From Porphyridium purpureum (lineage: Eukaryota > Rhodophyta > Bangiophyceae > Porphyridiales > Porphyridiaceae), in assembly GCA_008690995.1 (NCBI GenBank), contig VRMN01000001.1, positions 4,030,001 to 4,094,000 of the forward strand: a stretch of DNA of 64,000 nucleotides, read 5' to 3'. The notes beneath the pieces were generated by a model. It made no database searches. It was given only the letters and a program-made list of their open reading frames with translations, and was not told where the DNA came from. Below, in pieces: positions 1-64,000 of this stretch (position 1 is the stretch's first letter; each line of letters opens with the position of its first letter). The position numbers were made by a program, and so were the translations under genes.

Positions 1-393
1 CGCACAAAAATTGCACACGCGCTGAGTCCGCGGCTAGGGTTGAATGAGGTACTGTAAATAACTGTACTCGATCCGGGTTAAACTGTACATACATCAGGTT
101 TCAGCGGTTCTGTTGGGTCTGGTGCAAGCGGCAGTTGCCACGTGCTGCTGCGTGTGGTGCAGGTCGAGCATGCTTTGGGAGGGGCATGCGCTGTGCGGCA
201 CGGAGGAACGTAGGCGCTCAACGAGTTCTTTTACGCCGTGAAAGAGTGGCTGTTACTTGTTTACGCGCTCCTCGAGCCGCAGTGGATGTCGTGCAAGATT
301 CCCAAGGGCATGTCTCTCGAAACATCCCTCCTTCGAGTGCCGCCATCGCGCGCTCCGCACGCGGAGGCGCCGGGGAAAAAAGGGGGTGCGTCT
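1..393. other. Gene-free left edge of window
   Basis: Sequence downstream of the minus-strand gene that ends at 394. Only short overlapping open frames without ATG starts are present. I see no RNA gene, repeat or clear terminator. Confidence 0.5.
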
Positions 394-2436
394 TCACTTC
401 GTCGCACCCATGCTTTCGAGAGGCTCCATCGACTCGCTGTTCCGCTTCGTGCCGCGCCTGGCCAGTCCAGAAACACCCGCGCGGCCATGTTCTTCGCTGT
501 CGGAGCTGTTGCCGCCTTCTGAAATTGAGCTCGAGTCCAGGGGACCGCCGGCAGCCCTCACAGGTGTGACACCACTCGCCACACCCGCGGCCGAGCTCAC
601 TCCAGCGGCGGCGCCAGAGCGCTCCCCCAAAGAGAATGAGGCCAGCTCTGTTCCCGCACTGCGGTCTAGCCGCGGGTGTGGCGCGCTGTTCACCGCGGGA
701 CTTTGCTTCATAAGCAGCAGTCCCTCCAACGCCGCCGTCAGGGATGGCGCAATCGGGTCTGGCGCTGGACCATGCGCGGGTGTGTTGTTGGTAGAAGACG
801 CGGTCGAGCGGCTTTGCTTGCGGTGCCGCGCACGTCGAGAGTTCGACAAGTTCTCCTCGCCCTTCGGCACCCACCCCGGGTGAGCCGTGAGCCACTGGTC
901 CAAATTGCGGCGACACGGAGCCGCGTTCCCGGACACGGTCCTCCCGGTGATGGGCTCCCACACAGTGATGCGAGGCTCACGTGGTACGCGGAATGACCGG
1001 TCCATGAAACTCATAGCCGCCGGCGGCAACGACAGAGCTGGCATAAGCAGCCCGCCCGCGTCTGGCCCAAATCCCGTCGCCATCGCGCTCCCGGGCGACG
1101 CCAGGGAGACCAGCAAGCTGGCCGAGTTGGAGCGCTTTGGGGGTCGCGCGCCCTCCTCATCGTCATCATCATCTCCCATGGCATCGTCCAGGCTCGCTTG
1201 CAACGCATGGTTCTGGCTCTGGAGTGCCATCGAGGCGAGGTGCGACGCGCGCACCAGCACGGCAAGTGAGCGCGAAAGCACCTCGCGCTGCGTCTTCTCC
1301 GTGCCAATGGTGCTCGTCAGCGCCGTCCATTGCGCCTCTGTCACGGCACGCAAGACGCCGCGGCTGCCCGCTTCGTTGTCAATGCTCCCGCCGCCGCTGG
1401 AAGTGGCCGAAGACGACGCCCGCAGCAGCTCCTCGCCCAGGTGGCACAGTCCTTCCTCCAAGCGCACGTACTCCTCAGACGACCAGTCTGGCTCGTCGTC
1501 TTCATCCATCGCGATCGGAAACACTTCGTTTTCGCGCGACTCACCCAGCACACCTTCGAGCTGCCGGATAATATGCTGCGTAAGCTCGGGCATCAGGCAC
1601 AGCTCGGCAAAAAGGCTCGCAGCCGACTTGGCGCGACGATTCTGGCTCCTTCTCTTCGATGACTTGAGCTCATCCGACTTTTCACAAAAGTTCGGATTCT
1701 TGGCGAGCCATTGCGACAAGTTCTTGCGATACGGCGCTGCGTTGCCGGCGATGGTTTTGCCCGTCGACGGGTCCCACACCGTGACATGCTCGTCCTCTGG
1801 CGCAGCACCAAACAGGGATGCCGTGAATGGCGGAAAGCCCATCGGTGCCAATATGCCACTCCTCGGCGGAGTGCAAATACCCGACGCAAAACGTACCGAC
1901 GGAGGCGAGCCGGAAGGCAATTGCTGGTGAGGGCGCGGCGGGACCGCGCGCGACACGGGGACGCTTGTCGCGAGCAAGGCTGAGCTTGCGCGCTGCGCTG
2001 CAGCTGTTGTAACCACGCTGGAGGAAGCGAGCTCTGTCGTGCCAATCGCCTTGGGTTCGGTGTGCGCGTCCTCGTTGGACTCGAGCGCTTCGCGCGCGCG
2101 CATCGCATTGGACAGAAGGGAGTGCTCGGGCGCCGACACGGCCGAAGAATGCTCAAGAGCCTTGAATTCGGGTGTGCTCGAGCACGACTCGCTTCGATGG
2201 ATAGCCTCGCAAAAGACACTGAGCGAGTTGCCCGCGTCGCGCTCGGTGTCCTCGTCAAGCGAGGCATGCGTGTGCGCGTTCTTTCCGTTCACTATCGGCA
2301 CCGGCGCGCTCGCCTTGCGCTCGTGCGTGAGCTTCATCACGGGCGAAAGCACGGCGTGAGCCGCGGCGTCGCGCGCAGGCGCCACGACCAACGGGACGCC
2401 GCTCCCTGGTGTGATTGGCGAGCCTAGCCCGACCAT
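394..2436 (-). CDS. Protein of unknown function with two GNAAP motifs
   Basis: A 680-residue protein from the first ATG at 2436; the frame is open upstream only to a GTG. It holds two copies of a roughly 40-residue motif near residues 217-256 and 488-527. Each reads [IV]TVW[DE]P..G[KR]T, then GNAAP, then R.NL.QWL, then NP or HPG. Each copy is followed by a cluster of Arg, Lys and Ser (for example SKRRSQNRRAKS) that could serve as a nuclear localisation or nucleic-acid contact region. The rest is low-complexity Ser, Ala and acidic sequence, including a DDDDDEE run. I do not recognise the family. Duplicated motifs plus basic tails suggest a nuclear, perhaps regulatory, protein, but that is inference. 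The reading frame is convincing because the duplicated motif is conserved only in this frame. Confidence 0.75.
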   Translation of the reverse strand: MVGLGSPITPGSGVPLVVAPARDAAAHAVLSPVMKLTHERKASAPVPIVNGKNAHTHASLDEDTERDAGNSLSVFCEAIHRSESCSSTPEFKALEHSSAVSAPEHSLLSNAMRAREALESNEDAHTEPKAIGTTELASSSVVTTAAAQRASSALLATSVPVSRAVPPRPHQQLPSGSPPSVRFASGICTPPRSGILAPMGFPPFTASLFGAAPEDEHVTVWDPSTGKTIAGNAAPYRKNLSQWLAKNPNFCEKSDELKSSKRRSQNRRAKSAASLFAELCLMPELTQHIIRQLEGVLGESRENEVFPIAMDEDDEPDWSSEEYVRLEEGLCHLGEELLRASSSATSSGGGSIDNEAGSRGVLRAVTEAQWTALTSTIGTEKTQREVLSRSLAVLVRASHLASMALQSQNHALQASLDDAMGDDDDDEEGARPPKRSNSASLLVSLASPGSAMATGFGPDAGGLLMPALSLPPAAMSFMDRSFRVPREPRITVWEPITGRTVSGNAAPCRRNLDQWLTAHPGWVPKGEENLSNSRRARHRKQSRSTASSTNNTPAHGPAPDPIAPSLTAALEGLLLMKQSPAVNSAPHPRLDRSAGTELASFSLGERSGAAAGVSSAAGVASGVTPVRAAGGPLDSSSISEGGNSSDSEEHGRAGVSGLARRGTKRNSESMEPLESMGATK

Positions 2437-3679
2437 CCACCACGCGCACGCTCCGGGTCTTCGCGCCCCACCCAACCACGCGTCGCAATCGAATCCTCCC
2501 TCAGCACCTCCCGCGTCGCGCGACACACACCGAATCCCCACAGGGGGCGCGCGGCGCGTAGCTACGCGTCAACCAATCGCCGCAATCTGAGCGCGTTCCC
2601 TCTCGAGCGCATGCGCGCGCGCCGAGCCAGCCACCTCTGCGTGTGCGCGCCGCGCCGCGCGAGTATGTCAGAGCGCGTGACACGTGCGTGTGTGTATGTG
2701 TCGCTTTGCGCGTGCCTCGGTGCTGCGCATGCCGCGAGAAGCGCGAAAACAGCGCGACGCCACCCAACCCGCGCAGTTTAATAACGCCTCTTCCCGCAAA
2801 CATGCACAAAGTACAGTTGCCCTCCTTTCTTGGCTCCCAACCCACCAGGCGGTTCGGTGCTGGATTGGACGTGGGCAACGTGCCTCGTTGGCTGGGTTGT
2901 GGGTCAGTGCGGCACAGCGGTGGCAAGGACACCTGTCCGAGAACCCCCTCCAAACACAACCCCGCACGGCAGCCGGCAGCACGAAGCAGCCCGCAGGACG
3001 CAGCAGCGCGCAGCAGAACCGCAGCGCGTGGAGAATCTCGACGCACGTGATGCGTCTGTGATTTGTCGTTGATGTGTGAGTGTGTGACGCAGAGAGGACA
3101 GGGAGGAGATGTGGGGGGTGACTTGGAATAATGCGAAGAAAACAACGACGCGATTCGATTTCCAGATGCACGTCAAGTGTGTGTGTGTGTGTGTGTGTGT
3201 GTCGATGTGGACAGATGTGTGGATGATGTGATCCATCTTGTGCGCGAGAAGAACCGGGGGCAGCGCTGAGCTCGAGCCGTAGCAAAACAGACGCGCTTTA
3301 TGATCTCGACGCGCGTCGGAGCTCTCCACGCGCAACAGAACACCAACGCGCAAAAAAAAAACGCCCCGCGCACGCAAAGCGCAAGGCGGATTCAAAATAC
3401 ACAGTGCCGAATTCCAACCTTCCACGCAACTGCGCGGCGTGTCGGCTCAGCGGTGCCGCAATGTACAGCGTGGGGTACTGTGTTACCTGTACGTTTGTGT
3501 ACACTTGGTTTGGTTGGACTCGCTCCTTTTTTAAGCTTTTGGTTAAAAAAACCGCACGAGAGCTTGAAGGGGAGGTGTGCTGCGCTGGCTGGCGCAGTTG
3601 CGGGGGTGGTGCCGGTCGCCTAGATGCGGCTGGTTGTTTATGATACAATGACAGACGTATATTATCGCACGTGCTCGCG
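2437..3679. other. Intergenic region between two minus-strand genes
   Basis: Holds the presumed promoter of the GNAAP-motif gene and the 3' flank of the EF-hand gene. A (GT)n microsatellite lies at 3177-3202. Several GC-rich open frames overlap here on both strands, but none starts with a supported ATG or resembles a protein, so I call no gene. Confidence 0.5.
3177..3202. repeat. (GT)13 microsatellite
   Basis: Thirteen consecutive GT dinucleotides, about 740 bp upstream of the start of the GNAAP-motif gene. Confidence 0.95.
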
Positions 3680-4510
3680 TCAACCTGTTTCATTCAGGCA
3701 CGCCTCGACGACTCGGATGAATTCCGCCACGGAGATCGCGCCGCTCGAGTCAGAGTCGATGATGCGGAAGACTTCCTCGGCTTCTTCCTCCGTCATGCCT
3801 TCGCCGAGGTCGCAGAGAATGTACTTCCACTCGTCCATGCTCAGCTCGCCGCTGTTGTCCAAATCAAAGACCTTGAACGCCTCGGCAAGGTCCTCGTGCT
3901 GCGATAGCTGCCCGTACGCAAGCATCTCGAGAAAGTCGTCAAAGGTAATCGAGTTAGACCGTTCCGGGTCAACGCGCTGAATGAGCGAGTCCATCAGCCA
4001 CGCTGGCTCATTCAGCTCCGCTAAGAGCCGCTCCAGCTTGCGCTTTGATATCACGCCGTCCTTGGCGTGCAAGTCAAACATCTTGCGATACCACTCGATT
4101 CTCGAATCTGAGAAAGCCGCCCGCCGCGCACGCGGCATGGCCTCGGCCACTTCGTACCGTTTCTTGGACGGGTTGCTCTTGAACTCAAACCTCTTGGTCG
4201 CGGGCCTGCCGTGTATGCCACCTTTCGAGCCGCCCACACCTTTTCCGCCAGCAGACGAGCCAGCCACCGCGGAAGAAGAATTCCCGGCGTGGCTCTGTGA
4301 CGTGTTTGCCATGCCTGAGTGCTCCAGCGCCTCTTCCTTTGGCTTCACGTCAAAGTCGACCCGACGCAGCACGTGCGCGCCCGGCTCATTCTGCTTTTGC
4401 AGCGCGGCCGCGTCCGGAGACAGGTGCGGGGACAGTTCGACGGTATTCGGCGTGGAATCCGACGGCACAATATCGTCTGCCCCTTCTTCCAACGCTTCTC
4501 GCGGGTCCAT
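3680..4510 (-). CDS. EF-hand calcium-binding protein
   Basis: A 276-residue protein with a disordered Ser/Gly/Ala-rich N-terminal half and a calmodulin-like C-terminal half. The last two EF-hand loops are canonical: DLDNSGELSMDE and DSDSSGAISVAE, each with Asp at positions 1 and 3, Gly at 6 and Glu at 12. The preceding loop (DPERSNSITFDD) is degenerate, and the first (DLHAKDGVIS) has lost most ligands. The protein is therefore expected to bind about two calcium ions. The first ATG of the long open frame is at 4510; the frame continues upstream only from a TTG. The basic stretch before the first EF-hand (RRARRAAFSDSRIEWYRK) may bind a partner. A centrin or calmodulin-like signalling role is likely; the exact orthologue cannot be named. 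Confidence 0.88.
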   Translation of the reverse strand: MDPREALEEGADDIVPSDSTPNTVELSPHLSPDAAALQKQNEPGAHVLRRVDFDVKPKEEALEHSGMANTSQSHAGNSSSAVAGSSAGGKGVGGSKGGIHGRPATKRFEFKSNPSKKRYEVAEAMPRARRAAFSDSRIEWYRKMFDLHAKDGVISKRKLERLLAELNEPAWLMDSLIQRVDPERSNSITFDDFLEMLAYGQLSQHEDLAEAFKVFDLDNSGELSMDEWKYILCDLGEGMTEEEAEEVFRIIDSDSSGAISVAEFIRVVEACLNETG

Positions 4511-5791
4511 GACTGCGCTCTCTGAGCATGTGACCACACACCCAACAGCGTACGCTGTTTGCCAAGAGAAACTGATTAACCGCTGAAAGGTTCGCAGCTG
4601 GGAAGCTTGTACGATGGACAAAGGGGGGAGAGAGAGGCATACGTCCTCGCCACAGTCGTGTAGTTGGGGGCTTGCCTTGGAACCCGTCGCTTGAGCAAAT
4701 GCTTCAAGTGATGGCACGAGAGAGCGGAGCCCGGCAAGGGAGCTTAGAGGTAACGGTGACGTGTAAAGCAGCGCGGCACGTTTGAGACGGGCAGACTTGA
4801 GGGAGCTGAGCAAGGAGCCGAGGGAAGGGCAGGGAGGTGTGCCCGCGCCTTTGTACGTGAGCGAACTTGCATGGAAGTGCTGTGCGAAAGCTTTGCTTCA
4901 GCACGGCCTTGCTCTATGCTGACGCAGGCCTCGAGCTTGACAGACTACGTCCGAGCGGAATTCGGTTGTCATACTCCCGCGGCATGCTCGGGTGAGCTCA
5001 CAATCACACAGTGAACTGGTCCCCAAGGTTTCCAAAGTATTGATCCCAGACGAGAGCGGGGGTGTTTGATGTCTCCAGCCTCTATCTCATGCATATCTGG
5101 CGCGAGAAGTATGTGTCCCAGGCTTCGGCTCTATGGATACACCCATGCTCAAGCTGGGTAAACCAAGCATCATGTCGACCATCGCACGTTGTCAGGCCTT
5201 TTATTGTTTGTTCTGCTTAATGTTTGGAGTACCGCACACTGCGGGCAAGGTGCAGCTTGCTCAACGTCGAAGGGTACGCGCGTACCAACATCTGGCCATC
5301 ATTCCGACAGCCAGTCCTTTTCACACACGGGGTCCCGGCTCGCATGAACATGAACATGATCCTGATCTGTTTCCACGGATCACGCTGTGCGGCTCAGGGC
5401 AGGAAAGAATCGTCCAATGGCGCAACTCGCGCTCACTATGATGGCCGACCTTCTCGCCGTCGATCGACTGGATCAGCAAGGAACTGTACCATCCGACGCG
5501 CGCCGAGGTAAAAATGCATCGGCGGCAGAGATCATTTTTACGTTCGGTAAATGACAGGCTATCTGCGTATCTCGCCGCGCTGGCCGCGTCGCGCGCTGCC
5601 GCGGTGGCATGTATAAAAGGCGCTCCTTGCGCAGCAGAATGACCGAGCATCGCATACGTTGAGAGGCAAAAGCAAGAGTCGAGGACAAGACATTTGTTCG
5701 AGGATAGAGCATTGTGGGAAGCACTAAAGGACCAACGAGAAAGACAAGGAGCGTGTAAGTCTGCCCCGCATCTCCTTTCTTCGCAGCGAGG
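4511..5791. other. Divergent intergenic region with promoters of both neighbours
   Basis: Separates the minus-strand EF-hand gene from the plus-strand secreted repeat protein. A TATA box at 5612-5618 serves the plus-strand gene. Apart from that I see only short unsupported frames. Confidence 0.5.
5612..5618 (+). promoter_or_regulatory. TATA box of the secreted repeat protein gene
   Basis: TATAAAA in a GC-rich setting, 174 bp upstream of the ATG at 5792. It predicts transcription starting near 5640-5650 and a 5' leader of about 150 bases. Most other genes here lack so clear a TATA box, so this gene may be highly or inducibly expressed (inference). Confidence 0.65.
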
Positions 5792-7054
5792 ATGAAAGGG
5801 CGTGTCGCTGCGGCCGGATTGGCCTCGCTGGTCGCTGTGATGGGGATGATATGTGGTCTGGTGCATGGTGTCGTGGTAGATGTCCAGGCGCAGGCGCAAG
5901 GCGACGAAAAGGTTGCAACACTGCAGAGTGCCTTTGAAAGGGCTGTGGGCTACGAGGCTGACGCCTACCACGGCTTCCAACCGCAGTGCTTTTACCACTA
6001 TCGCAAGTGCTGCAGCGAGCAGTACATCTGTGGCAAAACGTGCAGCCCGAAGCAGGACTATGGCTACTCGCCGTGTCTCAAGTACAAGTACGACTACTCA
6101 GCGTATGCCTGTGACTATGCCGAGTACCAGAAGCATGGGGTGCGCGAAAATGCTTACAAGCCGGCATACCCAGTGTATCGCGGGGCAGTGCAACTCGGCG
6201 AGGACGAGTCTGCGGACGGTCTTGAAGTCGTTCGCGAATACGATTACTATTACGATGAGAAGTACGATGACTTGAAAGACGGTAAGAAGGACGACAAGAA
6301 GGAGGTCAAGAAGGACGACAAGAAGGACGACAAGAAGGAGGTCAAGAAGGACGACAAGAAGGAGGTCAAGAAGGACGACAAGAAGGAGGTCAAGAAGGAG
6401 GTCAAGAAGGAGGTCAAGAAGGAGGTCAAGAAGGACAAGAAGAAGGAGGTCAAGAAGGACGAGAAGAAGCACGAGAGCAAGTACGATTCCTACACGTGCT
6501 ACAAATACGAGCCCATATACTACCGGTCCGAATGTCCGAGCAAAGATTACGCGCCCTCGTGCGAACCTAAATACTGTGAGACGGTTGTGTGCGACGATCC
6601 CTTGACGACGAAGCCGACTGCTGCCAGCTATCCTTACGGTGACTATTATCGTGACGACTATTACAGCCATGGCGGATACTCCAAGGCGCCATCTTATGGA
6701 GACTATAACGGCAAGCCAGACTACTACGGAAAGCCTGCACCAAAGGCGCCAGTTTACGACAGCTATGACGGCAAGCCAGACGACTATGGAAAGCCTGCAC
6801 CAAAGGCGCCAGTTTACGATAGCTATGACGGCAAGCCAGACGACTATGGAAAGCCTGCACCAAAGGCGCCAGTTTACGATAGCTATGACGGCAAGCCAGA
6901 CGACTATGGAAAGCCTGCACCAAAGGCGCCAGTTTACGACAGCTATGATGGCAAGCCAGACTACTATGGAAAGCCTGCACCAAAGGCGCCAGTTTACGAC
7001 AGCTATGACGGCAAGCCAGAGTATTACGGTAAACCGGAGCCAACGCACGACTGA
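5792..7054 (+). CDS. Secreted Cys/Lys/Tyr-rich repeat protein
   Basis: A 420-residue protein starting at a well-placed ATG. Residues 1 to about 35 form a signal peptide: MKGR, then a hydrophobic core, then small residues near VQAQAQ. Residues 60-110 are rich in Cys and Tyr (FYHYRKCCSEQYICGKTC). Residues 164-228 are an almost pure Lys/Asp/Glu/Val repeat (KKDDKKEV and KKEV units). The C-terminal third holds five full 20-residue repeats and a partial sixth, built on KPAPKAPVYDSYDG. Tyr, Pro and Lys richness with disulphide-forming Cys suggests an extracellular matrix or cell-wall protein whose Tyr may be cross-linked (inference). I know no named family. The repeats will expand and contract by slippage, so length may differ between strains. 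Confidence 0.85.
   Translation: MKGRVAAAGLASLVAVMGMICGLVHGVVVDVQAQAQGDEKVATLQSAFERAVGYEADAYHGFQPQCFYHYRKCCSEQYICGKTCSPKQDYGYSPCLKYKYDYSAYACDYAEYQKHGVRENAYKPAYPVYRGAVQLGEDESADGLEVVREYDYYYDEKYDDLKDGKKDDKKEVKKDDKKDDKKEVKKDDKKEVKKDDKKEVKKEVKKEVKKEVKKDKKKEVKKDEKKHESKYDSYTCYKYEPIYYRSECPSKDYAPSCEPKYCETVVCDDPLTTKPTAASYPYGDYYRDDYYSHGGYSKAPSYGDYNGKPDYYGKPAPKAPVYDSYDGKPDDYGKPAPKAPVYDSYDGKPDDYGKPAPKAPVYDSYDGKPDDYGKPAPKAPVYDSYDGKPDYYGKPAPKAPVYDSYDGKPEYYGKPEPTHD
6283..6477 (+). repeat. In-frame Lys-rich tandem repeat
   Basis: Imperfect tandem units coding KKDDKKEV and KKEV inside the secreted protein. Purine-rich on the plus strand, with very few T. Confidence 0.9.
6711..7045 (+). repeat. 60-bp in-frame tandem repeat, about 5.5 copies
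   Basis: Units begin at 6711, 6771, 6831, 6891, 6951 and 7011 and are nearly identical. Each encodes 20 residues ending VYDSYD. The period stays an exact multiple of three, so selection keeps the frame. Confidence 0.95.
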
Positions 7055-8162
7055 GCAGCAGGTGCGCGTCGGTGAGCGAAAGAGTGAAAATGTGGAATCA
7101 TTCTTTGAGCCAATATGCGTGCATTTAGTGGACGGATACCCGATCCGATACAGTGGGCTTAACCCAACCCTTCCCTGGATGTAGCAGCGGCCGCCGTTTG
7201 TTCGGTGAACTTGTGTGCTTGCGAAGCTGTCTCCCTATATCTTCCTGCATCAGCACTGGCACTGCGCGTGTGAATGCGTTCTCCATGAAAATGAGCGCAC
7301 GCCGTCGTCAGCGTGTTTCTACAGAGCAGAGTAAACCAACGTCGTCGCTGTCCCTGTGCTCCTCACCAGCTGTGACCCGGCTTGCACCCGCTGCGACGCG
7401 CAGCCGCTTACGCGCACCCCCGTTACAAGCTGTACCTCCACCTCGCCGCGTGTACAGCTGTTGTGCTTGCAACCGTCATGGCGGACTGCGTCTATTCAAA
7501 CGGCGCCGTTTTGTGATTTGCGCGCGCGTGGCGAGCGATTCGAGCGGGTTCGGCGCGGCGCCGATTTTCCGATGCAGTGCTGTTAGGTGTGTGCTTTCTC
7601 TGTCTAAATTGAGCGTGTTTAGCTAGACACAACTGGAATAAGGCCGAAAAGAACCCCCAGAAAACCAAAACAATAAAAAAAAGAGAGCCAGAGAAAAATA
7701 AAATAGACGCGCGCGTGCGTGGTGTAGCGGTGAGGCGAGAGGGGTGGGGAAGGGAAGGAGGGGGACGGATGCTAATCATTTGACGAAGGGGGCCCCCGTT
7801 GTTTCGTTGCCAGGAGGACGTAGGGGTGGCGTGGGGAGCGGAGATTTCCGGTATCGCGGCGTTGGAAAGGGTTGCATAGTGTTTGCGGGCGCGGCCGGCA
7901 TCGCGGGTCGTGTGGGGGAGGGAGTGCTGCGCGGTCCGTTTGTGTGGGGGTGTGAGAGGCGCAGGCGCATGCGCGTGCATGCAACGCGGGGGAAAACGCG
8001 TGCTGCGGAGGGGAGAGCTAGGCGGGCGCGATCGGTTGCCGCCCGCGTGGCACAGGGAGTCGAGCGTCGTGGTCTCGAATCGCTTGCTGGGGAGCGAAGG
8101 TTCTGCAGGGTGGCGCGCCGCGGGCGGAAGCGCGACGCGCGACAGATTAAGCTGCCGACATC
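7055..8162. other. Intergenic region upstream of the SAPS gene
   Basis: Contains the 3' flank of the secreted repeat protein and the presumed promoter of the SAPS gene. An A-rich stretch at about 7640-7710 has two AATAAA-like motifs; the region from 7880 to 8160 is very GC-rich. No supported gene. Confidence 0.45.
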
Positions 8163-10862
8163 ATGTTTCGTAACATGGGCCCGTCGGCCATCGATAAGAT
8201 GCTTGAGCGCATCGAAAAAGAAAAGCATTACAAAGCGGCTCGCGCAGCCGCGGCAGGCACAAAGGAGGGCGAAACCGTGGAAGAGCTTCCAGAGCCGCCG
8301 CCGTCGCTGACAGATTTTTTGGACGACGAGGACCTGTTGCCGGAATGTCGTTCGGACAATGAGCTGCTGCTGACATACTTGTCGCAGGAGCACGTGCTTC
8401 ATGAGCTCTTGCGAATATCGATCGTGCCCTGGAACCGAACGAGCAAATTGGCGGCGGCGATCGCAGACGATTCCAGCGAGGGCGAGCGAATGCGTGAGGA
8501 GTTGTCGAGCATGACCCTGGACAATAATGCGCAGGGTGATGTGGAAATGGAGGCCAAGCGTCAGTTCAAGTGGCCCTACGTCGCGTCGGAAGTGCTCGCC
8601 AGCGAGGTCGAGAGAATCACGCGAGCGTTCATGAAATCGTCTGCCTGCATGGATATGCTCATGAGCTACCTAGACGCCCCGCCAGGCTCGCTCGACCGCA
8701 TTGGGAGTATTCATTTCAGCAAGATTTTTTGTGCGCTGCTGCGAACGCAGCACATTGAGATGCTGCAAGACGTGGCGAAACGGGACGGCTTCATCGAGAA
8801 GCTAGTCAGCCACGTCTCGAACTCGGCGATCGCGGATATTCTGGTTCGCCTTATGGACGGCGAAGAAACGGAAGAGTACAGCGCGCTGGGCAACCCGCCG
8901 GCTGCGCCCGCCATTGCGCTCATGACCGACCACGCCGTGTGTGCAGGCCTGGGCGAGTTGTATTATAAGGCTGCTCTGGGCCAGCTTGAACTGCCGGTGC
9001 ACCCAGAGTTTTTGCAACAGGAGGGCCAAGTTGCAGCGCACACTGACGAATCCCAAGATAAGCAACAAAGTAGCAGCAGCGGCGGCGGTGTGGACTTCCA
9101 CCATGAAGATGACGAGACACGCATGCATCGGTACCGTGAGGAAACCATGGAATCTTGCATCAGCACGTTGCTAGGTATCACGCTCAAGGTTTTGCGCATG
9201 CCTGTGATGAAGCTCGAGGTGCCGCAGAAGATCAATATATACGGATGTCCGGAAGTGGTCTGTCGCATGCTTGACGGCGGGATTGAGTGCATGAAGGGGC
9301 AAGAGCCTTGCCCGGAGTTGGCGCTGGCGCTGAAATTTGTGACTGACCTGATGACTACTGACGCAAACCTTACTCCAGAAGAGCCAGACTCTGAGCAGAA
9401 TGCGCTCAATGCCTTCATTTTAGGTATGTCACCTCCAGGCCGACGAACGTTCCTTTCGGGTCAGCTAAGCAGCGGGCACAAGGCATCAAACTCGCGCGCG
9501 GCAGCACAACTCTCACCTTACCGCGAAACTGAACAAAAAGATGGCCCGCGCACGCAAATCATGAACACGCGACTGCTCGAGGAACACTGCGTGTCACGCT
9601 TTGACCGTCTGCGCGCGATTCTACAGCAAAATGGCGCGACATCGCTGGTAAACACATCAGGAAACGTCAACCTTCTAGGTTCGACGCGGCTGAGGCTCGT
9701 CGAGTTCTTTGTGGCCTTTTTGAAGCGTGGGAACGACAAGACACTGCAAAGCTTGGTAGAAAAAGGCGTGCCGCGTCTGCTGCTCGAGATGTGTGTGGAG
9801 CACGTATGGAGCAGCATGCTGCACGGCATAGTGGCATCGGCTGCGGTTGCCGCGTTGAGCAGCGGGTCGTCGTCAGACACCATCAACAGAACGTGGCTGT
9901 CGGCTGATCTGGTAGGTATGGTGATGAAGCTGTGGGAGCGCAACGAGGAGGTGGAGAGCACAGGATTCCACTTTCGGACAGGATTTATGGGCAGTGTGAT
10001 CATGATCGCTAAAGAGCTGGACGCGTACATGAACAGGCTGGACGAGGCCGAGCTGCGGCAGTGGGTGAGCGAGGAGCAACACGCTGCTTTTCGCAGTAAA
10101 GTTGCGGACCAGCTTGGAGGGATCCTTGTGCAGCAGAACACAGCGCTAGGAGGAGGGCCGCCAAACTCGACTCGCGCCGTCTCAGACGATGAAGGGACAT
10201 ACGAGGAAGCCACCGAAGTGTTTGATATGGACGAAGTTATCGATGGACTTTCGACGGGCAACAAGGATGTTATCAGTCGCTTTGCTAACTATCTGTTTGC
10301 GCGTGGTGGGCCGACGGGCGAGTTTGACGACGACGAAGGTGTCGAGGACGACTTGGAGGATGATGATGAAGACGCCGAAGTTTTGGATGTGAGTGATTTC
10401 AACGATGTCGCTGACGACGAAGGTGGGTTTGGCCGCGAAGACTCTGCGACATCGGGTGACTATGAGCAGTTTGTGTTTGTGCCCAGCCCCAAGGTGGCAA
10501 GCGCGGCGGCGTATGCCTCTGGGCCGGGACAGGCTCCGGGACGCGTACGTGAGGAAGCTTCCGACAGCCGAAGAGCTCGAAGTGCCACAGGCGACTCGGA
10601 TCCGGCGCCTGTTGTCGGTGGCTCCGCCATCGAAGGATCCGGCCACATTGGCGATACTGAGGAGGAAGACGACGAGAATGAGGACGAGGGCGAGTGGATC
10701 GCATTTGAGCCGCCGGAGATCAGCAGTGGTGCGGCGGCTGCAGGCGCACCAGCTCCCTCTGAATGCGAGGAAGTCGGCCACTCCGAGCTGCAACCCGGTA
10801 ACGTGAGCGCCGACGCGGATGCGGACGCGTCCTGTCAGGACTTTCCTGAAGAGCTCGACTAG
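8163..10862 (+). CDS. SAPS-domain regulatory subunit of PP6/Sit4 phosphatase
   Basis: An 899-residue intronless protein. The start ATG at 8163 gives the N-terminus expected of the family: a short helical lead, then FLDDEDLLPECRSDNELLL and YLSQEHVLHELL at residues 50-85, the typical SAPS opening. The helical SAPS region runs to about residue 640. The C-terminal 200 residues are disordered and strongly acidic (EFDDDEGVEDDLEDDDEDAE and later Glu/Asp runs), also a family habit. SAPS proteins bind the PP6/Sit4 catalytic subunit and direct it to substrates in cell-cycle, DNA damage and nutrient signalling. One such gene is usual in small genomes, equivalent to yeast SAP190/SAP155 and animal PPP6R. 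Family assignment is by motif; specificity cannot be read from the sequence. Confidence 0.88.
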   Translation: MFRNMGPSAIDKMLERIEKEKHYKAARAAAAGTKEGETVEELPEPPPSLTDFLDDEDLLPECRSDNELLLTYLSQEHVLHELLRISIVPWNRTSKLAAAIADDSSEGERMREELSSMTLDNNAQGDVEMEAKRQFKWPYVASEVLASEVERITRAFMKSSACMDMLMSYLDAPPGSLDRIGSIHFSKIFCALLRTQHIEMLQDVAKRDGFIEKLVSHVSNSAIADILVRLMDGEETEEYSALGNPPAAPAIALMTDHAVCAGLGELYYKAALGQLELPVHPEFLQQEGQVAAHTDESQDKQQSSSSGGGVDFHHEDDETRMHRYREETMESCISTLLGITLKVLRMPVMKLEVPQKINIYGCPEVVCRMLDGGIECMKGQEPCPELALALKFVTDLMTTDANLTPEEPDSEQNALNAFILGMSPPGRRTFLSGQLSSGHKASNSRAAAQLSPYRETEQKDGPRTQIMNTRLLEEHCVSRFDRLRAILQQNGATSLVNTSGNVNLLGSTRLRLVEFFVAFLKRGNDKTLQSLVEKGVPRLLLEMCVEHVWSSMLHGIVASAAVAALSSGSSSDTINRTWLSADLVGMVMKLWERNEEVESTGFHFRTGFMGSVIMIAKELDAYMNRLDEAELRQWVSEEQHAAFRSKVADQLGGILVQQNTALGGGPPNSTRAVSDDEGTYEEATEVFDMDEVIDGLSTGNKDVISRFANYLFARGGPTGEFDDDEGVEDDLEDDDEDAEVLDVSDFNDVADDEGGFGREDSATSGDYEQFVFVPSPKVASAAAYASGPGQAPGRVREEASDSRRARSATGDSDPAPVVGGSAIEGSGHIGDTEEEDDENEDEGEWIAFEPPEISSGAAAAGAPAPSECEEVGHSELQPGNVSADADADASCQDFPEELD

Positions 10863-11662
10863 AACGAAACTAGCAGGAAGGCGGAAGAACCAGGAAAAAA
10901 AGAGAGGTCGTATACTATGTAATAGGAAAACCTCTACCCCATGATGTTGCGTGACATGATGGCACCCAGTCGCACTCGCCTACACACGCCTCGGCATCTC
11001 TCCTCCCTCCACCGCCAGGCGCGCGTCTCCGCGCTGCGAGTGCCAGACCAGCGCACGCCGCGCCGTGCCGCGTGCGCGTCATCGGAAGTTCGCTCCGCGC
11101 GTGTCCCGCTGCGACACGGACGTTCGCGCGCCGTTTACACGCGGCACGTGCGCTGTAAGCCCGTAGCAACGGCACCAGATTTGATAGAGAGGCGCACCGG
11201 AGGCACAGACAAATCTGGCGTGTGTGCGTGCACGAACGCCAAGGCTGCCGACCGGTGTGGTGTGGTGCGTTGTGTCACACGCTCTCGGCGAAGTGCGAGT
11301 CTGTTGCGGCTCTTGGCCGTGGGTGCGCGCGTGCTGCAGCGGCTGCGCGAGCGTATATAGCCAACGAGCGCAGACTCGGAACAAGTCTGCGCGCGCGTTG
11401 GTGCGGCGTGTGCTAGAATTGATTGAGCCGCTCGTGGGTACCCGACACGTGGGGCAGGCGGGGACTGTCGGTGTTCGGGTGTGGCGGTTGAGGAGATTCA
11501 GAGCAGCGCAGCGCAGCGCAGCGGCTCACAAGCACGGACGGCTGCGGAACAGACAGACTGTGGGTTTCTGGATTTGGACACAGAGTGGGCGCGCGCGAGT
11601 GCATTCGTTTCGGTGGAACGGTAGTGGCGAGCGGTGCGCGGGTGCAGTAGCGGGACGTGCAG
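10863..11662. other. Intergenic region upstream of the transaminase gene
   Basis: The 3' flank of the SAPS gene, then GC-rich DNA. A TATATA-like element sits near 11352, about 310 bp before the transaminase ATG, and an imperfect GCAGC-rich stretch lies at about 11503-11525. No supported gene. Confidence 0.45.
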
Positions 11663-13273
11663 ATGTTGTCGCCTGTGTTATCGGCGCCAGCGTTGGCGCC
11701 GGCTGCGAGTCACGTGGCCTCCGGGGTGATGCGTTTGGCCTGTGTCGCGGCGATGAGGATGGGATCGCATGTCGTGCCGCGGCGTGCCATGGCGGCCGCG
11801 CCGTCGGACCACCGCGCACAGCTTGCGCAGCAGAGCGCTGCCGCTGATGAGGAGGAGAAGATGGCCACTTGGATGCACGAGCCGGCGGGCGTCCACGTCC
11901 GCACCGAAGTGCCGGGGCCTCGATCCCGCGCGCTGCTGCGTGAGATGGATGCCATCCAGGAGACACGCACCGTCAGTGTGTTTTGGGACATGTCAAAGTC
12001 ACACGGAAACTACATGGTGGACGCGGATGGAAACGTGCTACTGGACATCATCGGACACATTGGCTCGCTACCTCTTGGTTATAACCACCCTAACATGCTA
12101 GCGGCCGCAAAATCCGACGAGTGGGCGCACCATCTGGCGCAGCGACCCGCTCTGGGACTCGCGCCGCCGCACGACTGGCCCGACAAGCTGCGTGATACGT
12201 TTTTGAAAGTGGCGCCCAAGGGTTGCGACCAGGTGTTTACTTCTTGCGGCTGCGGCGCGTCTGCAAATGAAAATGCATTCAAGGCCGCGTTCATTCGCTA
12301 CCGCAATATGCAGCGCGGAAGCTCAGAATTCAGCGCAGAGGAGCTCTCCAGTTGCATGAAGAACGAGGCGCCTGGCTCACCAGACTTGGCGGTGCTCAGC
12401 TTTGAGAAAGGCTTTCACGGCAGAACGCTCGGCACGCTCTCTGCAACCAGATCCAAGGCCGTCCACAAAGTGGACTTTCCAGCTTTCAAGTGGCCTGTGG
12501 CGCCATTTCCGCAGTTCAAGTACCCACTCGAAGCGCACGCTGCGGAGAACGAATTCGAGGAGGCGCGGTGCCTCGCCGCCGTGGAGCAAATCATCGACTC
12601 CAACGGCATGCCCGTAGTAGCGGTCATTGTGGAGCCGATTCTTGCCGAAGGGGGAGACTTGCACGCGAGCAAGAACTTTTTCCGGGGCCTACGCGAGCTC
12701 ACGGAGCGAAAAGGTGTAGCTATGATTGTGGATGAAGTGCAGACGGGCTGCGGCGCGACAGGCGCCTTCTGGGCTCATGAGCACTGGGACCTGCCCAGTC
12801 CTCCAGACTTTGTCACCTTTGCGAAGAAGATGCAGGCGAGCGGGTTCTACTCGCGCGTAGAGTTCCGCGCAAGCAAGCCGTACCGCCTGTACAACACGTG
12901 GATGGGTGACCCGCTCCGCATGTTGCAGCTGCAGGTCGTACTTGAAACCATTGAGCAGGACCAGTTGCTCAACGTTGTACGACGCACCGGAGAGACGTGC
13001 ATGAGAGGCCTTCTTGATCTTGCGTCTGCCTTTCCTGAGAATGTGCAAAACGTTCGCGGGCAGGGCACCTTTATCGCGTTTGATGCGGAGAGCAGCGAGC
13101 AGCGCGACCTCTTGCTGCACGACCTCAGACAGCACGGAGCACACATGGGAGGCTGCGGTGAACGCAGTGTACGCATGCGCCCGTCGCTGATCTTTGGACA
13201 GAAGCATAGCCACGAATTCCTCACTATTCTGGAGCGTGCACTGGTCACACGTCGTCATGCGCGCGCGGCCTAG
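11663..13273 (+). CDS. 4-aminobutyrate transaminase, probably mitochondrial
   Basis: A 536-residue class III PLP-dependent aminotransferase. The N-terminal 60 residues lack acidic residues until about residue 55 and are rich in Ala, Arg and Ser, as in a mitochondrial presequence. The domain opens with FWDMSKSHGNYMVDADGN. The cofactor region FTSCGCGASANENAFKAAF, the PLP aspartate in IVDEVQTGCGATG, and the Schiff-base lysine in TFAKKMQASGF (Lys 388/389) all match eukaryotic GABA transaminase rather than ornithine transaminase. The enzyme converts GABA and 2-oxoglutarate to succinic semialdehyde and glutamate, feeding the GABA shunt into the TCA cycle. The ATG at 11663 is the first in frame. Length is normal for the family once the presequence is allowed for. 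Confidence 0.92.
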   Translation: MLSPVLSAPALAPAASHVASGVMRLACVAAMRMGSHVVPRRAMAAAPSDHRAQLAQQSAAADEEEKMATWMHEPAGVHVRTEVPGPRSRALLREMDAIQETRTVSVFWDMSKSHGNYMVDADGNVLLDIIGHIGSLPLGYNHPNMLAAAKSDEWAHHLAQRPALGLAPPHDWPDKLRDTFLKVAPKGCDQVFTSCGCGASANENAFKAAFIRYRNMQRGSSEFSAEELSSCMKNEAPGSPDLAVLSFEKGFHGRTLGTLSATRSKAVHKVDFPAFKWPVAPFPQFKYPLEAHAAENEFEEARCLAAVEQIIDSNGMPVVAVIVEPILAEGGDLHASKNFFRGLRELTERKGVAMIVDEVQTGCGATGAFWAHEHWDLPSPPDFVTFAKKMQASGFYSRVEFRASKPYRLYNTWMGDPLRMLQLQVVLETIEQDQLLNVVRRTGETCMRGLLDLASAFPENVQNVRGQGTFIAFDAESSEQRDLLLHDLRQHGAHMGGCGERSVRMRPSLIFGQKHSHEFLTILERALVTRRHARAA

Positions 13274-13384
13274 ACGCCGCCCCCTTCTTGAGTCCTATTC
13301 TATGTGTAGCATTCCTTCGTGTTTTCTTTTTCTGTGAGAAGAAAAATACTAAAAATTGTCGGCTCTCGACTGTTGGCGAACGTC

Positions 13385-15358
13385 TCACCAGAGACCACGC
13401 TCATTGAGGCCCCATTCACTGAAGGCCTTCTTTTGAACAATATCTTCAAACATGCCGTTGTTCGCTTCGGCCAGCTGCGCCTGCGACGAGGTAAATTCGA
13501 CAAACTGACGCGCAGTACGTCCAGAGAGGCCGTTCCCATCTGAACCCAGCGCCCAGCTTAACGCGCGCGTGCAAAACGCTTCCCGCAGAATGACGGCCGG
13601 ATCGTCCGATTCTGATTCGGTGCGGTCTCCTGCCTCTTTTGGCTCGCGGTGTGATGCAGGCCGCGGAGCTGGTGGTGCGTGCGGTATGAGCCCTGCAGAC
13701 TCGCCGAGGCTCAAAACAATACTCAAAAACTGGTCCCGCGTCGTGACGGGGAAGCCGAGCGTGAGGCCAAAGCGGTAGCTAAAGGCCATTTTCTCATTGT
13801 TTCCATCTGTCAGCGGGTTCCCGACAGGGTTTCGTCGATTCGACGTGACGTACACGGCGACATTCTGAGCATTCTTCATAAGACTACCTTCCAGTGCGGT
13901 CTTGCCTGCGCGCCACGAATCTAGTTCGCCCTCGTCAAACGAAAGGTCATCAATAAAAAGAATGAACTTTTGTGGCAACTTGCAAAGTTCATTGATGATC
14001 GATGGCACAAAGACGAGCTCATCCTTGCTGAGCTCAACAAGCCGAAGTCCGCGATGTCCATACTGCTTGAGCAAGCTGCGCACTGCCGTCGACTTGCCGC
14101 AACCTGGCGGACCATACAACAACACGTTTTGTGCTCGGAGACCTTGCATCAAAAACTCGGTGTTCTGATCAAGCCGGCGACGTATGTCTTCCACGCCTAC
14201 GAATGACAGTTGGGGTTGCTCCTGCACATCCTGCGCGGACAGGATGCCGCGCAGCTGTCTGTTTTGAAAGTCCCAGCCCAGCCCATAGTACAGACCCACC
14301 ACACCGCTGCCTTGTCCAGCGTAGCACTTCTTCAGAAACGCGAGCGTCTCATCGTCTGTCCAGCTTGTCGCAGCCCTGTCGAGCAGAAACTGCACATTTG
14401 CATCCACGACGACAGTGTCCGACATTCCGTCCAGTCGGACCCGAGAGGGTGTGCGCAGGTTTCCATGAGGATCGGACGGAGCAAAGTACGAAACCAGCGC
14501 GTGGACGGCAGACTCGACCTCCGGCTCCAACAGTGTTCGCAGGACATCGAGATCGTACGTGGTCGCAGCCAATAGCGACATTGGGATACTGCTCTGCTCG
14601 GCGACTTGTGCAAGAGACTCTCGAAGGCCCGCGTGCTCTGGTGCACGGGTGGGAGGGCTCTCAGTCTTCTTCGGCCCGGCAGGCGGTCTGCCCTTTTTCT
14701 TTTTCAAGGAAGCAGTAGCCGGCGGTCGCGTGGGAGGCTCGTTTGGTGGAGCCTCGTGCGCGCTGCTCTTCCTCGCAGCATCCAGCTGTACCTTTGCAGC
14801 AAAGGCACCGCCAGATGCCAATATGCAGCTGACAATGGCCGGCCGGAGGCCGCCGTACGGCAGGCACTCGCGCCAGAGCTCACTGTACGAGCGGAAGAGG
14901 CGCAAACGCAGCTGAAGTGAAGGCGAGTTTGTCATGAATAGCTCATCATCCAGGAGCGCCTCGAGCAGCGATTTGAATGCGAGCAACACGTGCGCATCCT
15001 TAAAGAGCGAGTGATACACAAACAGAGAATGGATCTGCGCCAGCGCGCTGTGCAACACCCGACGCTCATGCGCGAGATCGAGCACGGCGCCATACGCGCT
15101 TTTCGCACTACCAGCAGCCCCTCTGCGCCCTTCAGCCTCATCTCTCGCAGCCACCATCCTCAGGGCTGCTCGCGCATCTCTTCCAGCACGAACAGAGCCA
15201 TACCGCGCTCGCGGCTGCACCCGGACGTAGGTGCCACGCGGATACGCGCGCGACACCTCTTCACTTGCGCTCAACAACACGTCCGGACCGGCGCCCAGCG
15301 CAAACGCAATGCGCGCAGCTCCAGTTCCCGCGCGATCGAACCTCTCCAATCCTGCCAT
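13385..15358 (-). CDS. DUF815 family AAA+ ATPase
   Basis: A 657-residue protein starting with ATG at 15358. The N-terminal half is helical and ends in a Lys/Pro/Ala-rich linker (KKKKGRPPAGPKK). The C-terminal half is the DUF815 ATPase domain, residues about 385-620. Walker A is GPPGCGKST at residue 416, Walker B is FILFIDDLSF, and the sensor-like VYVTSNRRNPVG and arginine-rich DGNNEKMAFSYRFGL follow. DUF815 proteins occur in bacteria, algae and plants and their role is unknown; some predictions place them in organelles. The N-terminus shown is Ala/Arg-rich but not a clear transit peptide. The gene ends 111 bp from the end of the convergent transaminase gene. Confidence 0.85.
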   Translation of the reverse strand: MAGLERFDRAGTGAARIAFALGAGPDVLLSASEEVSRAYPRGTYVRVQPRARYGSVRAGRDARAALRMVAARDEAEGRRGAAGSAKSAYGAVLDLAHERRVLHSALAQIHSLFVYHSLFKDAHVLLAFKSLLEALLDDELFMTNSPSLQLRLRLFRSYSELWRECLPYGGLRPAIVSCILASGGAFAAKVQLDAARKSSAHEAPPNEPPTRPPATASLKKKKGRPPAGPKKTESPPTRAPEHAGLRESLAQVAEQSSIPMSLLAATTYDLDVLRTLLEPEVESAVHALVSYFAPSDPHGNLRTPSRVRLDGMSDTVVVDANVQFLLDRAATSWTDDETLAFLKKCYAGQGSGVVGLYYGLGWDFQNRQLRGILSAQDVQEQPQLSFVGVEDIRRRLDQNTEFLMQGLRAQNVLLYGPPGCGKSTAVRSLLKQYGHRGLRLVELSKDELVFVPSIINELCKLPQKFILFIDDLSFDEGELDSWRAGKTALEGSLMKNAQNVAVYVTSNRRNPVGNPLTDGNNEKMAFSYRFGLTLGFPVTTRDQFLSIVLSLGESAGLIPHAPPAPRPASHREPKEAGDRTESESDDPAVILREAFCTRALSWALGSDGNGLSGRTARQFVEFTSSQAQLAEANNGMFEDIVQKKAFSEWGLNERGLW

Positions 15359-15456
15359 GCCACTCGACTACCGTCTCTCCATGCACGCAACCACCAACAA
15401 ACACCCGACTCTTCCATCCCGCATGCTCCCACCTGCAGCTCCGCTTGGTCTCCCGG

Positions 15457-15459
<3 letters not shown>

Positions 15460-15522
<63 letters not shown>
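15460..15522. repeat. Perfect tandem heptamer GGTTTCC, nine copies
   Basis: Nine uninterrupted 7-bp units about 100 bp upstream of the DUF815 start. Read from the gene's own strand it is (GGAAACC)n. It is not the plant TTTAGGG telomere repeat. Confidence 0.95.
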
Positions 15523-15528
<6 letters not shown>

Positions 15529-16031
15529 ACCGTCATTGTGATTCGAACGCGGTTCACTGTACCGCGTGAACGTGAAGATTTCGACGGGTGTACACGCGCC
15601 GCAGCGTTCGATTCCACGCCACGTGCGCACGTCGACGCGTGCTATTTTTGGCACGCAGCCAGAAAGCACGCGCACACGCGCGTGTCCACGTGGGCGCCGC
15701 GACGTTCTACGTGGCGCGTGCATTACACATCCCTTCCGCGCGCAGGTTTTCTACCAAGACGCGCTGCTTTTACCATCGCTCACCAACACGCGTTACACGC
15801 GTCACACCAAACACGCCCAACAAAAGCGAAACGATGACACGAATTCGCCTCACTCCGCCATGGCTTTTGTCGCTAAAAGGTTAAACTAGTCAAGATAAAC
15901 AGGATGATAAGGATCATGAAGAGAGGCATGACGAATAAGGAGGAGGAGCGTGAGTGATGTGAAAACGGCGTGGTTTTGATACAGAGAGCGCGTTGAATAC
16001 GTGGGAGAGCAAGCGGTGTGGGGAAAGGGTG

Positions 16032-16057
16032 GGAGAGAGAGAGTGTGTGTGTGTGTT
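16032..16057. repeat. (GA)n(GT)n compound microsatellite
   Basis: A short GA run passes directly into a GT run, upstream of the Ser-rich protein gene. Confidence 0.85.
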
Positions 16058-16482
16058 GTGTGACGCGGTGGGTTGGTGTTCGAGTTGAATCTGTGTTGTG
16101 GGTCGGGGTCGGGTGGGATTGTGTCATGCCAGCACGCGGTGGGTGAAAGCGGCGCCGCGCGGGCGCTGACTTGTGTGCGATGATGGGTGGTGCGTGTGCG
16201 GCGTTGGAGATCTCCGCACGGCCCACGTAGACGACGCACGCACATGCAAATGCACCGGAAACGGAGAGATGTGGTGCGTGCGTGCGTTGACGGCGCCACA
16301 GGAGAGGGTGCATATGCACGCCGCACAGGGTTTCGAAATCGCTACCGCCAAACTCGTGGCGGGGTGTGCTCGTCGGACCCGATCAGGAGGCAACGGCATA
16401 AAAACGGCGGCAGTGGGCGTGTGTCTGCAGGGGGAGGAGTGGAAACGCTGAGCGGCACAGCGGGTAATGCGCCCCAGTGAGC

Positions 16483-18357
16483 ATGGGTGAGAACGTCGCA
16501 CAGGGCGCAAGCGACCGCGCTACGGAACAAGCCAGTGCCGACGCGAGACCTGCCGGCATGGCAGCAGAAAACATCCGCGCAGGCCCGGCTCGTCCCCGCA
16601 TGCGTGAGGCCCGCGCGCTGCATACGTTGCAGCGCTCGAGCGAAATGCCGTGGGAAGGCTCCACTTTGTCTTGGTGCTTTGACGAGGATGACGAGTGTGA
16701 CACTCAGCACGCAGAAGAAGGCCATGATTCAGGAGCGCGCATGGACGCGAGCGCTCACCTGTTTTCATCGCCGTCGGCGGTTAAGCAGCTGCGAAAGCAG
16801 CCTGGGTCTCACCATCAAAGCGGCCAAACCAAGGCACATAGTCTCAGTACCGCACTCGGGACGTTTGCGCTTCACCATTCAGCCGGAGCGGTCGAGGAAG
16901 ACGGCGGGCCTGTTTCGGGCTTACCGCCGCTGTCCACGAGCGCGCTCACGCAGCAGCAAGCGCGCATGCTCCTCATTGACCCGTCCGAGCTGTCTCTAGA
17001 GGCTTTGACCTGGTCATCGTCGACTGTGTCCAAGTCGAGCATCGCGAGCCTTCAGCTCGCATCAAGCCCCTCGGAGAAAGCATCCTCGGCAGCGCCGCGT
17101 GAACGTGTGACTGCGAGCGGAACGGCGACCCCAAGCGTTCGAGAGCGCATGGCGTCGCTTCGAGAGGCTCGGAGCGGCAAAGAGCGACTGGGTGGGTTTG
17201 GAGGAAGACTCCGCTTCAACTCAATCAGCGCTCCCAGTCCAGGTTCATCGTCATCGCCTGGACTGTCTGCGTCCCGCACGATTTCGCGGGACGCGTCCGC
17301 AACCTATGCGACCGCGGACGGTGGCCTGGTGCGCAAGCGTTCACATGTGAGCAGTGGTGTCAGTCCACGTCAAACGGGCCCAGACGCAGGCGCCCTGACA
17401 AAAGCTACGAGCTCGGTGGGCCGGCGCAGCACGGTCCGTTTCTCTTCCAGCGATTTGGACGCCTCAGCGGTGCCGCGGCGCATGTCCAGTGCGGATCACT
17501 CTTTGAGCACCACAAATCTGGGCAAAAGCCGCTCGCGGAGTAGCGTCGACCTCTTGCCAACGTTTGCGTCTGCGGGTGCCGTTTCGGAATGGTTGGGATG
17601 GATGGTTGCTGCTCTGCGGGCCGAACTGCGCGATCTTGGTCAGTTTGTGCGTGCGCTGGAGCCGCGTTCGGGGCAAGTTCCACTTGTTGAAGATGTGGAC
17701 GGAATCGCAAGTACAGAGGCTCAGGAGGAGCAGCGGCAACAGAGGAAAAAAAAGGCGCTCGCCGTTCTCATCACGTCTTTCTTCAAATGGTTTAGCACGT
17801 TTGAGCAGGTGATGGCGGCACATCTGGATTTTGTTGACTTCTCACTGATTCCCTTTGAGCGTCGGCATCGCGAGACCATCCGGGTGCAGCGACAAGAAAA
17901 GAACGCAATGCGGCCCACGCACGACCCCGTGGACGAAACGCACGTCGAGATTATGCTCAAGATCTCCAAAATACGCATGACACGCCAGATCAAGTCGCAA
18001 GGAGATGTCGTGAAACAGCTAGTGCGCAACGCCGCGCGCCTTGTTGAGCTCGCTGAGAAGGCCCTGGAAAGACAGCTCGACACGGCGCATAGGCTCGACG
18101 GCATGCCCATTTCGCAACGGCAGCTGGCAGGGCTGCAGTCAGCGCAGCTCAAGGAACTGCGCGCGTCGGCACTGAAGGCGATGCCAGCATTCGCCCTTGC
18201 TCTTTTTGTGGCGCAAGGCAGGCAAGGGGGCGCACACGAGCATTCAGAGCTGGTCGAGGCGCCGACGCGAGAGTGGGCCGCCGCCGTTGAAAAAATGTTT
18301 TCGCCTAGAGAGTGCACCAAGCGGTCCAGACTTGTACCAAGTTTGCCCAGCATCTGA
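16483..18357 (+). CDS. Ser-rich protein of unknown function
   Basis: A 624-residue protein from the ATG at 16483; a GTG two codons earlier is less likely. Residues 1 to about 360 are disordered and rich in Ser, Ala, Arg and Thr, with many RS and SP sites that could be phosphorylated. Residues about 365-620 are predicted helical, with the core FKWFSTFEQVMAAHLDFVDF followed by FERRHRETIRVQRQEKN and a long charged helix. I recognise no family. The Phe/His spacing around the core loosely recalls helical-bundle proteins, but I would not assign one. It converges on the peptidase gene, with 151 bp between their stops. Confidence 0.7.
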   Translation: MGENVAQGASDRATEQASADARPAGMAAENIRAGPARPRMREARALHTLQRSSEMPWEGSTLSWCFDEDDECDTQHAEEGHDSGARMDASAHLFSSPSAVKQLRKQPGSHHQSGQTKAHSLSTALGTFALHHSAGAVEEDGGPVSGLPPLSTSALTQQQARMLLIDPSELSLEALTWSSSTVSKSSIASLQLASSPSEKASSAAPRERVTASGTATPSVRERMASLREARSGKERLGGFGGRLRFNSISAPSPGSSSSPGLSASRTISRDASATYATADGGLVRKRSHVSSGVSPRQTGPDAGALTKATSSVGRRSTVRFSSSDLDASAVPRRMSSADHSLSTTNLGKSRSRSSVDLLPTFASAGAVSEWLGWMVAALRAELRDLGQFVRALEPRSGQVPLVEDVDGIASTEAQEEQRQQRKKKALAVLITSFFKWFSTFEQVMAAHLDFVDFSLIPFERRHRETIRVQRQEKNAMRPTHDPVDETHVEIMLKISKIRMTRQIKSQGDVVKQLVRNAARLVELAEKALERQLDTAHRLDGMPISQRQLAGLQSAQLKELRASALKAMPAFALALFVAQGRQGGAHEHSELVEAPTREWAAAVEKMFSPRECTKRSRLVPSLPSI

Positions 18358-18508
18358 CAATGGAGAGCATGCATCTTGTCTGGCGACGTGCAAGTCGGCA
18401 CGAGCCCCTCTGGTAAATGCAAGGGCAAACATTTGAAATTCTCGTGCGATATGCTTTTTTTAAATTTTGGCAAGAACTTCACGGGGCCGTTCGTGATACT
18501 AAACTAAC

Positions 18509-20992
18509 TTATGCCTGAGTGGTCAATTGGAAGCATGATTCGATGGAAGGCGCGCTGAAGACGCCAGCATCACTTCGCTCTAGCATGCCGAGCTCGGCCA
18601 AGAAGGGCGCCAGACTAGGCGGTTCGTCGCCCAGCACCGAGTGCAAAATTTCTCGCGCGTGCTTTGCACCACCCGGCTCTAGCAACTTACGCCTGATAAA
18701 GTCGCCCGCTTCACGATTAAGCGGGTCGTTCTCGAAAAGCTTTGCCCAAATGTGCGCAGAGATCACCTGTGCATACAAGTACGAGTAGTAACCCGTGCTG
18801 TAGCCGAACAAATGCGAGAGGGTGGCCTGAAGTGCAAGACCGGGCGGGCAGCTCACACTGCTGAACTGGTTGCGGATGTCTGCGTACAACTCGGTACTAC
18901 TCATACTGGCGTCCGGCTGCCAGAACGAATGGAACGCGAGATCGCTCGCTGCGTATAACACCTGTGTCTGCACATCCATACCTGCAAACATCCGCTTTGC
19001 GTCCATATGCCGCGATAGCGTGCTCTGCGGCAGCGGCGAGCCGGTGATGTAATGCCGCGCGAATTGTCTCAGCACACGATAGTCCGAAGCGAAATGCTCG
19101 AAAAAGTGCGCAGGAATTTCAACAAAGTCGAGCGTGGTACGCGTGCCGGCCAGATGCTGAAACGATGTTTTGGAGAGAATCGAGTGCAGCACGTGGCCAA
19201 ACTCGTGAAACAGAGTTTCGACGTGGCTGTGCTTGAGCAAGTGGACTCGCGCTCCTGTGTGTGGGTGACGCACAGGTGAGCGCGCAAAATTACACACCAG
19301 AGCAACCACAGGTACCACAGGCTCGATATCCCGATTCTCGTCCAGGACTGCGTGCGATGTCAGATCAGAAGATCTACACTTTGTGCCGCGCCGATGCCGA
19401 CCGCACCGAATCACAAAGTGTGCCGAATGGCTGTACTTGTTCGGCCTCGGAAATAGATCCATGTACACCACACCAAGCAGAGTAAGCGCCCCCTTCTCGT
19501 CGTTTTGCAAAAGCTTGTATTTGAGCACTTGCTCGCTCCAGCTCTCGCCGGGCTCCATGTCAGCAAGCTCCATGTGAATGCCGAACACACTGCGCAGCAC
19601 AAGATCCAAGCCCCCAAGCACCGCATCCAATGGGAAGTAATTATCGAGCGACGGAGACTTCGAATTCCCCGCAGCAGGCGGCGCAGGGTGATGCGTACGG
19701 CTGGAGTCATTGTTACTGTGCTCGCTGGTGTGAAGGGCATGGGCATGTGTATGGTTGCCCATGTGCTTGTTTTCGAGCCTTGCCATTGGTCGATAAAATG
19801 GTCGGTCCCACTCAAAAATTTGCGTGTCTTCAAATGACGCCGAGCCCAGGTGGCGTGTCTTCCACATGCGCAGAAGCTGGATTTCGTCGTCCACTTTGGG
19901 CTGAATGGCGTCGCGCACGCATTCCAGAAACTTCCACACGTGCTCCACGCTCGGTGCCAGGCGGAAGCCGTTCAGGTGCATTTCAGCGCTATTCAGAAAG
20001 CCTAGCATAGTCGCAAGCTGCTGCCTCAAGTCAAGCATGCGATGCAGCAACGCCAAGCTCGTCATGCGGTTCGGCTCACTATACGCGAGACAGAAAATCT
20101 CTTTGCGCACAGGCTCACTCTCAATGATTTGCAGCAGGTGAGCAAGATGCTCCGGGTCCGAGTCAATCATGTAGCAACCCCCCTCAACGGACATTGAGTC
20201 CAGCAGGTCGGGCGGCAAGTGCCCGCGCAACAGTTCGACGGGTGCTGCTATTTTCGTACTTTCCTGATTGTGAATGGACGCGCTGAACTGTGCACCCACC
20301 AATGCAATTTGCTGTTGTATTTGCACACATTTGACGCGATGCTCGTCGTCGAGTCCGATGCCGCCACGCTCGAAATCAAGAATAAGCGAATCGCACGCGA
20401 TCTGCTCCTCTTCCGTGAGTGTTTTCCACAATGCGTCGCACCTGCGCACCTGGTCCAGAGCGCGGAACATGCGCGTATTTGCGTTGAGCTTTTGCATGAA
20501 GCCGGCAACAAGGGCGTACACTTGATCGCTCTGTTCCACAAACCGCGAGTCTGGGTGCACATTACGGCACAACTCGGCGCCATCCACCACTCGGCACAAA
20601 GTATCGGACAGTTCATCAAATAAATAGAGCACGCGCACGTCTGGTGTTTCATCTAAAGCCTCAATCTCGCGCACCAGTGCGTCACTCCGCAACAGGCATC
20701 GCTCGGCAATCACGCCCCAGTCGGACGGCATGTGAAGCCCTTGTATCCCAAACTGCCCAGGCCTTGTGCCCTTGCCATCTTCGTACGCGTCACGAGCTCG
20801 GTCTTCTGCAGTGGAATGCGCGCACGCAAATCTTGACTGCACGCTAGTTCCAATCCTTTCATCGCCGTCGCGCATCGCCCAGCGCGCACGCGTGTCGGCG
20901 CCTATCGTACGGAGGCCGCACAAGGATGCGAGTGGTGCGCCCCGCCAGCCTAGCCGCGCGCGCATCGCGCGGACTGCGCACGTAAGCCGCAT
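18509..20992 (-). CDS. Mitochondrial intermediate peptidase (M3 metallopeptidase)
   Basis: An 827-residue protein from the ATG at 20992. The first 45 residues are Arg/Ala/Leu-rich and almost free of acidic residues (MRLTCAVRAMRARLGWRG), a good mitochondrial presequence. The zinc site HEFGH is at residues 596-600, followed by the family's downstream Glu region (TLDFVEIPAHFFEHFA) and the C-terminal YLYAQVISAHIWAKLF. The phrase ELCRNVHPDSRF near residue 140 is typical of intermediate peptidase rather than of thimet oligopeptidase. The enzyme removes an octapeptide from precursor proteins in the mitochondrial matrix after the first cut. The His/Asn/Ser-rich stretch at residues 415-440 looks like a lineage-specific insert. 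No introns are evident. Confidence 0.88.
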   Translation of the reverse strand: MRLTCAVRAMRARLGWRGAPLASLCGLRTIGADTRARWAMRDGDERIGTSVQSRFACAHSTAEDRARDAYEDGKGTRPGQFGIQGLHMPSDWGVIAERCLLRSDALVREIEALDETPDVRVLYLFDELSDTLCRVVDGAELCRNVHPDSRFVEQSDQVYALVAGFMQKLNANTRMFRALDQVRRCDALWKTLTEEEQIACDSLILDFERGGIGLDDEHRVKCVQIQQQIALVGAQFSASIHNQESTKIAAPVELLRGHLPPDLLDSMSVEGGCYMIDSDPEHLAHLLQIIESEPVRKEIFCLAYSEPNRMTSLALLHRMLDLRQQLATMLGFLNSAEMHLNGFRLAPSVEHVWKFLECVRDAIQPKVDDEIQLLRMWKTRHLGSASFEDTQIFEWDRPFYRPMARLENKHMGNHTHAHALHTSEHSNNDSSRTHHPAPPAAGNSKSPSLDNYFPLDAVLGGLDLVLRSVFGIHMELADMEPGESWSEQVLKYKLLQNDEKGALTLLGVVYMDLFPRPNKYSHSAHFVIRCGRHRRGTKCRSSDLTSHAVLDENRDIEPVVPVVALVCNFARSPVRHPHTGARVHLLKHSHVETLFHEFGHVLHSILSKTSFQHLAGTRTTLDFVEIPAHFFEHFASDYRVLRQFARHYITGSPLPQSTLSRHMDAKRMFAGMDVQTQVLYAASDLAFHSFWQPDASMSSTELYADIRNQFSSVSCPPGLALQATLSHLFGYSTGYYSYLYAQVISAHIWAKLFENDPLNREAGDFIRRKLLEPGGAKHAREILHSVLGDEPPSLAPFLAELGMLERSDAGVFSAPSIESCFQLTTQA

Positions 20993-21308
20993 CAGTCAAG
21001 ACAGGATACACGAGACCTCAAAGGAGGGTGGGCCAGTAGCTTTCACGGTGACCCTGACAGAACAAGTTTACGGGCGTGGACCAATTTTGTACTTTCACCG
21101 GAAAATGATGTGTCATAAGTATAAAGTTGTGCTGATGGTCAGGGCTGGTACGACAAGAGCGCCCCGCGCACGCGCCTGCTAGGCATCGAAGCAGGTAGAC
21201 TGGCCGGCGTGAAGAAGAGTTTGAGAGCCCAGAGGAGACACGCAGGCCGAGCGGCGCACACTTGCATTGAGCAGGGCACCGCCCAGCACGATGTCGCGCT
21301 CATTCGGC
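20993..21308. other. Intergenic region between two minus-strand genes
   Basis: Promoter of the mitochondrial intermediate peptidase gene and 3' flank of the LIM-DA1 gene. I see no further feature. Confidence 0.5.
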
Positions 21309-22823
21309 TTACCGCGGGAACCACTTGGTTTCCTTGATGATTTCGAGCGCATGAGTAAAGTTAACACGTTCGGCCTTCATGCCATCGACGAGGCCGCGGT
21401 AACCCCCGCCGTACATGAGGTCGGTATTGGTCTCGACGCGCTTCTTGCGCTCGATCGCGTCTGTGCGCATGCTAGGCCCGCCAAAGCCAGTGGTTGCCTC
21501 CTCCTCGTCCAATTGCAGCTCCAGGAACTTGACACGGAACATCTCGCTCACGCCTTCTTCCACAATACCCTTGAGCGGTGGGAAATTTTGTTCCCACAAG
21601 TACAAGTGTCCTATTTCGTGAGCAATATCTGCCTCGAGATCCTCCGGCACGCGGCCTTCGACCAAGAATAATTCCACGGGCTTGCCAGTCTTGTCGTAGC
21701 GCAGACATGACGTCTTGTTCCGGTGCGCTTTGGACGCGTGCTGGTTGACGACTTCTTGTTTGACGATCGAGATCCGAGGCAGAGTCTCAACGACCAAGCC
21801 AACTTTTTCAAGGTCCGCTAGCACATTGTCCAGAAGCACTTCGCGAGATTCCTTCCCAATGTTCTTGGCGTCGGCCAAATTGGTCTTGCAATGCTTGCAC
21901 ATCGGGCGCTCGTCATCCTCTGGCAGCTGGCACACCATGGTACCGCAACTGGAACACTCGGGGAACATGTGGTCGTGCTCCGGGCAGTACATTTCGCCCC
22001 AGAGATTCTTCAGATAGTCCTTGGCGTTGAGTGGCAGCGTGCAGATGGCGCAGGCGAATTCGCTTCGTTTTGGATCGCACATCTCGCAGTACGCCTCGCC
22101 ATTCACCTCTTCGAATTCTACGAGCACGTTTTTGCACGTGGCGCACGTGAAGCACTTTGGGTGGAACTTGAGGTCCAGCGCCATGACAAATGGGCCGTCG
22201 AGCGGCTTTTCGCAGCCGCCGCAGCGCGGCTTGAACGCGTCGACATAGTCTCGGTTGCAATACAGCTTGTTGTTTTCGTAATGGATCTGGCCCTTGAGCG
22301 GGTTCTTGCACACGTCGCACAAGAAGCACTCCTTGTGCCATTCGAGGTCCAGCGCGTTCACGCGCTCCTTCCCCAGCGCCTTCTCGCACACGGGGCACTT
22401 TGGGCCGTGCTCCTCGTTGTAGCATTCCTGGCACCACGGGAAGCCGCTCATCACGACATAGTGGCTGCGGTTCATGTTCTTCTCGCACTTTGGGCACGTA
22501 AAGCACTGCGGGTGCCATGAGCCGGTGAGCTGGTACATGGTCGACTCGGCCTTGGCCATGTCCTCCTTACACTTGGGACACTTGCCCTGTTCATGCGCCG
22601 TAAAGTTCGGGTCCTTATCGACGGCGTCCTCTGCGTCGTCGCCCGAGCCGTCGTCGTCATCGTCGTCCTCATACCCGGCTCCCTTGCCCGCATTTGCCGC
22701 GGCGCGCACGGCGGCGGCGCCCTTCCGCTCGGCGCCGGCGTCGCGCGCCTTTGCGCGCGGGCTATGCTGCGGCTTTCCGTCTGCCGCGCCGGCCTCCTTC
22801 TCCGCAGATAAGCACGCGCCCAT
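21309..22823 (-). CDS. LIM-domain protein with DA1-like peptidase domain
   Basis: A 504-residue protein from the ATG at 22823. The N-terminus MGACLS carries Gly2 and Ser6, an N-myristoylation signal, with Cys4 as a possible palmitoylation site, so membrane anchoring is likely. An acidic linker (GYEDDDDDDGSGDD) leads into four LIM-like zinc modules at residues about 80-300, with repeated C..C, H..C, C..C and C..C/H/D pairs such as CPKCKEDMAKAE and CPVCEKALGKER. The C-terminal domain matches the DA1-like peptidase region and holds HEIGH at residues 402-406, a zinc-metallopeptidase HExxH motif. Plant DA1 proteins are ubiquitin-activated peptidases that limit organ growth; they carry ubiquitin-interacting motifs, which I do not see here. 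A similar architecture without those motifs suggests a different way of activation (inference). Confidence 0.85.
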   Translation of the reverse strand: MGACLSAEKEAGAADGKPQHSPRAKARDAGAERKGAAAVRAAANAGKGAGYEDDDDDDGSGDDAEDAVDKDPNFTAHEQGKCPKCKEDMAKAESTMYQLTGSWHPQCFTCPKCEKNMNRSHYVVMSGFPWCQECYNEEHGPKCPVCEKALGKERVNALDLEWHKECFLCDVCKNPLKGQIHYENNKLYCNRDYVDAFKPRCGGCEKPLDGPFVMALDLKFHPKCFTCATCKNVLVEFEEVNGEAYCEMCDPKRSEFACAICTLPLNAKDYLKNLWGEMYCPEHDHMFPECSSCGTMVCQLPEDDERPMCKHCKTNLADAKNIGKESREVLLDNVLADLEKVGLVVETLPRISIVKQEVVNQHASKAHRNKTSCLRYDKTGKPVELFLVEGRVPEDLEADIAHEIGHLYLWEQNFPPLKGIVEEGVSEMFRVKFLELQLDEEEATTGFGGPSMRTDAIERKKRVETNTDLMYGGGYRGLVDGMKAERVNFTHALEIIKETKWFPR

Positions 22824-23218
22824 TCCTGCGATGTTCTTCCTGCAGCCCGCCCGCGCTAACGGCGTCCCACTTCACCCCTCCACCGCCAGCCCTCCCCTTG
22901 CTCCCTTCTCTCCGCCTCCGCCTCACCACCACCACCACCACCACCACCACCACCACCACCACCACCACCACCACCACCAGCGCCATTCTTCTTGTGTCTT
23001 TTTCTCCGCTTCGCCCGCGCCCGCATTGCGGTGTAGAACACGCGTGCGACGAAATGGTGACGTACAGTGCGCGTGGTCTAAATTTAGTGTGCGGCGTGAC
23101 ATTGAGGCTCAAGGACACAAGGCGATTTCACAAGCGGTGCCGGTGCAGTTCGTTCCGCGTGTCGCGCTCGGTCGGGGTAGGTATGGGTTCCTCTGAGCGT
23201 GTGTGTTTCTTTGTTCAT
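22824..23218. other. Promoter region of the LIM-DA1 gene with CAC repeat
   Basis: Upstream of the LIM-DA1 gene. Contains a (CAC)18 microsatellite about 100 bp from its ATG and nothing else I can name. Confidence 0.5.
22924..22978. repeat. (CAC)18 microsatellite
   Basis: Uninterrupted CAC trinucleotides. On the gene's strand this is (GTG)n, probably in the 5' leader or promoter of the LIM-DA1 gene. Confidence 0.95.
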
Positions 23219-23554
23219 TCATTCTTCGGAAGTGTTCGACTTGGGCGGCTCGGCGTCGCTAAAGATGCGCCGCAGTTCGGCGTCGAAGCTCGGAATGTTC
23301 CTGGCCTTGCGCTTCTGCGAGTAGAATTTCTTCAGCTTCGCAGCGCGCTCCGACTCCTTGCGCAGCTCCTTCTCGCGCTGCAGGTCGCGCGACCGCCGCA
23401 GGTGCAGAATCGCACGCAGCGAGTGCCGCCGTTTCAGCCGCATGGGCCCCGCCGCGCCGCGCCGCAGGGTCGCGCACCGGCGCGTGCTTCCGCCGCGCCA
23501 CACTCGGCGCAAGCACCTCGCGATGACCGCGCTGCGCGCGGTTGCTCTGTTCAT
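23219..23554 (-). CDS. Overlapping 111-residue basic ORF, or true C-terminus of its neighbour
   Basis: Starts with an ATG at 23554 and ends 40 bp beyond the overlapping gene. The protein is strongly basic and then helical and charged: MRLKRRHSLRAILHLRR, then DLQREKELRKESER, then FDAELRRIFSDAE at the end. This has the feel of a mitochondrial ribosomal or RNA-binding protein, but I cannot name it. The charged helix is far more protein-like than the other frame over the same bases, so this frame is probably translated. Confidence 0.5.
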   Translation of the reverse strand: MNRATARSAVIARCLRRVWRGGSTRRCATLRRGAAGPMRLKRRHSLRAILHLRRSRDLQREKELRKESERAAKLKKFYSQKRKARNIPSFDAELRRIFSDAEPPKSNTSEE

Positions 23555-24560
23555 TCCGCTCCGTCACAGTTCGGCGCGGCGCCGGGTCTGCGGACGGAGC
23601 TTCGACACGTTCAAGCCTGTCGCGCAGCTCGTCTCGAATCTCGGCGCTGCCACGGTCGTTTTGCGGTAGATCTTCGCCTTGTTCATCAAGCTCATGGTGG
23701 GTTGCAGCGCTGGGAATGCAAAGTGCCTGGTATATCTCCTCCTCCATTTGCACGGTAGCTCCATCCGGCCCATGCGTGCCCAGCCGCCCGATCCACATGT
23801 ACCCACTCGCATATTCGGGGAGTGCATCATCGCTCAGCAAGGACTGACTGAGAGTGAACTCGCGCATGCGCTTCTGGTGGTGTTCGCGCTGCATGAACTC
23901 CATACGCAGCGCGGCCGACGCACGCTGAGCCTCGGACGCGGCGGCTTGCCCTGGCGTCGCAAGCACACCGTGCGATGCCGCCTCATGCGCAACGCTTTCA
24001 CCGCGCAGAGCCGCTGGCGGGGTGGGAAAGTCACCCATAACATGAGCCTCGCCGACAAGCATGGCCGGCGCGTACGGAATGGTCGACACCGTGGCCGGTT
24101 TGGACAAGGCGCGCGATGCGGGGGCATGGCCGGACAATTTCTGCAATCTCGCGAGATGGGACATTTTCATGGCTTCCATTTCGGCCTCCATCATCGCCTC
24201 CAGCGCGGCCAATGCCGCCTTGATCGAAGACGCGGGCGCGGCTGCGGGCGAGGCGGCTGCGGGCGCAGCGGCAGCGGCCACTCCTGGCAGCACGCTGTCT
24301 GCGCGGCTTTGCGCTGGCGGGGGCTTCTTCCTGCGCTTCCGCGCCGCGCTCGCCTTCTTCGCGCCCCCCGCGCCCTCCTTCTCATCCACCTCATCATCCG
24401 TGCTCTCATTCACGCACGCATGGCTGCCGTCCCTGCCTGCGACGCACAGCCGACTCGCGCCGTGCAGGCCACGCCGCCCGGCACCGAGCCACCCCACCTG
24501 TTCCCCATGCAACCCATGCCGAGCTATACACACCGCCCTGCTCAGCACGCCTCTCAACAT
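23259..24560 (-). CDS. Probable organelle-targeted protein of unknown function
   Basis: A 433-residue frame from the ATG at 24560. The N-terminus (MLRGVLSRAVCIARHGLHG) is Arg/Leu/Ala-rich without acids, a good mitochondrial presequence. After a Lys/Ala-rich linker come helical segments (EAMMEAEMEAMKMSHLARL) and a distinctive stretch IGRLGTHGPDGATVQMEEEI. From about residue 330 onward the composition becomes Arg/Ala-rich and random-looking, while another minus-strand frame over the same bases (23219-23554) looks more protein-like. The true C-terminus may therefore lie in that frame, through an unseen small intron or a frameshift, or the two are overlapping genes. I recognise no family. Confidence 0.6.
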   Translation of the reverse strand: MLRGVLSRAVCIARHGLHGEQVGWLGAGRRGLHGASRLCVAGRDGSHACVNESTDDEVDEKEGAGGAKKASAARKRRKKPPPAQSRADSVLPGVAAAAAPAAASPAAAPASSIKAALAALEAMMEAEMEAMKMSHLARLQKLSGHAPASRALSKPATVSTIPYAPAMLVGEAHVMGDFPTPPAALRGESVAHEAASHGVLATPGQAAASEAQRASAALRMEFMQREHHQKRMREFTLSQSLLSDDALPEYASGYMWIGRLGTHGPDGATVQMEEEIYQALCIPSAATHHELDEQGEDLPQNDRGSAEIRDELRDRLERVEAPSADPAPRRTVTERNEQSNRAQRGHREVLAPSVARRKHAPVRDPAARRGGAHAAETAALAACDSAPAAVARPAAREGAAQGVGARCEAEEILLAEAQGQEHSELRRRTAAHL

Positions 24561-25179
24561 GGCTTCCCCCGCTTATCCCTCCACCCTCCCAAACCCACAG
24601 CCCTCTTCTCTCTCCTCTCTCTTTGTCTCTCTCTCTCTCTCTCTCCCTGCTTCTCTCCATAGCATCATCACATCTCTACAATAAATCGGCCTTCATCCAT
24701 ATCGTGCCGATTCATCTGTTTCTTTCGTTCCCAAAGTTTGCGTATCAAACCGTGCGCGCTTTATGATGCGCGCACGTTCGTCCCACGCACAGTACATCGC
24801 ACTGTACATCCGCTTTCTTAAAATAAACATTGCACATGAATCACAAGCTTAAAAAAGTACAGTGTGGCACCGATCCGTTGGTCCATTTTGGAGGTGGTGT
24901 CGGTTGAGCTGCGGACCGCGAGCGGTTGAACGGCGAGCCGGTTGCGAGCGTGAAACCGATAAGCAGCGGATTCGCGGTTTTCTGCAAAGGCGCGCGTGTC
25001 TGCGGGGGACTTCTCTCGGACAATAAGCAAGCGAGCAACGAGCAGCTGCGCGTGGATGAGATGTCCACGTCTCCCGCGCATTGGCTTGCACTCTCCACCA
25101 GCGCAGCGTGCCGCCCACACAGGCCGGTCTGTCGTACGGAGCGAGTGGCAGCTGGCGTAGTCGTATGTGTCTTCTTTGC
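24561..25179. other. Intergenic region left of the first copia element
   Basis: Promoter of the minus-strand gene starting at 24560, with a CT-rich microsatellite at 24604-24646 (GA-rich on the gene strand). A paired ACAGTACATCGCACTGTACA motif lies near 24789. A plus-strand frame at 24926-25186 has an ATG but no recognisable protein. The copia element inserted at the right edge. Confidence 0.45.
24604..24646. repeat. CT-rich microsatellite
   Basis: Mostly (CT)n with small interruptions, close upstream of the minus-strand start at 24560. Confidence 0.85.
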
Positions 25180-25614
25180 TGTGTGAACTTCGTGCAAATG
25201 GGTCGAACCGAACGCACGCGAATGAACCTGCTGATGAGGAACAGGGCGCGCCAGAGCTTGCTGACGTGAAAGAGGGGGCACAGTAGTGTCGTGGCCCACA
25301 ATAATTCGGTTGTGCGACCGTCCAGGGGGTCGTGACGGGAACGGACGCAGAGTTTTTTGCGCCTGAGGGGGCGTTTTCTCGAGCGGACCGTTTTGGACAG
25401 AAAGGTATATAAAGTACGTTCGACAGGTGTTAGATTAGAGTGAGCCGAAATAAAGAGGGCACCGTTGACGAAGAAGAAAGAGCCTACAAGGTGTTGGGAA
25501 GCTGCACAACGGTCCTTTGGCAGCAAGGAAGAACAGGAGGTGAGCACCGTGTGTGTACAGTCGAGGGACTGTGACACGCGGTGCACACAGAGTGGGAAGG
25601 CGTTTCCTACAACA
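25180..25614 (+). repeat. 5' LTR of the first copia element
   Basis: 435 bp, TG to CA, with a TATA-like element (GTATATAAAG) near 25404. Confidence 0.95.
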
Positions 25615-25642
25615 ATCGCGATTTAAAGGGAAACGGAAGGAC

Positions 25643-28600
25643 ATGACGCAGACGCGCGGTGCTGTGCAACGTCGGAGGGATCAGCCGAGACAGAGCGGAA
25701 TGCCAGATACGTCGTCGTCCGAGGAAGCAGAAGCAATGGGGTCGGGAACAGGAAGCCCACCAGGGTCTGTGGCGCAAGACGCTGGTGCGAGTGGTGCTGC
25801 AAGCATTGGACTTGCCTCGCAGACCGCCACACCAAGTGACGAGCACGCGCTTGCGGAATGGGAAGAGCTGAAACGGTCGGTACTGGACTTGATGAGCGGA
25901 CCAAACTTGCTGGATGAATTTGCTTTGTCAGCATCAAGGAAAATGATTGATGGCCTTTCGTGTGCAAAGCAGCGTGAAGTCGCTCTCTTCCTGAAACGTC
26001 AGGGAGGCTTGGACTTCGACAGCAACGAGCGGTACATTAACGTCTTGAAAAGAATGATACCTGATGATGACAGTGTGGCAAGTGGACGACTGGTTCGTGG
26101 GGTAGACCGTGGAGCGGCAACATTGGCGCGGTATCTGGAGAAAGCAACAAAGTTTGATGGGTCTGAGCACTGTGAGATTCAGCTGTGTGAGCAAGACTTT
26201 CGAATGAATTGCGACCTGGCGGGTGTGAATGCAGCGACCGCTTTGAGCGCGGTGCACATGGTCCTGGGAGGTGCCGCGCGCCAGTTATTTATAAAGGAGA
26301 GGAATCAGTTTGCGAGCATTGGCGACGTGTGGAAAAAGTTGCGTGAACGTTTTGTGGGTGAGGATCAGAAGGACAGTCTGGAGACTGCGTGGACAAACCT
26401 TTCGTTGGACTCCTTCCGACGTGAGCACCCCGACGAGCCCGATACCAAGCTGCTGGAACGACTGATGGCCACCGCTACGACATTGCAGAATCAGCTGGAC
26501 CGTGATTTGCAGAGCGATAAGAATCTGTTGATAACGTTGAAGCGGGCGGTCAAAGGAGAAAGCTTCAGCAGAGCGCTGTGGTATAATCCGCCCAAGACAA
26601 GTCAGGAAGCGATCACGCGTCTCAAATTGGCGGCATCGGCGGAGCGGGTCGATAAAAGTGACACCTTCTGGACGGCGAATCGTTACGAGCGGAAGAAAAA
26701 TCGGACAGGGCGAGACGGTAAGACCCTGAAATGCAACATTTGCTCGTCGGAGTGGCATCTCATGAGGGCGTGCCCGAAGGCCACAGTGGAGGACGATGTG
26801 AGACTGGCGGAGCTCTTGCGCGATACCACAGTAGACGAGGCCGAGAATGACGAGATGAGCGCGGACGCATCGGAGCGTGAAAAGGAGGCCAAAGCCTTTG
26901 ACACTCATTTCGTGGATTCAGAGGATGAGGACGAAGTTGAGGTATTCTTCGCTACGAGCCGTGGTGCCAAGTTGAGTCGACAGACAATGTCGCTTTGTGT
27001 CGACACTGGAGCTCCACGCTCAGTGGTGGGCTTGCGGAGTTTGGAAGCCTACAAGAGGCGAAATCCAGTGCATATCAGAAAAGGCGAGCCGGTCAGCTTT
27101 CGCTTCGGCCAAACCGTGCTTGACTCGATCGGAGTCGTGCGGGTGCGGGTGCCAACAGATGACGCGGCTGGTATGGTGGAATTTGACTCGCATGTGGTGA
27201 ATGACAAGAAGACGGACAAGGCGTTGCCATTCTTGATGGGTATGGATGCGCTGGAGGGCGTCACGCTCAGTGTAGGTGAGAAACCGACGCTGAAGTATCC
27301 GAATGGAGACACTGTGACATTGACAAGGAAAAATGGACACCTAGTGTCACTCAATGACATTGAGTCATTCTATACCATGGTTGAGGCTACCAAGCTGCAT
27401 CGACGCTTTGGTCATCTGACCGGAACGCGCGTCTTGGAGTTAGTCAAGAAAGCAGACCCGACGATGAACGAAGATGAACTGCGAGAGCTAGCCGAGAAAT
27501 TGGGGCGGGCGAGAACGGAATGTCGAGTCTGTGAAGAGCAAGAGCAAAAGCCTTTGCGCCCAGCAGTAGCTGCAAGATGGCCGGACGAGATTAGATTTAA
27601 CCATACTGTAATAATGGATGTCATGTTCTCTGAGCGACCGAGTGACAAAGCAATCCTGCAAATGATATGCAAGGACACAGGATACACCCTCGCATGCTAC
27701 GTTAATAGCAAGTCAGCCAAGGACGTGACTGCTGCGTTCCTCAAAGAATGGGTGACACACACGAGTGGATTGCCAGAGGTTGTGAAAGTAGATATGGGTA
27801 CCGAGTTTGTGAACATGCATTTTGTGGCTATGATGAATTCTATGGGGGTGTGTGTGGAGACGGCCGGGATCGAAGGTGCGTGGCAGATGGGGCGTGGTGA
27901 GCAAGCGCACGGGCCGCTGAAACAGATTCTCAACAAATTGAAGTCGGAGCGGAGCAGTAGTGGTCTTGGTGACGACGATGTACTTGGACTCGCAACCAAA
28001 GCCATGAACGATTCAATGAACGCAGACGGTCTCGTACCGACTTTACTGGTGTTTGGATGCACGCCGCGTACGCCGATTGGTTCCAACATTATGGGATGCC
28101 CGGATCAGCGCGCGAGAATGGAAGTGATGCGGTTTGCAAGAACTGAGTACGAGGTCTTGATTGCGCGGCGTCGCCTGAGTATGGCTCTGTCCTCAAGGTA
28201 CCCTGCCGAGCGAGTGATGAAGCCTGGTGATCGTGTCAAGGTCTACAGATTCCGCAGGCGCTTGTGGGAAGGACCCTATGCCCTGAAAGAGATTGACTAC
28301 ACATCGAACGTGGCCGTGGTGGATGATAATGGAAAGAACCTCAAATTCTCCGTCGCTGTTGTTCGGCCATACCGAGAACCGGCGCACGGGTTTGATCGAC
28401 CGGAGTCTGTGTATCTGGAACAGGGGCAGCCAGAGAAAGATGACGAAAGATGGGACGACGCGAAGCGCATTGAGCTAGAAGGCCTCGAACGCAGGCATGT
28501 GTGGGACCTGGTCCCCGCTGAGCAGGTGCCGCACGGAAGTGTAATCTTGCGCACGAAGTGGGTGTTGAAGGTGAAGCCAGACCGCATGAAAGCGCGCCTC

Positions 28601-30052
28601 ACCGTACTTGGCAACATGGACAAGGATAAGGAACTCTTTGTGTCAAACGCACCTACTCTGAGAACGAGCTCTGTACGCATGATCTTGATGAGCAAAGCGG
28701 AGCGGAAAGACTGGGACCTGTGGGTCGAAGACGCCGACCAGGCGTTTCTGCAATCCCTGTGGGAGCTGAATAGGGACATTTATGTAGTGCCGCCTCGAGA
28801 GTGGACTGCAGTAAATGCTTCTGGCGTTATGTGGAAACTGCGGTTACCTCTCTATGGATTGGTGGATGCGCCAACTTATTGGTCGAAAAGCATCTTGTCG
28901 ATCCTGACGCAGACTGGTTTCTCCGTCAGTACTGATCCGTGTTTGTTCACTTGTGCGAAAGACGAAAAGGAGAGCGGTTTTGTTGGTGTGTACGTTGATG
29001 ACCTGCTCTTGTGCGGAGACGAAGCACTGAAGCAGAAAGCCGCCCTTTTGGAAACACGAGTAGAGATGAAGCAGAGAGTTTTCCTGCGTAGAGACAACGC
29101 CATCTCATTCGCTGGAATGCAAGTGCGCGAGGTCGAAGACGGTCTGACCATCAAACAAACGCCAATCGACGTTCTTGAAGCTCACGATTTCTCATCCTTA
29201 AGGTCACTACGTGGTAAGTTGAGCTGGTTAGTGAATGGCACCAGAGCGGATCTAAACTACCTCTGCGCGCAATTGATGCAAGTAACAGACGTGAGTTACG
29301 ATCAGACGAGAGTAGACGAGCTACTCAAGAGGGTAAAAAAGGCGATGAGACATTGGGACGGATCCGTTCTAATACGAGGTCTTCGCGGCGAGGATACAAC
29401 GGATCGGGCACTGCGAATCGAAGTGTTTGCGGATGCGGCATTCGCAAATAACCAAGATCTTTCGAGTCAGCTGGGATACATTGTGTGCGTGGTCAACGAC
29501 AACGGTCATGCTGTACCCTTACTGTGGGGATCCAAGAAGGCGAGAAGAATTACCCGCTCCGTCCTGGGTGCGGAAATCCTTGCCTTAGCTGAGGGTTTCG
29601 ACGCTGGGATCTTTATTCAAACAACGCTGCGGAGTATCGGGATGGACTTACCCCTGGGCCTGGTGACCGACAGCAGGTCCATATTCGATGCAATATCAAC
29701 AGACAGACTTCCGGCGGAGAAAAGGCTTGCGCTGGATATTTCTGTCTTAAGAGAGGCTTTCAAGAATGAGGAAGTTGTGAGTATTAAGTGGGTGAGGTCG
29801 GAAGGAAATCCAGCCGACGGACTTACAAAAGCGGAACCAAACAAGGCGCTACTTCGACTTCTGAAGGACGGTACAATTAACTTGGTGATCGAGCAGCAAA
29901 TTAAGCAATCAACCAGCGTTCGGCTCGCACAGAAAGAAGAGCGACTGTGTGAACTTCGTGCAAATGGGTCGAACCGAACGCACGCGAATGAACCTGCTGA
30001 TGAGGAACAGGGCGCGCCAGAGCTTGCTGACGTGAAAGAGGGGGCACAGTAG
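25643..30052 (+). CDS. Gag-Pol polyprotein of the first copia element
   Basis: A single frame of about 1,469 residues from the first ATG at 25643. Parts in order: gag-like N-terminal region; CCHC zinc knuckle (CNICSSEWHLMRAC); aspartic protease (DTGAPRS); GAG-pre-integrase region (HRRFGHLTG); integrase core; reverse transcriptase with YVDD; RNase H at the end. Integrase before reverse transcriptase defines Ty1/copia. The frame ends inside the right LTR. Confidence 0.93.
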   Translation: MTQTRGAVQRRRDQPRQSGMPDTSSSEEAEAMGSGTGSPPGSVAQDAGASGAASIGLASQTATPSDEHALAEWEELKRSVLDLMSGPNLLDEFALSASRKMIDGLSCAKQREVALFLKRQGGLDFDSNERYINVLKRMIPDDDSVASGRLVRGVDRGAATLARYLEKATKFDGSEHCEIQLCEQDFRMNCDLAGVNAATALSAVHMVLGGAARQLFIKERNQFASIGDVWKKLRERFVGEDQKDSLETAWTNLSLDSFRREHPDEPDTKLLERLMATATTLQNQLDRDLQSDKNLLITLKRAVKGESFSRALWYNPPKTSQEAITRLKLAASAERVDKSDTFWTANRYERKKNRTGRDGKTLKCNICSSEWHLMRACPKATVEDDVRLAELLRDTTVDEAENDEMSADASEREKEAKAFDTHFVDSEDEDEVEVFFATSRGAKLSRQTMSLCVDTGAPRSVVGLRSLEAYKRRNPVHIRKGEPVSFRFGQTVLDSIGVVRVRVPTDDAAGMVEFDSHVVNDKKTDKALPFLMGMDALEGVTLSVGEKPTLKYPNGDTVTLTRKNGHLVSLNDIESFYTMVEATKLHRRFGHLTGTRVLELVKKADPTMNEDELRELAEKLGRARTECRVCEEQEQKPLRPAVAARWPDEIRFNHTVIMDVMFSERPSDKAILQMICKDTGYTLACYVNSKSAKDVTAAFLKEWVTHTSGLPEVVKVDMGTEFVNMHFVAMMNSMGVCVETAGIEGAWQMGRGEQAHGPLKQILNKLKSERSSSGLGDDDVLGLATKAMNDSMNADGLVPTLLVFGCTPRTPIGSNIMGCPDQRARMEVMRFARTEYEVLIARRRLSMALSSRYPAERVMKPGDRVKVYRFRRRLWEGPYALKEIDYTSNVAVVDDNGKNLKFSVAVVRPYREPAHGFDRPESVYLEQGQPEKDDERWDDAKRIELEGLERRHVWDLVPAEQVPHGSVILRTKWVLKVKPDRMKARLTVLGNMDKDKELFVSNAPTLRTSSVRMILMSKAERKDWDLWVEDADQAFLQSLWELNRDIYVVPPREWTAVNASGVMWKLRLPLYGLVDAPTYWSKSILSILTQTGFSVSTDPCLFTCAKDEKESGFVGVYVDDLLLCGDEALKQKAALLETRVEMKQRVFLRRDNAISFAGMQVREVEDGLTIKQTPIDVLEAHDFSSLRSLRGKLSWLVNGTRADLNYLCAQLMQVTDVSYDQTRVDELLKRVKKAMRHWDGSVLIRGLRGEDTTDRALRIEVFADAAFANNQDLSSQLGYIVCVVNDNGHAVPLLWGSKKARRITRSVLGAEILALAEGFDAGIFIQTTLRSIGMDLPLGLVTDSRSIFDAISTDRLPAEKRLALDISVLREAFKNEEVVSIKWVRSEGNPADGLTKAEPNKALLRLLKDGTINLVIEQQIKQSTSVRLAQKEERLCELRANGSNRTHANEPADEEQGAPELADVKEGAQ

Positions 30053-30380
30053 TGTCGTGGCCCACAATAATTCGGTTGTGCGACCGTCCAGGGGGTCGTG
30101 ACGGGAACGGACGCAGAGTTTTTTGCGCCTGAGGGGGCGTTTTCTCGAGCGGACCGTTTTGGACAGAAAGGTATATAAAGTACGTTCGACAGGTGTTAGA
30201 TTAGAGTGAGCCGAAATAAAGAGGGCACCGTTGACGAAGAAGAAAGAGCCTACAAGGTGTTGGGAAGCTGCACAACGGTCCTTTGGCAGCAAGGAAGAAC
30301 AGGAGGTGAGCACCGTGTGTGTACAGTCGAGGGACTGTGACACGCGGTGCACACAGAGTGGGAAGGCGTTTCCTACAACA
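29946..30380 (+). repeat. 3' LTR of the first copia element
   Basis: 435 bp, apparently identical to the 5' LTR. Its first 107 bp also encode the end of the polyprotein. Confidence 0.95.
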
Positions 30381-30889
30381 TTTGCCATCAGAATTTCGAC
30401 ATTCGAAGCACCGTGCGACGCAGGCCAAATGCCACAGGCCGAAGTACAGTGTCGCTGTACTTATTCTATCGTGTTCTCTTAGCGATTAGGGTTTTCCCGC
30501 CCGGCTTTCTCGAAACCTCTTTTTTTTTTTTGATACCTTGAGGTGCGTCGTGGCGCAGCACGCACAGATGACAGAATGGCAGTGTTTTAGTAAGAAGTGT
30601 GTCGCGCGCGGCGCGGGTGTTGTGGAAGTGGACAAACCGATAGCGCGAGTCGCCGACGGTGGCAGAGATGAGTGCGGGGGGAGTGGAGAGTGGGAGAGAA
30701 GGGAGAGAAAGGAGATAGGTGGGAGAGACGAGGAACCTGTCTGCTTGTCTGGTTGCCTGTTTGTCTGTGCACAAGCTAGTTCCGCTTCTGTGGATCATTG
30801 TTGCTTGGCGACCCGCGCAGAGACGGAGAAGCGCCGGCTGGATTGGCGTGGGTGGGAGAGAGCGGCGGTAGAAGGGCGTGTACGGAACG
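30381..30889. other. Intergenic region upstream of the HSP90 gene
   Basis: Begins with the right copy of the copia target duplication. Holds an ACAGTGTCGCTGTACT near-palindrome near 30446, a telo-box-like TTAGGGTTTTCC at about 30485 (reverse complement GGAAAACCCTAA) and a run of T at about 30519-30531. It should contain the HSP90 promoter. No supported gene. Confidence 0.45.
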
Positions 30890-33226
30890 ATGCAGGTGGG
30901 ATTTGTGGGGTGCGGCACCACCGGCGTGCTTGCGCAGGTGCGTGGTGGTTATGGGCGTAGGTTGACGCGCAGTGCAGGGAAATGGGGCGCCGTGGCGAAT
31001 GTGGGCGCGCGGCGTTCGGCGCTGGCCGCGCCCGTGCATGTACGCAGGCGCGCGTCGGCGTCCGCGCTCCGTATGGATGCGGGCGCGGCCACAGAGGCAA
31101 AGCCAGAGGGCGATACGAAGGAGGAGAAGTTTGAGTTTGAAGCGCAGGTGAGCCGCGTGATGAACATTATTATTAACAGCTTGTACTCGCACCCAGAGGT
31201 CTTTCTGCGCGAGCTGGTCAGCAACGCATCGGACGCCTGCGACAAGCGCAAGTTTCTGTCTCTGACGAGCGGCGGCGTGGCGGATGACCTCGCCGTGCGC
31301 GTGCGCGCTTTCAAGGACTCGCAGACCGTGGTGGTCGAGGACAACGGCGTCGGGATGACGCGCGCCGAATGCATCAAGAATTTGGGCTCGATTGCAACGT
31401 CGGGCACGGCCAAGTTTGTCGAAGCGCTCGGTGGCCAGAAAGGCAATGCAGATGTGTCGCAAATTGGGCAGTTCGGCGTGGGATTCTACTCGGCCTTCCT
31501 GGTGGCCGACAAGGTGACCGTGTACACGCGTTCCATGCAGGACGACTCTCCGGTCCTCAAGTGGGAGTCAACCTCTGCGTCGGGCTACACGATTGTCGAA
31601 AATCCCGAGGATGAGGAGGCCGCGCCGCTGCGCAACGGGTGCGGAACGCGCGTCGTGCTTCATGTCAAGAGCGGCAGCTTTGAGTTCCTGGAGAACACAC
31701 GTCTGAAAACGCTGCTCAAGCGCTACTCTGAATTTATTGACTTCCCGATCTACGCGTGGGAGGAAAAAACCGAGATGGAGCAGGTGCCAGACGGAGACGA
31801 GAAGGAGGAGGATGGCTCGCCCAAAATGAAGAGCGTTCCAAAGACAGTGGAAGACTGGCAGCAAGTGAACCTGCAAAAGCCCATTTGGATGCGCCGCCCG
31901 CGCGATGTGAGCGATGACGAGTACAAGGAGTTCTACAAAACCGTCAGCAAGGAATTTGATGAGCCCATGGCGTGGACTCATTTCGCAGCCGAAGGCGACG
32001 TCGAATTCCGCACCGTGTTGTACACACCCTCTGAACTGCCGTTCGACCTCCGCCAGGACATGTTCAATAATGCCGGCCGGAACCTCAAGCTCTACGTGAA
32101 GCGCGTCTTTATCTCGGAAAAGTTTGAGGAGTTTGTGCCTCGCTGGCTGTGCTTTTTGCGCGGCGTGATCGACTCGGAGGACTTGCCGCTCAATGTGTCG
32201 CGCGAGATTCTGCAGCAGAGCCGCGTGTTGCGCATCATCACCAAGCGTGTCGTGCGCAAGGCGCTTGACATGTTCAAGGAAATTTCGGAGCGTGAGGACC
32301 CCAAGGATTACGAGAAGTTTTGGAAGAACTTTGGACGCTACATCAAGGCTGGTGTCGTGGATGATCAGAGCTACGCGGCAGAGTTGTCCCTGCTGTTGCG
32401 TTACTTTTCATCCAAGGACGGTTCGAAGCTTGTGTCGCTGACGGAGTACGTGCAGCGCATGAAGGAGTCGCAGAAGGACATTTACTACATTGTTGCGGAC
32501 AGCAAAGCTGCGGCCGAGAACTCACCCGTGCTCGAAAAGCTCAAGGCCAAGGGATACGAAGTGCTGTACATGCTCGAGCCAGTGGACGAAATCTCGATCG
32601 AGAATCTGGCGCAGTTTAAGTGCAAGCGCACCCCGGACGCCGAACAGGAGTCCTCATTCAAGCTGGTGAACGTGTCCAAGGAAAACTTCAAACTGGAGGG
32701 CGAAGACGATGACGAGAACGAGAAGGCTGAACTTGAAGAGCTCAAGGAGCAGTTGAAAGATGTGACTGAGTACCTGCAGAAGGCTTTGGAGGGCAAAGTT
32801 CAAAAAGTGCAGATCACGGATCGGCTGACAGACTCACCCGCCGCCATGGTGCAAAGTCAGTACGGCGTGTCTCCGTCCATGGAGCGTTTCATGCGTGCAA
32901 GCTCGCAAGCTTCCGGCAATGACGATTTCAGCATGTTCATGGGCGGCAACAAGGTGCTTGAGGTGAACCCAAAGCATCCGCTCATCGCTCATCTGGCCGC
33001 CAAAGTCCAGGCAAAGGAAGAAGACCCAGCGAACCGCGAGACCGCTGTTCTGTTGTACGACCTGGCGTCACTTGCCGCCGGGTACACGATTGACGATACG
33101 GGCAGCTTTGCCAAGCGCGTCGCCAACATGCTCGTCAGCTCGATGGGGCCCGTCCCGGACATCCCGAAAGCGGCGGAGAAGAAGGATAGCGGGTCGGCGC
33201 CTGTAGACGTTGAGGTCGTAGAATAA
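30890..33226 (+). CDS. HSP90-family chaperone, probably plastid (HSP90C type)
   Basis: A 778-residue HSP90 from the ATG at 30890. The N-terminus (MQVGFVGCGTTG, then Arg/Ala/Ser-rich to about residue 63) is a transit-type extension with an early Phe, as in red-algal plastid proteins. The ATPase domain follows with FLRELVSNASDACDK, VEDNGVGMT, LGSIATSGT and GQFGVGFYSAF. A short charged linker (VPDGDEKEEDGSPK) joins the middle domain, where NVSREILQQSRVLRII is conserved. The C-terminal domain ends VEVVE and lacks both MEEVD (cytosolic) and KDEL-type (ER) endings, which fits an organelle. Plastid rather than mitochondrial location is inferred from the linker and the ending. The protein folds imported clients using ATP. 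Confidence 0.9.
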   Translation: MQVGFVGCGTTGVLAQVRGGYGRRLTRSAGKWGAVANVGARRSALAAPVHVRRRASASALRMDAGAATEAKPEGDTKEEKFEFEAQVSRVMNIIINSLYSHPEVFLRELVSNASDACDKRKFLSLTSGGVADDLAVRVRAFKDSQTVVVEDNGVGMTRAECIKNLGSIATSGTAKFVEALGGQKGNADVSQIGQFGVGFYSAFLVADKVTVYTRSMQDDSPVLKWESTSASGYTIVENPEDEEAAPLRNGCGTRVVLHVKSGSFEFLENTRLKTLLKRYSEFIDFPIYAWEEKTEMEQVPDGDEKEEDGSPKMKSVPKTVEDWQQVNLQKPIWMRRPRDVSDDEYKEFYKTVSKEFDEPMAWTHFAAEGDVEFRTVLYTPSELPFDLRQDMFNNAGRNLKLYVKRVFISEKFEEFVPRWLCFLRGVIDSEDLPLNVSREILQQSRVLRIITKRVVRKALDMFKEISEREDPKDYEKFWKNFGRYIKAGVVDDQSYAAELSLLLRYFSSKDGSKLVSLTEYVQRMKESQKDIYYIVADSKAAAENSPVLEKLKAKGYEVLYMLEPVDEISIENLAQFKCKRTPDAEQESSFKLVNVSKENFKLEGEDDDENEKAELEELKEQLKDVTEYLQKALEGKVQKVQITDRLTDSPAAMVQSQYGVSPSMERFMRASSQASGNDDFSMFMGGNKVLEVNPKHPLIAHLAAKVQAKEEDPANRETAVLLYDLASLAAGYTIDDTGSFAKRVANMLVSSMGPVPDIPKAAEKKDSGSAPVDVEVVE

Positions 33227-34419
33227 ACGAGAAGGCAATCTAGTCGACAAAAAGGCCGCATCTCTCTCACATCTTGGTTCGGCCAGAATCACGACAGGAG
33301 AGTTTCTTTTTTTATTCGACGCCCCAAGTCAAGGAGTGTCGAGCTCGTTTCCGGCTTGCAAGAAGGATCGCGTGTGCCGTGCCGCTTCGACCGGGTAGAG
33401 ACAAGCTGGCAAATTCATATACATTTTCTTTACACATCCCGGCCGCATGCCAGGCCATCGCTACCAAGCCAGCGACCTCCGTGACCAGCTTGGACTGCCT
33501 GCCATTGAAGCAGCAGGACGCCGATAGCACCGTCTCGGCATCCTGCAGGCTCGTATTTCGTCCACAAGACGACAGGAAACAGGTGACGTTGAACACAAAA
33601 TCGACGATGTTGAGCAATGCTGTCCAACGTATAACATTCTCGTCGGCAACGTCAGCTCCGGCCTCGGCTTCAAGCTCGAAAATCTCTTCTCTCTTTCAGA
33701 CGCAGTCGGTGAGAAGGGCCTGTCAAGAACGTTCGGGTCTCCGTGCTTTACCTCACCTGCCAGAGCCACTGCAGTGCAGAGCACTCGCCACGGGATCGCA
33801 ACGAAAAAAAGGGACCAACGTCGAGCTTTTTACACGCCACTGTCAACAGCATGCTCGCTTGCTTTCGGGGAACTGTGGGACTCCGTGCTGGGTTTTGCCT
33901 TCTCTACATGACGGCAGGGTCGAAGAAATGACCAGTGTTTTTCTCTGCGGACTGGCGCACCTACATCTGGGTCAGCTTTCAGGCGACGGCAAGCCGCGCC
34001 GGCCGTCGACAAACCCTCCAAGGTCTCTGACGAGTGTCCCAGAAGGCCGGAAACCCGTTCGTTGCGCCCGGCCGGCTCCTTTGTTCAACGCTTCGACTGA
34101 CATTCGAAGTGTGCCAGCCAAGGCCCTACCTCTTCGCCCTGTGCCGCTTTCATTCTCACGAGCTTCACAGCTTTGATTTGCGAGTAACGACAAGTTCGGT
34201 GACGTTTTGGAACTGACGAGTCGGTCCGTTTGCCCGCTTGATGTTCCGGCCCATGAATACGCTTCCTGGCACAGGAAGACGACCGCTGATGGTGATCGAA
34301 GGACGCGTTCCTTGACAAATCGGAAGCGGCCCCACGAACTGGAACGGTCTGTAGCTCGAGTTCTGGAGATGTGAGCAACTGCACCGCACAGGCCCGCGGC
34401 TGCGAGGAAAGGCAGCAGC
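33227..34419. other. Region between HSP90 and REV3 with scattered minus-strand coding-like pieces
   Basis: No single frame spans it. A plus-strand frame of 300 codons (33274-34176) exists but reads poorly as protein. The minus strand holds several protein-like blocks in different frames; these are listed separately. Confidence 0.5.
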
Positions 34420-34430
34420 ATGAGCGACAT
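33312..34430 (-). pseudogene. Possible spliced or decaying minus-strand gene
   Basis: Protein-like blocks on the minus strand change frame along the region: FQFVGPLPICQGTRPSITI around 34330; KAVKLVRMKAAQGEEVGPW around 34150; MSVEALNKGAGRAQRTGF around 34090; KKLDVGPFFSLRSRGECSAL around 33820; and KREEIFELEAEAGADVADE then FVFNVTCFLSS from 33690 to a stop at 33312. A donor-like GTGAGGTAAAG starts at 33756 and acceptor-like AG dinucleotides lie near 33692, which would join the last two blocks by a 64-base intron. Two ATGs (34430 and one 10 bp further) face the REV3 start. If the joins are introns this is a rare multi-intron gene; if not, a pseudogene. No family recognised. Confidence 0.35.
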
Positions 34431-37400
34431 GGATGCGCCGCCGAACGTCAGACATGATCATGACAAGGATGACCCGGCAAGGTGTGTCCTGGCCGTGCAG
34501 ATTGCGTGGCTTGACTACACGATGCAAGCACTAGATTGGCTTTCCTCAGACGTTGCGTATCGGGCTGCTATTCGGGACGCGAGTCGCCGTCAGCTAGAAG
34601 AGGATGGCGGTGTCGCGCGCGAAGCGGGATTACAGATGAGGGTCGATATTGATCCTCGCGAGCAGCGGATTCCGGTGGTGCGCATCTTTGGGTCAACGCC
34701 TGCCATGCAAAAGTGCTGCCTGCACCTGCACGGCGCTCTGCCATACTTTTACATCAGTTTGGACGCGAATAGCAGCCGCGATCATGAACATCGCGATCCC
34801 CTGCGATATGCGGAAGAGATTCAGGCATGCCTTGAACGCGAGCTGGCGCGGCTTGTGAGCGTGTCTGCGCGAGGCCCATCTAAGCAGAACAGTCGCACGG
34901 TGTTTGAGGTGGTCCCAACGCGCAAGTTTACGATCTACGGATACCAGCAAGCACCTCAGGTTATGTACAAAGTAGTGCTCTTCGACCCGCGGCATGTGAG
35001 ACTGGCAGCGTCACTATTCATGGCATCGTCCGGTCGTGCCCCCATTGCGTTATTCGGACGCGTCGGCCCGAGGGAATTCCAGTTTCAGACGCACGAAAGC
35101 CATATTCCATTCATTCAGCAGGTGCTCAATGACTACAATCTCACGGGAATGGGCTATATTTATCTGAAGGACGTCAAGTTTCGGCTGCCCCTTCCATCAA
35201 AGTATTCTGGCGGCAGTCGCTCATCAATTGGCATGAGTTGCAGACATGCTGAGTCGCGTCGCGCGCTCGCGGAAAACGAGCGCCTATCGCGCAGGGTGTT
35301 TCTCGACGGATTGCACGAGGAACAACCAGACCTGGTTTGGTCGTTTAGTGGCGTACGGCGCTCGAGCTGGTGCGAACTTGAGGCCGACGGGTTTGTCGGT
35401 GATGTGATGAACCAGCATTCGAAGCATGCGCAACCTGTAGAGCAAGAGTGGTTCAATACTGCGCAGGATCTGGTTGGAGCCAGCGACCTTAATCAAACTA
35501 ACGCCCAGATGTTGCTTGTACCTACGCTGCAAGTGCTTCGCGACGCTGTAGACGCTTTGTTTCCGAAGGAGGCTCAGTCGCAGCATCAGAAAAAGCAAAA
35601 GTGGGAGGCAAGACCGGAACGCGGCTGGGCAGCAACCGAGCCACATCTCCAAGCTCGGATTCGTGAGCTGGATGAGCTAGACCGCGCAGATTATGCATCA
35701 GCACAGTGCGGTCGTCCGTCTGCACAGAATGTTGATACCATGGAAATTGGGAGTGACTCTCTGAGCGCATGGCAGTCCTCAAGTGCGAATGTGGTTACGT
35801 GGCAGCCGGATCGGGGATCATTCCGCGCGCCGCGCGCAACGCTAGCGTTTGACCTGCATTCGTCCGACTCCATTGAGGAGGATGACGATGACGACAACGA
35901 ATGGGAGAACATCCGCTTGGCGACCACGCAGCACGCATCCACAATGACTTTCATTGCGGGAGCACAGGGCCTTGCTCAGGCTGATGTCAGCACACCAAAT
36001 CAAGACCGTGTCGGGCTCCACCAGCTAGACGGCGGTCATGCAAGCGACGCCGACCCCATTGAGATGGATGATAGTGATGAGGAGTGGCCTACGAACCCGG
36101 GGCTTGGCAGCACGAAGCCTCGTGTGTCCCGGTCGATTCGGCGGCCGCTTCATTTGGTTGGACGTTCGAAGGAGGACGATGGAAAGAGAAAGGCTTCGTT
36201 CGGATCCTCTATCCAGCATCATCAAGCATCTGGAGCAACGCCGTCATCACCACGTACTTCCCAGGTGCGGACGAGTAAGCCAGCAAAGAGGCCAAACACC
36301 AACACAAAAACCGTGACCAAGACGCTGTCACTAATCCCCGTGGAGGTCTCGTCTGCGGTAAACAGAATGAGCTCTGTGATTCCTCGCGTTTCGAGTGATG
36401 TCGAGCGCAGGAAGAACGAAGTCCCCGAGCCTGTCGCGGAATCAGACTTGCGCCATTCTTGTGCCTCGCTTGACGATTTCGAGGCTTGTGATGGAAAGCG
36501 TTTGGGACAAAGGCAGGACTGCGGACGAACGGATGATGTCATGGACGGGTATGACCGTGTGGAAACTTGTACAGTTCTGAGATTCAAAATGCGACCGCCT
36601 CTGCTGTCAGAACGGCAGGGTACGCATGTCGACATCCACGCAAACGCGTACGTGGACTCCACTATGAACCGCTTTCTGTTCTTTTCTCGCGCCAAGGATG
36701 TACCAAGATCGGACCAGCTGGCTGCTGTTGGAATAGGACCACTGTCATCGCCGGTAACGGTAGGATCAGGAGAGACGCTAGATTTACCCTTCGCCGAGTG
36801 CGGCTTTCTCCCTAAAGGATGGGCCAAAAAGGTCGGACCACGCGTGTCTGGCAAAAATAGTGCCAGCGTGCTCTACTTCACCCTGCAGCCGCCACTTATT
36901 TCAACCGCGAGCGCAAATGACAAAAGTACCAGACTGGGTGCGCGGATGAAAGCGAATGTAGGACGCCTCGACTCGGCTGGGCGTAAAGTAGATGACGCGA
37001 CTCAGTCGTGGGGGCAGGACATGCTTGAGCACCGTCTTTGCCTGTCCATGATGTCCAAGCCAGATCGGATGCTCACAAGTTACTTCCCCACGCTGTTGAT
37101 GAGCGGGGAAGATCGGGGAAGAGGCACTGAGAATACAGAGGGCTCAATGCCGGTCCATGTGCAGACTCCGGTACCACGCCGATTCAGGCCAGCATCGCCC
37201 AAATATGACGAAGCATTCTTCCCGCTTGAATCTCGCATCGACCGACTTGATACCAGCCAAAGAGACTTTACCAAGCTTCAAGAGGATCCGTCTGGGTCAC
37301 TTACACAGGTCGGAGCGACAGAAACATCGGACGCAGAAATCGAAGAGCAGGAGATGGAAGAGCAGCGCGCGCGTATGGAAAATTTCCTCACAATGTGTAC

Positions 37401-40400
37401 AGTCCAGATTCTTTGTGGGGGTGGTGCGTGCTCGGCGAAGGAGAGGAAGCTTCCTGACCCAGCTCGAGATAGTGTGGTAGCCATTGCACTCGTTTTGTCG
37501 TACTCGGACATGTATAGCAGCAAGGATAATCATATGGAGAGCGCAAACGCAAGCTCAGCGGCAGAAACCGAAACAAGCAACCAAGGGCGAGTTCAAAAAT
37601 CTGTCGTTTACGTCCTCAGCCATGATCTTGAACCCAGCCGTGAAAAAGTCCTTTCACCGGAGAACATGTATGCCGCGCAAGTTTTCATGCTCGAAACGGA
37701 AGAGGCGCTATTTCAAGCATTCGTATCTTTTGTTCGGGACAAAGATGTGGATCTCCTGATTGCGTATGATGTTCTGAAGGATTCCATAGGATACTTGCGC
37801 GAACGATATACCTTTCGGAGAAGCCGTATCAGTGAGTGCGCGTGCCCGCGAAATGATGCGCAAGATGATTGCACCAGTGATGATGATGGTATCAGCAAGA
37901 AGGGCGATGCTGAGTATGATCATGACGACAATGAAATCGGACAAGGAAGTTTATGCTTTTTCCACCGATTCGACTCGCTTGAAGCCGCTCTTTCACGGGT
38001 TAAGACAAGGGCACAAACAACCCGAAGCGAACACAGTGCTGAGGGTCCAGACGAGGAACATCGTCATCCCAGGACTTGTTCGAATGACGCGGAAGGCGCT
38101 GAAGGTGAAGAAGACGCAGACTGGAAAGCGGCCGAGCAATACATGGAAAACAGTCCGTCAGGTGGAATTAAAGTGGTCGGCCGGCACGTCATTGGAATTT
38201 GGCGCATTGCACAGTCCGAGGTGAAGCTGAGTCATTACTCGTTTGAAAACTTGGCCGCAGAGCTCCTGGGTGTTCGGATCCCGCTAATTCCGTCCTGGAC
38301 GCTGTACAGCTGGCTACAAGAGGCGCGCACACGGCCCGCAGCTCTTTCGCATCTAGTAAAGAGCGCGTATGTGCTGGACGGCGTTGCAACGCACATGGGA
38401 GTCGTTTGGCGCACATGTGAGCTCGCGCGTGTATTTGGCCTGGACTGGATGAGTGTTTTGACGCGCGGGAGTCAGTTTCGGGTGGAGAGCGTGCTGGCGC
38501 GTGCGGCGCATCGTTGCAATACTGTACTGCTCGCAGCTAGCAAAGAGCAAGTATTCAAGCAGGCTGCCGTCGAATGCTTACCGTTGGTTATGGAACCATA
38601 CAGCGGCGTCTACTTTGATCCTGTGTGCGTCTTCGACTTTCAGAGCTTGTACCCATCTGTCATCATCGCGAACAATCTGTGTTACTCGACCATGCTTGGC
38701 TCAGTCCATGCAGTTCCGACGAGTACCGCGGCAAATGCTTCCGGTCAAAGCGATTTTGGCCCGCGGTGGAGTGAAACGTGTCGCAGCATTGGCGTTCTTC
38801 ATCAGTACATACCGCCCCCTCTGCACACGCTGCGAAAATCGTCTACAGAGCCCTCCGACGCTCCGGGTGGTCGGTTCGAAGAGTCCGCAGCTCAGGACGC
38901 GTCGTACCATGTCTACGTGGCCCCAAATGGAGAGGCCTTTGTAAGTGTCACTCGAAAGCGCGGGATCTTACCACAAGTTTTGTCCGAAATCTTACAGACT
39001 CGGGTATCGATCAAGAATGCTATTAAGTACTTGACGGGCTTGTACGAAGAAGCGTGCGCACCTTTGTCTGCCGCTGCCACGAGTACCGGAACCGGCTCGG
39101 CAGATGGCTCACAAAGGAGGCGCACACGTCGCGAATTCCTCAGAACATCAATTGACGCACTTAATGCGCGACAGTTTGGGCTCAAGATGATCGCAAACGT
39201 GACGTACGGGTACGCGAGCGCATCGTTCTCTGGGCGCATGCCGAGTGCGCCATTGGCAGACGCTATTGTCCAGTGCGGGCGTTCTTCGCTAGAGCGTTCG
39301 TTTAAGCTCGTCGAGGAGCGGCATCGCAGCGCTGGTGCGCGGATCGTGTATGCAGATACAGATTCGATGTTTGTGCAGCTTCCGCGCTCTTCCGTTCAGG
39401 AAGCGTTTCGCATTGCCGACGACATTGTCGAGCACGTATCTGCGCAGTTTTGTCGGCCCATGGAACTGAAGTTTGAAAAAGTTTACTCGCAGAGCGTCAT
39501 GGTGACCAAGAAGCGGTATGTTGGGCTTGCGTACGAACGCGCAAACGACCCCACTGGCTGGCTTGACGCAAAGGGGGTAGAGATTGTGCGGCGGGATTCT
39601 GTGCCTCTGGTGCAGAAGAGCATGGAGCGCATGCTGCGCATTCTGTTTGAAACTCAGGACGCGTCGCGCGTCAAGGCATATCTGCAGCATGTCATGGCAA
39701 GCGTGATGAGGGGCGCGGTGAAGACGCTGCTTTTTGTCTTTCGCAAAAAGGTGCGCCTTGGTTCTTACAAGAACGACGCGTCGCTACCACCCGCGGCGGT
39801 TGTGGCCCTGCGGAACATGAGGAACGATCCACGCGCCGCGCCCTTATACAACCAACGTGTCCCATTCGTGGTCGTTTATCGCGGTCCGCGTGCGCGTCTC
39901 CGTGACTGCGTCATGCACGTCGACGACTACCTCGACCAAGCTCATCTCGGACGCGTACGGCTCAATGCAACCTACTACATTGCGAAGCAGCTGGTTCCTT
40001 CGTTGGACCGCATTCTGAATCTGTGCGGCCTGTCCATGCAAGTGTGGTTTAACGAAATGCCACGCGTCCAACTCAGGTCAACCATTGGACTTGCGTCGGC
40101 GGATGGTTCTCGCAAGAACGTGTCTAAGCCAAGCTCGACGTCCAAATCGGTTCCGGTTCTCACTGAATACTTCACCGCAAGTAGCTGCTTCATTTGCCAT
40201 CAGCCGCGTCGCACAAGCAACAATGAGTCGGCTTCGCCATACGCTGTCGCCGGGAAGGTGGCCACGGGCTTACCGTCCGAGGTAATTGCCAAGGAACGCG
40301 AATACCATGTCTTGCTCTGTGAGGAATGTATGCGCACGGCCGAAGCCCGGCAAGCGTCACACTTTCTACTAAGCTCTCGCGAAACTGCGTTGCAGACTGA

Positions 40401-40650
40401 GGCACGAGTGATTCGAGAGCTGTGCGAGTTGTGTGTATCGCGTGCCGGAGCCGACTTGGAAGAACGTGGAGCTGAACGATCACATGAAGCATTTATTTTG
40501 GAGAGCGACCCAGGCTCGCATTGCATCAGCGGAGATTGTGAACTCCTGTATGAACGTTTCCGTGCGCGAAGGATGCTGCGTGAGGTCAGCACGGTTTCAA
40601 AACTGCTCCTCACATACGACCAGGCGATGCATGGCACCAGCAATCTCTAA
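34420..40650 (+). CDS. REV3: DNA polymerase zeta catalytic subunit (REV3)
   Basis: A 2,076-residue intronless B-family polymerase. The N-terminal domain starts at once (VLAVQIAWLDYTMQALDW) and contains YFYISLDANSS and YGYQQAPQVMYKVVL. A long low-conservation insert (residues about 330-1000) is usual for REV3. The exonuclease-like region (KDVDLLIAYDV) appears to lack full catalytic acids, as expected for zeta. Polymerase motif A is DFQSLYPSVI at residue 1406, motif B is KMIANVTYGY near residue 1590, and motif C is YADTDS at residue 1644. The C-terminus carries two Cys clusters (CFICHQPRR to CEEC, and CELC to CISGDC) for zinc and an iron-sulphur cluster that bind accessory subunits. The protein extends mismatched ends and performs error-prone translesion synthesis with REV7 and REV1. 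Confidence 0.93.
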   Translation: MSDMDAPPNVRHDHDKDDPARCVLAVQIAWLDYTMQALDWLSSDVAYRAAIRDASRRQLEEDGGVAREAGLQMRVDIDPREQRIPVVRIFGSTPAMQKCCLHLHGALPYFYISLDANSSRDHEHRDPLRYAEEIQACLERELARLVSVSARGPSKQNSRTVFEVVPTRKFTIYGYQQAPQVMYKVVLFDPRHVRLAASLFMASSGRAPIALFGRVGPREFQFQTHESHIPFIQQVLNDYNLTGMGYIYLKDVKFRLPLPSKYSGGSRSSIGMSCRHAESRRALAENERLSRRVFLDGLHEEQPDLVWSFSGVRRSSWCELEADGFVGDVMNQHSKHAQPVEQEWFNTAQDLVGASDLNQTNAQMLLVPTLQVLRDAVDALFPKEAQSQHQKKQKWEARPERGWAATEPHLQARIRELDELDRADYASAQCGRPSAQNVDTMEIGSDSLSAWQSSSANVVTWQPDRGSFRAPRATLAFDLHSSDSIEEDDDDDNEWENIRLATTQHASTMTFIAGAQGLAQADVSTPNQDRVGLHQLDGGHASDADPIEMDDSDEEWPTNPGLGSTKPRVSRSIRRPLHLVGRSKEDDGKRKASFGSSIQHHQASGATPSSPRTSQVRTSKPAKRPNTNTKTVTKTLSLIPVEVSSAVNRMSSVIPRVSSDVERRKNEVPEPVAESDLRHSCASLDDFEACDGKRLGQRQDCGRTDDVMDGYDRVETCTVLRFKMRPPLLSERQGTHVDIHANAYVDSTMNRFLFFSRAKDVPRSDQLAAVGIGPLSSPVTVGSGETLDLPFAECGFLPKGWAKKVGPRVSGKNSASVLYFTLQPPLISTASANDKSTRLGARMKANVGRLDSAGRKVDDATQSWGQDMLEHRLCLSMMSKPDRMLTSYFPTLLMSGEDRGRGTENTEGSMPVHVQTPVPRRFRPASPKYDEAFFPLESRIDRLDTSQRDFTKLQEDPSGSLTQVGATETSDAEIEEQEMEEQRARMENFLTMCTVQILCGGGACSAKERKLPDPARDSVVAIALVLSYSDMYSSKDNHMESANASSAAETETSNQGRVQKSVVYVLSHDLEPSREKVLSPENMYAAQVFMLETEEALFQAFVSFVRDKDVDLLIAYDVLKDSIGYLRERYTFRRSRISECACPRNDAQDDCTSDDDGISKKGDAEYDHDDNEIGQGSLCFFHRFDSLEAALSRVKTRAQTTRSEHSAEGPDEEHRHPRTCSNDAEGAEGEEDADWKAAEQYMENSPSGGIKVVGRHVIGIWRIAQSEVKLSHYSFENLAAELLGVRIPLIPSWTLYSWLQEARTRPAALSHLVKSAYVLDGVATHMGVVWRTCELARVFGLDWMSVLTRGSQFRVESVLARAAHRCNTVLLAASKEQVFKQAAVECLPLVMEPYSGVYFDPVCVFDFQSLYPSVIIANNLCYSTMLGSVHAVPTSTAANASGQSDFGPRWSETCRSIGVLHQYIPPPLHTLRKSSTEPSDAPGGRFEESAAQDASYHVYVAPNGEAFVSVTRKRGILPQVLSEILQTRVSIKNAIKYLTGLYEEACAPLSAAATSTGTGSADGSQRRRTRREFLRTSIDALNARQFGLKMIANVTYGYASASFSGRMPSAPLADAIVQCGRSSLERSFKLVEERHRSAGARIVYADTDSMFVQLPRSSVQEAFRIADDIVEHVSAQFCRPMELKFEKVYSQSVMVTKKRYVGLAYERANDPTGWLDAKGVEIVRRDSVPLVQKSMERMLRILFETQDASRVKAYLQHVMASVMRGAVKTLLFVFRKKVRLGSYKNDASLPPAAVVALRNMRNDPRAAPLYNQRVPFVVVYRGPRARLRDCVMHVDDYLDQAHLGRVRLNATYYIAKQLVPSLDRILNLCGLSMQVWFNEMPRVQLRSTIGLASADGSRKNVSKPSSTSKSVPVLTEYFTASSCFICHQPRRTSNNESASPYAVAGKVATGLPSEVIAKEREYHVLLCEECMRTAEARQASHFLLSSRETALQTEARVIRELCELCVSRAGADLEERGAERSHEAFILESDPGSHCISGDCELLYERFRARRMLREVSTVSKLLLTYDQAMHGTSNL

Positions 40651-41199
40651 TGGCGAATCATCACCGCCGCCATTTGCCCTGGTGTGACCCTTCTGTAACA
40701 GCCACACGGATTCTGAGTCGCGACTGCCAGGCGATCGACCGCAGACTCTGCGCTGCGCGTCAAATCAAAAAAAGGTTCTATATCGAGGCGACGAGCGAAG
40801 TCAGCGCTTTCGTGCTGCTGCGCACCTGACACGCCGCATCGCGCGTCGCACACGCTCGAAATCGCGCACATGCCGCTCACAGCCAAGAACCACGAAAGTG
40901 CGAAAACGAGTTTAATTTCGCGCCGCATCGTGATTCCTCTGTGAAATCACGGAGTTCTCGTACAGAGAGCCCGCAAATCCGCGCGTAGGCGATGTTTCTC
41001 ACGCTCGTATTAAGTATAATCTCTATAAACATCGACACTTCCACAGCAGTGGCATATAATTCGCAAATCATATTGCATGATGACATGAATTTCAACCGCT
41101 AAGTTTCCTTAACGATGTTCATAAATGTTTCCAGACATTTCAATTTTCATGAAAGAAGTTTGATTGGCTCGCTCACGAAGCGGAACATCGCGTGTGACA
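40651..41199. other. Intergenic region, AT-rich towards the Fanzor gene
   Basis: The 3' flank of REV3, then from about 40990 a clearly more AT-rich stretch running to the Fanzor ATG. The base change suggests that the left end of the Fanzor-carrying transposon lies in it. I see no terminal inverted repeat, which agrees with IS607-like elements that have none. Confidence 0.4.
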
Positions 41200-42833
41200 A
41201 TGCGAAGGAGGCGAGTCCTGTCTCAGGATGCACGTACGAGTGCGCGCGTGACGCGCGCACGCACGCGGGCGGCGAGCGGCGCGGCACAGGGTACGAGTGG
41301 CGCGGCGGGGAAGGCGAGCGCAGCGGCGGGCGAGTCGCAGAACGAGGCGGCGCCGATACCAGAGCGTCGTTCGGCAGGACGACGGCGAGCAAGTACGGCG
41401 GGTGACCGGGAGGAAGTGATGCCGTTCTGGTCCGAGGCGATGGCGGCCATGTCAGCCTTGATGTGGTCGCCGACCGCAGCAACGTCGAAAGAGTTCGCGG
41501 ACGGCGTGTTCTGCTCGCGCGCAAAATCAACTTGGTTTCGCGTACGTGGCAAGGAAGCAGTGGCCGATCGGCACGTACCGGTCACCTCGTCAGTCCTGCC
41601 CGCGGCGTGGCCACGGACATCAGTAGGTGAGCAGCTTCCGGAGCTGCGGGTAAGCGCGGAAGGGCTTTTGCAGCTGCCGTCTGGAAAGGAAATCGAGGCG
41701 GTTGAAAAGCAGCTGGGCGAATATGTAGTCGCCTCGAAAGTCAAGGTCAACACCGTCTCCCGAGTGGACCAGCAGCGTATACTTCAGCTGTTCGGTGCTG
41801 CTCGGTGGACGTACAACCACTGCGTCGCGCTTTTAAACAGTCCAGAGGCGGACGCAGACCGGCGAAGCGGTGGAAACACCGTGAATTGGGTGCAGTATCT
41901 GCGGTTTCGGGTGGTGAATAACGGTAGTGATCACGGCGCTGCGAACCCGTGGCTCAGGTCCATCCCATTCGGCATTCGGGATGGCGCATGTGCAGATGCA
42001 ATTGCGGCGTTTCAGGCTTGTCGGAGCAATATGGCAGCGGAAAATGCTTCGCATTTCAGGCTCGGTTTTCGGTCGCGAAAGGCGCACAAAAGTGAGTCAA
42101 TTTATATACGCAAACAATGGGTGGAGCAGCATGCGGACTCCATTGTCCTCTCGGTGCCGTGGGCCGCACCCATGCGGTTGTGGACGGGTCGAGGTGTTGG
42201 TGTGTCGCGCGGGCCCTTTGAGATGGATTGTCGCCTGCAGCGAACACCGACGAACAAGTTGTATCTGTGCACACCACACAGGTACATACCACCCGGCCTA
42301 GGGCCGGAACCGCCACCACAGCAAGAGCAAGAGCAGCAAGAGCAGCAAGAACAGCAACAATCACCAGCTCCACACACGGCCAAAAACCAAGGCCAACGTG
42401 ATGCGCAAGTGCGTGTCGTTGCATTAGACCCGAGCGTCCGAACATTTCAAACGCTTTTTGATCCAGGTCGGAGCCGTGCAATTTCCGTAGGAGTCGGCGA
42501 CATCGGTCGCATTTTCCGACTCTGCAAGTGCTTGGACAATTTGAAGTCCAAGATTTCAACTGCGGAAAACGCGCGCCGGCGCTATGCGCTGCGCCGAGCC
42601 GAGCCGCACGCCGCGCACGCGAACGCGAACGCATACGCAACCTGGTGGATGAGATCCACAAGCAGGTCGCCGCATTCCTTGTGCGCGAGTATGACCTCAT
42701 CCTTTTGCCCACGTTCGCAGTATCCAATATGGTGCGCCGTCGTGACCGCAAGATTCGTTCCAAGGCAGCGCGTCAAATGGTCTCCTGGGGACACTTTCGT
42801 TTCCAAAGACGAATGACGTTTAAGGTTGAAAAA
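41200..42833 (+). pseudogene. Fanzor (eukaryotic TnpB), 5' part, interrupted
   Basis: Starts at the ATG at 41200. A basic, disordered N-terminal extension (residues 1-75, RRRR and RTRAASGA) could carry a nuclear signal. A TnpB-like wedge/REC region follows (FGAARWTYNHCVALLN; FGIRDGACADAIAAFQACR), then a Gln/Glu-rich insert (42310-42365), then RuvC-I VVALDPSVRTF with Asp at residue 410. Near 42600 the frame shifts by one base: the continuation (RIRNLVDEIHKQVAAFL, LLPTFAVSNMVRRRDRKIRS, RQMVSWGHFRFQRRM) is in another frame. Fanzors are RNA-guided DNA nucleases related to TnpB of IS607/IS200 elements. RuvC-II has Ala after LLPTF, as in the subset with a rearranged catalytic Glu. Coding similarity stops at about 42833, where other DNA begins. 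The gene is dead here. Confidence 0.85.
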
Positions 42834-43094
42834 GCGAACTCGCCCGATGATGCACTATTGAGGGGGCGCGAGCGAGCGTGCGACCTGCTGGCTAGCAAGA
42901 GGTCGGCGCGACCGGTAACTGGGACAATAGCGACACGACCGGACGGTCGCGCGGAGGGTATGATGGTCCCGGCCTTCGCGGCTGCTCTATATAAAAGGCT
43001 GGTGCAGCGGCGCGGAGCAGGATTGGCCTGTCTTTAAAGTCAGAGGCTTCAGCTTATAGCACCGAATTAATAGGTACTGTAAAGGAGGTTTCTC
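42834..43094. other. Unidentified older insertion, left piece, with TATA box
   Basis: Follows directly on Fanzor sequence and does not match it. A TATATAAAAG element lies at about 42991, so it may come from a promoter-bearing element such as a solo LTR of another family. GAAAAA occurs at its left edge (42828-42833) and again at 55955-55960 right of the matching piece, which could be a 6-bp target duplication. The short A-rich repeat may also be chance. Confidence 0.4.
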
Positions 43095-43100
43095 GAAACA
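43095..43100 (+). repeat. Left target duplication of the second copia element (GAAACA)
   Basis: GAAACA here is repeated directly after the element's right LTR at 49065-49070. Confidence 0.8.
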
Positions 43101-43889
43101 ATGGATTAAAAGTGTTCCGGTCCGAGAGACGCCCTGGGTGTACACCCGGAGGTACGGCGTCTCGGAATTGTTTGAGGTACAGGGGCTTTTTCGCCCGCGT
43201 GGTTTTTTACCCTGTACCTCTGGTTTTGTGTATTGTTGTCTTTCGCCCCGAGGAGCCGGAGTCGCGTGTCCGAGGGAAGCAGGAGCCGCTTGGCGGCCGG
43301 CCAGCACCCATTGAGCCGCTTGCTGACGTGGCTGGCTGTGGCTTCGTTCTGTGGAACGAACGGAGGAAAGCCCAGCCTTTGGGAGAAATAATTTCTCCCT
43401 TCCGCGTCAAGGACAGCAAGGACGGCGGGGTATATAATGGGCGCGGGCCCGTGCGGTTCCCCGGATTTCTAGAGAGCGGAAGAAGTAGAGGCAAGGGAGA
43501 AGGACACAGAGAATAAAAGGAAGAGTTGTTCTTTGGTGTCGGGTGCCTGGGCGTGGTCGTCGGAAGGCGTGGGGCCTTTTGCTGAGCCTGTGTAGCAGAG
43601 CCAGCAGCACATCGTGTCTGGGGGGTTTCGGTGCTCTTAGAGCACTGAAGGCAGACGGCGGCTTTGTCCGTTACGACACCCTGCCCCTGTCGAGACCGGT
43701 GCTGTCTGTGCCGACGCGAAAGGCAATAGTAGAGGCCCTATACGTTGGATTTTCCACGCCCCGGGTATGCGTCGTGTGGTTGTGTTCTCTGTGCTGTGTG
43801 CGTCGTGTTGCTGGGGTTCGGTCATCTGAGAAGGGTTGTGTCATCCGGGTTCGTGCGCTTGTCATCATCAAGCGTGCGAGAATTTAAAG
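43101..43889 (+). repeat. LTR A, 5' LTR of tandem copia copy 1
   Basis: 789 bp, starting ATGGATTAAAAG and ending AATTTAAAG. Promoter TATA at 43431. Several strong palindromes lie in its first 300 bp, for example GAGGTACAGGG at 43174 with its complement at 43210. Confidence 0.92.
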
Positions 43890-43911
43890 TGGTATCATCG
43901 CATCGGCGAAG

Positions 43912-44868
43912 ATGGATTCTGAGGGAATGGACGTGCAGGGCCTGCAGGGCGGCGCGTCGTGGATTGAAGCTTTCAACCAGCTTCATGCTCGTATCGGAGG
44001 ACAAGAAATGATGATTGTGCAGCTGCAGGAGGGAAACCGCCTCTTGCAGGAGATGCTGCAGAATGTGATGCATCAGGCATCTGTGTCAGCTGGTCCCGGC
44101 GAAACGGAAAGGACCGTTGCATCGCTGATTGGACGCAGCTTGAGGAAATACGACGGACAGCGCGACAAACTCGTTGTGAACGAGTGGTTGTCGAGGATGA
44201 AGCAAGACTTGGACATGTGCATGCCAGCTGGAGCGCTGGAGTCGCAGAAGGTGATCGTAGCGTCGCGCTTCTTTGAGAAGGATGCCGCGCTGTTGTGGGC
44301 AGCTCGCCCTGAAGAACAGAGGATGGCATTGGCCGAGTCCGGTTGGAATGCGTTCGCGAACTTCGTGCGGACGGCATTTGAGCCGCCGCAGGCATACCTG
44401 ACTGCTCGAACGAACTTGTATCAGCTGAAGCAGGGCAAGATGACTGTTGCTGAGTTTGAGCAGCGCCTGAGGATGGTGGCTCTGTCCGTGGATAGTGTGA
44501 CGGATGCCGAGCTCAACACCATCTTCACTCTCGGCCTGAAGGAGAAGCTTCGCCTTGAGGTGGCGCGTCAGGACACGAAGACGCTGGAAGAGTCGCTGAG
44601 GGCGGCGTTGGCTGCGGAGCAGGTTGGTAGGTTTGGAGGAGACATGAGGGAGGCTTTTCATGGCGCCTCGAGTCCAAACTACCGGAACAGCTCGTCGTAT
44701 GCCGGGACGGCGCCAATGGATTTGGGCGTCGTGGAGAAACGCCAGCCGGAGAAGCGCAAGCGTGCGGACATGGGCAAAGTCAGATGCTACCATTGCGGGC
44801 AGCGCGGCCACATCAAACCCAATTGCCCAAAGCGGAATGGGCACTTGGCGGGAGGCCCGGAAAACTAA
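43912..44868 (+). CDS. Gag of tandem copia copy 1
   Basis: 318 residues: a capsid-like helical region (LLWAARPEEQRMALAESGW, LTARTNLYQLKQGKMTVAEF) and a C-terminal CCHC knuckle (CYHCGQRGHIKPNC). The pol frame overlaps its end in a different phase, an arrangement that some retroelement families bridge by programmed frameshifting. Confidence 0.9.
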   Translation: MDSEGMDVQGLQGGASWIEAFNQLHARIGGQEMMIVQLQEGNRLLQEMLQNVMHQASVSAGPGETERTVASLIGRSLRKYDGQRDKLVVNEWLSRMKQDLDMCMPAGALESQKVIVASRFFEKDAALLWAARPEEQRMALAESGWNAFANFVRTAFEPPQAYLTARTNLYQLKQGKMTVAEFEQRLRMVALSVDSVTDAELNTIFTLGLKEKLRLEVARQDTKTLEESLRAALAAEQVGRFGGDMREAFHGASSPNYRNSSSYAGTAPMDLGVVEKRQPEKRKRADMGKVRCYHCGQRGHIKPNCPKRNGHLAGGPEN

Positions 44869-47800
44869 AACCTCGAGGGAGAAGTTGGGAGGTGCACTCG
44901 AGGGGAACGGAACCTCCCGGGATGGGCTTTGTAGGTGAGGTCTGGCGCGCTGATGCGGCGTCAAGGTTGCTCTACAAGCGTGGAACTTTAGATGGCGAGT
45001 CTGTCCAATTTCTGGTGGACAGCGGAGCATCGCACAATTTTCTTGGATCTCGCTTTGTCGGCAGATTTGAAGGGCGCGAGAACGGAATGGTCAAGCTTGC
45101 GGGTGGGCAAAGTGTCTTAGTGCATGGCCCGGTGTTGCAGCATGTTGATCTTGGGTTCTGGAAAGGGCCGGTCAAGTTTTATGTCGGACCGCTGCAAATG
45201 GATGCAATTCTCGGGTGGGACTGGCTGAGTCGCGTGAACCCGAGGATTGATTGGCAGAGGGGTTCGATGGACTTGGGACTTAAAAATGTGGAAGATTGTG
45301 CGATGGTGAATGTCGTGGACGCTCTTTCCGAGTCAAGCGGAAATCAAGCGTGCGATGGAGAAGAGGAGAGTGCCAGTGAAGAGGTCGAAGGAAAGATGGC
45401 CGGGATGGAACATGCGTTGACTCACATGCCGATGCGGGATGATTGTGAGACGTGTGTTGTGGCCAAGATCAAGAGCCGACCAGCAAGAAGGCTGGAGAAG
45501 GACTTGTCCACTTTGTCGTTCAATGACGAAGTTGGGATCGACCTGGTGGAGCCCGGACGTAACGTGGAAGCCACCGATGGAGCAAAGTACATACTGACGC
45601 ACATCGATAGAGCGACGAGGTGGGCCACACTGGCAGGATTGAGAGCCAAAACGCATACGGCGGTTGCTGAAGCTTGGACAAGCGTGCAAGCCGGGCGAGG
45701 ATGGCCAAAGGTACTGAGGACAGATGATGGAAACGAGTTCAGGGGAAATGTGAGCAATCTGGTACGGGAGAATCTCGTGAAGCATGAGATTGGGGTCCCA
45801 CATAGACCGAATAGCCACGCTGAACAGGAACGTTTCCATCATACTTTGAATCAGGGGGTACGAGCAAATCTCCTGCAGTCTGGGCTGGGAAAGCGGTGGT
45901 TTTTGCATGCCGCTCAGCATTTCGTCTTCATGTTCAATCGGCTGCACCCAGACAAGAGGTCTGGGAAGTCTCCGTATGAAATGAGGTACGGTGAGAGATG
46001 GAAGCGGGGGAAGGTAGCAGTACCATTTGGGTGCAAGGTGGTTTTCAAGAATGATCAACCTGAGAACAAGTATGCACCCAGAGGAAAGATTGGAGTCCTT
46101 GTTGGAGTTGCGGAGCATCCGCTGGCAATCTGGGTCCTTCCTCAGGAGGAGTGGACGAGTGCGGCACCGAAGCTGACTCGCACTCAGGACTTCAAGGCGT
46201 TCCCTGAAGTGTTTCCAATGCGGACTTTGGAAACAAGGGATGACGAGGAGGTCTCGGCACGTGAGGGTGAAATCGACTTTCACTCTAGGCAGGAAGAACC
46301 GGATAGTCAAGAGACTATGGTGTTGCCTACGAATACGGCCGAGGCGCGTGTATCCGGGAACTTGAAGGAGGATGTTCCCCTACCTATTGGAAGAAGGGGG
46401 AAACGAAAACCCAGGGTATCTTGGAGCCGGGAAGAGGATCAGGCCATCATGGATGGCTTACGGCTCTTTGGCTGGGGGAAGTGGGAAAGAACTCTGCAAG
46501 AATACAAGGCAGTGTTCCGCGATTCAAGAAACGGAAAGGATGTGCGAGCCCGGGCTCATAATATGGGCCTCTCGGAGGAAAATTGGAAGCAACGCGCAGG
46601 AGTTGCTCCAGAAACACCGCAATTGAACTTGACAACTTTGTTGCAGACGAGCCAAGCTCTGGCTTCTTCGGCTGGAAGAGAAGCCATGCAAAAAGAAGTG
46701 GACTTGATGATCCGATTCAAGGTATGGGATGAGCAACCTATTTCAAGGGAAGAAGCTCTCAAGGTCCCAGGCGCACGATTTGTGCGGACACACTTTATAT
46801 TCGGATTGAAGTTCGCTGAGCTTCCGGAGGAGTTTCGCAAGGTCAAGTGTCGGCTTGTTGCTGGTGGAAATAGGATTTGGGATGCCTCAGGGAAGGTCAC
46901 TCAGGATGTGTTTGACTATGAGGTGCCCGCGGGCCTGTCTGCAATCAGAATGTTGATAGCTTTGGCCGCGATCCTGGGATTGAAAATCGTGTCGTTCGAT
47001 GTGACGTCGGCGTACTTACACGCTGACTTATCAGGACCACCGACGTTTGCCATGTTGCCCCGTCACGTTCCAGGAGGAGGTGATGGACTTGTCGTTCGCT
47101 TGAGAAGGGCGCTTTATGGCTTGCCAAGAAGCGGGTCTGACTTTTCCCAGGATGCCCGCAGAAGACTTCAAAAGTTCGGGTGGGACTTGATTCACGGTGA
47201 GAAGAACGTATACGTGAAAAAGATGGCGGGAAGTGCATCTGTTGCACTCTTGGCCTTGTATGTCGACGATGGCCTGCTCGCGTGTGCCGAGAAGGATCGA
47301 GGTGAGATATTTCGAGAGTTGAGGTCAGAGTTCCTCATTGAGAAGGAGCCGGAAGTCCTCTCGGAAGGTACCCCGTTGAGGTTCCTAGGTCTCACGATCT
47401 CGGAGTCGGCGGCACGGCTTTCGTTGGATCATGATCACTACCAAGCTTTGGTGGTGAAGGAATTCGAAGAAGAACTTGGGCAGGTGCTGCGAGCGGTGAA
47501 GTCACCCGGCGAGAAGATGAATGCTGACGCTATATTGGATGTTCAAGTCGAACATGGGCATCTGAAAATACGCGAGCATGTTGGGAGGCTGCTGTGGTTG
47601 GCCAGGACGGTCAGACCGGATATATCCTACGCAGTTGGAGTGGTGGCTCGGTATGTGGATAGCTGGAACGTCGCAGCTGAGAGACTCCTGGTTCGCGTCA
47701 TGCAATACTTGAAGGTGCCTCGTGAGCCACTTGAGTATTTGCGGATGACGTCATTGAAGATCAGCGACGTAAGCGTCTTGGGTTATGCTGATGCCGACTT

Positions 47801-48284
47801 CGCTGGGTGTCCGGAAACGCGCAAGTCGACGTCTGGACGAGTGACGTACTTGGTCGCGGGTGGAAACAAGTATCTGGTCGATTGGAGCTCCAGAAGGCAA
47901 CGCTTTGTGAGCTCTTCGACCTCTGAGTCGGAAATGGCCGCTCTGGAAGAGGCGGTGCAGTTATCCTTGTTTCCGGCATTGTCGTTTCTTCGAAGCGTGC
48001 AAGAGGGGGATTATGCGTTGACCCTGCTTTGTGATAGTCAAGTTGTTCTCCGTGCGGTCGAGATGGGCTACTCGCCAAAGTTGCATCACATGGCAGTGAC
48101 CAGAGCCACGGACTTGGCGTGGATACACCAAGTTTGCGAGAAGCAAAAGCTGGTGAGATTGGAATATGTGAGGACGGGGGAAAACGTGTCCGACTTGATG
48201 ACAAAACCTTTGTTTCCGGAAGGTCATATCAGGTGTTGGACTATGTTACGCGTCCCTCAGATCGGAAGGAGGAGCATGGATTAA
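44784..48284 (+). CDS. Pol of tandem copia copy 1, with a Myb-like domain
   Basis: A frame of 1,166 codons. Parts in order: aspartic protease (LVDSGASHNF), integrase with zinc-binding remnant (HMPMRDDCETC) and catalytic core (TDDGNEF, HAEQERFHHT), a Myb/SANT-like domain at residues about 541-600 (WSREEDQAIMDGL, GWGKWERTLQEY), reverse transcriptase (SFDVTSAYLHA, YVDDGLLA) and RNase H (LLCDSQVVLRAVE, LMTKPLF). Integrase before reverse transcriptase marks Ty1/copia. The frame ends 9 bp inside the right LTR. Confidence 0.92.
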   Translation: MLPLRAARPHQTQLPKAEWALGGRPGKLKPRGRSWEVHSRGTEPPGMGFVGEVWRADAASRLLYKRGTLDGESVQFLVDSGASHNFLGSRFVGRFEGRENGMVKLAGGQSVLVHGPVLQHVDLGFWKGPVKFYVGPLQMDAILGWDWLSRVNPRIDWQRGSMDLGLKNVEDCAMVNVVDALSESSGNQACDGEEESASEEVEGKMAGMEHALTHMPMRDDCETCVVAKIKSRPARRLEKDLSTLSFNDEVGIDLVEPGRNVEATDGAKYILTHIDRATRWATLAGLRAKTHTAVAEAWTSVQAGRGWPKVLRTDDGNEFRGNVSNLVRENLVKHEIGVPHRPNSHAEQERFHHTLNQGVRANLLQSGLGKRWFLHAAQHFVFMFNRLHPDKRSGKSPYEMRYGERWKRGKVAVPFGCKVVFKNDQPENKYAPRGKIGVLVGVAEHPLAIWVLPQEEWTSAAPKLTRTQDFKAFPEVFPMRTLETRDDEEVSAREGEIDFHSRQEEPDSQETMVLPTNTAEARVSGNLKEDVPLPIGRRGKRKPRVSWSREEDQAIMDGLRLFGWGKWERTLQEYKAVFRDSRNGKDVRARAHNMGLSEENWKQRAGVAPETPQLNLTTLLQTSQALASSAGREAMQKEVDLMIRFKVWDEQPISREEALKVPGARFVRTHFIFGLKFAELPEEFRKVKCRLVAGGNRIWDASGKVTQDVFDYEVPAGLSAIRMLIALAAILGLKIVSFDVTSAYLHADLSGPPTFAMLPRHVPGGGDGLVVRLRRALYGLPRSGSDFSQDARRRLQKFGWDLIHGEKNVYVKKMAGSASVALLALYVDDGLLACAEKDRGEIFRELRSEFLIEKEPEVLSEGTPLRFLGLTISESAARLSLDHDHYQALVVKEFEEELGQVLRAVKSPGEKMNADAILDVQVEHGHLKIREHVGRLLWLARTVRPDISYAVGVVARYVDSWNVAAERLLVRVMQYLKVPREPLEYLRMTSLKISDVSVLGYADADFAGCPETRKSTSGRVTYLVAGGNKYLVDWSSRRQRFVSSSTSESEMAALEEAVQLSLFPALSFLRSVQEGDYALTLLCDSQVVLRAVEMGYSPKLHHMAVTRATDLAWIHQVCEKQKLVRLEYVRTGENVSDLMTKPLFPEGHIRCWTMLRVPQIGRRSMD

Positions 48285-49064
48285 AAGTGTTCCGGTCCGA
48301 GAGACGCCCTGGGTGTACACCCGGAGGTACGGCGTCTCGGAATTGTTTGAGGTACAGGGGCTTTTTCGCCCGCGTGGTTTTTTACCCTGTACCTCTGGTT
48401 TTGTGCATTGTTGTCTTTCGCCCCGAGGAGCCGAGTCGCGTGTCCGAGGGAAGCAGGAGCCGCTTGGCGGCCGGCCAGCACCCATTGAGCCGCTTGCTGA
48501 CGTGGCTGGCTGTGGCTTCGTTCTGTGGAACGAACGGAGGAAAGCCCAGCCTTTTGGGAGAAATAATTTCTCCCTTCCGCGTCAAGGACAGCAAGGACGG
48601 CGGGGTATATAATGGGCGCGGGCCCGTGCGGTTCCCCGGATTTCTAGAGAGCGGAAGAAGTAGAGGCAAGGGAGAAGGACACAGAGAATAAAAGGAAGAG
48701 TTGTTCTTTGGTGTCGGGTGCCTGGGCGTGGTCGTCGGAAGGCGTGGGGCCTTTTGCTGAGCCTGTGTAGCAGAGCCAGCAGCACATCGTGTCTGGGGGG
48801 TTTCGGTGCTCTTAGAGCACTGAAGGCAGACGGCGGCTTTGTCCGTTACGACACCCTGCCCCTGTCGAGACCGGTGCTGTCTGTGCCGACGCGAAAGGCA
48901 ATAGTAGAGGCCCTATACGTTGGATTTTCCACGCCCCGGGTATGCGTCGTGTGGTTGTGTTCTCTGTGCTGTGTGCGTCGTGTTGCTGGGGTTCGGTCAT
49001 CTGAGAAGGGTTGTGTCATCCGGGTTCGTGCGCTTGTCATCATCAAGCGTGCGAGAATTTAAAG
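48276..49064 (+). repeat. LTR B, 3' LTR of tandem copia copy 1
   Basis: 789 bp, very close to LTR A. Followed by the 17-bp spacer that starts with GAAACA. Confidence 0.92.
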
Positions 49065-49081
49065 GAAACAATGGCGTTTGC
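49065..49081 (+). repeat. 17-bp target-derived spacer, first copy
   Basis: GAAACAATGGCGTTTGC. It holds both target sites, GAAACA and GTTTGC, and recurs exactly at 49872-49888. Confidence 0.9.
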
Positions 49082-49871
49082 ATGGATTAAAAGTGTTCCG
49101 GTCCGAGAGACGCCCTGGGTGTACACCCGGAGGTACGGCGTCTCGGAATTGTTTGAGGTACAGGGGCTTTTTCGCCCGCGTGGTTTTTTACCCTGTACCT
49201 CTGGTTTTGTGCATTGTTGTCTTTCGCCCCGAGGAGCCGTAGTCGCGTGTCCGAGGGAAGCAGGAGCCGCTTGGCGGCCGGCCGGCACCCATTGAGCCGC
49301 TTGCTGACGTGGCTGGCTGTGGCTTCGTTCCGTGGAACGAACGGAGGAAAGCCCAGCCTTTTGGGAGAAATAATTTCTCCCTTCCGCGTCAAGGACAGCA
49401 AGGACGGCGGGGTATATAATGGGCGCGGGCCCGTGCGGTTCCCCGGATTTCTAGAGAGCGGAAGAAGTAGAGGCAAGGGAGAAGGACACAGAGAATAAAA
49501 GGAAGAGTTGTTCTTTGGTGTCGGGTGCCTGGGCGTGGTCGTCGGAAGGCGTGGGGCCTTTTGCTGAGCCTGTGTAGCAGAGCCAGCAGCACATCGTGTC
49601 TGGGGGGTTTCGGTGCTCTTAGAGCACTGAAGGCAGACGGCGGCTTTGTCCGTTACGACACCCTGCCCCTGTCGAGACCGGTGCTGTCTGTGCCGACGCG
49701 AAAGGCAATAGTAGAGGCCCTATACGTTGGATTTTCCACGCCCCGGGTATGCGTCGTGTGGTTGTGTTCTCTGTGCTGTGTGCGTCGTGTTGCTGGGGTT
49801 CGGTCATCTGAGAAGGGTTGTGTCATCCGGGTTCGTGCGCTTGTCATCATCAAGCGTGCGAGAATTTAAAG
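49082..49871 (+). repeat. LTR C, extra hybrid LTR between the two elements
   Basis: 790 bp without internal region of its own, flanked on both sides by the same 17-bp spacer. In its 5' half the diagnostic variants match LTRs D and E; in its 3' half they match A and B. This makes it a crossover product of the two elements' LTRs. Confidence 0.88.
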
Positions 49872-49888
49872 GAAACAATGGCGTTTGC
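49872..49888 (+). repeat. 17-bp target-derived spacer, second copy
   Basis: Identical to 49065-49081. Its last six bases, GTTTGC, are the left target duplication of the next element. Confidence 0.9.
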
Positions 49889-50694
49889 ATGGATTAAAAG
49901 TGTTCCGGTCCGAGAGACGCCCTGGGTGTACACCCGGAGGTACGGCGTCTCGGAATTGTTTGAGGTACAGGGGCTTTTTCGCCCGCGTGGTTTTTTACCC
50001 TGTACCTCTGGTTTTGTGCATTGTTGTCTTTCGCCCCGAGGAGCCGAGTCGCGTGTCCGAGGGAAGCAGGAGCCGCTTGGCGGCCGGCCGGCACCCATTG
50101 AGCCGCTTGCTGACGTGGCTGGCTGTGGCTTCGTTCCGTGGAACGAACGGAGGAAAGCCCAGCCTTTTGGGAGAAATAATTTCTCCCTTCCGCGTCAAGG
50201 ACAGCAAGGACGGCGGGGTATATAATGGGCGCGGGCCCGTGCGGTTCCCCGGATTTCTAGAGAGCGGAAGAAGTAGAGGCAAGGGAGAAGGACACAGAGA
50301 ATAAAGGAAGAGTTGTTCTTTGGTGTCGGGTGCCTGGGCGTGGTCGTCGGAAGACGTGGGGCCTTTTGCTGAGCCTGTGTAGCAGAGCCAGCAGCACATC
50401 GTGTCTGGGGGGTTTCGGTGCTCTTAGAGCACTGAAGGCAGACGGCGGCTTTGTCCGTTACGACACCCTGCCCCTGTCGAGACCGGTGCTGTCTGTGCCG
50501 ACGCGAAAGGCAATAGTAGAGGCCCTATACGTTGGATTTTCCACGCCCCGGGTATTCGTCGTCTGTGTTGTGTGCGTCGTGTGGTTGTGTTCTCTGTGCT
50601 GTGTGCGTCGTGTTGCTGGGGTTCGGTCATCTGAGAAGGGTTGTGTCATCCGGGTTCGTGCGCTTGTCATCATCAAGCGTGCGAGAATTTAAAG
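49889..50694 (+). repeat. LTR D, 5' LTR of tandem copia copy 2
   Basis: 806 bp; the primer binding site TGGTATCA follows directly at 50695. Confidence 0.92.
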
Positions 50695-50716
50695 TGGTAT
50701 CATCGCATCGGCGAAG

Positions 50717-51673
50717 ATGGATTCTGAGGGAATGGACGTGCAGGGCCTGCAGGGCGGCGCGTCGTGGATTGAAGCTTTCAACCAGCTTCATGCTCGTATC
50801 GGAGGACAAGAAATGATGATTGTGCAGCTGCAGGAGGGAAATCGCCTCTTGCAGGAGATGCTGCAGAATGTGATGCATCAGGCATCTGTGTCAGCTGGTC
50901 CCGGCGAAACGGAAAGGACCGTTGCATCGCTGATTGGACGCAGCTTGAGAAAATACGACGGACAGCGCGACAAACTCGTTGTGAACGAGTGGTTGTCGAG
51001 GATGAAGCAAGACTTGGACATGTGCATGCCAGCTGGAGCGCTGGAGTCGCAGAAGGTGATCGTAGCGTCGCGCTTCTTTGAGAAGGATGCCGCGCTCCTG
51101 TGGGCAGCTCGCCCTGAGGAACAGAGGATGGCATTGGCCGAGTCCGGTTGGAATGCGTTCGCGAACTTCGTGCGGACGGCATTTGAGCCGCCGCAGGCAT
51201 ACCTGACTGCTCGAACGAACTTGTATCAGCTGAAGCAGGGCAAGATGACTGTTGCTGAGTTTGAGCAGCGCCTGAGGATGGTGGCTCTATCCGTGGATAG
51301 TGTGACGGATGCCGAGCTCAACACCATCTTCACTCTCGGCCTGAAGGAGAAGCTTCGCCTTGAGGTGGCGCGTCAGGACACGAAGACGCTGGAAGAGTCG
51401 CTGAGGGCGGCGTTGGCTGCGGAGCAGGTTGGTAGGTTTGGAGGAGACATGAGGGAGGCTTTTCATGGCGCCTCGAGTCCAAACTACCGGAACAGCTCGT
51501 CGTATGCCGGGACGGCGCCAATGGATTTGGGCGTCGTGGAGAAACGCCAGCCGGAGAAGCGCAAGCGTGCGGACATGGGCAAAGTCAGATGCTACCATTG
51601 CGGGCAGCGCGGCCACATCAAACCCAATTGCCCAAAGCGGAATGGGCACTTGGCGGGAGGCCCGGAAAACTAA
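50717..51673 (+). CDS. Gag of tandem copia copy 2
   Basis: 318 residues, the same as the Gag of copy 1 as far as I can read, with CCHC knuckle at the end. Confidence 0.9.
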   Translation: MDSEGMDVQGLQGGASWIEAFNQLHARIGGQEMMIVQLQEGNRLLQEMLQNVMHQASVSAGPGETERTVASLIGRSLRKYDGQRDKLVVNEWLSRMKQDLDMCMPAGALESQKVIVASRFFEKDAALLWAARPEEQRMALAESGWNAFANFVRTAFEPPQAYLTARTNLYQLKQGKMTVAEFEQRLRMVALSVDSVTDAELNTIFTLGLKEKLRLEVARQDTKTLEESLRAALAAEQVGRFGGDMREAFHGASSPNYRNSSSYAGTAPMDLGVVEKRQPEKRKRADMGKVRCYHCGQRGHIKPNCPKRNGHLAGGPEN

Positions 51674-54600
51674 AACCTCGAGGGAGAAGTTGGGAGGTGC
51701 ACTCGAGGGGAACGGAACCTCCCGGGATGGGCTTTGTAGGTGAGGTCTGGCGCGCTGATGCGGCGTCAAGGTTGCTCTACAAGCGTGGAACTTTAGATGG
51801 CGAGTCTGTCCAATTTCTGGTGGACAGCGGAGCATCGCACAATTTTCTTGGATCTCGCTTTGTCGGCAGATTTGAAGGGCGCGAGAACGGAATGGTCAAG
51901 CTTGCGGGTGGGCAAAGTGTCTTAGTGCATGGCCCGGTGTTGCAGCATGTTGATCTTGGGTTCTGGAAAGGGCCGGTCAAGTTTTATGTCGGACCGCTGC
52001 AAATGGATGCAATTCTCGGGTGGGACTGGCTGAGTCGCGTGAACCCGAGGATTGATTGGCAGAGGGGTTCGATGGACTTGGGACTTAAAAATGTGGAAGA
52101 TTGTGCGATGGTGAATGTCGTGGACGCTCTTTCCGAGTCAAGCGGAAATCAAGCGTGCGATGGAGAAGAGGAGAGTGCCAGTGAAGAGGTCGAAGGAAAG
52201 ATGGCCGGGATGGAACATGCGTTGACTCACATGCCGATGCGGGATGATTGTGAGACGTGTGTTGTGGCCAAGATCAAGAGCCGACCAGCAAGAAGGCTGG
52301 AGAAGGACTTGTCCACTTTGTCGTTCAATGACGAAGTTGGGATCGACCTGGTGGAGCCCGGACGTAACGTGGAAGCCACCGATGGAGCAAAGTACATACT
52401 GACGCACATCGATAGAGCGACGAGGTGGGCCACACTGGCAGGATTGAGAGCCAAAACGCATACGGCGGTTGCTGAAGCTTGGACAAGCGTGCAAGCCGGG
52501 CGAGGATGGCCAAAGGTACTGAGGACAGATGATGGAAACGAGTTCAGGGGAAATGTGAGCAATTTGGTACGGGAGAATCTCGTGAAGCATGAGATTGGGG
52601 TCCCACATAGACCGAATAGCCACGCTGAACAGGAACGTTTCCATCATACTTTGAATCAGGGGGTACGAGCAAATCTCCTGCAGTCTGGGCTGGGAAAGCG
52701 GTGGTTTTTGCATGCCGCTCAGCATTTCGTATTCATGTTCAATCGGCTGCACCCAGACAAGAAGTCTGGGAAGTCTCCGTATGAAATGAGGTACGGTGAG
52801 AGATGGAAGCGGGGGAAGGTAGCAGTACCATTTGGGTGCAAGGTGGTTTTCAAGAATGATCAACCTGAGAACAAGTATGCACCCAGAGGAAAGATTGGAG
52901 TCCTTGTTGGAGTTGCGGAGCATCCGCTGGCAATCTGGGTCCTTCCTCAGGAGGAGTGGACGAGTGCGGCACCGAAGCTGACTCGCACTCAGGACTTCAA
53001 GGCGTTCCCTGAAGTGTTTCCAATGCGGACTTTGGAAACAAGGGATGACGAGGAGGTCTCGGCACGTGAGGGTGAAATCGACTTCCACCCTAGGCAGGAA
53101 GAACCGGATAGTCAAGAGACTATGGTGTTGCCTACGAATACGGCCGAGGCGCGTGTGTCCGGGAACTTGGAGGAGGATGTTCCCCTACCTATTGGAAGAA
53201 GGGGGAAACGAAAACCCAGTGTAGCTTGGAGCCGGGAAGAGGATCAGGCCATCATGGATGGCTTACGGCTCTTTGGCTGGGGGAAGTGGGAAAGAACTCT
53301 GCAAGAATACAAGGCAGTGTTCCGCGATTCAAGAAACGGAAAGGATGTGCGAGCCCGGGCTCATAATATGGGCCTCTCGGAGGAAAATTGGAAGCAACGC
53401 GCAGGAGCTGCTCCAGAAACACCGCAATTGAACTTGACAACTTTGTTGCAGACGAGCCAAGCTCTGGCTTCTCCGGCTGGAAGAGAAGCCATGCAAAAAG
53501 AAGTGGACTTGATGATCCGATTCAAGGTATGGGATGAGCAACCTATTTCAAGGGAAGAAGCTCTCAAGGTCCCAGGCGCACGATTCGTGCGGACACACTT
53601 TATTTTCGGATTGAAGTTCGCTGAGCTTCCGGAGGAGTTTCGCAAGGTCAAGTGTCGGCTTGTTGCTGGTGGAAATAGGATTTGGGATGCCTCAGGGAAG
53701 GTCACTCAGGATGTGTTTGACTATGAGGTGCCCGCGGGCCTGTCTGCGATCAGAATGCTGATAGCTTTGGCCGCTATCCTAGGATTGAAGATCGTATCGT
53801 TCGATGTGACGTCGGCGTACTTACACGCTGGCTTGTCAGGACCACCGACGTTTGCCATGTTGCCCCGACACGTTCCAGGAGGAGGTGATGGACTTGTCGT
53901 TCGCTTGAGGAGGGCGCTTTATGGCTTGCCAAGAAGCGGGTCTGACTTTTCCCAGGATGCCCGCAGAAGACTTCAGAAGTTCGGGTGGGATTTGATTCAC
54001 GGCGAGAAGAATGTATACGTGAAAAAGATGGCGGGAAGTGCATCTGTTGCACTCCTAGCCTTGTATGTCGACGATGGTCTGCTCGCGTGTGCCGAGAAGG
54101 ATCGGGGTGAGATATTTCGAGAGTTGAGGTCAGAGTTCCTCATTGAGAAGGAGCCGGAAGTCCTCTCGGAAGGAGCCCCGTTAAGGTTCCTAGGACTCAC
54201 GATCTCGGAGTCGGCGGCACGGCTTTCGTTGGATCATGATCACTACCAAGCTTTGGTGGTGAAGGAATTCGAAGAAGAACTTGGGCAGGTGCTGCGAGCG
54301 GTGAAATCACCAGGTGAGAAAATGAATGCTGACGCTGTATTGGATGTTCAAGTCGAACATGGACATCTGAAAATACGCGAGCATGTTGGGCGGCTGCTGT
54401 GGTTGGCCAGGACGGTCAGACCAGATATCTCCTACGCAGTTGGAGTGGTGGCTCGGTACGTGGATAGCTGGAACGTAGCAGCTGAGAGACTCCTGGTTCG
54501 CGTCATGCAATACTTGAAGGTTCCTCGTGAACCACTTGAGTATTTGCGGATGACGTCATTGAAGGTCGGTGACGTAAGCGTCTTGGGCTATGCTGATGCC

Positions 54601-55089
54601 GACTTTGCTGGATGCCCGGAAACGCGCAAGTCAACGTCTGGAAGAGTGACGTACTTGGTCGCGGGTGGAAACAAGTATCTGGTCGATTGGAGCTCCAGAA
54701 GGCAACGCTTTGTGAGCTCTTCGACCTCTGAGTCTGAGATGGCCGCTCTGGAAGAAGCGGTGCAGTTGTCTCTGTTTCCGGCATTGTCGTTTCTTCGAAG
54801 CGTGCAGGAGGGGGATTATGCGTTGACCCTGCTTTGTGATAGTCAAGTTGTTCTCCGTGCGGTCGAGATGGGATATTCGCCAAAGCTGCATCACATGGCA
54901 GTAACCAGAGCCACGGACTTGGCGTGGATACACCAAATTTGCGAGAAGCAAAAGTTGGTGAGATTGGAGTATGTGAGGACGGGAGAAAACGTGTCCGACT
55001 TGATGACAAAGCCTTTGTTTCCGGAAGGTCATATCAGGTGTTGGACTATGTTACGCGTCCCTCAGATCGGAAGGAGGAGCATGGATTAA
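51589..55089 (+). CDS. Pol of tandem copia copy 2, with a Myb-like domain
   Basis: A frame of 1,166 codons with the same parts as copy 1: protease, integrase, Myb/SANT-like domain, reverse transcriptase, RNase H. It differs from copy 1 at a small number of residues spread along its length. The frame ends 9 bp inside LTR E. Confidence 0.92.
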   Translation: MLPLRAARPHQTQLPKAEWALGGRPGKLKPRGRSWEVHSRGTEPPGMGFVGEVWRADAASRLLYKRGTLDGESVQFLVDSGASHNFLGSRFVGRFEGRENGMVKLAGGQSVLVHGPVLQHVDLGFWKGPVKFYVGPLQMDAILGWDWLSRVNPRIDWQRGSMDLGLKNVEDCAMVNVVDALSESSGNQACDGEEESASEEVEGKMAGMEHALTHMPMRDDCETCVVAKIKSRPARRLEKDLSTLSFNDEVGIDLVEPGRNVEATDGAKYILTHIDRATRWATLAGLRAKTHTAVAEAWTSVQAGRGWPKVLRTDDGNEFRGNVSNLVRENLVKHEIGVPHRPNSHAEQERFHHTLNQGVRANLLQSGLGKRWFLHAAQHFVFMFNRLHPDKKSGKSPYEMRYGERWKRGKVAVPFGCKVVFKNDQPENKYAPRGKIGVLVGVAEHPLAIWVLPQEEWTSAAPKLTRTQDFKAFPEVFPMRTLETRDDEEVSAREGEIDFHPRQEEPDSQETMVLPTNTAEARVSGNLEEDVPLPIGRRGKRKPSVAWSREEDQAIMDGLRLFGWGKWERTLQEYKAVFRDSRNGKDVRARAHNMGLSEENWKQRAGAAPETPQLNLTTLLQTSQALASPAGREAMQKEVDLMIRFKVWDEQPISREEALKVPGARFVRTHFIFGLKFAELPEEFRKVKCRLVAGGNRIWDASGKVTQDVFDYEVPAGLSAIRMLIALAAILGLKIVSFDVTSAYLHAGLSGPPTFAMLPRHVPGGGDGLVVRLRRALYGLPRSGSDFSQDARRRLQKFGWDLIHGEKNVYVKKMAGSASVALLALYVDDGLLACAEKDRGEIFRELRSEFLIEKEPEVLSEGAPLRFLGLTISESAARLSLDHDHYQALVVKEFEEELGQVLRAVKSPGEKMNADAVLDVQVEHGHLKIREHVGRLLWLARTVRPDISYAVGVVARYVDSWNVAAERLLVRVMQYLKVPREPLEYLRMTSLKVGDVSVLGYADADFAGCPETRKSTSGRVTYLVAGGNKYLVDWSSRRQRFVSSSTSESEMAALEEAVQLSLFPALSFLRSVQEGDYALTLLCDSQVVLRAVEMGYSPKLHHMAVTRATDLAWIHQICEKQKLVRLEYVRTGENVSDLMTKPLFPEGHIRCWTMLRVPQIGRRSMD

Positions 55090-55887
55090 AAGTGTTCCGG
55101 TCCGAGAGACGCCCTGGGTGTACACCCGGAGGTACGGCGTCTCGGAATTGTTTGAGGTACAGGGGCTTTTTCGCCCGCGTGGTTTTTTACCCTGTACCTC
55201 TGGTTTTGTGCATTGTTGTCTTTCGCCCCGAGGAGCCGCAGTCGCGTGTCCGAGGGAAGCAGGAGCCGCTTGGCGGCCGGCCGGCACCCATTGAGCCGCT
55301 TGCTGACGTGGCTGGCTGTGGCTTCGTTCCGTGGAACGAACGGAGGAAAGCCCAGCCTTTTGGGAGAAATAATTTCTCCCTTCCGCGTCAAGGACAGCAA
55401 GGACGGCGGGGTATATAATGGGCGCGGGCCCGTGCGGTTCCCCGGATTTCTAGAGAGCGGAAGAAGTAGAGGCAAGGGAGAAGGACACAGAGAATAAAGG
55501 AAGAGTTGTTCTTTGGTGTCGGGTGCCTGGGCGTGGTCGTCGGAAGACGTGGGGCCTTTTGCTGAGCCTGTGTAGCAGAGCCAGCAGCACATCGTGTCTG
55601 GGGGGTTTCGGTGCTCTTAGAGCACTGAAGGCAGACGGCGGCTTTGTCCGTTACAACACCCTGCCCCTGTCGAGACCGGTGCTGTCTGTGCCGACGCGAA
55701 AGGCAATAGTAGAGGCCCTATACGTTGGATTTTCCACGCCCCGGGTATTCGTCGTCTGTGTTGTGTGCGTCGTGTGGTTGTGTTCTCTGTGCTGTGTGCG
55801 TCGTGTTGCTGGGGTTCGGTCATCTGAGAAGGGTTGTGTCATCCGGGTTCGTGCGCTTGTCATCATCAAGCGTGCGAGAATTTAAAG
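55081..55887 (+). repeat. LTR E, 3' LTR of tandem copia copy 2
   Basis: 807 bp, nearly identical to LTR D, followed by GTTTGC and then the right piece of the older insertion. Confidence 0.92.
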
Positions 55888-55893
55888 GTTTGC

Positions 55894-55954
55894 GCATAGT
55901 GGAGCGATTGCACCTGTGGGTCCGGGCCTGTTGGATTTTCCACATTTAATGCAA
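55894..55954. other. Unidentified older insertion, right piece
   Basis: Between the copia target duplication and the start of Fanzor similarity. With 42834-43094 it would make one insertion of roughly 340 bp, older than the copia elements. Ends ATGCAA just before GAAAAA. Confidence 0.35.
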
Positions 55955-56175
55955 GAAAAACTGGTTCGAAGCTGGTGCCTGTCAATGAGGCCTATACCTC
56001 AAAGACGTGCAGCGCATGTGGAACCATAAACGCGAACTTGGGCGGCGCCAAGACTTTTAGGTGTCGCTCCAGCGTGTGCGGAATGGTCATGGACCGCGAC
56101 ATCAACGGCGCAAAGAACATTTTATTGCGCAATCACAAAGCGCTGGGGATTTCGGTCCCCAGCATTGGGGCCTGA
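55955..56175 (+). pseudogene. Fanzor (eukaryotic TnpB), 3' part
   Basis: The last part of the gene, to the TGA at 56173-56175. It reads TGSKLVPVNEAYTSKTCSAC, where the Glu is the alternative catalytic residue of Fanzors with a rearranged RuvC site. The zinc ribbon follows (CSACG and CRSSVCG, the second pair with one or two extra residues against the usual C..C), then RuvC-III VMDRDINGAKNIL and a tail ending ISVPSIGA. These motifs complete what the 5' part at 41.2-42.8 kb lacks, and both pieces are on the plus strand in the same order, so they come from one gene. The phase of this piece does not follow simply from the 5' part, so the gene carries more than one disruption besides the insertions. 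Confidence 0.85.
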
Positions 56176-56242
56176 CCCTGCCGGGGAAACCCGGTGCACG
56201 GTGTCTTGGGACACCGCCGAACTTGATGTTCGGATCAGGCGG
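56142..56242 (+). ncRNA. Candidate Fanzor guide RNA (omega RNA) scaffold
   Basis: Overlaps the last 34 bases of the Fanzor frame and runs just past it. An 8-bp perfect hairpin lies at 56142-56163 (GCTGGGGA, loop TTTCGG). Then a cloverleaf: an outer 6-bp stem GCCTGA (56170-56175, containing the stop codon) pairs with TCAGGC (56235-56240). Inside it are hairpin CCGGG-GAAA-CCCGG (56181-56194), a 7-bp hairpin CGGTGTC-TTGG-GACACCG (56199-56216) and a 6-bp hairpin CCGAAC-TTGAT-GTTCGG (56217-56233). All stems are perfect. TnpB and Fanzor guide RNAs start in or near the 3' end of the gene and end in a guide taken from DNA beyond the element. Position and structure fit; expression is unproven, and the linked nuclease is broken. 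Confidence 0.65.
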
Positions 56243-56857
56243 AATCTCGATCAGTTCTACCATGTTCGCCAAAATTACGCTTGATGTCGACACTGCCGTT
56301 TGTAAAACATGACACTGCCACAATCATTCTTCTCGTCTCCATTTTCTGCGTCAACTCTTGTGTGTTGGCAGAGTGTGATTGCAACCAGCTGGAACACCAG
56401 CTTTTCCTGGTGCATCTTGGACAGAATGCCGCAAGGCTCCGCACGATACTCGATCCGAGTCTAGATTTCTGAAGAGAGATGAGCATGTTTCTGCATCAGT
56501 TTGCTACGTACCACGCTGGGGTTGTCCCGGTGCTCCACGTGCGAATGGTGACTCCGACCTCGACCGTCTCTTGCGGTGGCGCCAATTCTGGTTCTCGCGG
56601 ACAGACCCGACTTCTGAGCCGAACCACTGCGCCATCTAGGAGTAACGTGCTCAGGATTCAGCGCTGCTCGCAGCGTTCCACACCCGCCGTGCGCAAACAT
56701 CCCTCGTCGCTTTGTCGTTCGAGCTTCGCATCCAGCTACTCTGGCCTGCCAAATCTAAGAACATGAGAGTGTTGTTTTCAACGGCGTAGAAACACTCGCT
56801 GCATCGTGTGCGCGTGGACTGCGAGCGGCACACGTCCCGTGTGCGCTCCGCGTAGCG
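56243..56857. other. Intergenic region downstream of the Fanzor remnant
   Basis: The DNA just after 56242 would be the flank next to the transposon's right end. The remainder should contain the promoter of the PPR-like gene. A tRNA-like box A on the minus strand near 56636 is not followed by a box B. No supported gene. Confidence 0.45.
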
Positions 56858-59371
56858 ATGAACGGGCTCAGATCGCGCGCACGACACGAAATCAGTCGGC
56901 GCCAGATTGTGCTTGGAGCGAGCTGTCGGCAAGCGGGCTATTCGACCGAGATCGACGAGTTCCGAGCGCGCTTGAAGAAGACATGGCAGCAACAGAGGAT
57001 TGAAGGGCACGTGCAGAAGATCGCGAGTCCGTCCCAAGCGTGGCATTATGTGCCGCCGGTGCCGTTGAATCCGGCGCGGCACAACGCCGAAACAAAGGCG
57101 TTTAATGATTGGTTGGCGATTGCGTTTCGTGATCAGGTGAATCTGCACGAGCTGAGGCGAACGCTCGAAACCAGCACCGTGCCATTTAACGAGGTGACTG
57201 TTAGCACAGTGCTTCGAATAGCGAGAAGCGTGCCGGACGGATACGGACAGGATCGAGTCATGGCGGCTCGGCGGCTTGTTTTTGCGGTGCGCATGCTGCA
57301 GCTTGCGCGCAAGAAGCATGATGTCACGTTTAACGCACACGTCCTGACACATGTTCTCGCGCTTGCCAAACCGTGTCGCAAGGTGAATGTGGTCATCGCA
57401 GTTCAGCAGCTCGTCAAGCAACATGAGAATAACTTGTCTGCGATGGCGTACAATGGTATGATATCCCATTTTGCCAGATGTGGCAGGACTCAGCTTTTGC
57501 GAAACGCGTTTTATGATGCGGTTCGCGAGCTTGGGTCTACCATTGAGTCAGCTACTTTTATGCGCACGTTACGTGGCCTGCTGAGTCTCAAAGACTCTGA
57601 TGCTGCTTTGAGCGTTTGGAAAGTGATGCGCTCACCGCCTTTCAAAGAGCTTCTGGCTTTTGACCAGCCGGATATACTCGAAAGTGGTGCGTGGGTGTGT
57701 GCATGCGCGGTTGATGCTGAAACTGACGAAGCCAACTGGATTCTGGAGCAACACAAAAAGCATGGTATCAAGCCCACCGCGGTGGTCGCTCATCTTCTCA
57801 TGACAGTCTTCATCCATGCAGGCCAGCTGGAGAAGGCACGGGAAGTCATGCAGTGGGTCATTGATCTTGGCTACGCGCTGCATGACCGCGAATGCTTCCG
57901 ATACGTCAGCGCATGCGCTGAAAGGAAGGACCAAACTGGGCTTTTGTCGCTGTCGCCGCTGCTTATCCGAGCTCAGCATTTAGGATCGACGGACAGGGAA
58001 CGCATGAGGTTCTTTCGTCGATATTTTTCTGCCTTGTGCGAAATGCTCCATGTCGAAGAGGAACAGAAGGATGAAGACGCTGATGACAATGGGGAGTTCG
58101 CCGCTCTCGTGAACAAAGCAGCTAAGTGCGCGTACAAGGTGTACACGCGATGGCAAGTTTCAGACAGCGTGGCCACAAGCTGTATTGTATACTTGGCTGC
58201 AAGGGCAGGAAACCCCAAGCTCGCTCTCAAGCTAGCGGACGCTTGTCATAGAAGGGATTTGCTCACGGACAACACTTTGCGGGCGTTTGCTTATCGTGCC
58301 TTAGCACTCGTTTGCCTCGAAACGGGCAAGGTCAAGGAGCTGCTCGAACTGATCTTTGAAGAGGCCAGCGTACCTTCTGCCCGTCGCCTTTCGCTGAATG
58401 CTATTACATTCGCTGCCACGAGTTTTATCAACGCATTGGGGCGTGCGGATCGGATCGATTTGTGCAAAGACATTTATTTTCGCGTGAGCCCGTCGATCTG
58501 CTCTGTCGGCGTGTCCACAGCCTATATGTTTGAGTTGGGACGGGCAGGGTACCCAGAAGAGGCGATCGATATCTTCCGTGATCTTCAGATGCGAGCAAAG
58601 CACAATCCCGCACTAGGACCGAACGAAATTACCCATGCGGCGCTCGCTGCGTTGGTGGTGAGGCATGCTCGATCGGAGGAGCTCTCAAAGCGAACGGTCA
58701 ATAAGATTCTGTATGAAATGGCTTTGTTTACGAGTCGTAAGGACAACTACGATCGTCAAATATCAAATCTGTCTGCCCAGATCGAGCCAATGGAGCGCTG
58801 CTCCGAACGGGTTAAAATTGAGAAACAGCTGATTGACCTCCGTCGACGTGCAGACTCAAAGCTGTATCTTCGCCGAACATTGCCCCGAATCAATGAGCAT
58901 CTGGGATTCTCTGACTTTTCAAGATTTCCGGACGTGCATCTGGATGCACCAGAGACTAACTTTCAGCAATATCGAGGCAAATCCAGAGGCGACGACGACG
59001 ACGACGAAGAAGAAGAAGAAGAAGAGTATGAAGACGATGATGACGAGCAAGATGATATGAGTTGGTCTCATCAAAATCGTATGGCCGAAAAGGACAGGCG
59101 CCGCGAGAGAAACCTCCGAGAACGAAGAGCGAGGGAGGAAGCTCTGACATACTTCCGGCCAGAAGAAAGAAGGCCGAGAGATTTGCAGGACGCGGTAAGA
59201 TATTTCGGTAGGGCAGGCTCGGAAGACGATGAGCAGATGACTCGCGAGGGCAAAGCGGAAATGGAAAGGGCAAAATGGAGGGTAAGAGATACGAAGCGCA
59301 CCGGACGCGACCAATCCATGCGGGCAAAGGCGGCCTCGCCGCAATTTGCAGATGACGAAGATGCTTTTTGA
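56858..59371 (+). CDS. Pentatricopeptide-repeat-like organellar protein
   Basis: An 837-residue protein from the ATG at 56858. The N-terminus is Arg/Ser-rich with few acids (MNGLRSRARHEISRRQIVLG), as for organelle import. The body is a long series of paired helices with PPR character, for example NNLSAMAYNGMISHFARCG, DSDAALSVWKVM, GQLEKAREVMQWVIDLGYAL and RAGYPEEAIDIFRDLQMRA. The C-terminus is a charged tail with a long Asp/Glu run (about residues 710-735) followed by basic segments. PPR proteins bind organellar RNA and act in processing, stability or translation. The repeats are too divergent to predict an RNA target. A SMR or DYW end domain is not seen. Confidence 0.75.
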   Translation: MNGLRSRARHEISRRQIVLGASCRQAGYSTEIDEFRARLKKTWQQQRIEGHVQKIASPSQAWHYVPPVPLNPARHNAETKAFNDWLAIAFRDQVNLHELRRTLETSTVPFNEVTVSTVLRIARSVPDGYGQDRVMAARRLVFAVRMLQLARKKHDVTFNAHVLTHVLALAKPCRKVNVVIAVQQLVKQHENNLSAMAYNGMISHFARCGRTQLLRNAFYDAVRELGSTIESATFMRTLRGLLSLKDSDAALSVWKVMRSPPFKELLAFDQPDILESGAWVCACAVDAETDEANWILEQHKKHGIKPTAVVAHLLMTVFIHAGQLEKAREVMQWVIDLGYALHDRECFRYVSACAERKDQTGLLSLSPLLIRAQHLGSTDRERMRFFRRYFSALCEMLHVEEEQKDEDADDNGEFAALVNKAAKCAYKVYTRWQVSDSVATSCIVYLAARAGNPKLALKLADACHRRDLLTDNTLRAFAYRALALVCLETGKVKELLELIFEEASVPSARRLSLNAITFAATSFINALGRADRIDLCKDIYFRVSPSICSVGVSTAYMFELGRAGYPEEAIDIFRDLQMRAKHNPALGPNEITHAALAALVVRHARSEELSKRTVNKILYEMALFTSRKDNYDRQISNLSAQIEPMERCSERVKIEKQLIDLRRRADSKLYLRRTLPRINEHLGFSDFSRFPDVHLDAPETNFQQYRGKSRGDDDDDEEEEEEEYEDDDDEQDDMSWSHQNRMAEKDRRRERNLRERRAREEALTYFRPEERRPRDLQDAVRYFGRAGSEDDEQMTREGKAEMERAKWRVRDTKRTGRDQSMRAKAASPQFADDEDAF

Positions 59372-60101
59372 TCATGTGCAATTGGTGTCACCGTCCTTCC
59401 GGTTTTTTCTTCTTTGCTGCCTTCGACTTGGGGGATGGTTTGGCTCGTTGCCCACATGAGCGGGACAGTACGGTGGAGAAACTGATGTAAATAACAAGAT
59501 CTCCTTTGCTGGAGAGAGCGAGTAAAGAGAGTTGGCCGTACGTGTCGCCACCGATTCGATGGCCATGAGGGCACGCACGGCCAGTAGCCGAGAAAATAAT
59601 CCCAATTGAAACCATTACCCTCCTTTGCTTTTGACTTATCCAAATTTGACTTGACAAGCAGGATGAGGGATGGAAAAGGGGCGAATGAGGAGAGAGTTTA
59701 GGTTGAGTATCGGCCCACAACTAACACATACATGAAGGCGTGTACAAACGACGATACGGAGCAGACGAATCGCAAAGGGCTTGGAGATGACAGCATGAAT
59801 GAAGAGACACGATGTGCGATAAAGTGCACGCAAAACGTCATGGTCACTTGTGATCGTCAGCGTCTCAATACGGCGACGTCATCAGAGAAGAAGGTTTCGA
59901 GCCTGCCATACGGAGCGCGAGATGAAGCAGCCGGAATTGCACTTCGTGTCATGATTTCGCGCTCCTCAATCTGCATCCGTTTTACGCCTGGGTTCGCGGC
60001 ATAGATTTGCCCGGGACACAACAGGTTTTATCTCTTCACCAATGAGCCAATCGAGACACCGCCAGCGCGACCACCTGCATTGTTCGCATGCTGCGCACCC
60101 T
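59372..60101. other. Intergenic region between convergent genes
   Basis: The 3' flanks of the PPR-like gene (+) and the mTERF-like gene (-). Short frames only; nothing I can support. Confidence 0.5.
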
Positions 60102-60731
60102 TCAAAACCGAACCCAGCATCGCGCGCATTCGCCCAAGCACGACTCGCCCATGGCAGCACAATCAAAGTCATAGCCTAAGCAGTCCGGGTTCTCCAGGAC
60201 AGAGTTCTTGAGGCGCATACCGGTCAGCTTGAACTCGGTGCGAATTTTGTCCAAGTTGGGCTTGATCCGCTTCTCCAAGTCGAGGCCTAAGAACTCTGGG
60301 TACGCGCTGACCACGCGCGCCATTTTTGACGCGTCGAGCTGCAACTCGGTCTGGACGTACGCGACGTTTTCCTTGATCATGTCTGGCTCTGGTATGTCTT
60401 GCACTCGGCGCTTCTTCCAGTACACCTGCGAGGTCCATCCGAAGCCACGGCGCAGCGCCTTGCGCGCATCGTCTTCGCTCAGCCCAAGGTCCGACGTCAG
60501 AATCTGAGCAGCCTGCATCCACTGGGGATCGCACTCCGGGTTCTGAACGTCTGTTTCCTGCTGCGCTGCGGACGCGCACAGTCGCACGGCACGTGACGCC
60601 GTGCCGTTGATGCGAGTGTGGCCGCGCGCTTTGCGGCCGCACGCATGAGGGGTCGAGCCATCCGCACGCGCCAATGCGCATGGCAAGCGCTGCTGACGCC
60701 AGCCGAGCCCCGGAACAAACGCGCACGCCAT
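60102..60731 (-). CDS. mTERF-like protein, probably plastid
   Basis: A 209-residue protein from the ATG at 60731; the frame continues upstream only from a TTG. The N-terminus MACAFVPGLGWRQQR, with Phe close to the start and a basic Ala/Arg-rich stretch to about residue 60, is a red-algal plastid transit type. The mature part has mTERF-like helical motifs: LGLSEDDARKALRRGFGW, and VVSAYPEFLGLDLEKRIKP then NLDKIRTEFKLTGMRL, with the typical Pro-x-x-Leu turn; a third, PDCLGYDF, ends it. Only two to three repeats are present against eight or so in full mTERFs, so it is a short family member. mTERFs bind organellar DNA or RNA and affect transcription end or transcript maturation. Confidence 0.72.
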   Translation of the reverse strand: MACAFVPGLGWRQQRLPCALARADGSTPHACGRKARGHTRINGTASRAVRLCASAAQQETDVQNPECDPQWMQAAQILTSDLGLSEDDARKALRRGFGWTSQVYWKKRRVQDIPEPDMIKENVAYVQTELQLDASKMARVVSAYPEFLGLDLEKRIKPNLDKIRTEFKLTGMRLKNSVLENPDCLGYDFDCAAMGESCLGECARCWVRF

Positions 60732-61058
60732 GCTTCGGTACAGACCACTCGCGCGTGCAGGCGACACATGGATGGTTTGCTTCCTCCAACCACGACCTTC
60801 CAAGGCGGCAGATGAAAAACGATAAAAAACGGTTCGAGCTCGTAATGTTTAATAATACTTTTTTAATCGCAAACGTTAAACCGACAAGGCGCCTGAGACA
60901 CGCGAGGGCGCAGTTGGAGGGAGACGCGCCGCGTTTCTGCGCACGCGAGCGCTACTTCCCGAACATGTCCAAAAGTTAGTGAGACGACACCGGACGGAAG
61001 GCTGGTCGGCTGGCCGAGTGCATGCGCATGCACACGCTCGACCAGTCTTCGAGACGGC
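60732..61058. other. Intergenic region between two minus-strand genes
   Basis: Promoter of the mTERF-like gene and 3' flank of the next gene. A more AT-rich patch lies at about 60815-60885. No supported gene. Confidence 0.5.
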
Positions 61059-61625
61059 CTACCCAATGTTCTGGTTGCAATGCCCACGCATTCTGAACTC
61101 GAGCTGCAACTCCATCAGGGCCTTGTCCAGGTCGATCTTCTCGACCTCCATACTCATGTCTTCCTCCGCGCTCGGGTGTGCGGCATTGTCTTTCCGTTCT
61201 GACGCGGTGTCCATCCCTGTGTCGGAGCACGCGCGGCTGTTCTCGCGGCCGAACGCCTGCGAACCCATATCGAGCTCGCCGCGCGGCACACTTCCGCCGC
61301 CTCTTGTGCGTGCGGTCAGCCTGCCCGAGGTGAAGCCATTCTCGCCTGTAGGCGCCACATAGTTGCGACCGGGCCGCGCCACGGGCACGTCTGGAATCGC
61401 TGACAAGTAGTCGAGGCGTGCGGCCTGAGCGATGTGCGGTTGTCCATCTCCGCGCACCGCAGACGCCTGACTGATAGGATACCGCGCAAAATATTCTTGC
61501 GGCCCGTCATCCTCTTGCCCATTCACCCGTGTCACCATATCTACCACCACAGACGGCAGCACGTACATGCGCACCGGCTTGGGTCGCAGCAGCCCTCTAT
61601 AAAACTGCTCGTTCTTCCCCTCCAT
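61059..61625 (-). CDS. Small protein of unknown function
   Basis: A 188-residue protein from the ATG at 61625. The N-terminal 60 residues look structured (FYRGLLRPKPVRMYVLPSVV, then DMVTRVNG and YFARYPISQAS). The middle is Gly/Arg/Thr-rich and disordered. The C-terminus forms an acidic helix (EEDMSMEVEKIDLDKALMEL) followed by EFRMRGHCNQNIG. No signal peptide or membrane segment. I recognise no family. The ordered ends and the good start support a real gene. Confidence 0.6.
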   Translation of the reverse strand: MEGKNEQFYRGLLRPKPVRMYVLPSVVVDMVTRVNGQEDDGPQEYFARYPISQASAVRGDGQPHIAQAARLDYLSAIPDVPVARPGRNYVAPTGENGFTSGRLTARTRGGGSVPRGELDMGSQAFGRENSRACSDTGMDTASERKDNAAHPSAEEDMSMEVEKIDLDKALMELQLEFRMRGHCNQNIG

Positions 61626-62981
61626 CCCTGTCTGTCACTGTGTCTGTCTTTGAACCCACCCGTTTCGCAACCGTTCCGCCCGTGCGTTCCGACGAGTGCC
61701 ACGCGCACACACACGTGCGAGGCGCTTCGTGCGGCGTGTCCCACGCGCAAGTCCCTCGTCCCTTCCGCTCCCGCCGCGCCTCTCACCGCTTGTTCTGCAC
61801 CGCTTTACCCCTCACTTGCCGCGCACCCACCACCAGCCCGCCGCGCCGCGCGTGTGCCTTGCCCCTCATATACGCCCGCACTTCGTCTCCTCACTCCCAC
61901 TTCTGCACGCCGTCTCCTGATCGCAAAAGTCTTCTCCTCTTCCTCTCTCTCTCGTATGTGCTGTCCTCCAATTCACAACCACCGACCAACTCTTTAACCA
62001 CTCGCCACACACCCGACGTGAAGACGCGCCCCTGCGTGATTCTACGCCTCTGCGTGCGTCTCACAGTGTGTGTCCAATTTCGCAGTTCGTGTTTCACATA
62101 ACAAAGCACGACAAAAAAATACGAAACCAAAGCCGAAGATTAGATTCAATTGCTACGCCAATAAACCAACCAACGATTCCAGCACCCGCGGTACTTTATA
62201 GCCATGTAAGCCGCCGCATCGCGCTTCAATTAGCTGCGCAATGTAGTAAAACGTCGACGATTTACTATGATGACAAAGCTGACGTGTGATGGCTGGGTGT
62301 TTAAGTGCTTGGAAGGCGTCGTTCGCAAGTACGGTTGGTACGTATGTTTCGGGGGTGTCCCGAAATAGATACACTGCCGGTCATCGGGTACGGGTGTTGA
62401 CAATGTTGGAGTAAACCGTGATGGTTTGATATGGGAAGAGAAAAGTGTAAACACGCGTTATTTTGTGGCCAGCTGGAGTAGTGGGCGTTGCGGGTTGCGG
62501 TGGATTCCGTTGAAGGGTGTGATTGGGCGGTGATGTTTTATTAGGACATGTTCGAGCTGCGGCAAGTGCTGACACTGGATGTTGAAATGCGGATGATGTG
62601 GCACGCACACTTTGAACCGAAGCGGCTGAGGAGGACAAGGAGAGCCACATGCGGAGCGGCTTGATGCATCAGATGTGGCCTGAATGGCTGATGGCGTCGT
62701 TGGAGTAGACGGCATATTGGCGCATGGCGGTTGCCGCGTGGTACGCAGCGCAGCACGCAGAGACCTGGTGGAGTGAGCTTTGCTGAACGAGGTTGAGACG
62801 CCACGCCACACGGCGGCCGGCGGCGAGATGAGAAAGCGACCCGAGCAAAGCAACGTGACGTCGTCAAGGCGCAAACCGAACGGCGTCTTGTACACTCTTG
62901 AAACCAAAGAAGGAAAAAAAAAGAACCAGATGCCGTGATCCACAAGAATGTCGTATTTATACCATAACTTACAGACGCATT
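61626..62981. other. Long intergenic region downstream of the nitrate transporter
   Basis: About 1.36 kb: the promoter side of the small unknown gene (pyrimidine-rich at 61630-61960) and the 3' flank of the transporter. Several overlapping frames exist on both strands, none protein-like. The transporter stop is at 62982. Confidence 0.45.
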
Positions 62982-64000
62982 CTACTCGCGGTCGGACACA
63001 GACACTGAGCTCGACCTGCGCGCGTCGCTCTCCAGCAGCTCGTCGTCGATGGTCTTGGCTGGCGCCGCCGCCGTCTGGGTGTCCACCACCTTGAGCGGGC
63101 CGACGCCCAGCGGGATCACAAGGCACGCAATGCCGCACACAATGCAGCCCAGGATCAACATGGCGTCCGGCTTCTTTTCTGGGCCGTACGAAAAGAGCAG
63201 GCCCAGCGTCACAGCACCCACGTTTCCGCCGGCGCCAACAATGCCAGAGATCGCGCCCGTGCATGTCGGGTCCACGTACGGCACCACGCCAAACGTCGCA
63301 CCCTCGGCCATCTGCACACACGACGAAAACAGAATCAGCAGCGGGATGGCCGCGCCCAGAGAAGTCACGCGCGAGAACCCAATCAGGAACAGACCTTCGA
63401 TCAGCTCGGTCAGGAAGAACACAAGTAGGCGCCCCTTCATGCCAAAGCGCTTGCTCATAAAGTCAGAGCTGATGCCGCCCAGCGAGCGCGCAAACAGGTT
63501 CATCAGGCCAAATAGCGAGGCAATCAGGCCGGCGGTGCCCTGGTTCACGCCAAACTCGTCCTGGAAGTACGACGACAGGTTGGCGTTCATGATCAGCTCC
63601 ACACCAAAGCAGCCGGCGTACAGCGCAAACAGGATCCACGAGCGTACGTTCAGCGACGCGCGCTTCATTGACTTGAGCGCATCCGTCTTCTGCAGCGCAC
63701 CGGACGCGTGCAGGTCCTTGTACTGGCCATCGGGCAAGTCTTGCGAGAAAAAGTACAGGCACAAGCCGATTGCCACGCACATCGTGCCTGGGATCACCAT
63801 CACCACGCGCCACGCCTTGTCGTCATTGAGGCCAAACGCCTTCATCAGGTTGAAGAACTGCGGCATCAGCGCGTTGGTCACGCCACCGCCCAGGTTGCCC
63901 CATCCGGCAGACGTCGCGTTCGCCGTGCCCACGATCACCGGCGAAAACATCTGCGTAGTCCAGAACTGCGTGATCACAAACGTCGCTCCCAGGAAGCCAA
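62982..64000 (-). CDS. NRT2/NNP nitrate transporter, 3' part (runs off window)
   Basis: The C-terminal 339 residues of a major-facilitator nitrate/nitrite porter; the frame stays open to the right edge, so the 5' part lies outside. The first nitrate signature GTANATSAGWGNLGGGVTN and the second, GAISGIVGAGGNVGAVTLG, are both present. About seven membrane segments follow (WILFALYAGCFGVELIMN, AIPLLILFSSCVQMAEGA, MLILGCIVCGIACLVIP). The tail after the last segment has Ser/Arg-rich sequence (DARRSSSVSVSDRE) that could be phosphorylated. NRT2 proteins move nitrate with protons across the plasma membrane and are induced by nitrate and repressed by ammonium. No other nitrate assimilation gene is visible inside the window. 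Confidence 0.93.
   Translation of the reverse strand, partial: GFLGATFVITQFWTTQMFSPVIVGTANATSAGWGNLGGGVTNALMPQFFNLMKAFGLNDDKAWRVVMVIPGTMCVAIGLCLYFFSQDLPDGQYKDLHASGALQKTDALKSMKRASLNVRSWILFALYAGCFGVELIMNANLSSYFQDEFGVNQGTAGLIASLFGLMNLFARSLGGISSDFMSKRFGMKGRLLVFFLTELIEGLFLIGFSRVTSLGAAIPLLILFSSCVQMAEGATFGVVPYVDPTCTGAISGIVGAGGNVGAVTLGLLFSYGPEKKPDAMLILGCIVCGIACLVIPLGVGPLKVVDTQTAAAPAKTIDDELLESDARRSSSVSVSDRE

Follow-up and report, generated by a model that had tools for sequence, protein, structure and literature searches.

A probable Fanzor2-type guide-RNA scaffold with a predicted 3' pseudoknot at the end of a dead Fanzor gene in Porphyridium purpureum

Introduction

The closest described counterparts of the RNA considered here are the guide RNAs (reRNAs) of IS607-type TnpB, or "pro-Fanzor," nucleases. 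In the cyanobacterial and Dehalococcoidia elements collected below, and in ISXfa1 as described in PMC10711439, a stem-loop (SL1) and a short linker are followed by a 3-bp stem with a 6-nt loop, further hairpins, a right arm and a terminal GG, with the pseudoknot beside the guide; the locus that we describe has this same succession. The IS607 pseudoknot was found necessary in ISXfa1 by breaking and restoring mutations, and IS607 crossover is placed between GG dinucleotides, the flanking G being part of the scaffold (PMC10711439). The same article predicts a pseudoknot in Fanzor2 and none in Fanzor1, for which it gives the tripeptide TDG as a mark. The RAGATH-18 reRNA of ISFba1, representing other IS607 TnpBs, resembles our locus in that an apical loop of its 5' part forms a pseudoknot with the bases immediately preceding the guide (PMC11061315).

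On the eukaryotic side, the Fanzor1 omega RNAs of SpuFz1, GtFz1 and PpFz1 are, by description, similar to our locus in that SL1 stands near the gene end and the guide comes from flanking DNA (PMC10432273, PMC11423790). The GtFz1 scaffold overlaps the last codons of its gene (PMC11423790), as ours does and as is published for Fanzor omega RNAs of other species (PMC10432273), whereas the SpuFz1 omega RNA is described as lacking the pseudoknot (PMC10432273). For Fanzor2, the RNA of mimivirus L79 is listed at 247 nt in a CASP16 table (PMC12248019). The sole description of a red-algal Fanzor that we found, in a literature search that left out supplements and does not prove absence, is that of CMe-1A from Cyanidioschyzon merolae. 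It shares with ours a red-algal host and an element that is unclassified; it differs, by description, in being filed as Fanzor1 and having ∼150 copies (PMC3627910).

Results

A Fanzor gene broken by a frameshift and insertions

We analyzed a stretch of 64,000 nucleotides (the window) from contig VRMN01000001.1 of P. purpureum. The window is eukaryotic: it has 16 ORFs of 330 aa or more, one of them the Fanzor frame, and scanning of the other 15 gave matches that include BRK, LIM, SAPS, HSP90, REV3_N, PPR and RVT_2. The HSP90 lies at 30890-33226 and a REV3-type polymerase at 34420-40650. The Fanzor gene lies in pieces, as follows.

41200-42597, plus strand: N-terminal Fanzor part (REC/WED region, RuvC-I, VVALDPSVRTFQT), with TnpB matches
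42600-42842, plus strand: middle Fanzor part, in another frame (RuvC-II region, LLPTFAVSNM, canonical Glu absent)
42843-55943, no strand: ∼13.1 kb of insertions between the middle and C-terminal parts, an older insert with Copia elements inside it
55939-56175, plus strand: C-terminal Fanzor part (VNEAYTSKTC, C4 zinc ribbon, DRDINGAKNI), ending in the stop codon TGA

The C-terminal part proper covers ∼55946-56172, the first codons of its frame being insert sequence. Its match to Pfam PF07282 (E 5.8e-18), the TnpB/Fanzor zinc ribbon and RuvC-III, together with DRDINGAKNI, bears out the Fanzor frame named in a preliminary description. NCBIfam guided_TnpB matched the C-terminal part (3e-14) and the middle part (2.2e-07), both below the whole-protein cut-off, as pieces of a protein would be expected to be. 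In its 14 best matches to the TnpBs of the loci collected below (best L085, 4e-24; L064, 8e-20; L015, 7e-19), the N-terminal part was 23 to 25% identical along most of its sequence, and the middle part was 54% and 50% identical to the viral-contig proteins L007 and L006, respectively.

Among solved proteins, mimivirus Fanzor2 L79 (PDB 9b0l) was the best relative of the C-terminal part by sequence (9.6e-11) and also came first in a search with a family profile (3.2e-55), whose 22 rows include the N-terminal part from the window. An AlphaFold model of the N-terminal part, weak at pLDDT 60, also retrieved the L79 chain first by fold (E 7.6e-07, TM 0.30); by sequence, the N-terminal part alone had no match in the PDB. 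A string test for TDG, the Fanzor1 motif in WED, found none in 41200-42597, and the bare string is a poor marker, as four relatives contain it. The Fanzor resembles Fanzor2 rather than Fanzor1. The RuvC-I motif, as read in the broken gene, is DPS instead of the usual DPG. The canonical RuvC-II Glu is absent from LLPTFAVSNM of the middle part, and a RuvC Glu stands in the alternative place, in VNEAYTSKTC of the C-terminal part. Both segments align with relatives; the canonical-type L012 has NPAYTS and LEDL. We read this Glu from the alignment as the published Ealt.

This copy of the gene is dead. The N-terminal frame is terminated by a frameshift near 42598, and an older insert of ∼330 bp and ∼12.8 kb of Copia elements follow; these frame breaks, absent from the preliminary description, exclude a protein function for the copy. 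Read by eye, the older insert consists of the pieces 42843-43100, 49065-49081 and 55889-55943 and is flanked on both sides by GAAAAA, likely a 6-bp target duplication. An in-phase intron in place of an insertion was rejected because of a phase misfit, also read by eye. Copia LTRs lie at 43101-43889, 48276-49064, 49082-49871, 49887-50694 and 55081-55888. Identity within the two flanking pairs is 99.6% and 99.8%, and RVT_2 was found in both 1,166-aa ORFs. Fanzor copies with Gypsy/Ty3 insertions have been published from other species, as have "ghost" loci in which the protein is missing and the omega RNA region retained (PMC10432273).

Some further features of the insertions were observed. The stretch 43101-55888 contains two near-identical full Copia elements in tandem with the fifth LTR between them, and a 17-base sequence, GAAACAATGGCGTTTGC, is present at both 49065-49081 and 49872-49888, a pattern that unequal recombination would leave. 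The older insert, at 42843-43100 and 55889-55943, has a TATATAAAAG box and an ATG at the Copia insertion point (by eye).

A compact set of stems around the stop codon

The preliminary description had reported five perfect stems in the last codons of the Fanzor frame and the bases beyond.

56142-56149/56156-56163 (56142-56163), plus strand: SL1, hairpin of 8 bp, or of 9 bp if an inner T-G pair is counted; overlaps the final codons
56181-56185/56190-56194 (56181-56194), plus strand: hairpin H1, 5 bp, GAAA tetraloop
56199-56205/56210-56216 (56199-56216), plus strand: hairpin H2, 7 bp
56217-56222/56228-56233 (56217-56233), plus strand: hairpin H3, 6 bp
56170-56175/56235-56240, plus strand: closing stem, 6 bp

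A direct check of 56142-56242 found all five where they had been placed and perfect, with the stop codon (TGA, 56173-56175) within the left arm of the closing stem, as claimed. The 103 nt of 56140-56242 fold to -58.7 kcal/mol, compared to -41.3 ± 3.7 for 1,000 dinucleotide shuffles (z -4.67), none of which was equally low. This is the lowest energy among 1,065 segments of 103 nt scanned on the plus strand at steps of 60, two of which (starts 17221 and 42481; 25 shuffles each) have a stronger z. The region contains four perfect hairpins (stem of at least 5, loop of 3 to 8), and the maximum in 5,000 shuffles was three, reached in 51 of them. The claim that the stems are far above chance therefore holds. 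The fold check proposed for 56130-56300 gave a weaker z (-3.17; 2 of 200 shuffles as low), and the closing stem has a probability of 0.00 there, being lost to pairing with downstream bases. In four tested stretches ending at 56242 or 56262, its probability is 0.91 to 1.00 (0.77 to 0.84 for the innermost A-T pair).

The cloverleaf matched no tRNA model, ARAGORN finding 0 genes in the window. Rfam gave no match to the scaffold stretch at E values up to 5 and none to the loci of 18 relatives at gathering scores; in lacking a RAGATH-18 match, both differ from the ISFba1 reRNA.

Bacterial and viral relatives share a covarying 3' pseudoknot

Searches with the C-terminal part gave 11 loci in IMG/VR and 98 in GTDB genomes, 80 of which were kept. 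The N-terminal part found no relative in IMG/VR, and the single IMG/VR match of the middle part (L012, a canonical TnpB) was dropped. The relatives are TnpB genes of IS607 type, found in bacteria and on viral contigs, and a match to an IS607-type recombinase (two queries, 1e-5) was present in 69 of 92 loci, L012 included. Motif and enough downstream sequence were available for 84 of the 92 loci, which were reduced to 37 non-redundant relatives; 22 were selected for folding. In 33 of the 37, the 3' end of tnpB has a common layout, namely, a 3-bp stem with a 6-nt loop, hairpins, the complement of the loop, and GG or AG. Loop and complement were unassignable in the other four (L021, L077, L082 and L088). 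SL1 of the relatives lies upstream of the linker, mostly over the NGARGIFLRAL codons.

The right arms of the relatives' pseudoknots were picked manually, knowing what they should be complementary to. Over 21 distinct rows, the pseudoknot and its stem were paired in 94.0% of 168 cells (71.6% when shuffled), with a covariation of 0.515 (0.115) and 28 cells with two-sided changes (7.7). Sliding the partner by 1 to 3 columns decreased pairing to 15 to 44%. The pair adjoining the element end is G-C in 21 of 21 rows, and two-sided changes occur in all the other four pseudoknot pairs. SL1 was paired in 97.1% of 280 cells over 28 distinct rows, with a covariation of 0.481 versus 0.141 and 44 two-sided changes versus 10.7 after shuffling; protein constraint contributes to this conservation, as the relatives' SL1 overlies codons. 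An unanchored automatic scan for pseudoknots matched 24 of 38 sequences, with 12.2 expected, a weak excess from a scan that is too permissive. As the arms were hand-picked and the automatic scan was weak, the case rests on the fixed position, the two-sided changes and the element ends.

The window has the relatives' layout

The corresponding elements of the window are listed below.

56164-56166, plus strand: ATT linker; [AT]TT at the same place in 25 of 33 relatives
56167-56178, plus strand: GGG-GCCTGA-CCC, 6-nt loop on a 3-bp stem; the left pseudoknot arm is formed by this loop, which contains the stop codon
56235-56240, plus strand: TCAGGC, right pseudoknot arm, complementary to all six loop bases; an arm of the closing stem in the preliminary description
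56241-56242, plus strand: GG, probable right end of the element and of the scaffold, by analogy with multi-copy relatives
56243-56258, plus strand: predicted first 16 guide nucleotides, from flanking DNA

The chain thus reads SL1 (ending AGC), ATT, GGG-GCCTGA-CCC, three hairpins, A-TCAGGC and GG. When both strands of the window were searched for the relatives' motif, the site at 56167-56178 was the single one found with a matching right arm; shuffles average 0.22 sites per window. A 3-bp stem with a six-base loop fully complementary to a downstream arm and then GG arose in 109 of 20,000 shuffles of 56101-56300. Of 99 loci collected, 12 contain the window's own form, GCWTTGGG-N6-CCC, one time each. 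They amount to 8 places because L094, L095, L096 and L099 duplicate L010, L011, L007 and L009, respectively; in all 8, it starts 48 to 93 bases upstream of the tnpB stop.

The structure, its position at the end of the gene and the layout held in common with covarying relatives are direct observations. Since this layout is the same as that of the bacterial relatives' guide-RNA handles, 56140-56242 is very probably the guide-RNA scaffold (omega RNA, or reRNA) of a Fanzor2-type, IS607-derived nuclease, at the 3' end of the dead copy. The guide-RNA scaffold proposed in the preliminary description was right in kind, its layout being that of 33 of 37 relatives, but the cloverleaf needs recasting: the six pairs of its closing stem are present but are, from the sequence, best read as the known TnpB/Fanzor2 3'-terminal pseudoknot, with the stop codon in the left arm. 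A 3' pseudoknot adjoining the guide is what the sequence geometry indicates when set against the covarying relatives.

The scaffold appears modestly unusual within this known kind of guide RNA. Its SL1 lies ∼30 nt 3' of the NGA[RK] codons, whereas in the IS607 TnpB relatives it covers them. Extra sequence between these codons and the linker also occurs in the viral-contig group L006-L011 and in L050 and L067, and an extra hairpin there is common to the window and L006-L011. The window has three inner hairpins, versus two in most of the relatives' folds inspected (uncounted), and a 6-bp pseudoknot, versus 5 bp in theirs; it lacks the A run that precedes the right arm in 30 of 33 relatives, and its stop codon lies inside the loop. 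It also differs from IS607 TnpB loci in having no convincing serine recombinase: a search of the window for IS607 TnpA with the same two queries as above gave nothing convincing (best tblastn E 0.004, at 33540). No second copy of the scaffold was found within the window, and the red-algal Fanzor family of the preliminary description is accordingly putative.

In IMG/VR, the 15-mer ATTGGGGCCTGACCC had exact matches in 14 stretches, four of them with TCAGG within the next 130 bases, which we took as chance; TCAGGCGG was absent from the printed stretches of these 14 matches.

Element end and predicted guide

In multi-copy relatives, identity stops right after the pseudoknot arm and GG or AG. The sequence up to ...GTATCGG is the same, or almost the same, in five Dehalococcoidia copies and in 13 rows from Anabaenopsis/Nodularia, and what follows is unrelated; the 13 rows have 11 different flanks, one shared by three rows. 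Chromatiaceae and Thiospirillum rows behave in the same way, and L052 and L053 end after GTAGCAG. These observed ends agree with the published IS607 GG crossover and with a scaffold that takes in the flanking G. By analogy, we infer that the right end of the element in the window follows GG at 56242. The preliminary expectation of a guide starting soon after 56242 fits, because the multi-copy relatives end after the arm and GG. Allowing up to 3 mismatches, we found no second match to 56243-56258 within the window.

In the five AG-ending relatives (L001, L014, L020, L048 and L052), the unpaired first loop base is G, and in GG-ending relatives it is A or T in 27 of 28, L041 having G. The loop base may therefore covary with the crossover dinucleotide. 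Comparison of 40660-41300 with 56130-56860 showed no convincing terminal inverted repeats. An imperfect direct repeat, AAACATCGACACTTCCACA at 41027-41045 and AAACATGACACTGCCACA at 56305-56322, flanks the Fanzor (19-mer, E 0.044), perhaps by chance.

Alternative explanations of the hairpins

The pairing in the window fits a pseudoknot or a plain stem, and the six-base helix might be an ordinary Fanzor1-type omega RNA stem that closes a cloverleaf with no pseudoknot, giving the same function in a different class. Folding alone prefers the closed form (-55.7, versus -51.3 with GGG-CCC instead; probability of 0.92 for the closed cloverleaf and 0.05 for the GGG-CCC stem). In addition, the terminal scaffold bases of Fanzor1 are described as a double-stranded stem, with the pseudoknot lost (PMC10711439), and GtFz1 is described as having SL1 and three stem loops (PMC11423790). 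However, a nested folder cannot score a pseudoknot, which would keep the six pairs and have the GGG-CCC stem in addition. The GGG/CCC flanks favor the pseudoknot and agree, like the exact 6-nt loop and the ATT linker, with the pseudoknot-bearing relatives; moreover, the best solved relative is a Fanzor2 and the N-terminal part lacks TDG, poor marker though the bare string is. We thus consider a Fanzor1-type stem possible but unlikely.

The location of the hairpins at the probable element end would also suit transposase binding sites or palindromic ends, that is, DNA sites and not RNA, and the ends of IS200/IS605 and IS607 elements are described as partly palindromic (PMC11061315). Yet upstream of 41200 no counterpart, inverted or direct, is conspicuous, the best being the direct 19-mer mentioned above, and the covariation of the relatives' helices follows the pseudoknot geometry that a known guide RNA has. 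DNA sites are therefore a very improbable substitute for a guide RNA, although RNA and DNA roles may coexist. That G+C-rich DNA (57% G+C) gave rise to the hairpins as chance or codon-driven palindromes seems scarcely credible: the even stronger z values at 17221 and 42481 speak for it, but shuffles reached neither the energy (0 of 1,000) nor four perfect hairpins (0 of 5,000) and seldom the stem-loop-arm-GG geometry (109 of 20,000), and the bulk of the structure lies 3' of the stop codon.

Proposed working of the guide RNA

With 56140-56242 taken as a Fanzor2-type scaffold, transcription, processing, binding and targeting of the omega RNA would proceed as follows. The 3' end of the mRNA of a live gene would be trimmed to the ∼103-nt scaffold and some 15 to 20 nt of flank from 56243. 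The loop GCCUGA would pair with UCAGGC to form the pseudoknot beside the guide, SL1 and the pseudoknot would be the handle bound by the nuclease, and the nuclease would be directed to DNA matching the guide. This gives a base-level, testable guide-RNA model for a eukaryotic Fanzor, and the guide-RNA layout of IS607 TnpB is recognizable in a eukaryotic genome from one broken copy. The scaffold also bears on how the Fanzor2 pseudoknot could become the plain stem of Fanzor1.

Immediately upstream of the intact scaffold stands a Copia LTR of the same orientation. We can imagine, as a speculation that we hold to be improbable, an orphan guide RNA driven by the Copia LTR and used by the Fanzor proteins of other copies; the scaffold, with a six-base helix readable as Fanzor2 pseudoknot or Fanzor1 stem, may also be an intermediate in the published pseudoknot loss.

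Other features of the window

In the folding scan, z was strongest at 17221-17323 (-7.0, 25 shuffles), within ORF 16483-18357, and a tandem repeat of ∼60 bp occupies 6683-7033, at the end of ORF 5792-7054; neither ORF had a Pfam match at 1e-4. A further Copia-type element (RVT_2) lies at 25179-30380, and because its 436-bp end repeats are 100% identical, it is probably a very recent insertion.
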